From the NCBI RefSeq assembly GCF_037893015.1, contig NC_133660.1, positions 287,963,078 through 288,027,077 of the forward strand: 64,000 bases of DNA, in the 5' to 3' direction. Position 1 is the first letter of the stretch, and each line of letters starts with the position of its first letter. Origin of the DNA: Macrotis lagotis (lineage: Eukaryota; Chordata; Mammalia; Peramelemorphia; Peramelidae). The position numbers and the translations under genes are program-made. Below are positions 1 through 64,000 of this stretch, piece after piece. The notes under the pieces are model-generated. The model had not been told where the DNA came from, did no database searches, and was given only the letters and a program-made list of their open reading frames with translations.

Positions 1-3000
1 TTTGGTATACTTGTGTCAAAGGAATCAGAAAAGTGTCTGGCTTTCTTCAGATCACATGCAAGCAAGAAAGATGGGACTTCTCTTTGAACTGATTTCAGAG
101 GAAGAATAAAATTGAGTGGACTTTCTACCTGATATAACATCAAGGTTTGAGGTCTTTTGGATGCATTCCTTTGATTTCAGTAGATCCAGAGAAGACCTAA
201 CTTCTTCTATACCTATAGCTGATGTACCTTCACCAAAGGAGGAAGATGATTGTTTTGATGTGTTTTCTGTGGTAGCAAGGTAAAAGAAGGGACCTTGTAA
301 TGTTTCTGTTGGAAAATTTTTGTTAGAGGACTGAGAAATTTGCATGTTTTTTCACTGAAATAGGTTCAGAATTTGAAGGCTGTTGAGTTTCTTTTTTTGG
401 TAGACTTGTGTCATAGAAATCAGAAAACTATCTAGATTCTTTTGGACCAAATGTAAGCAAGTAAGGATGGGAATTCCTCTGTATCGTTGAATTGATTTCA
501 GAGGAAGGATATTGGATAGATTTGTTAACTGAAATAGCAGCTAGTTTTGAATTGTTTTGAAGGATTCCTTTGATTTCAGTTGACCCAGGGATATAACTTC
601 TCTGCCTGTAGCTGATGAACCTTCATCAATGGAAGAATGTTTTGATTTGCTTTCTTTGGCAGCAAGGCAAATGGAGGGAACTTGTAATATTTCTGTTGGC
701 AAACATATGTCAGAAGAGTGAGAAATTTGTGAGCATTTTCTCACTGAAATAGGTTCAGAAATTGAAGGCTGTTGTGTCTTTTTTTGGTAAACTTGTGTCA
801 TAAAAATCAGAAAACTGTTTGGATTCTTTAGGACCAAATGCAAGCAAGAAAGATGGGACTTCTATATCATTCTTTGAGTTGATTTCAGAGGAAGAAGGAA
901 ACTGGAGGGACATGCTGCCTGATATAATACCAAGGTTTGAGGAATTTTGGATGGATTCCATTGGTTTCAGTGATCCCAGGGAAGACAGAACTTTTTCTTT
1001 GTCTATAGCTGGTGACCCTGCATCAAAGGAGGAAGAAGATTATTTTGATTTGCTTTCTGTTGGTATCTGGGTTAGTGGAGGGAACTTGTAAACTTTCCCT
1101 TGGTAAACTTTTGTCAGAGGAGTGAGAAAATTGTGTACATTTGCTCATTTAAATAGGTATAAGGCTATAAGACCATTGAGAGTTCTCTTTTGGTGTACCC
1201 ATGTCAGAGAAGTCAGAAAACTGACTGGATTCTATTGAATAAAATGGAAGCAATGAAGATTGAATTTCTTCTATGTTGTTCATTGGACTGGAGTTAGAGG
1301 ACAAAGGAAATTGGGTGGACTTGTTAAACTGAAATGGTAACTAGGTTTGAAGAATTTTGGATGGCTTCCATTGATATCAGTGGACCTGGGAAAGACATAA
1401 CTTTTTCCCTGGTTACAGCTGATGAACCTGCATCTAAGGAGGAGGATTGTTTTGATTTGCTTTCTGTGGCAGCAAGATGGATCGAGGGAACTTGAAATGT
1501 CTCTGTTGGTAAGCTTTTGTCTGAGTGAGAAAATTGGGTGTATTTGTTCACCGAAATAGGTTCAGTAATTGAGGGCATTTGCGTGCCTTCATTTAGTATA
1601 TTTGTTTCAGAGAAATCAGAAAACTGCCTTAATTCTACTGGAGAATAGGACGTCTTCTGTATCATTCTTTGAATTGATTTCATAGGAGGAAGTAAATTGA
1701 GTTGACATGCTGCCTGAAATAACATGTAGGTGTGAGAGATTTTGGATGGATTCCTGAAAGTTTGGTGGACCCTGGGTTGGTAAAACTTCTCTGCTTACAG
1801 CCAATGAATCTGCATCAAAGAAATAAGTAGGTTGTTTCAATTTGCTTTCTGTGGCCTCAGAGTTGATTGAGGGAATGTGGAATGATTCTTGGTAAACTTT
1901 TGTCAGAGAAGTGAGACAATTGTATACATTTGGTCCCTGATATAGGTTCACTTTGCATATCATCTTTTAGTAGACTTGTGTCAGATAAATCAAGAAAGCT
2001 GCCTGGATTCTATTGGACAAAATGGAATCAAAGATGTCACTTCTTCTGTTTGATTCTTTGAATTGATTTCAGAGGAAGAAGGATATCAAATTGACATTAT
2101 GCTTGAAATAACAAGTTTTAAAGGATTTTGAATGGATTCCATTGTTTTTAGTGGTCTTGTTGAAGACATAAGTTCTACCATGTCATCAGCTGATGAACTT
2201 GCATTGAAGTGGGAAATAGATTCTGTTGGTTTGGTTTCTGTGGCAGTAAGATGGGTGGAGAGAACTTGAAAAAGTTCTCTTGGTAATCACATGCATTTGC
2301 TCATTGAAACAGGTTCAAAGATAGAAGGCCTTTGTGTAGCTTCTTTTGGGAGACTTGGTTCAGAGAAATCAGGATATGGCCTGGCATCTGTTGGAGGCAA
2401 AAAAGATGGAACTTCTTAGGTGTTATTCAATGAATTGTCATCAGAGGAAGGAAATTGGGTGTACTTGTTAATTGAAATAGCACCTAGGTTTGAGGTATTT
2501 TGGATGGATTCCCTTGTTTTCAGTGGACCCAGGGAAGGTGAATAATTTACATCAAAGGATTAACATATTTGTGTGGATTTGGTTTCTGTAGCTGCATAGT
2601 AAGTGGGGGGGGGACTTGTAAAGTTTCTCTTGGTAAACTTTTGTCAGAGGAGTGAAAAACATGTGTGCATTTGCTCACTGATATAGGTACAAGAATAGAA
2701 GGCCTTTGTGTGTTCTCTTTTAGTTCATTTGTGTCAGAGTAATGAGAAAGCTGCCTAGATTCTGTTGGTACAAAAATGAAAGCAAGAGAGTTGAAACTTC
2801 TGTATTATTCCTTGAAGTGATTTCAGAGGAAGAAGAAAATTGAGTGGACATGCTACTTGACGTAATAGCAAGATTTGAGGACTTTTGGATGGATTTCTTT
2901 GATTTCAGTTGATCCAGGGTAGACATAATTTCTTCCATGCCTACAGCTGATAAACCTTCACCAAAGGAGGAAGATGATTGTTTTGATTTGGTTTCTGTGG

Positions 3001-4990
3001 CAGCAAGGTAAAAGGAGGGAATTTGTAATGTTTTTGTTGGCAAATTTTTGTCAGAAGAGTCAGAAAACTGTGCATTTGCTCACTGAAATAGGTTCTAGAA
3101 TTGAAGGTCATTGTGTTTCCTCCTTTTGTATACTTGTATCAGAGAAATCAGAAAACTGCCTGGATTCTATTGGACAAAATGGAATCAAAGATTGAATTTC
3201 TTCTGTGTCATTCATTGAACTGGTGTTAGAGGACAAAGGAAACTGAGTGATTTTGTTAACTGAAATGGCAGCTGGGTGTGAGGAATTTTGGATGGATTCT
3301 GTTGATTTCAGTAGATGAGGGAAAGACACAACTCCTTCCCTGTCTATAGCTGAAGAACCTTCATCAAAGAAGTAAGTAGATGGTACTGATTTGCTTTTTG
3401 TGACAAGGAGGAAGGAGGGAACTTGTAAAGATTCTTTTTGTAAACTTTTGTCAGAGGAATGAGAAAATTGTGAGCTTTTGCTCACTGAAATAGGTTCAGG
3501 AATTGAAGGTCATTATGTGACATCTGTTGGTAAACTTGGGTCAGAGAAGTCAGGAGGTGACCTTAAGTCTGTTGGACAAAAAGTAGGCAAAAAGATGGAA
3601 CAACTTCTGTGTCATTCAAGATACTGTTATCAGAGGAAGATGCAAATTGGGTGGACTTGTTTTCTGAAAGAACACCAAGGTTCCAAGAATTTTGGATGGA
3701 TTTCCTTGGTTTTAGTGGACCCAGGAAAGACGTAACTTCTTCTAGGCCTACATCTGATGAACTTGCATCAAAGGAGGAAGTAGTTTGTGTTGATTTGCTC
3801 ATTGTGGCAGCATGTTAGGTGGAGGGAACTTGTAAACGTTCTCTTATTAAATTTTTATTAGAGGAGTGAGAAAATTGTTTGAATTTGCTTACTGAAATTG
3901 GTAAAAGCATAGTAGGCCTTTTTGTGTCTTCTTTTATTATAATTGGGTCAAGGAATTCAGGATGTGGCCTGGAGTCTGTTGGACAAAAAGGAAGCAAAAA
4001 AGATGGAACAATTTTTGTGTCATTCAATAAAATGTTATTAGAGGGAAAAAAGGAAATTGGGTAGACTCGTTAACTGAAATAACACCTAGATTTGAGGTAT
4101 TTTTGGATGGATTCCCTTGATTTCAACAGAACTGGGGAAGATATCACTTCTTCCATACATAGATTTAGATCTGCATCAAAGAAAGATGTTGTTTGTGTTG
4201 CTTTGCTTTGTATCATAGGAAGGTTGGAGGGAACTTGTAAAAGTTTCTCTTAGTAAACTCTTATCAGAGGAGTGAGAAAATTGTGTGCATTTGCTCACTG
4301 AAATAAGTACAAGGAGAGAAGGTCCTTGTGTGTCTCTCTTTGGTAAACTTATGTCAATCAGATAAATCAGAAAACTGCCTGAATTCTGTTGGACAAAATG
4401 GAAGTAATAAAGATTGAAACTACTTCTGTGTCATTCACTGAACTGTTAACAGAGGGAGAAGGTAATTGGCTGAACTTGTTAACTGAAATAGCACCTAGGT
4501 TTGAGATATTTTAGATGGATTTCCTTGATTTCAGGAGATCAGGAAACACACTGTTTCTTCCATGCCTCCAGCTGATGAATTTACATCAAAGATGGAACTT
4601 GTTTGTGTTGATTTGGTTTTTGTGACAACAAGGCCAGTGGAAGGAACTTGTAAAGTTTCTCTTGGTAAACTATTGTCAGAGGAGTGACAAACTTCTAGAA
4701 GTTTGCTCACTAAAATAGGTACAAGAAATAGAAGATCCTTTTGTTTCTTCTTTTGGGCTACTTGTGTCAGAGAAATCAGAAAACTGCCTGGATTCTGTTG
4801 GACAAAATGGAAGCAGTAAAGATGAAAATTCTTCTGTGTTATTCATTACATGGTCATCAGAGGAAGAAGGAAATTGGGTGGACTTGTTAACTGAAAGAGG
4901 ACCTAGGTTTGAGGTGTTTTGGATGTATTCCCTTGATTTCAGTGGACCTGGGGAAGACACCACTTCTTCCATGACTCCAGCTGAATGAAC
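1..4990 (-). pseudogene. Relic higher-order array, about 400-bp units, tail-related
   Basis: A landmark resembling 'gtcagagaaatcagaaaac' (plus strand) recurs near 11, 410, 795, 1202, 1608, 1980, 2350, 2728, 3137, 3540, 3948, 4355 and 4766, so spacing is 370-411 bp and about 12-13 units are present. Read on the minus strand in short open pieces, each unit holds four submodules of about 29 codons, recognisable by STQF, SRQFSDFSD, SQFSHSSDKS and SKSKQSSS, plus a shorter piece ESIQNSSNL. The resemblance to SIQFPSIS of the live array indicates common origin. No long open frame survives (longest piece about 130 codons). The array runs off the window start. Confidence 0.72.
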
Positions 4991-4999
4991 TGAAATTGT

Positions 5000-7210
5000 T
5001 CTAGATGCATGGGGTTTCTTCTATACAGTCTCCTGATTTATTTGAGCTGAAGGCAGGCAGAACTTCTATAGTCTTACACTAAAATTATTTCATATAGAGA
5101 GAATTTGGATAACTTTACTTGAAAAAAATCTCTCAACATAAGGAACTGCAGAATTTTGTTTTCTGAAATTAGGCTATATGAAGAATGAACTCCTATGGAA
5201 TCTTTTGATAATAGAATAGAGGGAGAATGATCCTTTTTTAATTTTTGTCCCTGAATTTGATCTGGTCAAAGGTAGACTGTGTTCTTTGATTAAACTTGAA
5301 ACTAACAAAGAAGGAATTTCTGAAGATTTGCTTAATGTAATAGGTCCAGAAGAAGGACCTTCTATGGGTTCCCTCAATAAACTTGAGGAAGGGGTAAAGG
5401 GACTTACTACAAATTCTCTTGCTGGAATAGAATTTGAGAAATAAAGGAATTGTAAAGATTTCCTCTCAGAAATTAGAACTTTTATAGATTCCCTTGATGA
5501 GCTTGAATAGAAAGAGGGACCTTCAGTGATAGTTATTGGTACACTTGGGCCTGAGAAAGAGGGAAAATGCAAAGATTTTTTTCAAGACAATTGGGACTGA
5601 GGGAATGGGAATTTCCATAGATTCCATGAGGGAACTTGACTTGGAAGAGGAAGGGAGAATTTGTATGGTTTTATTTGATTTATTTGGCCCTGAAAAAAGA
5701 GGGAAATTGCACAGATTTGTTCAGGGCAAGTGGACCTGAAGGTGTCACTTCTTCCATAGATTGAATAACTGCACTTAGATGGAAGAGGATTTCCTGAGAC
5801 TTCTGCTGAGGTGACCAGGCCTGAGATAGGAGGAAATTGCACAGAATTGGTCAGTAAATGTGGGCTTGAAGGTGTAGCATCTTCTATAGATTGAGTCATT
5901 AAACTTACAATAGATGGAGGAAGGTTTCTTGAGACTTCTGTTGTGGTAGTCAAGCTTGAGTTAAAAGGAAATTGTATAGATTTAGTCAGTGAAAGTGGGC
6001 TTGGACATGTGGCACCTTTCACAGATTGAGTCTTTGAGCTAATATTGGAGGCAGGTTGATTTCCTGGGACTTCTGTTGAGACAGCAGAGCCTGAGATAGA
6101 AGAATATTGCACAGACTTGGAGAGTGAAAGTGGAACTGAAGATGGGGTATCTTCAGTGCCTTGAATCATTGAACTTATATTGGTTGAAGAAAGATTTCCT
6201 GGAACTTCTGTTGATGTAATTGAGCCTGGGACAGAAAGAAGTTGCACAGATTTGTGCAGTGAAAGTGGTCTTGAAGTTGTGGCAAGTTCAATAGATTCAG
6301 TCAATTGACTTCTATTGGGTGAAGGAGAATTATCTGAGATTTCAGTTAGTGTAGTCAGGACTGAAGAATGTGGAGATTGCATAAATGTGATCAGATCAAG
6401 TACAGCTAAAGTTTTTACAGCTTCAGAAGATTGAGCTGATGAGCTTCCAATGGGTGAATGATGATTTTCTGTGACTTGAGTAGCTGGGGCAGAGGAAAAT
6501 GGAGATTTTCAGATGCAGTCATGTCAGGTGAAGGTGTGACATCTTCTCCGTGGTGAGTTACTCAACTGAATGTTGGTACAGAAGGATTTTCTTTGGTGTA
6601 TTTTCAATTTCAGTGGATTGAGGTATTGGGCAGATGAGAAACTTCTGTGATTTCCTTTGATATGGTGGGGACAGAGGAAGGTGGAGTCAGTTAAGTAAGC
6701 CAAAAGATATGGCATCTTCCCCATACTGAGTCCCTAAACTGGTATTGGATAGAGGTTTTTATGGGATTTTCTTTGGTTTATTTGGGACAGAACTTGGAGA
6801 CTGAATACATGTCACATCAAGTAAGTCAAAAGATAAGGTATCTTCTGGGAATTGAGTCACTAAACTGAAATTAGATGGAAGATTTTCTGTAAATTAGATT
6901 GGCATAATTAGAACAGAATAACGTGAAGATGGCACAGACATGGTTTGGTCAGTTAAGTATATGGGTGAGGCAATATCAGTGGATTCAGGTGATGGACTTA
7001 AAAGAGATGGACAAAGAGTTTCTCTGATATCCTGTGGTGCTGATGAGAATAACATGAAGATGGCACAAACATGGTTCAGTCAGCTAAGTGTATAGGTGAC
7101 ACAATATCAGTGGATTCAGGTGATGGACTTAAAAGAGATGGACGAGGATTATTTGTGATATCCTTTGGTGCAGATGAGACAGAATAACATGAAGATGGCA
7201 CAGACATGGT
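5000..7210 (-). pseudogene. Decayed continuation of the tail repeats beyond the stop
   Basis: This is host-gene sequence, related to the tail but no longer openly readable throughout. At about 5740-6400 four to five copies of a 135-bp (45-codon) unit remain, with LSLHKSVQLLSV, LSLSKSVQYSSIS and LSLTKSIQFPFNS as unit starts; TCTGTTG landmarks lie near 5800, 5934, 6069 and 6204. At about 6900-7210 further 135-bp units related to DQTMSVPSS occur. At about 5170-5740 the units are shorter, about 50-60 bp. It may be 3' untranslated sequence of gene A or dead former coding sequence. Possible AATAAA signals on the minus strand lie at 6777-6782 and 5037-5042; neither is proven. Confidence 0.7.
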
Positions 7211-8094
7211 TCAGTCAGCTAAGTTTAAAGGTGGGTCATTCTCAGGACTTAAAAGGGATGGATGAGGAGTGTCTCTGATATCCTGTGATGTTGATGAGAC
7301 AGAATGATGTAAAGATGGCACAGACATGCGCTGGTCAGTTAAGTATAAAGGTGGGGCTATATCAGGGGATTCAGTCAATGAAATTAAATTGGAAGTAGAG
7401 GGAGCTTCCGTAATATCCTTGGGTTCAGGTGAGACAGAGTGATGTGAAGGTAGCACAGACATGGTCTGGTCAGCTAAGTGTAAATATGGGACAATATCAG
7501 TGGATTGTTTGGTCCGTGAACTTAAATTGGATGGCCGAGGAGTTTCTGGGACTTCTGTTTTTCTGGCTGTGTCTGAGATAGAAGGAAATTGTACAGATTT
7601 GGACAGTACAAGTAGGCCCAAGTCTTCTCTAGATTGATATTCTGAGACTGCTGTTAGTGTGGCCATGTCTGAAATAGAAGGAAATTGTATAGATTTGGAC
7701 AGTGCAAGTTTATTTTCTGGGACTTGTGTTGGTGTTGTCATGCTTGTAATAGAAGGACATTGAACAGCTTTGGTCAATGCAGGACAACCTGAAGTTGTGA
7801 TATGTTCCATAGGTTGACTTTCTGAGACTTCTGTTGGTGTTGTCATGCTTGAGATAGAAGGATACTGTATAGATTTGGTCAGAGAAAGGAGGCCTGAATC
7901 TATGGTTTCTGTGGCTGAGACAGAAGGAAATTGCATAGATTTGGTCAGTGCAAGTAAGTCTGAAAGTCTGGTGTCTTTCATGGATTGACTTTCTGTGACT
8001 TCAGTTGGTAAAGCTGTGCCAGAGATAGAAGGAAACTGCATGGATTTGGTCCTTGAGAGGAGGCCTAAAAGTAGTGTATCTGTGACTTCTGAGC
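7211..8094 (-). repeat. C-terminal divergent repeats of the giant tail
   Basis: This is the last part of the 3,610-codon frame. Units become irregular: copies with TKSIQYPSISS and SKSVQFPSISD are followed by longer units containing DQTMSVLPSHHSVS and DQRMSVPSLHHSVS, spaced about 45 codons. It is a bridge between the regular 29-codon array and the 135-bp units that continue past the stop. Confidence 0.8.
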
Positions 8095-11000
8095 CTGTGG
8101 TTGTAAAGGAGATGGAAGGAAATTGTACTGATTTGGTCAATGCAAAGAGGTCCAAAGGTGTCCCATCTGTGACTTCTGTGGCTGTAGCTGTGCTTGAGAT
8201 CGAGGGAAATTGTATTGATTTGGTCAATGAAAAGAGGTTTGAAGGTGTCCCATCTGGCACTTCTGTGGCTGTAGCTGTGCTTGAGATTGAGGGAAATTGT
8301 ATGGATTTGGTCAATGAAAAGAGGTTTGAAGGTGTCCCATCTGTCACTTCGGTGGCTGTAGCTATGAATGAGACAGAAGGAAACTGCATTGATTTGTTCA
8401 ATGCAAAGAAGTCTGAAGGTGTCCCATCTGTGACTTCTGGGGTTGTAGCCGTGCTTGAGATGGAAGGAAATTGTATCGATCTGGTCAATGCAGAGAGGTC
8501 TGTAGGTATCTCCTCTGTCACTTCTGTGGCTGTAGCTGTGTTTGAGATCGAAGGAAACTGTATCGATTTAGTCAATGCAGAGAGGTCTGTAGGTATCCCT
8601 TCTTTCACTTCTGTGGCTGTAGCTGTGTTTGAGATTGAAGGAAACTGTATCGATTTGGTCAATGCAGAGAGGTCTGTAAGTATCCCCTCTGTCACTTCTG
8701 TGGCTGTAGCTGTGTTTGAGATCGAAGGAAATTGTATTGATTTGGTCAGTGCAGAGAGGTCTGTAGGTATCTCCTCTGTCACTTCTCTGGCTGTAGCTGT
8801 GTTTGAGATGGAAGGAAACTGTATCGATTTAGTCAGTGCAGAGAGGTCTGTAGGTATCCCCTCTGTCACTTCTGTGGCTGTAGCTGTGTTTGAGATTGAA
8901 GGAAATTGTATCGATTTAGTCAATGCAGAGAGGTCCGTAGGTATCCCCACTGTCACTTCTGTGGCTGTAGCTGTGTTTGAGAGCGAAGGAAATTGTATCG
9001 ATTTGGTCAATGCAGAGAGGTCTGTAGGTATCCTCTCTGTCACTTCTGTGGCTGGAGGTATGCTTGAAATGGAAGGAAATTGTATTGATTTGGTCCATGC
9101 AGAGAGGTCTGTAGGTATCCCCTCTGTCACTTCTGTGGCTGTAACTGTGTTTGAGATCGAAGGAAATTGTATCGATTTGGTCAATGCAGAGAGGTCTGTA
9201 GGTATCCCTTCTTTCATTTCTGTGGCTGTAGCTGTGTTTGAGATAGAAGGAAATTGCATCGATTTGGTCAATACAGAGAGGTTTGTAGGTATCCCCTCTG
9301 TCACTTTTGTGGCTGGAGCTATGCTTGAAATAGAAGGAAACTGTATTGATTTGGTCCATGCAGAGAGGTCTGTAGGTATCCCCTCTGTCACTTCTGTGAC
9401 TGTAGCTGTGTTTGAGATAGAAGGAAATTGTATCGATTTGGTCAATGCAGAGAGGTCCGTAAGTATCCTGTCTGTCACTTCTGTGGCTGGAGGTATGCTT
9501 GAAATGGAAGGAAATTGTATTGATTTGGTCCATGCAGAGAGGTCTGTAGGTATCCCCTCTGTCACTTCTGTGACTGTAACTGTGTTTGAGATCGAAGGAA
9601 ATTGTATTGATTTGGTCAATGCAGACAGGTCTGTAGCTGTCTGCTCTGTCACTTCTGTGGCTGTACCTGTGTTTGAGAGTGAAGGAAATTGTATCGATTT
9701 GGTCAGTGCAGAGAGGTCCGTAGGTATCCTGTCTGTCACTTCTGTGGCTGGAGGTATGCTTGAAATGGAAGGAAATTGTATTGATTTGGTCCATGCAGAG
9801 AGGTCTGTAGGTATCCCCTCTGTCACCTCTGTGACTGTAGCTGTGTTTGAGATCGAAGGAAACTGTATCGATTTGGTCAATGCAGAGAGGTCTGTAGGTA
9901 TCCCCTCTGTCACTTCTGTGGCTGGAGCTATGCTTGAAATAGAAGGAAACTGTATTGATTTTGTCCATGCAGAGAGGTCTGTAGGTATCCCCTCTGTCAC
10001 TTCTGTGGCTGGAGGTATGCTTGAAATGGAAGGAAATTGTATTGATTTGGTCCATGCAGAGAGGTCTGTAGGTATCCCCTCTGTCACCTCTGTGACTGTA
10101 GCTGTGTTTGAGATCGAAGGAAACTGTATCGATTTGGTCAATGCAGAGGGGTCTGTAGGTATCCCCTCTGTCACTTCTGTGGCTGGAGGTATGCTTGAAA
10201 TGGAAGGAAATTGAATCGATTTGGTCCATGGAGAGAGGTCTGTAGGTATCCCCCCTGTCACTTCTGTGGCTGTAACTATGCTTGAAATGGAAGGAAATTG
10301 TATCGATTTCGTCCATGCAGAGAGGTCTGTAGGTATCCCCTCTGTCACTTCTGTGACTGCAGCTGTATTTGAGATGGAAGGAAATTGTATAGATTTGGTC
10401 AATGCAGAGAGGTCTGTAGGTATGCCCTCTGTCACTTCTGTGGCTGTAGCTGTGTTTGAGATAGAAGGAAATTGTATCGATTTGGTCAATGCAGAGAGGT
10501 CTGTAGGTGTCCCCTCTGTTACTTCTGTGACTGTAACTGTGTTTGAGATTGAAGGAAATTGGATCAATTTGGTCAATGCAGAGAGGTCTTTAGGTGTCCC
10601 CACTGCCACTTCTGTGGCTGTAGCTGTGTTTGAGATGGAAGGAAATTGTATTGATTTGGTCAATGCAGAGAGGTCTGTAGGTATGCCCTCTGTCACTTCT
10701 GTGGCTGTAGCTGTGTTTGAGATAGAAGGAAATTGTATCGATTTGGTCAATGCAGAGAGTTCTGTAGGTATCCTGTCTGTCACTTCTGTGGCTGTAGCTA
10801 TGCTTGAAATGGAAGGAAACTGTATGGATTTGGTCAATGCAGAGAGGTCTGTAGGTATCCCCTCTGTCACTTCTGTGACTGTAACTGTGTTTGAGATCGA
10901 AGGAAATTGTATCGATTTGGTCAATGCAGACAGGTCTGTAGCTGTCTGCTCGGTCACTTCTGTGGCTGTAGCTGTGTTTGAGAGCGAAGGAAATTGTATT

Positions 11001-14000
11001 GATTTGGTCAATGCAGAGAGGTCTGTAGGTATCCCCTCTGTCACTTCTGTGGCTGTAACTGTGCTTGAGATGGAAGGAAATTGTATCACTTTGGTCAAAG
11101 CAGAGAAGTCTTTAGGTGTCTCCTCTGTCACTTCTGTGGCTGAAGCTGTGAATAAGACTGAAGGAAATTGTATTGATTTGGTCAATGCAGAGAGGTCTGT
11201 AGGTGTCTCCTCTGTCACTTCTGTGGCTTTAGCTGTGTTTGAGAGCGAAGGAAATTGTATTGATTTGGTCAATGAAGAGAGGTCTGTAGGTGTCTCCTCT
11301 GTCACTTCTGTGTCTGTAGCTGTGTTTGAGAGTGAAGGAAATTGTATCGATTTGGTCAGTGCAGAGAGGTGTGCAGGTGTCTCCTCTGTCACTTCTGTGG
11401 CTATTACTGTGCTTGAGATGGAAGGAAATTGTACCGATTTGGTCAATGCAGAGAGGTCTGTAGGTGTCTCCTCTGTCACTTCTGTGTCTGTAGCTGTGTT
11501 TGAGAGTGAAGGAAATTGTATCGATTTGGTCAATGCAGAGAGGTCTGTAGGTATCCCCTCTGTCACTTCTGTGGCTGTAGCTGTGCTTGAAAGTGAAGGA
11601 AATTGTATCAATTTGGTCACTGCAAAGAGGTCTGAAGGTGTCTCCTTTGTCACTTCTGTGGCTGTAGCTATGTCTGAAACCCAATGAAATTCTATCGATT
11701 TGGTCAATGCAGAGAGGTCTGCAGGTGTTTCCTCTGTCACATCTGTGGCTATAACTGTGCTTGAGATAGAAGGAAATTGTATCAGTTTGTTCAAAGCAGA
11801 GAGGTCTGTAGGTGTCTCCTCTGTCACTTCTGTGGCTGAAGCTGTGAATGAGACTGAAGGAAATTCTATCGATTTGGTCAATGCAGAGACATCTGTAGGT
11901 GTCTCCTCTGTCACTTCAGTGGCTGTAGCTGTGCCTGAAACCAAAGGAAATTCTATTGATTTGGTCAGTACAGTGAGCTCTGTAGGTGTCTCCTCGGTCA
12001 CATCTGTGGCTATAACTGTGCTTGAGATGGAAGGAATTTGTATTGGTCTTTTCAAAGCAGAGAGGTCTTTAGGTGTCTCCTCTGTGACTTCTGTGGCTGA
12101 AGCTGTGCCTGAAACTGAAAGAAATTCTATTGATTTAGTCAATGCAGTGAGGTCTGTAGGTGTCTCCTCTGTCACTTCTGTGGCTATAACTGTGCTTGAG
12201 ATGGAAGGAAATTGTATCGGTTTGGTCAATGCAGAGAGGTCTGTAGGTGTCTCCTCTGTCACTTCTGTGGCTGTAGCTGTGCCTGCAACTGAAGGAAATT
12301 CTTTCGATTTGGTCAATGCAGAGAGGTCTGTAGGTGTCTCCTCTGTCACTTCTGTGGCTGAAGCTGTGCCTGAAACTGAAGGAAATTCTATCGATTTTGT
12401 CAATGGAGAGAGATCTGTAGGTGTCTCCTCTGTCACTTCTGTGGCTTTAGCTGTGTTTGAGAGCGAAGGAAATTGTATTGATTTGGTCAATGCAGAGAGG
12501 TCTGTAGATATCCCCTCTGTCACTTCTGTGGCTGTAGCTGTGTTTGAGATAGAAGGAAATTGTATCGATTTGGTCAGTGCAGAGAGGTGTACAGGTGTCT
12601 CCTCTGTCACTTCTGTGGCTGTAGCTGTGTTTGAGAGTGAAGGAAATTGTATCGATTTGGTCAATGCAGAGAGGTCTGTAGCTATGCCCTCTGTCACTTC
12701 TGTGGCTGTAGCTGTGTTTGAGAGTGAAGGAAATTGTATCGATTTGGTCAATGCAGAGATGTCTGTAGCTATGCCCTCTGTCACTTCTGTGGGTGTAGCT
12801 GTGTTTGAGATCGAAGGAAATTGTATCGATTTGGTCAACGCAGAGAGGTCTGTAGGTATACCCTCTGTCACTTCTGTGGCTGTAGCTGTGCTTGAAAGTG
12901 AAGGAAATTGTATCAATTTGGTCACTGCAAAGAGGTCTGAAGGTGTCTCCTTTGTCACTTCTGTGGCTGTAGCTGTGTCCGAAACCCAATGAAATTCTAT
13001 TGATTTGGTCAATGCAGAGAGGTCTGCAGGTGTTTCCTCTGTCACTTCTGTGGCTGTAATTGTGCTTGAAAGTGAAGGAAATTCTATCGATTTGGTCAAT
13101 GCAGTGAGGTCTCTGGGTGTCTCCTCTGTCACATCTGTGGCTATAACTGTGCTTGAGATAGAAGGAAATTGTATCAGTTTGTTCAAAGCAGAGAGGTCTG
13201 TAGGTGTCTCTTCTGTCACTTCTGTGGCTGTAACTGTGCTTGAGATGGAAGGAAATTGTATCAGTTTGGTCAAAGTAGAGAGGTCTGTAGGTGTCTCCTC
13301 TGTCACTTCTGTGGCTGTAGCTGTGCCTGAAACCAAAGGAAATTCTATCGATTTGGTCAATGCAGTGAGGTCTCTGGGTGTCTCCTCTGTCACATCTGTG
13401 GCTATAACTGTGCTTGAGATAGAAGGAAATTGTATCAGTTTGTTCAAAGCAGAGAGGTCTGTAGGTGTCTCCTCTGTCACTTCTGTGGCTGAAGCTGTGA
13501 ATGAGACTGAAGGAAATTCTGTTGATTTGGTCAATGCAGAGACATCTGTAGGTGTCTCCTCTGTCACTTCAGTGGCTGTAGCTGTGCCTGAAACCAAAGG
13601 AAATTCTATTGATTTGGTCAGTACAGTGAGGTCTGTAGGTGTCTCCTCTGTCACGTCTGTGGCTATAACTGTGCTTGAGATGGAAGGAATTTGTATTGGT
13701 TTTTTCAAAGCAGAGAGTTCTTTAGGTGTCTCCTCTGTGACTTCTGTGGCTGAAGCTGTGCCTGAAACTGAAAGAAATTCTATTGATTTAGTCAATGCAG
13801 TGAGGTCTGTAGGTGTCTCCTCTGTCACTTCTGTGGCTATAACTGTGCTTGAGATGGAAGGAAATTGTATCGGTTTGGTCAAAGCAGAGAGGTCTGTAGG
13901 TGTCTCCTCTGTCACTTCTGTGGTTGTAGCTGTGCCTGAAACCAAAGGAAATTCTGTCGATTTGGTCAATGCAGAGAGGTCTGAAGGTGTCTCCTCTGTC

Positions 14001-17000
14001 ACTTCTGTGGCTATAATTGTGCTTGAGATGGAAGGAAATTGTATCGGTTTGGTCAAAGCAGAGAGGTCTGTAGGTGTCTCCTCTGTCACTTCTGTGGTTG
14101 TAGCTGTGCCTGAAACCAAAGGAAATTCTGTCGATTTGGTCAAAGCAGAGAGGTCTTTAGGTGTGTCCTCTGTCACTTCTGTGGCTGAAGCTGAGATTGA
14201 GACTGAAGGAAATTCTACCGATTTGGTCAATGCAGAGAGGTCTGTAGGTGTCTCCTCTGTCACTTCTGTGGCTGTAGCTGTGCCTGAAACTGAAGGAAAT
14301 TCTATCGATTTGGACAATGCAGAGAGGTCTGTAGGTGTCTCCTCTGTCACTTCTGTGGGTGTAGCTGTGCCTGCAACTGAAGGAAATTCTGTCGATTTGG
14401 TCAATGCAGAGAGGTCTTTAGGTGTTTCCTCTGTCACTTCTGTAGCTGAAGCTGTGCCTGAAACTGAAGGAAACTCTATCGATTTGGTCAATGCAGGGTC
14501 TTTAGGTGTCTCCTCTGTCACTTCTGTAGCTGAAGCTGTGCCTGAAACTGAAGGAAATTCTATCGATTTGGTCAGTGCAGAGAGGTCTGTAGGTGTCTCC
14601 TCTGTCACTTCTGTGGCTGTAGCTGTGCCTGCAAGTGAAGGAAATTCTATCGATTTGGTCAATGCAGAGAGGTCTTTAGGTGTCTCCTCTGTCACTTCTG
14701 TGGCTGTAGCTGTGCCTGCAAGTGAAGGAAATTCTATCGATTTGTTCAATGCAGAGAGGTCTGTAGGTGTCTCCTCTGTCACTTCTGTGGGTGTAGCTGT
14801 GCCTGAAACTGAAGGAAATTCTGTCGATTTGGTCAATGCAGAGAGGTCTTTAGGTGTCTCCTCTGTCACTTCTGTAGCTGAAGCTGTGCCTGAAACTGAA
14901 GGAAACTCTATCGATTTGGTCAGTGCAGGGTCTTTAGGTGTCTCCTCTGTCACTTCTGTAGCTGAAGCTGTGCCTGAAACTGAAGGAAATTCTATCGATT
15001 TGGTCAATGCAGAGAGATCTGTAGGTGTCTCCTCTGTCACTTCTGTGGCTGTAGCTGTGCCTGCAAGTGAAGGAAATTCTATCGATTTGGTCAATGATGA
15101 GAGGTCTTTAGGTGTCTCCTCTGTCACTTCTGTGGCTGAAGCTGTGCCTGAAACTGAAGGAAATTCTATCGATTTTGTCAATGGAGAGAGGTCTGTAGGT
15201 GTCTCCTCTGTCACTTCTGTGGCTGAAGCTGTGCCTGTAACTGCAGGAAATTTTATTGGTTTGGTCAAAGGAGAGAGGTCTTTAGGTGTCTCCTCTGTCA
15301 CTTCTGTAGCTGAAGCTGTGCCTGAAACTGAAGGAAATTCTATCGATTTGGTCAATGCAGAGAGGTCTGTAGGCATCTCCTCTGTCACTTCTGTGGGTGT
15401 TGCTGTGCCTGAAACTGAAGGAAATTCTATCGATTTGGTCAATGCAGAGAGGTCTTTAGGCGTCTCCTCTGTCACTTCTGTGGCTGAAGCTGTGCCTGAA
15501 ACTGAAGGAAATTCTATTGATTTGGTCAATGGAGAGAGGTCTTTAGGTGTCTCCTCTGTCACTTCTGTAGCTGAAGCTGTGCCTGAAACTGAAGGAACTT
15601 CTATCGATTTGGTCAATGCAGAGAGGTCTGTAGGTGTCTCCTCTGTCACTTCTGTGGCTGTAGCTGTGCCTGAAACTGAAGGAACTTCTATCGATTTGGT
15701 CAATGCAGAGAGGTCTGTAGGTGTCTCCTCTGTCACTTCTGTGGCTGAAGCTGTGCCTGCAACTGAAGGAAATTCTTTCGATTTGGTCAATGCAGAGAGG
15801 TCTTTAGGCGTCTCCTCTGTCACTTCTGTGGCTGAAGCTGTGCCTGAAACTGAAGGAAATTCTATCGATTTGGTCAATGGAGAGAGGTCTTTAGGTGTCT
15901 CCTCTTTCACTTCTGTGGCTATAGCTGTGCCTGAAACTGAAGGAAATTCTATCGATTTGGTCAATGCAGAGAGGTCTGTAGGTGTCTCCTCTGTCACTTC
16001 TGTGGGTGTAGCTGTGCCTGCAACTGAAGGAAATTCTGTCGATTTGGTCAATGCAGAGAGGTCTTTAGGTGTTTCCTCTGTCACTTCTGTGGCTGAAGCT
16101 GTGCCTGAAACTGAAGGAAATTCTGTCGATTTGGTCAATGCAGAGAGGTCTTTAGGTGTTTCCTCTGTCACTTCTGTGGCTGAAGCTGTGCCTGAAACTG
16201 AAGGAAATTCTATCGATTTGGTCAATGCAGAGAGGTCTGTAGGTGTCTGCTCTTTCACTTCTGTGGCTGAAGCTGTGCCTGAAACTGAAGGAAATTCTGT
16301 CAATTTGGTCAATGCAGAGAGGTCTGTAGGTATCTCCTCTGTCACTTCTGTGGCTATAGCTGTGGCTGAAACTGAAGGAAATTCTATCGATTTGGTCAAT
16401 GCAGAGAGGTCTGTAGGTGTCTCCTCTGTCACTTCTGTGGCTATAGCTGTGCCTGAAACTGAAGGAAATTCTATCGATTTGGTCAATGCAGAGAGGTCTG
16501 TAGGTGTCTCCTCTGTCACTTCTGTGGGTGTAGCTGTGCCTGCAACTGAAGGAAATTCTATCGATTTGGTCAATGCAGAGAGGTCTTTAGGTGTCTCCTC
16601 TGTCACTTCTGTGACTGAAGCTGTGCCTGAAACTGAAGGAAATTCTATCGATTTGGTCAATGCAGAGAGGTCTGTAGGTGTCTCCTCTGTCACTTCTGTG
16701 GCTGAAGCTGTGCCTGAAACTGAAGGAAATTCTGTCAATTTGGTCAATGCAGAGAGGTCTGTAGGTGTCTCCTCTGTCACTTCTGTGGCTATAGCTGTGC
16801 CTGAAACTGAAGGAAATTCTGTTGATTTGGTCAATGCAGAGAGGTCTGTAGGTGTCTCCTCTGTCACTTCTGTGGCTATAGCTGTGCCTGAAACTGAAGG
16901 AAATTCTATCGATTCGGTCAATGCAGAGAGGTCTGTAGGTGTCTCCTCTGTCACTTCTGTGGCTATAGCTGTGCCTGAAACTGAAGGAAATTCTATCGAT

Positions 17001-18380
17001 TCGGTCAATGCAGAGAGGTCTGTAGGTGTCTCCTCTGTCACTTCTGTGGCTGAAGCTGTGCCTGAAACTGAAGGAAATTCTATCGATTTGGTCAATTCCG
17101 AGAGGTCTGTAGGTGTCTCCTCTGTCACTTCTGTGGCTGAAGGTGTGCCTGAAGGTGTGCCTGAAACTGAAGGAAATTCTATCGATTTGGTCAATGGAGA
17201 GAGGTCTGTGGGTGTCTCCTCTGTCACTTCTGTGGCTGAAGCTGTGCCTGAAACTGAAGGAAATTCTATCGATTTCGTCAATGCAGAGAGGTCTGTAGGT
17301 GTCTCCTCTGTCACTTCTGTGGCTGAAGCTGTGCCCGAAACTGAAGGAAATTCTATGGATTTGGTCAATGCAGAGAGGTCTGTAGGTGTCTCCTCTGTCA
17401 CTTCTGTGGCTGTAACTGTGCTTGAGATGGAAGGAAATTGTATCGGTTTGGTCAAAGCAGAGAGGTCTGTAGGTGTCTCCTCTGTCACTTCTGTGACTGA
17501 ATTTGTGCCTGAAACCAAAGGAAATTCTATAGATGTGTTCGATGCAGAGAGGTCCGTAGGTGTCTCCTCTGTCACTCCTGTGGCTGAGGCTGTGAATGAG
17601 ACTGAAGGAAATTGTATTGATTTAGTCAATGCACATGCAAAGGTGTCTGTAGAGGTGGCATCTTCCATGGTTTCTGTTGCTGTAGTTGCATCCGAGTAAG
17701 ATGGGCATTGGACTGATTTGGTGAGTAAATGTGAATCCAAACATTTGGTATCTTCTGTTGATATAGTCCTGCTTGAGATAGAAGGAAATTGCACTGATAT
17801 GCTTGCTGCTGCGAGTTTGGAGGAAAGGGGATCTTCTGAGCTGGAGGAAGAGAGATATTTTGTGGACTCACTCACTGAGCTTGTGCTGGAAGAAGGGGGA
17901 AATTCTGTCATTTCCCCCCCCGAACTTAGATCTGAATATGAAGAAACTTGCACAGATTTGTCTGTTGAAAGTGGTTCTAATAAAGAGGACTGTTGTGTCA
18001 AAGTACTTGATGAATTTGTAGTAGAGAAATAGGAAACTTGCATGGATTCACTTGTGGAAGATGAAGTGTTGCGCTGTGAATTTACTACTGAAGTTAAAAA
18101 TCCAATCGATGATTCTTCAGGTACTCTTGGAGAAGGTGGGGGGGGGAGGAGGAGGGGGAGGAGGGGGAAGGGGAGGAGGAGGGGAAGAGGAAGGAGGTGG
18201 GTGGGTGACAGGGCTTCCCAAAGCTTTTAGTTTAAAGAAAGTATGGCCCCTAATCAAGGAGACTGATTTTTTTTCTTCATTTGTGTCAGAAGGATTTTTC
18301 TCAATCTGGATCTGTAACTGGTTTGCCACATTCTCAGTTTGTTTGGGTTTCTTGACTTCAGAAGATGGGAAATACGAATT
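7211..18380 (-). CDS. MS4A14: MS4A14-like gene A, giant last exon encoding the repeat tail
   Basis: An acceptor TTTATAG precedes AATTCG at 18380. The first frame reads NSYFPSSEVKKP, NQLQIQIEKNPSD, TFFKLKALGSP, then a proline-rich run, and ends at a stop at 18119-18117. The second frame, open from inside the proline run, reads PSPRVPEESS, IGFLTSVV and then the 3,610-codon frame from 18043 to the TGA at 7213-7211. The two frames differ by one base at the nine-C (minus strand) tract 18138-18146. Residue make-up of the large frame: about 38% Ser plus Thr in the core repeat, strongly acidic, almost no Cys or Trp except in some copies. It has no signal of a folded domain; a disordered cytoplasmic tail is my inference. 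Confidence 0.72.
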
Positions 18381-21300
18381 CTATAAAGTCAACCAGAAAT
18401 GACAGATATTAATTTCCCTAAAGTCATTTCCTGTGAGAGTCATCTTTCCCATAGTTTTTTCTCTACCTGTTTCTGAGGATTCTCAGCCTTTTCTAAGGTC
18501 TTCTCTCATCATCATCAAATCATCCTTTCTTCCCCCTCTTATTGGGGCATTTCTGCTTCCATTGTGATCATATTTCACCCCATTTCCTGCCTTAACAGGT
18601 AAATCCTTTGCTCAGTAGAGTATTTAGGGAAAGACCCTCATTAATTTCTCTACTAGCAAAACAAAACAAAAAATTAAATCTAGCAAAGTAAAAACATCCC
18701 TCTCTGCTCTCTCAAACAGGTTAAACTCTAATTGTTTTAGAGTCACCCAAAGGAAGAAGTGACTGTCTCCTCACTGAGGCAAATGAAAATCCACCACCAA
18801 AATGAAATTTAAGGCTATATTACTGAATGAGACCTAATTTGTTCTTTTCTTTGGTTTAATATGTATTTTTAAGCAGAACAATAAATAAACTAAAACCAAA
18901 TAGCTCATATTCTTTATTTTTATTCCTTTCCATAGCACCCTTGGATGGGATGCCATATTTTATAGCCATGCTATTGAATGTTTTAAAAGGAAATTGAATT
19001 CAAGGATGACTCTGGATGTGGGCTGCCCTCAATATGGAATGTGGGTAGTACTCTTCTAGACTTATAAATCCTTCCCAGACACACAAATGACCCAGCTTTT
19101 CAAAGGATATACCAGTGATATACTACCTCTAGCAGTTATGCCATGCTGAAAAAGGTACAGTAAAGGCCCTGTGAAGCCAAGATATCCAGAAACTGGTCCA
19201 GCTAAGAATACAGGGGACCATTAAGGGATGAATTTCTTGGGCAAAGGTCTTGTCAAAGTATTCTCATTTCCCTTTAAAACTTCTTTTCTTTTTATCTTTT
19301 GGGAGTTTGGTGATACTATATGTACAGAATAATTGAATCCTTGGGTAGTAATCATAAAAAATTTAAGATCTCATGGGAAGTGTTAGATTTTCCTTTCCCT
19401 GAAAGATCCAGGTTGCAATAATTATTGGGTACTCATCTCATCTTTTTTGTTTTATAGGAAGCTTTGTCTACATGTAAAGAAAATTCAGCTATTCTCCACC
19501 ACTGAAATTGCAGAGAGGATACAGACTCAGGCAAGTTGAATGATTGCCCATGGTCACAAAGGCAGTGAATGCAAAGCTCAGGCCTAAAAACCATTTTAGT
19601 TTTAGTAGCAGTTTGGTATGTGGGCTCTGGGTATGGTGAAAGAAACACAAAAGGAGAAGAGACCTTTCTAGAAATTGGAAGAAGCAAGGATCCCCAGAAG
19701 GTGGGAAAAAATCTCCCTCCATTTCCTTACTGATACTCCCTACCTCCCACTCCATCTTCTTCTCAAAGGATTCCTGTACTTTGATCCACTCCCTGAGTGC
19801 ATCTTAAAGAAGATGCCAGCCCAGTCACCTTCCAAGATGTCACAACCTGTCTTGGTTCTCTCAAAGATGTTGAGCAGGCCTCATCTGCAGGGCTTTCACT
19901 TGTTCTTTTACACTTTAAGACTAAGACTAGTGCGGCGATGGAGAATTGGATGACTGTGAGGATCAGCAAGATGCACAGGACACCCTGCAAGAGAGGTGAA
20001 CAGAGTAGAGATGTCCACCTTTTAGAGGACTTGAGGCAGTGGGTACCTGATTGGTGTTGGGAAAGTCATGAAGCAGAGCAAGGACAACATACTTCACCTG
20101 CTTCTGCAGGCATAGGATATGGACACATTACTGGTGCCATATCATATTATCATTACAACAAAAGCAGCAGCAGTAAATAATGACTAACATTCATGTAGCA
20201 TTTGTAAGGTTTACAAAGCGCTATGAATGAGAAAAGAGGATGAGAGAGGATAAGTGATTTGTTTAAGTCTCTTAAGAAGTTAAGACATGGGGTGGCTAGG
20301 TGGCACAGTGGATAGAGCACCGGCCCTGAAGTCAGGAGGACCTGAGTTCAAATCTGGCCTCAGGCACTTAATGATTACCTAGCCGTGTGGCCTTGGGCAA
20401 GCCACTTAACCCCATTGCCTTGCAAAAACTTAAAAAAAAAAAGGTTGACACAAGCAGGATTTGAACTTAAGGCTTCCACTCTACCCTTAGCTGTCCCTAT
20501 GTCAATTTAATATTGTAATTAGGCCTGAATCTAACCATTGAATCCTAGTGACTCTAATCTCTTCCAGATGAGAACCCTTTAGGTCATCTGAAGCAAGCAC
20601 TCATGGCTGCCCCTAATTTTCTCCTGTCCAGTATAAGCACCACCAATTTCTTCAACCTTTTTTTTTTATATTGCATGGTTCTGGTTTTCTCTTTGTCTTG
20701 GTCCTTCAATGTCGTAACTACCTCCAGTTTGTTAGTGACTGTCTCATAATGTGATGCTAAGCTGGAGCACAATTCTCCAGCCAAGGTCTATAGGCTGAGC
20801 AGTCCAAGTACCTTTCCTTTTTCTAGAATCTCCAATCCTATTAATGACTTCCTAAAACCACTTTGTCTCTCTGACATCAGCAATCCTTTTGCTGTCTCAA
20901 ATAGGGGTTGCAATGAATCTGAATCTCCAACCCTTTGTTATGAAACATTCATGAGACAGATTTTTTTAAGTTTTTTTTTTTGCAAGGCAATGGGGTTAAG
21001 TGGCTTGCCCAAGGTCACACGGCTAGGTAATCATTAAGTGTCTGAGGCTTGATTTGAACTCAGGTACTCCTGACTCCAGGGCTGGTGCTTTATCCACTGG
21101 GCCACCTAGCCCTGCTACAGTGGATTTTTTTTAAACGTGATTTTTAAAAACAGATTCTTAAAATTTTATCAAGTATATTTTTTAATGAAATCTTCTTTGT
21201 TTCTAAGTATGATCCTCCCCTTGCCTCTTCTCCCAAAATGATAATAAAGAATAAAAAAAGAGACTTAATAAAGACATCCCTCAAAACTTGACGAACAAGT

Positions 21301-24300
21301 GTGAAACATATATAATCTTCCCACACTTAGTCTTTTCCCTTTGCAGATAAGAAAGGGAGGGACATTTTCTTATCTCCTTTTAGGAGATATTCTTCTTTGA
21401 ATCTTGTAAAATTTTCTATGATGTGATTTGACTTCCTTGTCAAATCCTTTTCCAGGTTATTTGAATATAATTATTAAGTCAAAGAGTCCCTGGAACCAAT
21501 CCCTATAGACCTGAATTTCCAGAAAAATGTCCAATTACTTACATTATTGCCGTCTAGCTAGCTTCCAAACCTTGAAAACATAGTTCTCATAGGAGAATGA
21601 CTCTGACCCTTTAAAGTCTTACCTTTACTTCTGTGTAAATCAAGTTTCTTTTAAGTATCAGAAGCGTAGAGGACAGGATAGTAGTTTCCCACACTGAGTC
21701 AGAAAACTGAGGACCCTTTGGTTTCCCTCTAGTAATCTCTGAGTTAGTGATTTGACTAGCCACACAATTGAATAGATTCAGTTATTTGATTGAATAACAA
21801 ACTTTTTGCTGCACAGATGCATTGTTTGATGGGGAAAAGCAAGAACTTTTTTTTCAGTCTTATTGTGAGTCAATGAGAATGGAGAAAACTAGAGTCTCCC
21901 AGGAGATACTCAATTGCCTTGGTTTCTGTCCTAATTCAAAAAAAGTCTGAGGAACTGAGATCCATGGGCAGAAATCATGAAGTGTAGTCAGTGGAACTCC
22001 TTTGGAGCTCCAGAAAGCTTCATCCCCTTTTAGGGAGTAGGTGATGATGATGTTTGTCCTTTGTTCTTGAAGAAGATATGATGTCAGGGAGGTGAGGCCA
22101 TGCTAAGTCACCAGCCCCACTTTCTCCTCCAGAGTCATCTGGGTCCAGTGGCCATATAGGAATCTGAGGACTGGAGATGGCCCAGGATGTGAGGCACTCA
22201 GGGTTAAGTGTCTTGCCCAAAGTCACACAGCTAGCAAGAGTCAAGTGTGTGAGATTGGATTCAGACTCCTGTCTTCCTAATTCCAAGGCCAGGGCTCTAT
22301 CCACTGTACTATCTAGCTGCCTAGTAGAATGGAAAGAGGCATTTATTTTAGGTTTTTGCAAGTCAATGGGCTTAAGTGGCTTGCCCAAGGTCACAAAGCT
22401 AGGTAATTATGAAGTGTCTGCAGTTCAGTTTGAACTCAGGTCCTCCTGACTCCAGGGTACGTGCTCTATCCACTGCGCCACCTAGCCACCTGAAAGAGGC
22501 ATTTCTGATTGAGTAAAACTTTGGAATGATTTTAGGACTTAGAAGAAATCTTAAAGGCAGTGTGATAGAATCAGTATAGTATGAGGTTTGGAACCAGGAA
22601 GACCTGACTGAAACCAACCCACACATTGCCTCCCTTGGGACCATTTACCATCTTTACATCTTGTTTTCCTGTATGTCCAATGTGGGGTTATCAGGAGGAT
22701 TAATGGAATTCTGTAAGGAAACTACAGGAAGCCCCAGCCATGGGAAGGTACTTGCCAGGTCCCAGGGATGATCAGATAGTGCTGATCATCACAGTGCTGA
22801 CAATCACTATTATAAGCAGTTACATAGTCCTTTCAGCTTTCAGAATTGTCTGTTGTTTCACTGTACCTCCTAACAACCCTGTGAGCTAGGTTCTATTCAG
22901 GTTATCATCTAGCTTCCTCAGGACTCACAGTCTAAATTGCTGGGGGGGGGTTCCTTTAGCTCCATTTCATCTAGGGTGACTCTGGTCCTGGAATCAGGAA
23001 TCATCTTTCTGAGTAAAAATCTGGATTCAGTTATTAGCTGTGTGATTCCGGACAAGTCGCATAACCCTATGTTTGCCTCAGTTTCTTCACCTATAGTAAA
23101 ATACACTGTGGCAGGAAATGGCAGACCACTCCAGTATCTCTGCCAAGAAAACATCAAATTGGGGGGGGGGGGTCACAGGGTCAGACTGAAAATGGTGGAA
23201 CATCTAGGGGGCAAGTCAGATTGCTCCAAGAGATTTCAATAAAGGGATTACAATTACTTACATGAAGAACAATTTCACTTGTGATACATATGCTGCTTGC
23301 TGAAGGGCGAACACATTGGAGTAACTGATGGACAGATAAGCTGTAGAAGAGGATGCCAATCCCAGATGCAGAGACCATGGCGCTGAGAATATCCATGTAA
23401 AGACTCATACGGTCCTGGAAGAGAATGACAGCAGATGCCCAGCCACTGGGTCTTTCCCATTTGGGACCAGAAGGGAGAGAGTTCTGAGCATTGTAGCCTA
23501 AGACCCACACTTCAGGACTTCAGTCCCCAGGGCTCCAGATGAGTTTAGACCAGTTGCTTGTGGCAAATACTGGATGTCCTAATTGGACAAGGCTGTAGGG
23601 GAGCCCAGAATCCCTAGACTGAGAATAATGGCAGGAGCAGGGAGCCAGGAAACCTCATTGTGACTGTGCCCCAGTTGATGCCAGCTCTCTGTATTTTGGG
23701 GGCTGGAGCCAAATTAATCAAATCTAGTTTCACTGTCTCAAAGCTCAATGAAATCATCTTTACGAAGTACAAGTGAAGTCAGATTGGCCCGAGTTGGCTC
23801 CCCAGATATTTGGCAGAGATAGAAGCAAACCTACTGGGGGAAGTGGAAAAGGTAAAGGAATAAATATTTCTACAGCACCTACTTTAACATTAACAATCAG
23901 GACTCTATGTGCTTTATAAATATTTTAACCTCAGTGCAATGCTGGAAGGGAGATAATATTATTATCCTCATTTTACAGGAAAGGAAACTGAGACAAACAG
24001 TGGTAAAGTAACCTGTTCAGGATTATACAGCTAGTAAATGTCCAAGGTCAAACTTGAATTCATATTGGTAGTGGACAATATAACAGTACCTTTAAAAACA
24101 AAGTCGGTGAGATTGGAAGAAGATGGGAGGTGGAGAAATAAGAAAACATTCAATTGACACTAAGGTTAGACACTAGTGACTATAGCTATAGAACATATCC
24201 AGCCTTTATTTTTCATTCTGAGAAAACCTCTTTGTTAGGATTAAAAGCTTTCTCTCAATCTGTTTTGCTTTTCCATTAATTTCAAAACTTAGGGTTGTCT

Positions 24301-24511
24301 TTTTTTATAAGAATTTTTCAAAATGAGGCTTCCTGTTTGGTTCCTGGAGAGTCAGGGATATCACTGCCTAATATTTAGAGTCGATGTGGAAAATTCACGT
24401 TAAACTTTAAATATGGTAGAAAGTCCAGGGGCATAAGGAATTCTGAAAGGTTATGTGAGTAGCTCCAAATAGATGAATAAGAGGGGAGGGAGAGAAGAGA
24501 GAGGAGAGAAA

Positions 24512-24608
<97 letters not shown>

Positions 24609-27600
24609 TGGGACAGAGGGAGAGAAAGACAGAGAGACAAAAAGCTTTCGTGTATGAATATCTTGAAATAGAGGAGAAACAGAGGAGAGTCGGAAACAGA
24701 AAGACTGATACAGAGAGACAGAGAAAGAGATAAGAGATGTTGCTGGAGAAAATGGATAGGAAGAGAGAGGAAGAGAGCATATATATATATACAGAGAGAA
24801 TGAGAGTCAGACAGAAAGATAGACAGGAATAGAGAAAGCTAAGAGATAGACAGACAGGCACACACACACAGAGAAAGACAGGACAGACAGAGACAGACAG
24901 AATGAGCTCAAAAGAGAGGGCAGACAAAGAGAGACAGACAGAGATAGAGACTCAGACAGAGGCAAAGAGAGAGACAGAGAGGCAGAGAGAAAGACAGAGA
25001 GACAGACAGAGACATAGGAAGATAGAGACAGAGATGTAGATATGGAGAGAGCAGGAGAAAGAGAACAAGAGAGGAAGGAAGAGAGGAGAGAGAGTCAGAG
25101 AGACAGACTGAGAGAGACAGATAAAGAGACACAGACAGAGAGACATAGGGTCAGAGGGAGAAAGACAGATGGAGAGAGAATATGAGTATGTGAGTAGCTC
25201 CAAATAGAATAAAGAGAGAGAAGTCCCTTCCACCGAACCCCTTCTCTAAGAAAATGTGAATCTGTCAATACCTGGGGACTCTTTTCCATATTTCCTTCTA
25301 TCCCCCACACCGAGGACAGTGCTTTGCAAGGAGCAGACACTAATAATCATTCATGGCTTAACTCATATAAAGTGCATCTTTGATCTCTGAACCAAAAATA
25401 TCACAATCGAATCATGGGGGAGGCACCCAGTCCTTCAAGTTAGTAAGGACCTTACATTAGACCTTATCCAGTTTCCTTAATTTAGAGAAGAGGATCTTGA
25501 GGCAGCATGTCACCTGTCCCACGTGCTGCAGACCAGACTCTAGATTAGTCATTGAAGCAGTTTGCTTTCTGTCAGTGATTGATGTCTCATTGCAACAGAG
25601 AAAGATTAATTTTTCGGCCCACCTTTCTGTAATTTCCTCATAGAATGAGCCTACATCTCCATACTGGGACCTGCATCTTGCCCTTAGGAAAATTTAATCT
25701 TGAACTGAAGACAAGTCTAAAATGACTCTGGAATGAAATGGAATAACCATTTATTAAACATGTGCTATATTGGCAGCTACAATGCTGTGGTTCCCAGCTA
25801 ACATCTCTTCTCCTCTGAGCTCTAACAGCCTTAACAGCATGCATCCCTGGAGATGGAGAAAATAGTCTGGGGATGCTGATGTGAAAGTTGGGCTCCAGAC
25901 CACAAAGAAATCAATGCTTTCCCATTTCTTTTTTTTTTTTTATCAGATTGCAGTTGGGATCTCTTTTCATAGTCTGGATTTCCTGAAGACAAATGCTATA
26001 ATTTATTAACCGAGTGATTTTGGATTTACGCTTTCTTCCTTGGATATCTTTATCTAATAACTGGATAATCCCTGGGGTATAGACTGGCAAAGATGACTAG
26101 TGAGGTCCCTTCCAACTCTTAAATTTTGTGGTTCCATGAGATGTTGTCAGGAATCCGAAAAGACAGTGATATCAGTAAATAAAAATGGCATGATTTTTGA
26201 GTTGATGTGGCATAGAAAATGAGCATTTTCTCAGTGAGTTGGGTACATCTTTAAATGGGTAAAATCGTCTATGTAATTTGAATCCCGTGCCGGTTCTTAC
26301 CTGACTTGCATATTTCACACCATTAAGAATGGTAAAGACTCCTGTAATGGTGTACTGTGAAGAAGAGAGTAAATTTGTTAGTGGATCCCAGGTGGCTTCA
26401 GATGCCCCACATCATTTGATTGATACCATCACCAAAAGCTCAGGACATCAGAGTAACACAAAGCAGCAGAGAGATACTCTAGTGGGTTCCAGAAGTGGAA
26501 TATGAGTAACAATATTATAGGAACAAAAGACAGAAATCCAGGCAGAGTTCCAGGAGAAATTTCAGGTGAGACAGATCACTTTCATTTGAGGCAATCGAAA
26601 TAGTTTTCATGACTTTCACCTGGTCTCAAAGATGGGAGAGGACTCTCCAGACCTGGTACAGAGAGGGGCAGGGAATCAAACTCCCGAAACACGGAAGAGC
26701 TAGGTATCAATGGGAACACAATGGAGAGTAGTGGTCCACTTGGTTTTAAAAGGTAGAGTATATAAATAATGGTTGTGTATGAGGGGACCAGAGGGTGAAG
26801 GGTTTGGAATCCCAGGATCAGCAGGGATTACCTTCTTAAGTAGGCATTGGGAAGGTCAAAGAGAGAGGTAAAGATAGACAGAGAAAGACAGATGGACAGA
26901 CAGAGAGACAGAATGGTTATGTATATGAATAGCTCAAAATAGAGGGCAGACAGAGACAGAGACTGAGAGACAGAGATAGAGACAGACAGACAGAGGCAGA
27001 GGAAAAAGACAGAGACATAGGAAGAGAGAGAAGGACTTTGTGCAAAGCAGGGGTGGGATCAGGGTGGTGCCTTTAGAAGAGAACACATGGAAAAGGGAAA
27101 TTGGAAAGAAAGCCCTGAGGAGCAAGTTAAATGTGGAATTCTACTAGCCATCAGTCTTGTTCTTTTCAATGTTGGCTTTCAAGGGTCACATTTTCCAAAT
27201 CGTTTTGATTATTTACTCAGTTTTCCAAGGAGAAGAAGAAGACTGTTTCCCATATACTTTGATCCAGGAGAGGTTTCTACTGTTAATGTTAGATTCTGAA
27301 ATTACTAGAAAACTGGACAGGTGACTGGCCAAAAGATACAAGTGAGGTACCACCCACTAATCCCTGGCTCTGTCCCATCAGTGCCTAGCGTGGGATGAGA
27401 CAGATGGGTTTCCTCATCCTTTCACAATCCTTTACAAAATTGGTCAAGCCCAACATCTCACTTACATGGATAGGTTCCTGGACCCTAATGAGAATTTCAA
27501 AAAAGCTTTCCATCCAGATTCCCAAATTATTTTGTTCACTATACTCACACATGCTCCTGTCCAGAATGGATACCTTGTGATAAAGAAACGATGAATACTT

Positions 27601-30580
27601 GACTTTGGAAGGCCAATTTTGTTGGTATTTGAAAATAAAAAGGCTCCAAATGAAGTGATGAGCAGACCTATCAGAATCTGGAGAACCTGTGTAAAAAAAA
27701 AAGATGAAAAATTTGGAAATGGGTGCAAAAGTAGATTCTTTTTTAAACAAATGAATCCTGATCCAGATTTGGGAGCTCAGGAAGAGAACTCAATGATTCT
27801 TTCATAAGTGGAGGGTGGGGAAATGCCCTGAGAAACAAGGTGCTGTTACCCATCAATCTTCTATTCTTTTTTCAATCAAGCTCTTACCCTGATTTTACAT
27901 GGGAATCCCTTACCCTCTGATGAATAAGGCTGCTACTAAGGGCACAGGACAAAGAGAATTCCCCCTTGCAATGACAGTTCTGTTCACTGAAAGTCAATAA
28001 ACTCTGTGCAAGGTGCTATATTCAGTTCTGGACATAGTGAGTTTCTCTAATAAAGGCCTCATTTCTCAAAAATATATTGAGTATAAAACTGTGTCAAATT
28101 TATAAAAAAAATAAGAGTTAATGGATAAAAGGTACAGGAAGTTTTCAAAAGAAATAATCAAAGTTATCTTTAGTCATACCAAAAATGCTCTAAATCGCTA
28201 TAAGAGAAATGCAAATTAAAACATTTCTAAAGTATCTATCATGTTTATCAGAAATGACAAATGATAGAAGATTTGCGTAAAATATATTGACACTAATTAG
28301 TGGACTAGTGAACTGGTCCTACCATTCTGGGAAAAAAGTATTATAAATGGTGCCAACTTTTTGACCTCAAAGTACCACTACTACCAATACTTGTACCCAA
28401 AAGAGATCAAAGGAAAAGAAAAGGGCCTATATGTACAAAAATTTCATAGCAGTTCTTTCTGCTTTGGCAAAATGTTGAAAATTGAAGGTATGCCTATCAA
28501 TTGGAAATGTGTTTTATATTCTGCAATTTGATAACATTGCTTGCCTTCTCAGTGGATGGGGGAGAGGCAAAGAGAGAGAATTTGAAACTTAATTGAAAAT
28601 GAAAAGTGTTAAACATAAAATATTAAAGTATTAAACATAAAATATTAAAAAATAAGAATTTATGTACCCCCAAAATAATCTAGGAAAAATATTGAGGACC
28701 CGAGTTTGTGTTGATGACTTGATGAATTAAAAAATGACAGTATTTGATGGCTGCCTTTCATAATCCCTCTCTCCACTCTGATCTACCTTCCCTTTTCTTT
28801 TAGATCCTGCCTCCCAGACTAAGGTTCTAGAAACTTCTAGGAGTTGTGTTTCATGCAATAACAGAGAAGATTGTGGGGGAGAGAAAGGGAGCCTAATAGA
28901 AGGGTCGGACCATCTGATTTTTCTTTCTGGGTAATACTGGTGAGAGTATGCTTATGTATTAAACATTTAAAATACCTTTTCTAAGAAGCCAAACTTCCTA
29001 GTGAAACAATGGAATGCTTTGTTTGTCTTCCTCTGGTTAGAGTTGGTCTACCATTGTGAATGGATTAATTTCCACTGGGGAAATAGAATTATTCTCCCCT
29101 CCACCCCCATTTCTAATCCATACTTCGACAGTTCTGAAGAGCATCCTTTTTTTTTTTTTTTAATTTAGATTTTTCAAGGCAGTGGGGTTAAGTGGCTTGC
29201 CCAAGGCCACAGGGCTAGGTAATTGTTAAGGGTCTGAGGCCAGATTTGAACTCAGGTACTCCTGACTCCAGGGCTGGTGCTCTATCCACTGTGCCACCTA
29301 GCTGCCCCTATGAAGAGCATCCTTATTACTGCCTATGGTCCCATCACTGGCCAGATCTGGCCATCTCTCCTTCCCTTGGCATCTCATAGGTTCTCTCTTC
29401 TTTCCCCTCTTATATGGCCACCTTCTCATAGTTTACCCAGACAATTTCAGTGCCTTCCTTTTGAGTCCTCTTACCTTAACTCCCCCCTTTTCTCCATCTT
29501 ATTTCCCTATACTTAGCTGTTAAAGGGATCTTTGTAAAGTATCATCCCCTACCTAATAAAAGTGTGTGAACCCCGATTACTTATGGCTCAAATATGAATT
29601 TTTTGAATTGAAATATTCTTTAACGTGGTCCCTTCCTTCCTTGATAGTCTTGCTAGACCTATTTCCCCTCCATGTTGTATGATCCAGACACACTGACCTG
29701 CTTAAGTACTTCCCCACATAGACCATTCTAGCTTCTATTTCTCTTCCTTTGTATTGGCACTCTCTCTGTATTAAATCATCTCCCACTCCATGTCTCTCCC
29801 TTGGAATTTCCAGCTTCCTTTAAACTCAGCTTCAATTTAGCCTTCTTTCTGAGGTCTTGACTGATCCCCTTTTTCTTCCCTCCCCAGAGAACTTGTATTC
29901 TGCAAATAATTGGGGATGGACCTTATCTTCCCCTTTCAATATTAAATTCCTTGAGGGGAGAGAGTTCTGTTTCTGAGTCCCCAGACCCAGCTTAGTTCAT
30001 TGTTTGTATTCTGCCCCAGAAAGGGACAGGATTTAAGTGTGTGTCTCTACTCATTCCATCAGCTGTTCTTAATGTCTGTCCCCATGCAGGAAGTAGTCCT
30101 TGAACTCAGGAAAAGTGTTTTTTTTTCTTTTTTCTTCTTTTTTAAACCACGAACTTTTGTTTTTAATCATTTTGTATGTCAACAAAATGCCTTTTTAAAA
30201 AATCAGTTAACTGTCTTATAGAAAATGAAATTAAGGTTAGAAAACTGAAGATTAGGGTTTGAATGTCTCATGGATAGTCTATGAGGAAAGTTTTTAAACT
30301 GTTCTTTGTGGTCCCTTCTTTGTGGTTTTGCTTTCTGCAGGTTGCATTCCCCAGTCTGGAGTCACCCAGACTTAAAAGACCAAAAGGAGTGTGGACTGGC
30401 CTCCTCTGTAATATCAAGGGCTGGCATCTGACTTACCCCCATCAACCTTGGCTTCCTTTGAAGTAAGCCTGGCATGAAATCTTGACATTTATAAGGATCT
30501 GCAGTCATTTTTAGCTTCTCTCTATGGCAAGGGTTCAGGAATGTCTTCATCTTTTCTTTGGTCCTCGGCTTTGCCTCCAT
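7211..30580 (-). CDS. MS4A14: MS4A14-like gene A, six coding exons, giant repeat tail
   Basis: MS4A proteins are four-pass membrane proteins with both ends in the cytoplasm; human MS4A14 is known mainly from testis and sperm. Coding exons on the minus strand are 30580-30437 (48 codons), 27686-27549 (46), 26354-26301 (18), 23414-23262 (51), 19984 to about 19829 (35 to 52, donor uncertain) and 18380-7211. All junctions are phase 0 with AG acceptors. The membrane segments are VLQILIGLLITSFGAFLF, YPFWTGAC joined to YTITGVFTILNG, MDILSAMVSASGIGILFYSL and GVLCILLILTVIQF. The MS4A14 assignment rests on the start of the last exon: YFPSSE, NQLQIQIEK and TFFKLKALGSP match human FLPSD, DQLQF and AFFKL as I recall them. 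If the frame break at 18138-18146 is an error, the protein is about 3,930 residues; if real, about 285. Upstream noncoding exons and the promoter were not found. Confidence 0.8.
8095..17650 (-). repeat. About 110 tandem copies of an 87-bp coding unit
   Basis: The unit is 29 codons. Key parts are TEVTEETP, DLSALTK and SI(E/Q)FPS(V/I)S followed by a variable small-residue stretch. Spacing is strictly 87 bp: identical variant units recur at 9061, 9496, 9757, 10018 and 10192, distances of 5, 3, 3 and 2 units. Rare length variants keep the frame (84-bp units near 14493 and 14925; a 15-bp internal doubling near 17141-17156). Copies differ by scattered substitutions, typical of an array shaped by unequal exchange. 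Confidence 0.95.
17651..18137 (-). other. Non-repetitive head of the giant tail frame
   Basis: Reading from 18137 down, the large frame has VPEESS, FLTSVVNSQRNTSS, VSYFSTTNSS, EPLSTDKSVQVSS and LTKSVQCPSYSD before the regular 87-bp units begin near 17650. The KSVQ motif already recurs here at irregular spacing, so this looks like old, diverged units that escaped homogenisation. Confidence 0.6.
18138..18146. other. Nine-base G tract at the frame break of gene A
   Basis: The plus strand has nine G in a row inside a purine-rich block (18133-18200). On the minus strand this is CCC codons of a polyproline run. Upstream, only the membrane-domain frame is open (the other has a stop near 18229-18227). 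Downstream, only the giant-tail frame is long. One base fewer in this tract would join them. Homopolymers of this kind are frequent sites of assembly error and of real slippage. Confidence 0.85.
18381..19828 (-). other. Gene A last intron
   Basis: Mostly unique A/T-rich sequence. An old MIR-like stretch lies at about 19490-19640. No extra exon was recognised. Confidence 0.6.
19829..19984 (-). CDS. MS4A14: MS4A14-like gene A, exon with TM4, donor uncertain
   Basis: The exon starts GVLCILLILT after a ttgcAG acceptor and holds the fourth membrane segment, then KCKRTSESPADE. In gene B and in human MS4A14 the exon ends right after the corresponding acidic pair with a GT donor. Here that site reads GAG then GC (19880/19879), so the ancestral donor is changed. 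Three phase-0 options remain: a weak GC donor at 19879, CAG|GTTGTG ending at 19847, or AAG|GTGACT ending at 19829. The last two add 11 or 17 residues. I list the longest form; no GT donor nearer in keeps the frame well. Confidence 0.65.
20288..20442 (+). mobile_element. Marsupial tRNA-derived SINE
   Basis: Full-length copy: starts 'ggggtggctaggtggcacag', has the B-box-like 'gagttcaaatc', then 'cttgggcaagccacttaacc' and an A-rich tail. Lies in gene A intron, opposite to the gene. Confidence 0.9.
20961..21115 (-). mobile_element. Marsupial tRNA-derived SINE
   Basis: Reverse-oriented copy with a leading T run and 'gcaaggcaatggggttaagt', ending 'gccacctagccc'. Intronic in gene A. Confidence 0.9.
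22050..22322 (-). mobile_element. Long marsupial SINE variant
   Basis: Contains 'tgtttgtcctttgttcttga' at one end, 'tttctcctccagagtcatct' in the middle and 'ctatccactgtactatctag' at the other end. The same family occurs at 40198-40514. Confidence 0.8.
22338..22492 (-). mobile_element. Marsupial tRNA-derived SINE
   Basis: Reverse copy with 'cttaagtggcttgcccaagg' and 'tatccactgcgccacctagc', directly beside the long SINE. Confidence 0.88.
22960..23165 (+). mobile_element. Old MAR1/MIR-type SINE fragment
   Basis: Contains 'ctgtgtgattccggacaagt', 'tgcctcagtttcttcaccta' and a 'ccactccagtatctctgcc' end, the layout of marsupial MAR1. It ends in a 12-G run at about 23160. Confidence 0.7.
23262..23414 (-). 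CDS. MS4A14: MS4A14-like gene A, exon with TM3 and second outer loop
   Basis: The exon has 51 codons, from DRMSLYMDIL to ITSEIVLH, between a ttccAG acceptor and a GTAAGTAA donor. It holds the third membrane segment (MDILSAMVSASGIGILFYSL) and the extracellular loop with two cysteines (QLLQCVRPSASSICI). Gene B keeps the two-cysteine spacing in its matching 51-codon exon. Confidence 0.87.
23415..26300 (-). other. Gene A intron with large purine microsatellite
   Basis: The intron contains an MIR-like fragment at about 23930-24060 and the GA/GACA block at 24480-25230. The rest (25230-26300) looks unique. Confidence 0.65.
24480..25230. repeat. Compound TG, GA and GACA microsatellite
   Basis: A TG run (about 24513-24552) is followed by pure GA (24553-24596) and then some 600 bp of mixed GAGA/GACA. 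A nonrepeat word like 'gtgagtagctccaaatagaa' occurs at both ends (about 24453 and 25186). Long Leu/Ser-rich frames on the minus strand are products of the simple repeat. Confidence 0.92.
26301..26354 (-). CDS. MS4A14: MS4A14-like gene A, 18-codon exon (TM2)
   Basis: The exon encodes YTITGVFTILNGVKYASQ between a tcacAG acceptor and a GTAAGAACC donor. It has the same length as its partner in gene B (43899-43846), which encodes YIITGYFTILNEVRYPRW. The small phase-0 exon carrying the second membrane segment is typical of MS4A genes. Confidence 0.88.
26868..27022. repeat. GACA/GAGA microsatellite
   Basis: Second purine block, in the next intron of gene A, with a 'gtatatgaatagctcaaaat' word like that in the 24.5-25.2 kb block. 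Confidence 0.85.
27549..27686 (-). CDS. MS4A14: MS4A14-like gene A, exon with TM1 and start of TM2
   Basis: This exon has 46 codons, starting VLQILIGLL after an acacAG acceptor and ending RYPFWTGAC before GTGAGT. VLQI followed by a hydrophobic stretch, a short polar loop and YPFW is the signature layout of the first half of the MS4A domain. It pairs with 44737-44603 in gene B (45 codons, one residue shorter in the loop). Confidence 0.88.
28040..28660 (+). mobile_element. L1 3' fragment (ORF2 end and 3' UTR)
   Basis: Contains diverged L1 ORF2 words such as 'agagaaatgcaaattaaaac', 'tacccaaaagagatcaaagg' and 'tgcctatcaattgg', followed by the marsupial L1 3' UTR style 'gagagagaatttgaaactta'. Heavily decayed and 5'-truncated. 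Confidence 0.75.
29147..29308 (-). mobile_element. Marsupial tRNA-derived SINE
   Basis: Starts with a T run, then 'caaggcagtggggttaagtg', and ends 'ccacctagctgcccc'. Lies in the first intron of gene A. Confidence 0.9.
30437..30580 (-). CDS. MS4A14: MS4A14-like gene A, first coding exon
   Basis: The exon gives 48 codons from MEAKPRTKEK to QRKPRLMG and ends at a GTAAGT donor (30436 down). I chose the ATG at 30580 because it gives exactly the 48 codons of the matching exon of gene B. An in-frame ATG five codons upstream (30595) and another at 30649 are possible. The ending RKPRLMG corresponds to the family's KGEPKVLG-type junction before the first membrane segment. The N-terminal residues are poorly conserved compared with gene B: the TAFPY motif of MS4A14 is replaced here by TADPY. 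Confidence 0.75.
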
Positions 30581-31194
30581 GATGTTGGAATTCATTCTGG
30601 GGCAGAAATCTGCTCTGTCTAAGCAGATGAGCCTTGCCGCCCACGTCACATTCTGCTTCTCCTCTGGGCTGGTAAGCTACTCCTTTGCTTTCTATTGGAA
30701 TCCTGAAAGCATGGAATCCTGGAGTCATAAGAGCCATGGAACACCAGAGTCATAGAACCATGGGCTTGGGAGGGACCTCCAGGCTCTATCTCTGGACACT
30801 GGTTTGTCTTTCATTTTGTGTTATGAATTTGATTCTCATTAAGACAAACAATAAAGACAAACACAAGCATTCATATTTTAAAAAAGAACACCAAAGAGGA
30901 TTGAATGTGAACCCATGAGTTTCTGCCATATGTGGTCTGACATTTCTTAAAGTGTATATTAAAGAGAACTAATTGAGAGCCATTTCACAAAAATCCTAGA
31001 GAGAAGAGAACATGAAAGAGAAGTTCAAATGATAACAAAGCCTGTACAGAGAAGCTAAGAAGGATAAGGACTGAGAAAAGGATACTGGATTTGAGAATTA
31101 GATCATTAGTCACTTTGGAGAGAACAGCTTCAACTGAATGAGGTCAGAAGCTGGTCTGTAAAGTTAAGAAGATGAGAGGAAAAGGAATGATGAC

Positions 31195-31340
31195 TTTTTT
31201 TTTTAGGTTTTTGCAGGGCAAATGGGGTTCAGTGGCTTGCCCAAGGCCACACAGCTAGGTAATTATTAAGTGTCTGAGACCGGATTTGAACCCAGGTCCT
31301 CCTGACTCCAGGGCCGGTGCTTTATCCACTAGCCACCCCT
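31195..31340 (-). mobile_element. Marsupial tRNA-derived SINE
   Basis: T run followed by 'ggtttttgcagggcaaatgg' and ending 'tttatccactagccacc'. Confidence 0.88.
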
Positions 31341-32261
31341 GATGACTTTCTAAAGATGGTTAGCCACAGAAAGAAGGAGAACTCTGGGGCAATAGTGAGT
31401 AGGAATGGATGGGAAGTGTTTGGATGAGGATCAATGGAATAATGAATAGAAGACTGACCCCACTGGGAAATGCTTTGGGCCCACAGATGTGGGTTGCATG
31501 ACATAATTTCTGAGTAATTTAATCATTTTAATAATAATGATAATGATAATAATAGATAGATGGGAAGGTCTTAGACCCAAGACATTCATGAGGATAAAGC
31601 TCACAGTTTAAATGTCCTTTCAAAAAGGAGTGGTCCTAAAGGTGACAGTCAACTATAATTGGTTAACCTTTAATGAGAGAATGAATATTTCACTGAGGCT
31701 CATTTATTTCTGAAGTAAAGCCTTCAGCACTCTATTCAAAAAGTTTATCTCCAAATCTGAGTAGAGTACAAAAACTGCTCCAACTGGGTGGGGGCTGGTT
31801 AGAGGAGAAGCTTAGTTCAACCTTCAGAGCCTGAGGTCTTGAAGTGAGGACAGAAGAAAAAGGGAAAAATCTGAACCCTCCCAAATCATTGGCTATTAAG
31901 CATTTTTCTCGCAGAATTACTGGAAGAATTCATAGGGTTCTTGAGAGACACCATAATGCCAACCCAGAGATAAAATATACTTGGTATGGAGGAAATACAC
32001 TACCTAACACTTTTCTGCCAATCTCTCTAAAAAAAAAAATACAGCAGTTAATATAGTCTTTTGTCTTGCTTCTAATTTCATGTTTCAGTCTATGGAGCAC
32101 TCACCAGAAGTGTTATGATTTTGATCCTATTCTGGTGATTTTTTTTTCCTTGAAAGAGAGTGAGCTTTCCATTGTAGAATTTGTTTTAGCCAATGGGGGA
32201 AATCACATCCATAGTTATCTATTTCAGTTTTTGACAGGATTATTAATTATTACATGAAGGG

Positions 32262-32400
32262 AATATTGTGGATATAGTTTACCTAGATTTTAAGAAAACT
32301 TTTGATAACAATTTCATAGTATACTTGAGGAAAAGATTGAGAGCTAAACAACAGATAACTCCTCCAAATATCTTGTACTTTTTGATTTGTTTATGAGCAG
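32262..32400 (+). mobile_element. CR1/L3 fragment
   Basis: Contains 'tttacctagattttaagaaa' and 'acttttgataacaatttcat', matching the 'LDFKKTFD' reverse transcriptase words of old CR1/L3 LINEs. Confidence 0.6.
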
Positions 32401-32865
32401 CTCTGGACAAACTTTTGACTTTTCTGGCTTAATCTTCCTTTTTTATCAACAGGTCATGATTTATCTATTTCTCCTCATCTTGCCTGGTATCTTCTTACTT
32501 ACTCCTGTTCTTTCCCTCTTCTGAAAGCTTCTCCCTCTGAGATTGTCTGCTAACTGAATATTCCATGAGAAAAGTTTTAAGTTTTCTACCCTATAATAGA
32601 TCTATTTTTCTGCCATGGCCCAGAGCTGAACAAATTTCTTTGAAGCTTGGACCCAGAAGGGCTACACCATGCTGGACTCCCCCTTCCTACCAATGCTCAG
32701 ATATAACTGTTCCTTTGTTTCTGCCTCCTGCTCCCTGGCATCTTCAGTTGAATTATGTGGCCTTTAAGGTTAGACTTTTCTTAAGCAAGTCAAATGAAAT
32801 GTCAGTTCAACTTTTCAAATTTTTTGAAGAAGCTCCATTTCATTCCAGTCATATTTTTTTAATTT

Positions 32866-33385
32866 TTAATTTTGTATTAAAAATTACTTGATATTTTAGT
32901 TTTTCCAGTTACATATAAAAATTCTCATATTCATTTTTAAAACTTTGAGTTCCAAATTCTCCCTTCCTCCCTCTTCCCCCACATTGAGAAAGCAAGCAAT
33001 TTGATATAGGTTAAAAATGTGTTGTCACAGGGGTGACCAGGTGGTGCAGTGGATAGAGCACCAGCCCTGGAGTCAGGAGTACCTGAATTCAAATCCGGCC
33101 TCAGACACTCAATTATCTAGTTGTGAAGCCTTGGACAAGTCACTTAACCCCATTTGCCTTAGGGGAAAAAACCCTAAAAAAAATGTGTTGTCATGCAAAG
33201 CATTTCTATAGTAGTCATTCTGTGAAAAAAAAACATAGACCCCTCCCTCTAAAAAAACCTCAAGAAAAATAAAGTTAAAAAAGTATACTTCAGTCTATAT
33301 CCAGACACCATCATCTCTTTCTCTGAGAATGGGAGGCATTCTCCACAAGTCCTTCAGTTGTCTTTCAGCCTGAATCTTTATGGTA
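32866..33385 (-). mobile_element. L1 3' UTR fragment, interrupted by a SINE
   Basis: Contains 'tttttccagttacatataaa', 'gagttccaaattctcccttc' and 'ctctgagaatgggaggcatt', the reverse strand of the marsupial L1 3' end. The SINE at 33027-33182 is inserted in it. Confidence 0.72.
33027..33182 (+). mobile_element. Marsupial tRNA-derived SINE inserted in an L1 relic
   Basis: Starts 'ggggtgaccaggtggtgcag' and ends with an A-rich tail. The L1 words 'aaaatgtgttgtca' occur on both sides (near 33014 and 33181), so they form the target-site duplication. Confidence 0.9.
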
Positions 33386-33736
33386 TCCTTTGGTATGTTC
33401 CCTAATAGAATGGAAGTTCCTTGAGGGTGTGGGCTGTATCATTGCTATCTATCTATCCCCATCTCCTAGTTCAATGACTTGTGCAGAGTAAGAAACTGAA
33501 TTATTCTGAAACTAGGACAGTCAGTCAATGGAGAGACTGGAGAGAAATAAAAGTGAAAGATCTGATGGATATGGAAAATAATGGGGCCAAAGGCATCAAT
33601 TGAAAAGTAAGTTTTGGGAAGGAGGAGGTCTGCTTAATTCCCTAAGAACATGGAAGGAATGAATACAATATAGATTTTAAAATGTGGTATGGAGTAGCTC
33701 TTATCTGATAACCTCACTTATCTGAGGAAAATATTG

Positions 33737-33935
33737 TGTCATTTCAGTCATCTCCAACTCTCCATGACTCCATTTGGGGTTTTCTTGTCAAAGAGACTGG
33801 TGGACTTGTCAATTTCTTCAGCTGATTTTACAGATGAAATTGAGGCAAACAAGATTTAAGTGATTTGCCATCTTTATGTTCAAATCTGACCTTTTCTGAC
33901 TCTAAGCCCAGTTCTCTTAACTACCCACTATTCTT
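33737..33935 (-). mobile_element. MAR1-type SINE
   Basis: Contains 'gtcatttcagtcatctccaa', 'ccatttggggttttcttgtc' and 'ttttacagatgaaattgagg', the reverse form of marsupial MAR1. Confidence 0.78.
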
Positions 33936-35039
33936 TTAGGAGAGAACTAAGATGACCATAATGTTGGGGATTTGAAGGAAAAGAGATTTGGATCAGAAGC
34001 TGTGTCGATCCTGCACAAATTTTAACTTTCTTTCCCTTTTACCTGAGAAAGGAGTATTTTGCTGGTCCTTTATTAAGTTTGATCTCCATGCTTCTTCACC
34101 CTCAGACCTTCAAATTCTAGTTCCTTTACAGGCTTATGCTTTAAGATTACCTTATTTCCTTAACACTCTCCCCCAGTCAGATCAATGACTTTCCCCAAAG
34201 CAACCTCGTGTTCTCTATTTGAGTGTGCTTCCTTTTCCCCACCAGAGCAGATTGGATCCTCTGAGGATATGGGTGGTTTTGGCTATGTATCCCTGTGCCT
34301 ACATAGTTTTAGATATAGAGAAGATATTTAATAAATGCTCTTGGATTAAAGTGATGTCTTGACACTTAAAATTGCAAAGGGAGAATTGAAAGACAGTTTG
34401 AGACAAAAGATGTTTTTGCAAAAGTAATTGTTCAAAATCAGATATTCATTCCAGGGGAGCTGGGAACAGGCGGAAGACTGCAGAGTTGTTAGAAGCACTC
34501 AGGAAAAGGAAAAACATTCTTCCCAATACCAAGGAGCCTGGTTTGACTTTGTTTCATTTTCCTCTATGTGTGTTACTTATAGGTTTTCCTCTCTGAAGGG
34601 CTAATTTCCTTGGACAGCTCAGGTGACCCTTTAACTTTTCAGACTGACTTTTATGCTGGCCCATTTCTGGTGCTTGGGGATTTGAAAGCAGGGAAAAAAA
34701 ACACTGATGGTTTAAAAACCTACCAGAATACCAGAACCCTCTTCTATATCCTCTTCTGATCCCATTCCTTATTGAGGTCATCTCTATAAACAATTGAGTA
34801 AGACTACTTTCCTTTCTCTATTACTAGGGTTGACTTCATCACAGGAAGGGCCCCAGCCCAATCTCATCACTTCGATAACATTGCCCAAGTTTTGCATTCA
34901 TTGGAACTTGGACCAACAAAAGAAAAATGTGACCCAGTTCCCTCGGCAGGGGGGGTCTCCTTGTCCTTTATCTTTTGCTTTAAACATTTTCACCTAATCA
35001 CTAAAACTAGATACTGCAGTGAATGACATCAGACTGAAG

Positions 35040-35560
35040 TGATTGAAATATTTCTATGCTGTGACTAGGTGTTAGAGGAACTCGAGTGTATTCTATCTAT
35101 AAACTTGGTCCAGAGGAAGTGGGGGGGGAACTTTAGCAGATAGTCTCAATGACCTTGAATTGGGAAAAAAAACTATGTCCTAAGGATTCTCTCCTTGACC
35201 TTGACCTTGACCACGCTGGCCTTGGTAAGACTTCTCTCTTTGAACTTGGGCTGGAGAAAGTGAGACCTCAGAATTCTCTTGGGTGAACTTGGGTCAGAAG
35301 GTGGTAGAACTTCATTTCATTCTTTTAACAATCTTGAAACAGCAAAAGAGGGAACACAGCTGCATCTTCTTGTTGAAATGACCTGGAGAAAGGTGACTTA
35401 GAATGGATTCTTGGCGTGAACTTCTGTTGTTGAAAGGGGAGATTTTTGTAAATTCTCCAAGTTAATTTAATTTGTAGAGAGAGACTTTCTCTGGGTTCTT
35501 CCTCTAATTTAGGGGGAAGTTAAAGAGAAAGGGGAAAGAGAAGAATGAGACAAGGGAAGA
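35040..35560 (-). pseudogene. Short decayed tail repeats of gene B
   Basis: Plus-strand landmarks such as 'tgaacttgggctggagaaag' and 'tgaacttgggtcagaaggt' recur at about 50-60 bp. They resemble the short units at 5170-5740 downstream of gene A ('cttgggcctgagaaagaggg'). This suggests that the ancestral gene already had a short repeat tail before duplication, and that only gene A expanded it. Homology is judged by eye and is weak. Confidence 0.45.
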
Positions 35561-35623
35561 AGAGAGGGAGAAGTATGAAAGGGAGGGGAAAGTGGGCTCT
35601 AGGGCTTCTTATAGCTCTTAGCT

Positions 35624-35764
35624 TTAATAAGTATAATTTCCAGTTAAGGAGAGAGAGAGGTCCTTCTCATTTTGACCAACAGGGTTTGCCTGAATCTGGA
35701 ACTGGAATCTTTCCTCTTCATGATGTCCAAGTTCTTTGCCTTCAGAAGGCAAGAAAAACACTAC
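35624..35764 (-). CDS. MS4A14-like gene B, short last exon
   Basis: After a TTTTATAG acceptor the frame reads VVFFLPSEGKELGHHEEE, RFQFQIQANPVGQNEKD, then SLSLTGNYTY and TAA at 35626-35624. In the frame shifted by two bases after the CT run (35649-35659) the sequence continues LNWKLYLLKLRAIRSPRAHF to about 35520, which matches the TFFKLKALGSP region of gene A. A two-base CT slip is therefore the likely cause of early termination. Confidence 0.72.
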   Translation of the reverse strand, partial: VVFFLPSEGKELGHHEEERFQFQIQANPVGQNEKDLSLSLTGNYTY

Positions 35765-38700
35765 CTATAAAACAAACAGGACCCATTAAATTCACCACAG
35801 TCCTTGTATCATCTTTCTTCCCACTGTTTCTCATTTGAGCTTCCTGCGTCTTTCCAGTGATTGCTAAGTATCTCTACATCCTCCCTGCCTTCTAATCAGT
35901 AGCCTCAGGAGGATGATGGTGGGGTATAGGGTTAGAGAACCTATATATTGATTTTAATATTCCACTTACTATTGGTGGAACCTCCTCACTGCTCTGGGCC
36001 TCCCCTTTATTGCCTGTGGCATAAGATGACAGTGGGAGAATTGAGTGTCTCCAAGATCCCTTTCAATGCTTAATGACCTGATGATTTTCCATTCTTTCTC
36101 TTAAATGCATGATGTTACTAACCACCTTTCCCATTTCAGACATCTTATCTATATTATTAACTTAATCAGGAGTATAATGGGGGCATTTATTAAGTGATCA
36201 CTATGTCCCAAAACTGAGCTACCTGATGAGCATAGAAATACAAGACCCTTTAAAGAGGGTATTATTATACTCTAGTTGGACCTGAGTCATCTGTAAGAGA
36301 AAGCTGAATATTATATAACCATGTCTATCTCACTCAGGCTCAGAGAAATCCCCAAGTTGAAAGTGTCATCAGAGGACATTTAACCCACCTTGTACCTGAC
36401 TATCTTCTCCAACATAGGCAATAGGCAGCTAGATGCCACAATGGATGGAGCTCTGGACTTGAATTCAGGAAGACCTGAGTTCAAATGTGGCCTCTTGTAT
36501 TCACTAGATACCTGGACAAGTCACTTAACCTCTGAGTGCATCAGTTTCCTAAACTGTAAAATGGGGTTGATAATAGCCCCCAGCACATAGGAGGCACCTT
36601 ATAAATGGTTGCTCCTCTTCTCTCCTCCCTGAGATCTCACAGGAAATAGAGTTTAGATTGAATTGAACGTCAGAGCATCTGTTATCAAATTCTGACTTGT
36701 GTGACCTTGGGCACCATCAAGGCCCATTGTTCCCTCTTCTGGAAGGAAAGGGTCCCAACACTGAGCTAGATGAACTCTCAAGTCTCTTTGAGGACTCATC
36801 TCTTCTGATAACATGTGTTACTATATATATGCTCTAACATTTGTCTTTTGGCACAAGGAAAAACAGACCCAACCAAACTTCTCTTTCATGGGACCCCTGC
36901 CAGTACTTAAATCAATCCTTACTAAACTATGGTGGGCAGACTGGAACACATTATTCTAGAGAAAAGCCTCAGGAAGGGATGTGATCACTGTTCTATGAAA
37001 AAGGAACAAGGTTGGTTCTGTGGGGTCCCCCCACCCCGGTCAGGATAAGAACTTGGAACAATGTTGCAATGATAGAAGTTGCCAAGGACCAATTTAGGCT
37101 TGGCATCTGGAAAATCTTCCTCATAGCTGTCTAGAAATGGTGGGAGAGATGATGCCTTTGATGGGACCCTCCTGAAGGAAGATCTTCAGGCATGGTTTCT
37201 TGACCACTAGTCAGGAATGAAGGTATGGGGGTTCTAGTTCAAATGAAGATGGGAGCACTTGTTCTACACTCAAATTCTGTAACACCAGGTGTCCTGCTGC
37301 CCTGCCCTACTGTCAATATATTGCTGGAGGACTATATATGTGGTTGAAAAAATGGGTAGGAAGTGGAACATACAAGGGAGGTTTTAACCATTGGGATGGG
37401 TTGGAGAAGTTGGGATCCTATCTTCCTCATTGGACATGCTCCTATTGCTTACCCCTTCTGATCTATCTAGAGCCAGATCATGTCACATTCTAGATGGCCC
37501 TAGTGTGGATAGACTATTTGATATGGTGTCATGAAGATGGAGCTAGAATTTAACCCCAGATACTTATCTGTGTGGCCCTGGGCACGTCATGCCTAATCTC
37601 TCTTTATCTCAGTAGCCTCCACTTAATGGTACCTCCCAGGGTTGATTTGAAGAACAAATAAGATCATATTTATAAAATACTTATCAGAGTGCCTGGTCAT
37701 GATGAGATACAAAGCACTATAAAAATGTTATCTATGATGATGATGATGATGATGGTGATGTCAATGAGGAGGATAAAGATGATGATGAGGATGAGGATAA
37801 TGAATTCCTAAAACTAGTCATCACTCATGAGAATCACAACAGCACAACTTTGAGCTTCTCTTTCTCCCACCTCTTCGGCATTTCTCCATATCAAATTGGT
37901 CTTAAAAGCTAAGACCGTCACAGTGATGCACAATTCAGCAATTGTGAGGAAAAGTATCAGAGCCAACAGTCCCTATGGAACAAAATAAAGAACAGAGAAT
38001 TAATAGTCAAGAAGGAAGAGGGCTTCCTTAGAGTTGCCAGATTAGAGTCGTGTCCAAAATAAAGCAGACATTAGAGAATTTTATGGGGTAACCCCATACT
38101 GTCTGGGCCACTTTGACCTTCCTTTTTGTATTGCCTCTAAGACAGATTTAAGTAATTCCCCACAGTTTAAGGGTTCAGATCTAACTCTCCAAATAGATTT
38201 AAGATGCCTTGGTGACTGGGTACTTGGTTTCTCAACACCCTGCAGCTTCACTGTGTTTTGTAGGCATACCCTGCATGTTCTGGTGCTGGACTCTCTTAAC
38301 TCCCCATCAACCTAGCTTTGGAAAAGGGAGGGCTTGAATGGTAGCAGCCCCCGGTCTGATGCAGAAGTCTTTCTTGAAGTAGCACATCGAATCAAGAAGG
38401 TGTGTTTATGGAGAAGAGTTAGTAGACCAAAGACACCTGAACTTGAAGAATCTGTCAGCAAAAGACTCAGAGAGGATAAGAATCACAAAACAGTAACAAT
38501 CACCATGATTTCTTCATCTGCAGTGTAAGAATGCTAGCTCTCTGATCAGAGAATATGGATTCAGATTCTCCCTCTGACACCAATTTCTGAATGAGCTTAG
38601 CCAAGCCCCTGAAGTTCTAGGGACCTGTTTTCTTAATGTCAAATGAAGAGGAGGCTGGTTGAGAGACCCCCTGAGGTCCTTCTAGTTCTCTCTCATTCTG

Positions 38701-41700
38701 TCATTCAATGGTCTAGTCACTGGAATATGCCTATACTTTGCAATGATGTGCTAAGATTCTCCCCCCACCCCAGATCTCTATATTATCCTACTGGGGTTAT
38801 TTTCTGACATATGCCAGAATGAAGATGGGGATTCCTGAATGCATTGACCCTGGGTTTGAATTTCACCATTGACTCTCCTTCCCTGTGGCATATGGGATCT
38901 TTCTGAACTTCAGTTTTCTCATCTGTAGAAAGAAGGGTTAATAACAGTTTTTACCTCAGGATCTACCTATTGTCAGGATCAATTGAGATACAACCTAGCA
39001 AATACTTGGAAAATCTAAAAGCCCTAATTCTATTAGCATAATGGCTAATATTTCAAAGAGCCTCCAGTTCAGGCCTCTTTGGGTACACTGGCTCTTGTAG
39101 ACCTTTCAGACCAAGGCACCAAAGCATGTATTGAGGAAAGTTCTTCTACCCTTGCTGATGATTATGGATATGACTCAAATTCCCCTTCTTGTCTTTACTG
39201 ATTCACTGACTCTGCAAGTCTTTACTTTATCCAAATAATTTTGAAACCATTTTTTTCCCCCTTTGGATGTCATAAAAGAATATGTTGGGCAAGCTTGCTA
39301 TTTCCTTTTTGGAACAACACTTCTCTTTCCATATTGCAAGCTGACTTCTCTTAGGATTTATCAACTCACTCCAAATTCTGGTATTTCAGTATTTGGGGAA
39401 GTTCTATTTTTTACCTCATCTGAACCATTCAGGAATTAATAGATTTTGATCATAGATTCAGATTTTATTAATGTTTTCTTTTCAGTTTTTACTTTCTTAA
39501 ACCTGCATTGTTATCTATTACTATTGGTGCTGCGTTCTTTGCCAGAGGAGTATAAAAACAACCACAAAAGAATTTGCAATTATCAGAGAAGATACCACTT
39601 TTCTATTTTAGCATATCCTCTAACTATACAAAATAAATGCAAGTTAAATGGTGGGGGAGGCTAGTGACTTTTATCCATTGTTCTGATTCTGCCTCATGCA
39701 GTGAGGCTGAAGTGTGTTCCTGATGGACAAATAGTGTTTGACTTCTTTTCTGAGGTTCCGCTGTTCCTCACCTCCCACCAGCACATTTTTGCCCCATGTC
39801 TTTGAGTGCAACAGAGTGAAAAGTTTAGGCTTGGTGTCAGAAGACCTGGATGTGGAACTTCATTCTTGAGACATCTTCAGGGGCCCTTCCACCTCTAAGA
39901 ATTAGACTTTCTGGCCAATGGTAACATTTTAACAATCTGTTAGAATATTTTGGTTAAGATGCCATTGACAGATGGTTCTACATGTTGACAATTCACACCT
40001 TCCTTTTCTGTCATGGAATCCCAGTGCTATTTACCACCTAAGGCCTTCCTGATCACATCCTATCCTCCAAACACGCAGCTCAGCTATTTAGCCCTCTTTC
40101 CAACTTTTAAGGTCTTCTTGACTTTTTCTTCCAAGAGAATGAAAAACTCATTCAGTTAGGAATTGTATCATTTTTTCATTTATATTTCCAGCCTAATGTT
40201 TGTCCTTCATTTTTGAAGAAGACCATGACATCAGGGAGGTGATATCATGACAAGCACATGAATAGGATTTGAGTGTGTGGGGGGGGACTGTGCCAAGTCA
40301 CCAGTCTTACCTTCTCCTCCAGAGCATCTGGGACCAGTGGACTGGATATGAATCAGGATAACTGGAGATGGTCCAGATGTGAGGCAATCAAGGTTAAGTG
40401 ACTTGCCCAAAGTCAGACAGCCAGTAAGTGGCAGGTGTCTGAGACTGGATTCAAACTTCTGACCTCCTGAATCCAAGGTCATTGCTGTATCCACTGCACC
40501 ACCTAACTGCCTTTCCACCCTAGCCTATTGAGAGGGGTTTGACCTGTGATTTCATTGGAATAGGAAATTTCCAGCCTTCTCACACAATGAAGATCAGCTC
40601 TGTCTCTACAGTGGGAACCCTGGAGGTCTGGTGAGAGGGGGTGACTTGGCCAAGGCCACATGATGAAGTGTGTATCAGAGAAAGATTTGAACCCAGGTCT
40701 TTCTGGCTTCAGAGTCAACTGTCTACCACACCACACTCTATCCCCACAGTTGCCAAATGAAATCAGAATAAAATCCCAACTTCCAGGGATTGAATGAATG
40801 AATCCTTACTATTCCATGGAATCAGTCTAGCCCTGTGGGACTTTGATATCCAGGACAGAACCACTTACTAGAAATAGTGTTCTCCCAATAGAACATATGC
40901 CCGACTTGATAGGAATCCGGCAATGGAAATAATTGTCTTCATGGAAGGTGTAAAGAATCATAGCAATCCCTCCTGCTGCCACCACGGTGCTCACCACGCC
41001 CACATAGAGACTTATGCGCATCTGGAAGAGAGGAAGCCTTCAGCACATAGCCCTCAGTTTCCCACCCCATACCATCTGGAAAGACATCAGAGACCCTGTG
41101 GTGACTGGGCCCTGATCAGGCAGAGATGGCAAAGAGTCCAGTGGCTCCCAGGAGGAGATGGAAATCAAAGTAGGAGGGGTGGATGAGGATGATTGAGGAA
41201 GAAATTCCAGAGTGGTTCAAAAGAGAAATAAAACCATGCTTAAAGAAACTAGGAATGCCTCGAAGTCAGAAATAAGCATTAACAAAGCAAAATTAAAAGG
41301 TCAATTTGGAAGATTGGTACACTTTGAACCAAATGAGACTTTCAGCAAAAATAAGGACAAAGAAGAGTGATTTTGTTTTGTTTTACAAATTTGTATTGGA
41401 GGAAAGTGTTAGGCCAAATAATGAATAATAATAAGGAAAGAGTTAGAAGAAACTCAGATGAGATGGGACTATGAGAATTTAAAAGGACAGACTTGCTCCA
41501 TTATGATGTAACTTTTTAATTCATTGCCAAAGAGAATATCCTTTGAACTGGGAAAGACTCATATATGACTAATAGGCTGTTGATACAATTGATAATGAGA
41601 TTGAGAGTCCCTGACTTTACAAAATTCCAAGTTATCTAACTCAGATGAATCTCCTCCTATGTTACTGAAAGAGTTGACAGATGTTGCCAAGTGACCCTTA

Positions 41701-42580
41701 CAGAGTTTTGAAAGATTATAATCAACAGGAAGCTACAGGTTGGAAGAAGGGGGGAATTAGTGCCTCTATGAAAAAGAGGAGGGTAAAGAATAGAGTCTTC
41801 AAACTGGAATTCAGTGAACTTGACATTGATTCCTGACAGAATTCAAGAACATAATATTGAAATGATTGCATAACCCTAGAAAAGTCAATTTTGATCACTA
41901 AAAGTTGGCCTCATATTATTAGAGTGATATTAGGACAATCTTATTCCCCCCTCCACTCTCACCTATCTAACTTTTTTAAACATGGTTACTCAATTAGTAG
42001 AACAAGAGAATTATGTAGATAGGCTTTAACTTGCTTTTAGCAAAGCATTTGAGAAAATTTTTCATATGGTCCTTGTAGAAAAGGTGGACCAGCTGATGGT
42101 GTAATTCATTGAATTCAGAACTGGTGGGATGGCTACAGATACAGTCATCATTATTCATTTGATGTCAACTTGGAAATTGATATCCATTGAAGAATCTGAG
42201 AGATTTAGACTTTTCCCTCTATTTAATGTGTTTATTATTATCTTGGATGAAAATATGGATATGTTTGGTAAATGATTCAACTCTCGAATGAAGAGCTAAA
42301 ATATCAGATAGCAGAGTCAGGATTAAATAGGATATTTAAAGTCTAGAACAAATATCCTGAATAGACTATGATGTTATGTAGGAATAGAATCTGGACTTGT
42401 GATTCCATTGATAGAGGGAACTCATGTGAGGTGACCCCCTCTACAAATGCAGTTGGCATCTTCTCTGTAACTAACAGTTATAGAGATTACTGAGGTGAGT
42501 AACTCGATCAAGGTCACACATCTAGTTTACATCAAAGATGGATTTTGAACTGAGGATTTGAGATCAGCTCTCTATCCATT

Positions 42581-42635
<55 letters not shown>

Positions 42636-45600
42636 ATCTTCGTGATCAACCACAAAGACTTACACAGAGGTTCAAAGAATTATCATGGCAATTATAAGAT
42701 CAGATGACTGAAAAAACAAATATTCTGAAGCAGCCCTGAGGGTTTTAGTGATAGCTCCCTCTACCCTGTCTGGTCTGACCCTTTCTGGAAGATTGTTCAG
42801 TGAGATGAGACCATTTAGGAAGGCCATTGGGAGGAAAGCCATCATGACGAAAGCCCTCCTTTCATGCCATGTGAAAATTATTTGAAGAAACTCTGTTAAA
42901 ACTACAGAGGTTCACCAAAGGGGTCTTCAAGTCTGTGACTGGTTGTTGGCTCATGTAGAAGTTTGGTGGGAGTATACCTAGTCCCAGAGGATAGAATTAG
43001 GACCAGAAGAAAATGAGGGGTTAGAGTCAAGTGGAACAGAGGTAGATTAGTTTGATGTTAAGGAAAACATCTTAATAATTAGAAGTAACCAGATTCCTTC
43101 TCCTTGGAGATCTTCAAACAAAGACTGAATGACCACATTTTTTGCCATTTGCCAAAAAATATAGTAAGAATGGGTTGGATGGTAGCATAGCCAGGTGGCT
43201 CAGCATATAGAACACTAAACCTGGACTCAGGAAGACCCTAGTTAAAATCTAGCCTCAGATACTTTGTAACTTTGTGCATCACTGAATCTTTCTGTTCTTG
43301 AAGAATGTAACAGCATCTATTTCCTAGGTTCAAGAGAAATTATATTTGCAGAGTGCTTTACAAAACTTAAATAAATGCTATTATTATTTTTAATTATTAT
43401 GATTGTATGGGTATTGGGGTCTCTTCCAATATTGGGAGTTCATGATTCTGGTTCTGTACTATCATCTCTATCTTTTTTTTCTTTGAAAGACAATGGGTTA
43501 AGTGACTTGCCCAAGGTCACACAATTAGGTAATTATTAAGTATCTGAGGTCAAATTTGAACTCAGGTCCTCCTGACTCCAGGGCTGGTGCTCTATCCACT
43601 GCACTGCCTAGCTTCCCCCTCATTTTCCCTTCTGAGAATTTTTCAGGGGAATTTTGGTATTTCAAACTCACCCCAGCAGTGCTATATAATAACATAGGGA
43701 GTTGACGCCTTAACAAATAGAAATTGTGATTTCTATTTAGACAGGCTATGGAAAATCACTATAGGCCTACTGATTTCTGAAAGCATTTAAACAGGAGTGA
43801 TTAAATTACATGAAAATTTTTGAAATGTCAAGAGGATATTCTTACCCAGCGAGGATATCTTACTTCATTAAGAATTGTGAAGTATCCTGTAATAATGTAC
43901 TGTTGAGAGAATACATTGGTTAGTGGATCTAAGTAGATCTTGAAGCTTATATTTTAAAAAAGATTTGTTGACTGACTGACATCCCCTCCTTGACCAGTCA
44001 CCATAGCTAATCTGATGCTAATATGATGCAGATAGCTTCTCTATGGAGATATCAAACTTCAACCCTGAGGAATTGACCCACCATTCCTTCCTTCCCTTTT
44101 CACTATCTTCAATAATTAAGCCTCCTAAGGCTAGGTTCTTCAGATTGACAAGAATCTTCTCTCATTGAGAGTGCAATGGAAATTAAAACAAACAGGCACC
44201 TCTCAGGGAAATTGGTAACCTTTTTCACAGAAGTCCACAACTTCATGCTCCCTCCTCTGGGAGAAGAGGAACTGGGCCCACCCCCTCTGACAACCAAATG
44301 AGAGCCTTCAATCACAGAAGGTTTCTGTCATTAGTAGAGGTTTCAGGGAGATTGCTGCTATGCTGACAGGTAAATGCCCATAGTTTGGCAAGGTGAGACC
44401 AACCTCCAGGGTCATGGCAGTAGAATGACTGAGGTCTGATTACTGATGTACTGGTTCATGGATGCTATGGGGATATGCCTGCTCATCCCTGGTCATCTTT
44501 AGCCCCAGCTTCTCATGTGTACTCTATGGGTGGCTCATGAAAACTGCTGGGAGCTTCTGAATGAATCCTCTATTTTGTCTCTATATTGTTGACTATACTC
44601 ACACATGCTCCTGCCCAGAATGGATACCCTGTGACAAAGATAATAGGAAACTTCCTTTGAAGGCGGAGTCTGTTGATACTGCTCCATAAAATGTACCCCA
44701 TTACAGTGATAAGAACACCCAATAAAATCTGGAAAACCTGAATTAAGAGAAATAGATCATGTTGAGAAATTTGGTTTAGAATTTAGCCTAATTTAGAAAT
44801 TCAGCCTAATCTTTCTTTGAGAGTTCAGAAAGGGCTCTCCTGGCACAGGGAAAGGGGAGGATGCTGAATATTCTTGGTTATTTTCAGATTATAAGATGAT
44901 TCTCTCCTTTCCATCTAGGACTGTTTGATTGTGAGCTCTTTGAAGGCAGGGCCTGACTTTTGGTCCTGAGGTCAGTTCAGGGCCTGACTTTTGGTCCTGA
45001 GGCCAGCTCTACTCCCCCTTTTACTTTTAGGTTTTGTCTCAGACTATCCTTTGGGTGATTATGATTCTTATAGAATTACGTTCACCTATGTCAAGGGAGG
45101 ATAGATCTGGGAAGACTTGGCCCTAACTGTGACTCAGAACTGCACTGGTGAAAATTCTTTCTGAGATCAGTAAGGCAACTAAGTTACAAAATTCTGAGAG
45201 GAAGGAGGAGGAGGAGGAAATAGAGAAATATCATATATAAGTATTTGCATTCATCAATGAGGATTAATAATTACCTATTGTGGGAAAAGCTTTGTTGGGG
45301 AGAGGGGATACAAAATGGAGATAGATAAGGTTCCTACAGTTGGGTGAGAGTTCTTATGTAATGTTTGTTTTGAAAACATGAATTTGTTCTAACATGATTA
45401 ACAGAGAACAATTAAGGCAAAGTTAGAATTTGTTTTGCTAATATGCAACCAACCCAAAGACTTACCATCTCTTGTTAAGTGCATTAGGACAATTCAGACC
45501 AAATATATAAACTTTTTCCTGCTTTATCCTGTTTAAAATATGAATCTAGAAAGTTGATCAACCTTGGAATTATGTGCCTGTCATTGGGGCAGAGTGACTC

Positions 45601-46221
45601 AGGAAGAGTTGAACCAGGAACTTTTCAAACGTGGTGCTCTATCTCCTACTTTCCCAGTTCACTGATCAACAGTTACAAGGTTGAAGTTGAATTGTTTTTT
45701 AATCATTTCTGACTCTTTGTGACCTCAATTTTGGGGTTTCTGGGCAAAGATACTGGAACAGTTTGCCATTTCCTTCACCAACTCATTTTACAGATGAGGA
45801 ACTAAGGCAAACAGGGTTAAGTGACTTGCTTAAGGTCACACAGCTAGTATTTGAACTCAAGGGAGATGAGATTTCCTGATTACAGGCCAGGCACTCTATC
45901 CACTGCCGCAGTTACATAGAAAGAAATAAAATGCAATCTCCTTGTGTCTGTGTCCTCAGCATAGGTACGTTATAGGTGTTTCATAAACACCTATTAAGTA
46001 AATGGATGAGTGACCTGCTCCAGGAAGCAAGTAATGATTTCTCTCCCAAACTCCACTTTGGAGGCCATCAGACTTACCCCCATCATCTTTGGCTCCCCTT
46101 TCAGGAAGTTCAATAGGGTCTTAGAAGGCTTGTAGGGAAATGCAGTAATGACTATCTCTTCTGTTTGGAGAGTATTCCTGGGAATTTCCTGGGTATCCCC
46201 TATGCCAGACTTTGGTGGCAT
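35624..46221 (-). CDS. MS4A14-like gene B, six coding exons, short tail
   Basis: This is a tandem paralogue of gene A, about 15.6 kb upstream of it measured between first coding exons. Exons: 46221-46078 (48 codons), 44737-44603 (45), 43899-43846 (18), 41021-40869 (51), 37972-37871 (34), 35764-35624 (46 plus stop). All junctions are phase 0 with standard GT-AG sites. The membrane segments are VFQILLGVLITVMGYIL, YPFWAGAC joined to YIITGYFTIL, VGVVSTVVAAGGIAMILY and GLLALILFLTIAELCI. MS4A14 affinity is shown by ITAFPYKPSKTLLNFLKGEP, SIGRTLFL and VVFFLPSEGK. As written it gives about 242 residues ending SLTGNYTY, because a CT-repeat shift moves the conserved KLRAIRSP segment out of frame. It may be a recently shortened gene or an early pseudogene. 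Confidence 0.78.
36418..36605 (+). mobile_element. MAR1-type SINE
   Basis: Contains 'aggcagctagatgccacaat', 'ggaagacctgagttcaaatg' and 'taaactgtaaaatggggttg'. Lies in gene B intron. Confidence 0.75.
36930..37310 (+). mobile_element. CR1/L3 3' fragment
   Basis: Contains 'gcctcaggaagggatgtgat' and 'gaccaatttaggcttggcat', then a 'tggaaaatcttcctcatagc' end, as in old L3 3' parts. Confidence 0.6.
37735..37803. repeat. GAT trinucleotide repeat
   Basis: Interrupted 'gatgatgat' run in an intron of gene B. Confidence 0.85.
37871..37972 (-). CDS. MS4A14-like gene B, TM4 exon
   Basis: The exon has 34 codons, from GLLALILFLTIAELCI to NLIWRNAEE, with an acceptor CCATAG and a donor GAG|GTGGGA. The donor position corresponds to the altered GAG|GC site in gene A. 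Confidence 0.83.
40198..40514 (-). mobile_element. Long marsupial SINE variant
   Basis: Same family as 22050-22322: 'tgtttgtccttcatttttga', 'accttctcctccagagcatc', ending 'ctgcaccacctaactgcc'. Lies just downstream of the TM3 exon of gene B. Confidence 0.8.
40869..41021 (-). CDS. MS4A14-like gene B, TM3 exon
   Basis: The exon has 51 codons between a ttccAG acceptor and a GTAAGTGG donor. It starts MRISLYVGVVSTVV, has the two-cysteine outer loop (FHCRIPIKSGIC) and ends SIGRTLFL. The SxGRTLFxV ending closely matches the SRTLFIV that I recall for human MS4A14. Confidence 0.88.
41440..42580 (+). mobile_element. CR1/L3 fragment
   Basis: Contains 'tagcaaagcatttgagaaaa', 'ttcagaactggtgggatggc' and 'tttgatgtcaacttggaaat', matching the L3 reverse transcriptase (SKAFE, WIQNWLNG). 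Decayed. Confidence 0.72.
42584..42640. repeat. AT dinucleotide repeat
   Basis: About 40 bases of TA repeat followed by 'gtatgtatat'. Confidence 0.92.
42900..43180 (+). mobile_element. CR1/L3 3' fragment
   Basis: Contains 'cccagaggatagaattagga', 'atgttaaggaaaacatctta' and 'gagatcttcaaacaaagact', the characteristic L3 end. Confidence 0.68.
43185..43345 (+). mobile_element. Old SINE fragment
   Basis: Contains 'agccaggtggctcagcatat' and 'gactcaggaagaccctagtt', a diverged forward copy. Confidence 0.6.
43471..43617 (-). mobile_element. Marsupial tRNA-derived SINE
   Basis: T run, 'caatgggttaagtgacttgc', and 'ctatccactgcactgcctag' at the end. Lies about 230 bp from the TM2 exon of gene B. Confidence 0.88.
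43846..43899 (-). CDS. MS4A14-like gene B, TM2 exon
   Basis: The exon has 18 codons, YIITGYFTILNEVRYPRW, with a caacAG acceptor and a GTAAG donor. It is the exact length partner of 26354-26301. Confidence 0.88.
44603..44737 (-). CDS. MS4A14-like gene B, TM1 exon
   Basis: The exon has 45 codons between an attcAG acceptor and a GTGAGT donor. It starts VFQILLGVLIT and ends TGYPFWAGAC. The last 20 bases are nearly identical to those of the gene A exon at 27549. Confidence 0.88.
45678..45911 (-). mobile_element. MAR1-type SINE
   Basis: Contains 'tttctgactctttgtgacct', 'ggaacagtttgccatttcct', 'cattttacagatgaggaact' and ends 'tctatccactgcc'. Confidence 0.82.
46078..46221 (-). CDS. MS4A14-like gene B, first coding exon
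   Basis: The exon has 48 codons, from MPPKSGIGDTQ through TAFPYKPSKTLLNFLKGEP to KMMG, ending at a GTAAGTCTG donor. TAFPY and LLNFLKGEP are the conserved cytoplasmic entry to the MS4A domain and match MS4A14 well. The ATG at 46221 is the first in frame and gives the same length as in gene A. Confidence 0.85.
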
Positions 46222-46745
46222 GGCTAGGAAATGGATTGTTTGACAGGAATATGCTAAACGAACTGGCTGGCCAACATCCCAGCCAAGATCATACTCTGCT
46301 TCTATGCCAAGGTCACCTGGGTAGTGTGGCTGCTCCTGGACTAGACATTAGAATCTTAGAGTCACAGGGCCATAGAGTCATAGTTCTGGAACCTTAGTGT
46401 CATAAAATCATGGAGCTGGGAGGAGCCTTGAGAATTTTTATCTGGCTCCTCCATGACCAAGCAGGTGAAGAACTTGGATATCCCTGAGGACTTCTTAACT
46501 CCCCAGAGTAGTCTCATGCTTAAGAAACTCATGAAGTATTTCTTTTTTACTTCAAGTTCATCTCCTCTGTTTTTTTTAATGGACATGGAGAATGTTATTT
46601 TAATATCACTTCTATAATACCGTCTTTACTATGTTTGGTGTCTCCTTAACTTTCTATTCTAGGCAAAGAAATTTCATTTCTCTTAAATTTCATTATAAGA
46701 CTTGTTTTCCATCCTTTCAATCACTTTTGTCTCTTTCCCTCCTTT

Positions 46746-46892
46746 TTTTAGTTTTTGCAAGGCAAACGGGGTTAAGTGGCTTGCCCAAGGCCACACAGCT
46801 AGGTAATTATTAAGTGTCTGAGGCTGGATTTGAACTCAGGTACTCCTGACTCCAGGGCCAGTGCTCTATCCACTGCAGCACCTAGCTGCCCC
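46746..46892 (-). mobile_element. Marsupial tRNA-derived SINE
   Basis: T run, 'gcaaggcaaacggggttaag' and terminal 'gcagcacctagctgcccc'. It abuts the L1 relic that starts at about 46905. Confidence 0.9.
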
Positions 46893-46904
46893 TTCTTTAC
46901 CCTT

Positions 46905-49330
46905 TTTTTCAAAATTATTTTTTCAAACAGAAAATTTTCACCTCTCTCCCCTCTCTTCCCTACTGCCCAAGTAACAATGAAACAAAAAGAAAATCAAGCA
47001 AAATAAATTTCCACAATGAAATAGATCGCATACACATTATACACACACACATGCACACACACACACACACACACACAAAGACACACATATATACATACCT
47101 CCAGGGCTTGAGCTATCCATTGCTTCTGTTGTATTGTTCTAAAAACATGAATTTGTTTCAACATGATTAACAGAACAATTAAGGCAAAGCTAGAATTTGT
47201 TTTGCTAATATGCAGTTTCCTCCTAGAGAAATAGTGAGAACAAAACTATACTGTTTCATAACAAAACTACACAAAATCACATAACTTTACTCACAAGTCA
47301 CAATTCTTCCAGGACCCACTCCCACTAGCAAACTTCTGGTCTTTTTCAAGACAAAGTGCCATTATTTATTGTAAATCTTCTGGTGAAGTAAGAGCAATGG
47401 GTGGAGGAGGGCAGGTCCACATCCACCCATTTCAGCTTTGGTCTTGGTGCATGCTGTGTCCCCCTGCCTCTCAGTTATGTGCCTTTCTTACCTATAGGTA
47501 TCAACTATGCTAGCTTAGGCTCCATGGGAACTGTGACAGGATGAGCATCAGCCCAAGGCTTCAGACATAGTCACTATTTATTGTACTATTTATTTCTTAA
47601 CCATTTAACATCTATCAAACTGTGCTACCATTCTTATTAAATTCCTATCTTTTAAAATTAAGTATTGCATTCCTAACTCAATTCTTTCCATAAGACCTGT
47701 AGTTTTGATTGTGTGATTTTTGCATTGCTCAATGTTTTTTAAGGAATTCATATATCCCCGTATAGTGGTATGGCTCATTCTGTACTCAAGTCCATCACTT
47801 CTCCATTAGAAGGTAGCTAGCTTATTTCATTATTAGTCCTCTGGAATTGTTTGGCAACTACACCCATTAGAGTTTCTAACTCTTTCAAAGTTGCCTTTAC
47901 CCTATGGCTAGTATACAAATTGTTCTCTTGGTTCTGTTGCTTTTACTCTGCATCAGTTCCTTTAGGTCTCCCAGGATTCTATGAAACCATTTCCTTTCTT
48001 ATATCACAACAATACTCCATTACATTTATATATCATAACTTATTCAATTATTTTCCAAATGGTGGTCAACCCTTCAAATTTCCCATTTTTTGCCATCTCA
48101 TAAAAACAATCTCTCTACCTCTCTATATAATATTTAAATGGGTATATTTATATCTTTATCTATGTCTATATTTATTTGTGACCAGTAACTATTTTCTGCT
48201 TTTCCCTCTGGTTCTGAAAGATTGAGGGCAGTTTTCTTTTAAGATTTCTTTAAATATGATGTTTGGACTCTATTTTTAGGTCATTGTATTCTGGTACATC
48301 AGTGATTCTCAAGTGTTTTCTCTTTAATATGTCTTCCAGGTCAGTTTTTTTTTTTGGCCATGAGATGCCTTAAATTTATTTCTATTTTTTCAGTCTTTTG
48401 ACTTTGTATTAATAATTCTTTTTGTCTCATGGAGTCATTGAATTCTATTTGATCCATTTTAATTTTTGAGGACTTTGTTGCTTGGGCAGGTTTTTCTGTT
48501 AAGCTATTCATTTCATTCATAATTCATTTTTTTGATTTCTCTTCCAATTTTTTTCTTCTTGTCCTCTGTTTATAAAAAAAGTGCAAACATCTTTTTTGAA
48601 CTCTTCATCTATTGCAGGAATTCTAGTTGAATTTATGTCTGGACTGGGTTTTTTCTTTTTTCTTCTTCAGGCTGCCTTCCTCTATGTGAACTCTGCAAGT
48701 TTGTGACCTGGGATTGAATCTGAACCATAGTATATGCATCTGGATTCAGCCCCTTTGAGTCAGTCAGAATGTTCCTTTGGTTGAGAATAGTGAATCTTTG
48801 GCCTGGGAAACTTGCTAAGCAGGCTTCAGATTGGGCTAGAAGCTGTAATGAAGACCCTGCCTCCAGGGACCAAGCCATCCATTGCTTCTGAACTTCTTCA
48901 TTTTTTTTGGTACCAGAGTCCACAATTGCTCCTTATTCACTGTACACACAGGTCCCCTCATCAATCGACCCTAGATCTGCAGCCCAGGATTGGGGAGTGG
49001 GTGACAAAGTTGCGGTTTGGTACCTGTTTTCCCACTGTATATGAAATTGTGCCCCTTTTGAGTCTGAACCTCATCCTGCCACTGACACAGTCCCTGGGTA
49101 CTGGAAACCTCTATAGAGATGCTCCTCACCAGACTCCATCTCCAGTGCTAGCAAGACCTCTCTGTTCCCCTATAACAACCTTGGCTGTAAAAGTGACTTT
49201 GGGACTTTTTTCATTGGATTTTCCAAACAGGATTAGACTTAATGCATTTTATAGAATATTTAAAGACTTTTTAAGAGACATGTAGCACAGCTGGACTACT
49301 TCTTGCTTTCCTTTCTTGGTTCTGTTCATC
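46905..49330 (-). mobile_element. L1 relic, internally deleted
   Basis: From low to high coordinates: 3' UTR-like words, a piece like 'atcacaacaatactccatta' from the ORF2 side, then 48240-48630 resembling reverse L1 ORF1 coiled-coil DNA ('tttttgaggactttgttgct'), then a 5' UTR-like stretch to about 49330. Open frames here are remnants only. Confidence 0.55.
47040..47095. repeat. CA dinucleotide repeat
   Basis: Interrupted CA run inside the L1 relic at 46.9 kb. Confidence 0.88.
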
Positions 49331-52300
49331 CATCTCCTTTGATTGATTTTTTTTTTCTCTTACCCATCTCTGGTTTCTCCAACTATCTTAAAAAAGCAAA
49401 ACCCATCTAGTACACAACCCAGTATGGTTGTAATTGGTATGTTATAGAAGACAGTGATTCAGAAGCAGATACCCTGGGTAAGAATGACTGTCTATGATGG
49501 TGGTGGTGGTTGTGGTGGGGTAGTAGGGTTCATCTTCAAGAGAAAAAGCTCTTTGGTTACCTATTATGTATGTTGTACCTAAAAGTTATTCCTTTTCATT
49601 GACAGGGTTAAAAAAAAAAGGTTGAAGAGACCCTTTGCCACTCATTTGGTGACATTCTCTGCCTGTGGGATGGTGTGTCTTAAGCCATTCCATATATGTA
49701 AAGTGCGATGGAGAGGACTGGGCTGGATGATGTCAAGGGACTTTCACAAAAGATTAGGAGAGAGGAAGCCCCCATTGGCAGGGTTTTTCCCAACATTGTA
49801 CTGATCTTGTTTGTTAATTGAGGGGTGAACTAAGTGTTCTTCTCTATTAGTCCATGTCTCGCTAGTCTTTTCCCATTTAGATTTTGCGCTGATGCTCTTT
49901 TTGCTTTAGTTTATCATTTCAAATGTCTCTGAACTGAATTTGATCTTTTTTTTCAGAATTCTGGCATCAGACTTTGGACACAATGGTATGTAGACTGACT
50001 CTTTGGGAGGATGGAAAAGCAAAAAAAAAAGAGAAGCAGGTAAATTATAATTTTCTCCTTTGTTAACTGGAAAGATTTTCTGTGTTGTGAAAATGATGAA
50101 ATATAGGACCTCAAGAATTGAGTCTCCCCCTGGAGGGACAGAATGGTATGATGGAAAGAACAGCAGGCCTGCAGTCAGAAAATCTGGTTTAAATCATTAC
50201 TCTATTTATTAGTTCCCCAACCCTGACCAAGCAATCATCTTTCTGAACCTCAATTTTTTTTTGCCATTTGGGGTAAACAGGAAGAAATGTGGTTTTTAAA
50301 CCAAATTTAGTTGAACCAAGGATTGTGGAGGGGAGGACAAGAGTGGTGATCATAGGACCCCACAAGGCCACTGTTGAGAAAACTACTCCTTAGAAAGAAA
50401 GTAATTGGGGGGAGAGTTAGGTAAGAAAGATCACCCAGGTTGGGTCATTGAGGAGAGGAAACTGCCTCCAGCATCCTGCCATAGTGCTTTAAAGGCCAGG
50501 TTTCCAGTGCCACTCTTGACTCTTACTGGCTATGTGACCATGACCAGGATATTTAACCTCTCAAAACCTTAGTGCCCCCCTAGTCTGTAAAATGAGGACA
50601 ATATTTTCTATGGTAATTAAGTCTTACTAGCTGCTAAGCTCAGTAATTTTTAAACTGCACAAGGAGTGTGAGAATGACCATTGTCCTCTAAATTTTGATG
50701 ACATGAGATAAAGCCCAGGTTTCTGAATCCTCTTTGTACCTCTGAGTTTCTTCCTCTCTAAAGGGAGGCTAACTATGTTTTTAGTGCTTTTTACTTATAG
50801 TACATAAAGTGCCATATGAATGGGAGCTACCTCTTTTTCAGCCAACTTCACTTGGTTCTAAGAAGTGGAAGACCTATGCTGCCCCAGGTAAGGTTGGAAA
50901 TCTTTAATTCCCTTTGTCTGATAGTCCATCAGAAACTTGATATCTGTCCTGGAGAACATATACCTTGCCTTGTAGCCCGATGATCATTATACATCCCCTA
51001 CTCTCCCAAGGGCCTCCTCTATTTTTTCACTCCTTCCTTTCTCTAATGAAATACTTTATCTTGCTTCTCCTGTTCAATTCTTCTTTTGTCCTATCTTGCA
51101 GTCAGGCAATTTTTATTATATTTTTTTATATTTTATTTTATTCCCCCCCACCAAGTAAAATTATTCTGAATGAGAATAACTTTAGATTTAGTTAATTTTA
51201 TTTTAGAAGAAAGTATGGACTGATGTAAAGTAGTTCTTTTTATGTCCTATTGTTTTCTCACTAGTCTATGTTATTCTAGATAAGTTGTTGAACAGTATGG
51301 GGCCAAGAGTAGGGTAGAAAAAAATTCATATTCGTGTCACAAAAATCTTTGCCTTGATCTCAAATCCCCTTTTTGCTTTAATTCCAGGAAAAAAAGGAAT
51401 CCCAAATTGGTCCCCAAGTTTCATTTCCCTTTGGAAATTGCCATCTAATCACAAACCAGTATGTTGGGCAGTCATGTGTCTTCCTGATACTCATCAACAT
51501 AACCCTATATGGTTTTCTTCCTGGCTTACATCTGTGAAAAGTCTATGTTGCCCCATAGGTCTTGTTCTCCTCTCAAGGAAATGATGAAAGGAACAGAAAT
51601 GAGGCAGAAAGGTTCAAATAAACATTATTATTGAAGATTAGTGACTCACTGTATAAGATACAGAGAACCCTGAGATACTCTAGATAAAGAATGTAAAAAT
51701 CTTGATGCTAAAGAGCAGTACCTTTTGTTTTCTTAGATGTTCTTGGTAGAAGAAAAAATTGTTTTTTTTTAACTTAACACTTGATATTTGTTTGATTTAT
51801 TAGCAAGATTACCATATGGATTTTGTAGTTAAACTGTCTCTGGTGCTTGGGAATTTGAAGCCATGATATCCACAATCTATAAATAAAACAGAATAATAAT
51901 GTCCCGCTCTCCTTGATATCATCTTTCTATGTGGTTCCTTATCAGGGTTATCTCTAGAATCACCTTCCTTAGTAGGAATGCCTTCCCTTCCCTGCTCACT
52001 ATATTTGACTCAACATTACAGAAGATTCCCCAAAAGCATATTTATTCCCCATTCCTAGCCACTCTGGCTACTTTTACATGGTTCAGAGGTATCTGGGTAT
52101 GAATGTTTCAAACCTATAAGCTGTCTTATTAGAACCAAGGACCACAATAGGAAACCAAGGGGGAGCTATATCTTGTAGTCTAGCATTTCTTCTCTTTCGT
52201 TATTAATTTGGATTTTGCAGTTAGGTATAGGTATTAGAACTGGAAGAAATCCTCGAAAACTTAGTTCCTCCTCTTCCCTTCAGTTTAGCAAATAGGAGTC

Positions 52301-52749
52301 CAACAGCTTAGAGACTTTGAAGATAGTTAGCGATCTGATAATGCCAGGTCAATGTCATTCCTACTCTATTTAATGATTTTTTTGGAAGCTCTCGACCTTT
52401 TTTCCTCTCCTCTATTAAAATTGTGCTAATTGTTTTTTCTAATTCTGTAAAACATCCTCTCCCTGGATAGTATCTTTGATAGACAATCCAATATCTAAAA
52501 GTCACGAACATTAGATGGTTCCAGTTGTCTCTGAGAGGCCTTTCTTTTCGATGATGATGTATTTGGATACTATAAATCATAAGCACTCTACTAAGTTTTT
52601 CTTGCTTAAGAATTTAGGGAAAGCATCCTTTGTGTGAGGGTTGCTTGTGTATTTGTTGGGAAACTTCTATTGTATCAAACGATTCATTCAACTCGACAAG
52701 TTAACAATCTGAGTGTTATGTTAGGCTGACCACCTGTAGATGCATGGCT

Positions 52750-53260
52750 TCCTGAAACTGGGAGATAACATTTTCTCTGTACTGTATCCCCTGGCTACAT
52801 CACATCTGGATGCTGTGATCTGTTTTGGGGTGCCAGATTTAAGGAAGCATGTTGATAAAGGGATTGCCCAGAGGCAGGCTGAATGAACGTGTATCCCTGG
52901 TTTCCAGAATAATGGGTGCTTACCTGTATTTAGTGAATTTCATTTGATTAAATGCCATTTAATATGATATGGACTGATGGAACTGAGAATATTAGCTTTG
53001 GAGATGAGAAGATATGAGGGATGGAGGATATGAAGGCTAGCTTCAAGTATTTAAAGGGATGACAAATGGAAAGAAATTTCGACTTCTATACCAGATTCCA
53101 AAGGGCAGAAATAAGACCAGTAAGTAAAGTTTGTAAGAGGCAGGTTTTATCTCAAAAAGGATAGGTTCATTAATAATTAGAATTATCTAAAAAAGACAGT
53201 GATCCACCTCAAGAACTAGTGAATAACTCAGCCTTGTCAATTTTCTACTATGGGGTGGAT
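52750..53260 (+). mobile_element. CR1/L3 3' fragment
   Basis: Contains 'tctgttttggggtgccagat', 'ttcaagtatttaaagggatg' and 'aagggcagaaataagaccag', as in L3 3' regions. Confidence 0.72.
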
Positions 53261-53894
53261 ATAACCATATGTATGGAGCTGGGTAAGAATGGGGTTCCAG
53301 CACAGCCTTTTGAAATTCCTGAGAGCTATGGGAGTTTATGAATGCCCCACCCCACACAGTCTTCTTAACACATACTAATGCTAGGATTACTAACTCACCT
53401 AAGGCTCATTACTGATGACTTTGTATCCAGCTTGTATGATTAGTGCAGAAGTCAATCAACTGATAAACTGCCCTATATGATAAGAGAAAACAAGAAGATT
53501 GAGGTGAAGTAGCAGCAATGTCTATGAATTCAAAGAGGGAGCGAAACCTGTATCCATGGGCCAGTAGACTTTTCAGATACCCAAAGCACCATCCAGGTAG
53601 CCATTATCTCCCTCACCTCTCATATCATGTCAGTCACCTAGTCTTGTTGATTCTACTCTTCTGGGCTATTGTAATAGCCTCTCACCTTTCCTTCCTAATG
53701 CTACTATCTCCTTCCTGGGGTCTTACTAACGCACTGATGTTCTCTCTCTATATTTTTGTCACCTTTCTGCTGGAATTTGTTTCTGAATTTGTGGCCAGGA
53801 GCTGCCTCTGAGATGAGTGGCACTGCATTGGACCTAGGCATCGTGTTTAGGAAGGGTGCTGACAAAGTAACACAGAGAAAGGCGACCAGACTGG

Positions 53895-54050
53895 TGCTCA
53901 GTGGTACAGGAGGACTCATCATCTTGAGTTCAAATCCAAATTCAGTAACCTTAAGTAAGTCACTTAATCCTGTTTGTCTTACTATAAAATGAAATGGAGA
54001 AGGAAATGACAAACCACAAAATCCCCATGAAGAGTTGGACACAAAATAAC
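53895..54050 (+). mobile_element. Old MAR1-type SINE fragment
   Basis: Contains 'cttgagttcaaatccaaatt', 'agtcacttaatcctgtttgt' and 'ggagaaggaaatgacaaacc'. Confidence 0.65.
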
Positions 54051-54055
54051 TGATT

Positions 54056-54440
54056 ACATTTTTGTTGTTTGTTCTTGGTTTTCAAAGAAGACCAAGATCA
54101 TCATGGGGTGACATTTTGACTCATGTGTGATTAGATTTAAGTGAGGCAGAGGTGCACAAAGTTGTCAGCCTCAATCTCTAGAAGTCAATTGGCAAGGCAC
54201 AGGAAGACTGGTAATGGCCTGGGATGCAGTGAGCCCTACCCAATGGGTCTGAGGCCTGTCAGCTCTCCCTCACCTTAGCTCATCTCCTGTGACAGTTTAC
54301 CAAAAGTTAGAGCCACAGGTGAGAGCTGAGACCCAAGGAAACACCAAAGGTGGATGAGCAGCCCTGAAAGGGGCCTTCCTCCCACCAGAGGAGCTGGTCT
54401 TCCCTGGACACCTTATGCACCACCTGAACACATCCCAAAT
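54056..54440. repeat. Unassigned marsupial interspersed repeat
   Basis: Begins 'tttgttcttggttttcaaag' and includes 'ttcctcccaccagaggagct'. I recognise the style of a marsupial repeat but cannot name the family. Confidence 0.45.
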
Positions 54441-54519
54441 TCACTATAGAGAAGTAGACTTATGTATAGAATAGGGGGGTCTGTCTTTGTGCTTGTCATG
54501 AACAGTGAGTCCCTTCAGC

Positions 54520-55060
54520 TGTCCCTTTGGCTAAGTGCAGGAGATACAAAGAAAGGCAAAAGCAGTTCCTGTTCTCAAGGAATTTACTTTTTAATATGAG
54601 AAAGGATGCAAACAACTCTCTATCAGGATGAAATGCAGATCATCTCGGAGGAAAAGGGAAACTTAGAAAGAATTCTTGTAGAGTAGAAGGGCAGATTTTA
54701 GCTGAACCTAGAAAGGAAGCCAGGAGGGTTAGAATTCCAACAAGAGGGACAGACAGCCAGGGAAAATGCTCCAAGTCAGGAGCTAGGAGTGCTCTGTGGA
54801 ACAGAGAGCATGTCGGGGAAGTAAGGTTGATGAAAAAAGTAAGGTCTAGAAAAGAAGAAAGGAGGCCGGGCATAAAGAGCTTTGAAAGCTAAACAGAAGA
54901 TTTTATAGGTTCCTATTCAGATATCACAGCAGGCAGTTGGGGGTGGTGGTAGTCACTGAGTCTCCTGGCATTCTTCCATCAAAGGATAGTGGACGTGATA
55001 AAGTAGATGCATGATCAGACCTACTGGGGTATAAGATGAAACACATGGCCTAGGGACCTT
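54520..55060. repeat. Unassigned old interspersed repeat
   Basis: Contains 'cctgttctcaaggaatttac', 'gacagacagccagggaaaat' and 'aaagagctttgaaagctaaa', a series common in mammalian old repeats. Family not determined. Confidence 0.4.
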
Positions 55061-56559
55061 CAATCCTTTCTCTTCAAGGCTCAGAGTGCCACAGAAAATA
55101 TAACAGCAGGTTATAGATGTGATTTTACAGGTTCTTCAAGGTCATTTCTGTCTCCCAGGTCTCTTGTAACCTGCCACAGCATTAACCTTCTCTCTGCCTA
55201 GCTGGACATCTCTCTCCGTAGTATTTGGAACACATCCCTAGATATTGGGATGTTATTTTCAGAAGGCCCATGCTAAAAATGCATGTATTATCTAGGAGAA
55301 GAGGTTAAAAGATGCTTAATGGTATAATCTTTGCCTTTCTTTTGAACAAATTATCCTTGATGAGTTGATTAGATATTCTTACATTCTTCTCAGACCCTTT
55401 GGAAGACAGGAGACCAAGATGGGTAGAGATAAATGGCAGGTAAGGGGTCTAGACTGAAAGGCACAATTAGACCTTGGGGTACTGGGATTGGGATTGTCTA
55501 GCCAAGGAGATCATATCAGGAATCATATAATAATGATGATGGAAAAACAAGGGAGGGAAAGATAGAATAAGGGAGATGAAGTCTAGATGAAAACTGATAG
55601 CACAATTTGGTCCAAGATCAACCTTATAATTTAGACACTCTGTGCCACTGGGTTGAAATTCTAGAAAAGTCATTAGTAAGTGGGTTTCCACAGAGAAAGG
55701 AACTGGGTCTAGATGAAAACACATGCTTATCCTTCCAAGAGAACCTCTCCTAATTTGATGTACAAATCTGTGGTTGAGTTCATTTCTTCCATATCCCAAC
55801 CCCAGAAGTCCAAGATGGCACAGATCCAGAACAAGATCCTTTCTATTTCAGTCTTCTCTTAGAGAGTATTCTTAATTCAGACATCACTGTAGGTTTTTGA
55901 GTAATACACAGAAACAACTTAGCTGACACATCTTGAAACCATATACCTAATTCTTTGTTGAAAAAAATAAGGCAAACAAAAATTGTTAATTAAGAAACTT
56001 CTGGAGATAATGATAATTCCCAATCAGAGCTGAGAAGATTTTCATGGCTGCTCTGTTTTGGACTTAAAAGAGAAGAATAACACACTTTGAAAATATTCAG
56101 GATTCTTGATTCCAAACTCTTCTGCATCTTTGACTGTTCCTTTCACACGCCTCCTGGTGACTTTCCTGAAGGCACAACATTATTAACTAGCATTGAGTGA
56201 GCTCAGTTTTTCTCCATGGTTCTGGCAACTGCTGGGCAAAAGGAACCCTCTGCCATGCATTCCTCTTACAAAGGTCTAGTCCCCCAGGTCTCCTAAAGCC
56301 TCTCTTTCCTAGTCTCTTCTAGGCATCTATGGACTTTTTGTTCCTGACCTATGGTCAGGCTTTCCTAGCTCATTTTGGTCTGATAAGTCACAGTTGGACA
56401 TACTGTACCTTGACTTCAACATGCTGATGTCATTTTAGATCTTTTCACAACAAAGAATGGCAGCCAACCAACCAACCAATTTCTATGTTTTCCTTGACTC
56501 CTCACTCTCTCATCAACCCTCATTTCCAGTCAGTTGCCAGATCTTGATTTTTCTTTTTT

Positions 56560-57240
56560 TTTAAATGTTATTTTGTTTTCATTTCCAAATTTTTCTCCCT
56601 CTCTCCCTCCTGCGCTGAAAAGACAAGAAATACAATACCAATTATGTATATAAAATCATGAAAAATATTTCCACATTAGCCATATCCCTAGAAAGAAAGA
56701 TGCTTCAATTTACATTTTGAGTCTATCAGTTCTCTATTTTGAGATGGATAGTATTTTTATCATGAGTCCTTTGTAGCCACCTATTGATTGAAGTGGTTAA
56801 GTCTTTCACCCTTTATATTACCTTTACTGTGTAAGTTGTTCTGATTCTCTCACTGCCCTCTACATCAAATCTTCCCAGATTTTTTCTGAAACCATCCCCT
56901 TCCCCTTGTTTAGAATATCCTTTTTGTCTAAACCAAGTACCCAATTTGAGTGCATTTGAGATGTTGATCTATGTCTACTTTCTGCTTGAAAGTCTAGTCT
57001 TCCCAATAGTTCCTTCCCACCCCACCCTCCCAAAGAGGGAGTTCTTGCCTTAGTAGCTGAGACCTTTGGGTTTATCAAATGCTAAGTTTCCATGCTCATT
57101 TGCTTCTGTAGATTGTTTATCTAATCTGTTTCAATGATCAACTGTTCCATTTCTTATCCAATCCCAGATTGCTTTGATGATGACTACTTTGTTGTATAGT
57201 TTAAGATCTGATACTGCTAGACCTTGCAGTTTCTACCCCT
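56560..57240 (-). mobile_element. L1 relic
   Basis: Contains 'gagatggatagtatttttat', 'ttgagatgttgatctatgtc' and 'gacctttgggtttatcaaat', a reverse marsupial L1 3' part with an internal deletion. Confidence 0.68.
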
Positions 57241-57667
57241 GCAACACCTCTGACCTCTGACCTCTTCTTTTTACTCACACAGATGCTTTCTTAGGTTCTA
57301 GTCTCCTCACATCTCACCTGAATTGTTCACCCTACCTTACTTCTTTTCATTCTCCACACAGCTCCAAATGGATTGATTTTCCCAAAGCAGAATCCTTACG
57401 ATGTTCCTCTTCCACTCAATAAACTCCAGCAACTCCTTATTACTTAAGATTAGACTCATGAGTCCTTCAGCCACTGGTCCTTTTTTAGCTTCTCGCCACT
57501 CCAACACTCTGTCGTTCAGTCCAAAGGTCCTTCTCTTTGTTCCTTACACATGGAACTCCATCTCATTTTACCATTTCCATTCCATGCTTGTCTCCCTTAG
57601 CTAGCAAGCATGTCCTCTTCCCTTCTGCCTCACCTCCTCCAGCTTCTCACCTCTTGTTCAAGTACCC

Positions 57668-57812
57668 TTTTTTTTTAAATTTTATTTATTTAAGGCAGTG
57701 AGATTAAGTGAACTTGCCCAAGGCCACACAGCTAGGAAATTATTAAGTGTCTGAGGCTGGATTTGAACTCAGGTCCTCCTGACTCCAGGGCCGGTGCTCT
57801 ATCCACTGCCCC
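57668..57812 (-). mobile_element. Marsupial tRNA-derived SINE
   Basis: T run, 'caaggccacacagctaggaa' and 'ggccggtgctctatccactg' at the end; slightly truncated. Confidence 0.88.
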
Positions 57813-58231
57813 TTTCTACAAGAACCTCTTTCTACTTATTTAGACATATTTATTCTGTATCCAGTTAGAATTGTACTTATCTACCACATTAGGATGCAGG
57901 CTCTCCACAAGCAGAAATTATTTCATTCTTTTGTCTTTGTGTCCTTTGAGCCTGTCATAAAATTGGCAGTTACTAGATGGTTACTGATTAATGTTGAAGC
58001 CAAGGCTTCTGCTCTTGGTCCTCAGCTAGCTGGTCTCAGACAACTGCCAGCACAGAATCTCATCAGCATGGCATGCCTCTCCTCAGCCAATCTTTCTCTC
58101 CAACCTTCATGGGTATGAGACCCAGTTACCTACTCCCTCTCCTCAGGCCACCAGACCTAGGGTTGGATTGCTCTCAGTGCTGGCACTGCCCAATTCTTCC
58201 ATTTAGGCCCTTTTCTATTTTTAAAAATTTC

Positions 58232-58239
58232 ATTTATTC

Positions 58240-58282
<43 letters not shown>

Positions 58283-58308
58283 ATCTATCTATCTATCTAC
58301 TTACTTAC
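58232..58308. repeat. CTAT tetranucleotide repeat
   Basis: Run of 'ctatctat' about 70 bases long, ending in 'acttacttac'. Confidence 0.92.
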
Positions 58309-58329
58309 CTATTGCCATTTAGGCCCTTT

Positions 58330-58860
58330 CAATTCTTTATGATCCCAGGTGGGTTTCACCTTTTTGGCAAGTGTAGGTTTGGCATTCTAACACTGTGACC
58401 AGTCTATGTTGGTTGCACTCTCTGTAGCAATGTTGGAATGCCAGGCAGTTTAGCTCAAGAAAGGACCCCAGTGTCTGGTATCTTCTCCTGCCAGGTGATC
58501 TTCAGAATCTTCTAAGACATTTTAATGGAATTGACTCAGTTTCCTGGCATGGCGCTGGTAGATTGTCCAGGTTTCACAGTCATGCAGCAATGGGGTCAGC
58601 ATGGACTCTGTAGACCTTCTCTTTGGTAGTCAGTGTAAAACTTATTCTCTCTTACACTTTCTCTTGGAGTCTCCCAAACACCGAGCTAGCTCTGACAATG
58701 CGAATGTCAACCTCATTGTCCATGTGAACCTCCTTGGAAAGGACACTGCCAAGTGAAGTGAACTTATACTTCTCCACTTGCTATAACCAATATATGGGTG
58801 GTGTGGTGCTGGCCGATGGAGCACCTGGATTTTCTTGGTGTTATTTGCCAGGCCCTTGCC
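58330..58860 (-). mobile_element. Non-LTR reverse transcriptase relic (C-terminal part)
   Basis: On the minus strand short pieces read FTSLGSVLSKEVHMDNEVDI, RIVRASSVFGRLQEKV and KEKVYRVHADP. This is the region after the reverse transcriptase core (YLGS, EI-RI-KA, FGRL, K-KVYRA) of RTE/L2-like elements. Broken by stops; family uncertain. Confidence 0.65.
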
Positions 58861-59026
58861 TTGAAGTTGCTACTGAAGAGCTATTGGAGAGAGGGACTCC
58901 CCCCTCCACCAGCCTCCAGGGAGACCTTTGATGGGGACTCAGTTTGCTCCCTGGAAGAAGTCTACACTGACTCTGGGGACCTGGACTCTTTGGAGCTCAT
59001 GTTCTAGAAAATGCAGGTGGAGAAAA

Positions 59027-59355
59027 GAACATGTGTGTGTGTGTGTGGGGGTGCACATTTTGTGTGTAGGTGTGTTGTGTGTATTAGAAATTGTTTATAT
59101 GTTGTATCTGTTTTGTGTGTTACGTGTCTACTGTGTTGCAGGTTGTATGTTGTATATGTGCATTGGGTTGTAGACATGTGTACTGTCCACATGTTGAATG
59201 TTCTGTATGTTTTGTGCTGTGTGAGCATGTGTGCACTGGGTATGAGTGTGCATATTCTTTGTAGTGTGGACAGACTGGGTTTTTCATGCTTTGTGTTGTG
59301 TGTGTGCTGCATTGTTGCAGTGTGCATGTGTCTGTGATGCATGTGTGTCTTGGTG
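59027..59355. repeat. TG-rich low-complexity tract
   Basis: About 330 bases of imperfect TG/TGTG sequence; Cys/Val-rich and His/Thr-rich frames on either strand come from it. Confidence 0.85.
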
Positions 59356-59734
59356 TGCAGGCCATGACTTTGTACTCTTACTCCAGGACTCTTCTGGCCA
59401 GCCCCACCTCCCCACCCCCACTAGGGCTCCCATAGAAGTCCTGTCCATGGCTCAGGTCAGCCTGTGCCAGGCTCAGGCCAGGGCAGCCCTTCCTCCCTCA
59501 GGAAGGTGGCAGTAGCTGATGGGCACTGCCAGAGACTGCCTTCTGAGGCCCAGATCATGAGCTCCTTCCCCAGGTCCAAGATTCAGATGTTCTTCCTCAC
59601 CACACTTGCTTCTGAGAGTTAATCATGTCCCTGTGATACAGGGGCTGCAGTCCTCATCCTCCCCTGCCTCCCATGACAGTGAACAAAAGTGGCCGGTGCC
59701 AGGTGGAGTGGGCACTAGATGAACGGCTCGTTAA

Positions 59735-59870
59735 GTGGATGATGAATTAATAACTGGACAAATGACCAAATAAATGAATGAAAGAATGACCTAATGAACA
59801 GATGAATGACCAAATGAATGAATGAGTGAACAAGTGAAGGAACAAATAAATGAATGTATGAATGAAGCCT
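59735..59870. repeat. Degenerate AATG repeat
   Basis: Imperfect 'aatgaatga' units over about 130 bases. Confidence 0.85.
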
Positions 59871-61284
59871 TGACCGAGCACTCACCATGTGCTTCACACC
59901 AGACTAAGCCGATGAAACAAATGCAAAAGTGTGACAGACCCTGCTCCGGGGACTTCCCAGAGGACTGAGAAGGGGCCAAGGAAAACAGACACTGACCAGA
60001 GTTTGGGGGTCTTTATTCCCCAAATTCTAAACTGTAAAATGAGAATTTGGATGTCACTGATGTCCGGGGAGGCCTAACTCAGACCCTTCCCAGGCTGGTG
60101 GCCGTGGTCAAGTCCCAGGACTCCTCTGGAACTTCTCTTCCTGATTTCTCTGTATACTCTTACCTCCTCTGTGGGATGAAGGCTGGGACTGGGGAATAAC
60201 TAAGACCTCTTTGAGCCCTAAATCTAGGAGTCCATGACTCATATAACCTTGGGGCTGTACTAATTTTTTAAAGCTCTCTAGAATTGTTATTTGTCTGAAT
60301 GGACAGATACCCCCTCGAGTTTCTATGGCTCCTAAGCCTTGCAGAGCAGGGGCCCCTCAAGCATCCCTCTGGAGTGACTGGCAGAAGGACCAGCAGGCCA
60401 GTTTTATAGATAGGGAACCTGAGGCCTGGGAGGTTCATTGCCTTGCCTGAGGTCAGTTATGAGCTGATCCAGGGATGCTTGTCTTCAAAGCCGTCTCTTT
60501 GCCCAACAGATCCACTGTGACCTGCCCCAGTGCCCCAGCCCCCTCTGTCTACCTCCTACACCTGCACATGCTTTTGGCCTTATTGCTGTCTCCATTTTTC
60601 CTTACCTCTTTTCAGTTCCTCAGCACACATCTGGGGCACAGAATGACCAGGAGAGGACCCAAGGTAGACAAATCCTCATGTCCCCCAGAAAATGGGGATG
60701 GGGGCAAGTGGACAGAAGGCAGGCAGGGACATTCTCTGTGGCTCCAGAGCTAAGTTTGGACTAACTGGGGGAAACCCAAGAAGCTAGATTTCAGATCCAG
60801 AGAAGGAACCTCCCCAACCTCAGAGTTCTCCAACAGTGACAAGTATTGAGACCCCCCGTCATTGTAGATGCTCCAGAGATGGGAAGTTGGACCCGCAGGC
60901 TCCATGAAGCATCTCAGCCTCCCAACCTAGGAGTCATCTTGGACCCTCCTGTCCTATTATCTCAATGTGTCCAATCTGTTATCAACATTACTTGATTTCA
61001 CTTTTTTAGGATTTTTTGAAAACAGCCCCTTTTCTCTTCTGACACTGCACTGACCGTAGTGCAGACCTTGTAGATAATCAAATCTATCTACTTTATTTTC
61101 TGGCAGTGGCTCAGGATGAAATGGATGACCCGAATGTCCTCTTAAAACAGCAGTCCTTTGTTTCTTTAAAAATACTTAATCTACCTATAGTTGTTGTGGA
61201 AAGTACAAGATCTGCTTCTCTTCTTACTTTTTATATTATGATCTTTAACATTTTAATTTCATTGTGGCCAAATATTAAGCCAAG

Positions 61285-61490
61285 TAGGCAAGTAGCTATA
61301 GAGCACAGAGACTGGACTTGAAATCAGTAAGATAAAAATCTGACCTCAGAAACTTAACAAGCCATGTGATCCTGGGCAAGTCACTTCTTCCTGGTTGCCT
61401 CAGTTTCCTTATTATCACACACCTAATTAATGTCTGAGGCCACATTCCAAGCCTGGTATTCTATCCACTGTGCCACTTAGCTGCCCCCCA
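61285..61490. mobile_element. Two abutting old SINE fragments, opposite orientation
   Basis: A forward part ('cctgggcaagtcacttcttc', 'tgcctcagtttccttatt') meets a reverse part ('ctatccactgtgccacttag'). Confidence 0.6.
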
Positions 61491-61949
61491 TATATTTGTA
61501 TTATTTATTTATTTTGCATGTAACACTCTTGATATTTGACTCATTGGTTTTTCCTCCAGTTATTAAAAAAAGGAGAAACAATATGGAGCTTTGCTTTCTT
61601 ATCCTTTCTCTATTCTTTGTTTTCCATTCTTTTTTAAAATTATAAGAGGTAAATGTTTTCCTCTCCATTTGCGGCTATAGCACTGCTTTGGTATTTCTCT
61701 AAGTTTTGGTTCTCTTTTCTCATTTCTGTCCTTACTCTACCCCCTCCTCCCCTCCCCAAACTACTTTGATGCAACACTCATTACTACAGTATCACTTCCC
61801 TCATTGCCCTTCCTTTCCCACTGACAAATGGTTTGCCTGATTTGGGGCTTTTTCTTACATTTTTTTACTTCTTTATTATTCTTTCTTTTTTCTTATCTCA
61901 TTCTCCTCTTTCTTCTTTTCCATCTCAGCTAGTTAGAAATCCTTCCTTT

Positions 61950-62880
61950 GACTTAAAAAAATTAGTGAGTAGAGGATTCTGGCAAGATGGCAGAGTAAGT
62001 CAGATTTCCTCCACAAACTAAGACTACATAGGGCCTCCATTGGGGAAGAGCAGTTGTCTTCCTGGGACGACTGCAAAAGAAATGGGGAAAGGTCCCCAGA
62101 CCTAAATGAGTCTAAACAGGTCCAGGCTATCTCTGCTGACAGAATAAATAGCAAGGCCTGGGGCCAGCTGGCTCTGGAGGTAGCCTTGGCCTCGGCCACA
62201 CAAGAACTCTTATTCCTAGACAGGTTCAGGGAGTTGGGGTCTGATGGGGGAAGAGTGAGGAAACCTCTACTGCCAAGGGACGGCAGGCCCAGCTCTACTG
62301 CTTAGACACCTGAAGGAACCAGCACATGCCAGGTGAATGAGTGGAGAGCTGTGGACACTCACAGGAGAATCCAGTTCTTGGTTTGGGCTCCAGAAGATTA
62401 TAGCTCCTGGACGCTTCTCAGGGAGCAAGATCATCCCCAGCATAGTGGAGTGGGATACCCTAGCTGTGGCTTGGATGGAGGACAGGAGTCCAGAGGTTGT
62501 TGGGCTCGGGACAAAGCTCAAAGAATGATAGTAAGAAGGACCTGAGGCTAGAGGCACCATGTCCTCAGGACTAGAGGTGAATATAACACCCAATAAAATA
62601 AAATAAAAATGTGCAGGCAAAGGAGAAAGAACCCAACCATAGTCACTTGCTCTGGAAATAGAAAAAACAACTTTATCTTCAGAGGAGGTTATTGAAGCAA
62701 CAAAAAATTGGCCTCTCCTAGCCAGAAGAACTGGGGTGGCAGTTGAAAATATCACACCCAGCGAGGCTGGGTGAATAGAAAAAGAAATGGACTGTCGGTG
62801 AATTGCCAGACTTTCAGAATTTTGTTGCAAAAAGCCCTGAACTTAAGTTTGACATATAAGATACAAGAGAAATAATTACA
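61950..62880 (+). mobile_element. L1 5' end-like stretch
   Basis: Starts 'gaggattctggcaagatggc' followed by 'agagtaagtcag', as in the start of marsupial L1 elements. The 187-codon minus-strand frame (62830-62267) lies inside and is treated as chance. Confidence 0.5.
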
Positions 62881-63084
62881 TGGGACTCATTAAAAACAAA
62901 TTATTTTCTTTTTATATGTAGAAAGGTAAACTATATCTAAGATTATCATTAGTAAATGGGTAGTGTGAAAGAAAGATTGGGGAAGAGCTGAATATGATCA
63001 GGAAAAAGTAATATAGTGTAGGAAAAGATAAAAAGAGTATCTCTTGGGAGAAGAGCTAATATAGAGGAATTAGGTGGGGAGGAG

Positions 63085-63125
63085 GCTTATCTATCTATCT
63101 ATCTATATCTATATATAATATAGAT
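63085..63125. repeat. CTAT repeat
   Basis: Short 'ctatctatctat' run followed by 'atatctatatat'. Confidence 0.85.
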
Positions 63126-63767
63126 ATTTAAAATCTAAAAGCATATAAAAGCCTTGCAAATTCAGAAAAATATTAGAGGGTACCAGTGTAGGGAAGGTAC
63201 TGAGATAAGACTGTGAGTGAGGGTAGGGTAAGGGGGTAGTTTTGAAGAGTGTGTAGATTAACAGGAATAGAGCAGCATAGTAGAAGTGTGTGAGAAAGAA
63301 ATTCTCTAGGTTAAGGAATAGGAGGGCAAGGTAGCAGGGAGGCGTGAAACAGAGGAATCAGGAAGAATTTGGTCTTCAGGAAATGTTATAAAAATGAGAG
63401 AGACGCACAAACATAAAATAAAGATCAGGAATAGAATTTATGTAAACAAAAGCAAGGGTATTAATCATAATCTCAGATAAAGTGAAATTAGATTTAATCA
63501 AGGATGAAAAAGAGGGAAACTAGACTGTATGTCAACAACATTATTCCATATTGTTTTAGAGTTTTTAAAATAATTAGACAGTATAGGATTTGGAATATTG
63601 CTGTAGTGGAGGAAATGCTGAGCTGATGGATTTACAAAGATGTGGAAAGATGCTATATTATATAGATTTCCTTGAAATGGAAATTTATTGTTTCATTTTT
63701 TAAATCCTCTTAGTTCTCCTGTACACATGGCTATGTTTTTTTTTCTTATTTTTGTATTCAAGTTTAA

Positions 63768-63769
<2 letters not shown>

Positions 63770-63834
<65 letters not shown>
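63770..63834. repeat. TC dinucleotide repeat
   Basis: Near-pure TC run of about 63 bases between unique DNA and the L1 ORF2 fragment. Confidence 0.95.
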
Positions 63835-63837
<3 letters not shown>

Positions 63838-63839
63838 AC

Positions 63840-64000
63840 TCCGTGGTGACTCTTGAAAACATCAGTTCATCTGATGAAAATAATGTAAAGGAAGGTGGCC
63901 TAGCTCTATCAAATCTCAAACTGTACTATAAAGCAGCAATCATCAAAACTGCCTGGTACTGGTTAAGAAACACAGTAAAGGATCAGTGAATTAGGAAATG
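63840..64000 (+). mobile_element. L1 ORF2 C-terminal fragment
   Basis: Reading from 63899, the frame gives GLALSNLKLYYKAAIIKTAW, then YWLRNTVKDQ and a stop. LKLYYKAA followed by KTAWYW is the well-known L1 ORF2 C-terminal motif. The element continues past the window. Confidence 0.85.

Follow-up and report, generated by a model that had tools for sequence, protein, structure and literature searches.

The 64,000-nucleotide window that we analyzed (Macrotis lagotis, contig NC_133660.1) holds two tandem CD20-family genes on its minus strand, and the downstream one, gene B, leads into a very large coding-frame repeat array and the remains of older repeats. The membrane part of gene B lies on five phase-0 exons: exon 1, encoding the N-terminal cytoplasmic region (30437..30595, from a chosen ATG to a donor GTAAGT, with upstream end and start codon predicted); exon 2, with TM1 and the first half of TM2 (27549..27686); exon 3, with the second half of TM2 (YTITGVFTILNGVKYASQ; 26301..26354); exon 4, with TM3 (23262..23414); and exon 5, with TM4 and the donor AAG/GTGACT (19829..19984). 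All five are open, have lengths divisible by three and end in GT donors, and exons 2 to 5 begin at AG acceptors. When joined, they match Pfam CD20 (PF04103) at 53.0 bits against a cut-off of 27.9, covering profile positions 2-156 of 156. Searched singly, two of six exon stretches reach this cut-off; the open stretch around exon 2 (27465-27776) scores 29.5 bits, exon 5 scores 14.2 bits and exon 4 has no Pfam match, and exon 2 alone has no credible PDB match.

Upstream, the sister gene A (35470..46221, minus strand) has exons at 46221-46078, 44737-44603, 43899-43846, 41021-40869 and 37972-37871 and a tail exon around 35750 whose acceptor was not located. Its joined exons score 63.8 bits against CD20 (profile positions 2-154) and, searched against the PDB, match FcepsilonRI beta (MS4A2) at 5.9e-18. 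MS4A family membership thus holds for both genes, as an earlier sequence-only reading had proposed for gene B. In each, TM1/2a, 2b, 3 and 4 are hydrophobic segments on successive exons, as assigned from hydrophobicity and the CD20 alignment. Pattern searches for N-terminal exons returned none at first and then only that of gene A; exon 1 of gene B was found by its similarity to the N-terminal exon region of gene A (DNA alignment E 2.7e-13, tblastn E 0.003, 13 of 48 aligned residues identical). Between the exons of the two genes, NG86 estimates of dN 0.54 and dS 0.88 indicate weak constraint and are not decisive for purifying selection. We saw no array in gene A. Its tail frame stops about where gene B reads FFKL, a segment that aligns with gene A DNA.

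Beyond the membrane exons of gene B, a frame on the minus strand stays open for 3,671 codons plus a stop (7211..18226), closing at a TGA (7211..7213) within a 45-codon C-terminal unit. It is built largely from an 87-bp unit, with 110.4 copies over 8022-17631, and we delimited 107 units of 29 residues plus three length variants (33, 28 and 28 residues) between 8036 and 17611. The spacing between units is exactly 29 residues in 107 of 114 cases and otherwise 28, 28, 32, 33, 35, 59 or 82, the last two being stretches of diverged units missed by the anchor pattern. These values bear out the roughly 110 copies in register that had been read from the letters, and the tail, put there at about 3,600 residues, measures 3,636. 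Its predicted mass is roughly 376 kDa. Serine and threonine contribute 1,259 residues (34.6%), aspartate and glutamate 495, and the net charge is -322, in line with the predicted hundreds of negative charges and more than 1,000 Ser/Thr sites; per 29 residues the tail averages about 10 Ser/Thr and a net charge of -2.6, below the 11 and roughly four negative charges first given. The center of the array is homogeneous, its edges are diverged, and its codon-position entropy is flat. We ruled out assembly duplication as its source because no exact repeat exceeds 164 bp in length and 100 of the 107 units are distinct.

The long open frame past TM4 is offset by one base from the frame of the membrane exons. 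Continuing the phase of exon 5, the tail exon (18117..18380, minus strand) reads NSYFPSSEVKK...IRGHTFFKLKALGSP followed by polyproline, and stops at a TGA whose first base is 18119; the array frame lies one base later and opens only at 18226. The two frames overlap at 18226-18119, around a run of nine C (18138..18146) that is the longest homopolymer of 7211-18380. The proposal that 7211-18380 is one coding exon is thus not confirmed for the sequence as assembled, where this break prevents simple translation from yielding the giant protein.

The repeats do not end at the stop: degraded remnants of coding sequence, all on the minus strand, continue below it as far as the edge of the window. The copy that follows the 45-codon unit with the array TGA has a stop in the same position, at about 7078. 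Then come 45-residue units built on a Q...TEV core, in which a fragment of 308 codons remains open (5582..6508), and 12.5 copies of a 408-bp, 136-residue unit (1..4956) that run off the window edge. Of the three sense frames of the 136-residue consensus one is open, and the 12 complete copies of the unit carry 12 stops and 22 frameshifting indels among 41 indels. Neither this decayed extension, the frame break nor the sister gene A figured in the earlier reading. Four open reading frames in the window, at 48794-49285 (plus strand) and 62267-62842, 5582-6508 and 1324-1794 (minus strand), had no Pfam match at E 0.1.

This decayed neighbor serves as an internal control, as the 87-bp array differs from its consensus a similar number of times and yet has no stop and no frameshift. 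The ratio of lesions to differences in the decayed array predicts 24.2 frameshifts and 13.2 stops in the 29-residue array; scaled by distinct variant types, the expected frameshifts drop to 6.9 (P 0.001). Among 333 inferred changes we found no stops against 11.1 expected (P 1.3e-5, or 0.009 by distinct variant types), all of these P values being rough because differences are shared by descent. Openness alone is weak evidence, since one antisense frame is itself almost open, with 3 stops across 8022-17631. The sense frame +2 is a closer comparison: its consensus is equally stop-free and offers as many single changes (11) that would create a stop, and stops occur there in 26 of 107 units against none in the coding frame. 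In the consensus, 6 of 139 distinct variant types would make a stop in sense frame +2 and 1 in the coding frame.

Amino acid changes point the same way in part. The nonsynonymous to synonymous ratio in the array is 0.65 of expectation, and class-changing substitutions reach 0.35 of the synonymous-scaled expectation at acidic residues and 0.46 at prolines. Changes are depleted at V13 of TEV (1 observed, 13.0 expected), P2 (2 against 11.7) and F1 (3 against 12.2), and exceed expectation at T19 (17 against 9.3). Block-wise comparisons argue against strong sequence constraint on the tail: dN exceeds dS in 10 of the 12 listed, mutually overlapping comparisons, all in the 5' part and with ratios of about 1.2-1.4 (e.g. 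0.063/0.048), whereas the two from the 3' part give 0.104/0.152 and 0.114/0.147. Taken together, the stop, frameshift and amino acid tests support the coding tail that had been proposed, and we infer that it was translated while diverging.

Motif searches in the tail yielded a repeated match in K-S-[IV]-[QE]-F, which we take to fit the generic RVxF (PP1-docking) pattern; it does so 91 times against 1.5 in shuffles, and a stricter pattern is matched 3 times against 0.1. We rejected a PP1-docking tail, as the V/I position is unconstrained (I changes 12 times against 10.7 expected; K, also unconstrained, 5 against 8.2; only F is constrained), the 136-residue consensus has T there (KSTQF), and a chance motif, present in 0.7-1% of shuffled single units, would be amplified with the unit. 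The pattern [ST]P.[DE] occurs 77 times against 13.0 in shuffles, an excess that we attribute to the repeated word ETPTD. We found no enrichment of [ST]P (97 against 98.0) or CK2-like [ST]..[DE] (179 against 171.5), and basic-x-[ST] kinase, N-glycosylation, PxIxIT-like and 14-3-3-like patterns were at or below shuffled means. For the sequence P0001, all three Pfam matches were sub-threshold, and the search of PDB sequences returned nothing at 0.001.

TAFPY.P...FLKGEP in gene A and FFKL in gene B presumably echo human MS4A14. Gene B is most likely a marsupial MS4A14-type gene; the label MS4A14-like is plausible, given these motifs and a putative long C-terminal extension like that of the human and bovine proteins. 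Both of those join an MS4A four-pass domain to an exceptionally long C-terminal region, as described in PMC2826416. Human MS4A14 RNA is reported mainly in testis among tissues, with protein staining in spermatids and spermatozoa, and the gene is also expressed in monocytes and other myeloid cells (PMC9290968); MS4A14 phosphosites are reported in boar and buffalo sperm (PMC8322956, PMC7894524). These reports lend outside support to the sperm role suggested by the earlier reading, and the gene B protein would probably be present in sperm.

On balance we favor, as the probable account, an MS4A membrane protein with a fast-turnover, disordered acidic tail, probably a sperm protein of the MS4A14 type, interrupted by a C-tract assembly error or a recent null. 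For the one-base offset itself, the likeliest cause is a homopolymer whose length is wrong in the assembly, or else a null allele at the C-tract that arose recently and may be segregating. An unlikely but serious competitor is a recently dead gene, in which the offset is real and fixed, the protein ends past the polyproline and the array, now part of the untranslated 3' sequence, has yet to decay. The offset is, after all, present in the sequence, the tail frame of gene A stops at the position corresponding to FFKL, and the older tail downstream has already decayed; a real loss is plausible because a table of human genes carrying homozygous loss-of-function variants includes MS4A14 (PMC3868571). 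Against this, exons 1-5 are open, the offset falls at the longest homopolymer of the interval, and the absence of stops and frameshifts in 11 kb would leave little time since the loss.

It is quite improbable that alternative splicing joins the frames, either by an intron that removes the C-tract region or by splicing of exon 5 to an in-frame tail acceptor. The CT-rich tract does resemble a strong polypyrimidine tract, with 18 of 19 pyrimidines before AAG/ and an exon start at 18125 in phase 2, but the phase-2 GT donors at 18375 and 18318 (ATTC/GTATTT and ACCA/GTTACA) look poor against the donor consensus. Phase-0 acceptors exist at 18223, 18073, 17989 and 17866, but these have 12, 9, 9 and 8 of 19 pyrimidines, and direct joining would lose the FFKL segment that aligns with gene A DNA. 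That the tail is a neutral tandem repeat, open simply because its 87-bp unit contains no stop, was already disfavored and is very improbable: the unit also lacks stops in the antisense frame, which leaves that frame nearly open, and dN above dS in the 5' part and flat codon-position entropy also fit, but the stops of the comparable sense frame and the frameshifts of the decayed neighbor have no counterpart in the coding frame. We give least credence of all to a biological offset, in which a short MS4A protein ending past the polyproline is the default and a ribosomal +1 shift or polymerase slippage on the C-tract appends the tail of 3,600 residues, although the geometry is that of an antizyme-type +1 frameshift, with an offset of 1 and a downstream +1 frame that opens before the upstream TGA; if true, a fraction of molecules would bear the tail, at a tunable dose.

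Under the favored reading of an interrupted MS4A gene with a repeat tail, the cytoplasmic tail encoded by the last exon of gene B would have been very long, acidic, rich in Ser/Thr and intrinsically disordered, built of tandem 29-residue units and gaining and losing them through in-register unequal exchange. The 45- and 136-residue units would be older and diverged, and a stop within a 45-residue unit may have severed the older portion of the tail and left it to decay. That the 29-residue array stayed in frame we read as selection for a translated product. In spermatids or sperm, where the protein would be located, the long, negatively charged tail may serve as a brush or scaffold open to phosphorylation, whose bulk properties outweigh its exact sequence.

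Several known systems bear comparison. The mouse sperm genes Zan, Txndc2, Tsga8, Qrich2 and Fscb, and also Fam186a, encode reproductive proteins with in-frame tandem units, Fam186a having 12-25 copies of a 57 bp unit (PMC12903361), whereas gene B has about 110 copies of 87 bp on an MS4A protein (in one haplotype). Long opossum MS4A genes are also marsupial MS4A genes of unusual length, but as described they repeat the membrane domain (2 or 6 subunits; PMC2826416), whereas gene B repeats a tail motif on a single domain. Gene B appears to differ from placental MS4A14 in its tail of 3,636 residues, which consists mostly of 29-residue units, is out of frame in this assembly and lies beside a decayed array.

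If the tail is made, it would add roughly 376 kDa to a membrane protein that is normally small, and would probably do so in sperm. A single C-tract can cause annotation pipelines to truncate or lose such a gene. If the tail is indeed made, the neighboring fossil array would show gain and loss of a tail within one locus, and the adjacency of live and dead arrays gives a measure of what selection targets: frame, acidity and parts of the FP...TEV core, not exact sequence.

Two tandem MS4A-like genes were found on the minus strand through hydrophobic open stretches: gene B, which carries the giant repeat tail, and its sister gene A (35470-46221). The call for gene B exon 1 (30595-30437; GT donor, putative start codon) is the weakest, with 13 of 48 residues common with gene A. 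Exons 2 to 5 (27686-27549, 26354-26301, 23414-23262 and 19984-19829, the last ending in phase 0) each have an AG acceptor and a GT donor, and the tail exon starts at 18380 behind the acceptor TTTATAG/AATTCG. The exon layout of gene A matches, with exon 1 at 46221-46078 (GT donor, putative start codon), exons 2 to 5 at 44737-44603, 43899-43846, 41021-40869 and 37972-37871 (AG acceptors, GT donors) and a tail exon around 35750 whose acceptor was not located; the lengths of exons 1 to 5 are multiples of three in both genes. Joined exons 1 to 5 covered the whole Pfam CD20 model at 53.0 bits for gene B and 63.8 bits for gene A (cut-off, 27.9 bits), confirming that the array follows an MS4A-type membrane gene; among six single exon stretches, only both TM1/2 exons reached the cut-off. 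Joined gene A also matched FcepsilonRI beta (MS4A2) in the PDB (5.9e-18). No array was seen in gene A, and its tail frame stops at about the position of FFKLKALGSP in gene B. Naming gene B 'MS4A14' rests on its long tail after TM4 and on a resemblance to human motifs.

In gene B, the intron that separates TM2 from TM3 holds a long simple-sequence stretch of TG, GAGA and AGAC repeats (24451-25156), in which a 166-codon open frame is probably spurious. The word GGATAAAGCACC, which we take to belong to a marsupial SINE family, occurs seven times in the window with at most one mismatch (20310, 21084, 29276, 31316, 33051, 43586 and 57793) versus 0.28 expected, and it is the basis for assigning the DNA to a marsupial.

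A minus-strand frame of 3,671 codons is open from 18226 to 7211. Within it, as the sequence-only reading had described, lies an 87-bp repeat of 110.4 copies (8022-17631, Tandem Repeats Finder), and at the protein level successive anchors lie exactly 29 residues apart in 107 of 114 cases; the remaining spacings measure 28, 28, 32, 33, 35, 59 and 82 residues, the two longest being stretches of diverged units. Units average 0.91 identity to the consensus FPSVSSTATATEVTEETPTDLSALTKSIQ, and 100 of 107 are distinct. Counted from 18121, the tail comprises 3,636 residues, including 1,259 Ser/Thr and 495 Asp/Glu, with a net charge of -322. Its exact repeats reach at most 164 bp, and a 19-unit lag (1,653 bp) ranks among the best of them, as prolonged unequal exchange would leave. 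Among the longest exact repeats, a lag near 19 units is seen more than once (16090-14443 and 13882-12229; 1,647 and 1,653 bp), which suggests that a multi-unit segment was duplicated within the array. Long antisense open frames (plus strand 7989-17699, maximum 1,568 aa) arise because the 87-bp unit lacks stops in that frame, where 3 of 107 units contain one.

Repeats continue beyond the stop of this live array toward the window edge. The TGA at 7213 sits within a 45-codon unit, and the following copy has a stop at the equivalent place; 45-residue units with a Q...TEV core occupy 5582-6508 (three pattern matches, Q-F-P kept in one). From 4956 to the window edge run 12.5 copies of a 408-bp unit whose consensus contains QFPSSSDNNSMNDTEEV. 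Translating the consensus of the 12 complete copies gives exactly one open sense frame out of three, with a 136-residue unit, yet the copies themselves hold 12 stops in 1,550 codons and 41 indels, of which 22 shift the frame; frame breaks are also visible by three-frame translation across 7210-4957. This decayed array looks like former coding sequence, and since it (1-4956, minus strand) runs off the window edge, the old tail extended further than can be seen here.

Parsimony over the 100 distinct live-array units gave 333 changes (124 synonymous, 209 nonsynonymous and no stops), against 89.5, 232.4 and 11.1 expected under the same mutation spectrum. The probability of zero stops is 1.3e-5, or 0.009 on a count restricted to the 139 distinct variant types. 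Sense frame +2 serves as a matched control, its consensus also being stop-free with 11 stop-making changes available in each frame: 26 of 107 units contain a stop there versus none in the coding frame, and stop-making variant types number six versus one. With the decayed array as yardstick (767 differences, 22 frameshifts, 12 stops), the 844 live-array differences should include 24.2 frameshifts and 13.2 stops, and neither was observed; a yardstick of distinct variant types lowers the expected frameshifts to 6.9 (P 0.001). Scaled to synonymous changes, class-altering substitution was lowest among well-represented classes for acidic residues (0.35), followed by proline (0.46), with weaker constraint on K/R (0.61), S/T (0.63) and hydrophobics (0.69). 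V13, P2 and F1 were the most constrained unit positions and T19 changed more than expected; after Bonferroni correction for 29 positions, V13 and P2 alone remained significant. Counting against coding constraint, 10 of the 12 listed comparisons between blocks, every one of them from the 5' part of the array, had dN above dS (ratios about 1.2-1.4), and codon-position entropy was flat (0.42, 0.38, 0.37); the two 3' comparisons gave ratios of 0.68 and 0.77. We read selection as acting on frame, acidity and parts of an FP...TEV core, not on exact sequence.

The single continuous exon proposed for 7211-18380 does not hold as assembled. The phase-0 end of exon 5 sets the reading of the tail exon: from 18380 it gives NSYFPSSEVKK...IRGHTFFKLKALGSPVTH, then prolines, then TFSKST, and stops at 18119. 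The array frame is offset one base later and is open only from 18226; membrane part and array are therefore not a single open frame. Their overlap contains a C9 run (18146-18138). No homopolymer in 7211-18380 is longer, the others of at least 7 being A8 and G8. The offset most likely reflects either an error in the assembly or a null allele of recent origin. Of the proposed MS4A14-like protein with a giant tail, the CD20 domain and the long open frame stand; continuity in one assembled frame does not.

In the portions consulted of the open-access literature on MS4A14, marsupial MS4A genes and testis coding repeats, we found no account of this tail; in those of the Antechinus genome paper, the sole MS4A mention is MS4A1 (PMC9631953). 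Human and bovine MS4A14 have a long C-terminus, unlike the long opossum MS4A genes, which repeat the membrane domain (PMC2826416). Mouse sperm genes with coding tandem repeats are listed in PMC12903361. Among tissues, human MS4A14 RNA is found mainly in testis and the protein in spermatids and spermatozoa, with expression in myeloid cells too (PMC9290968). Sperm MS4A14 is phosphorylated in boar (Ser442/Ser451, Ser302/Thr305; PMC8322956) and buffalo (S349, S283) and ubiquitylated in buffalo (K492, K541, K547; PMC7894524). A PP1-docking role for the gene B tail was tested and found no support.

Three points are supported by our tests: the MS4A domain, a frame held open during divergence and an older, decayed tail. 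On the cytoplasmic side of spermatids or sperm the tail may form an acidic, disordered brush, a setting for which the human, boar and buffalo MS4A14 data give outside support. Gene B most likely encodes a protein of MS4A14 type whose coding tail is exceptionally large and turns over fast.
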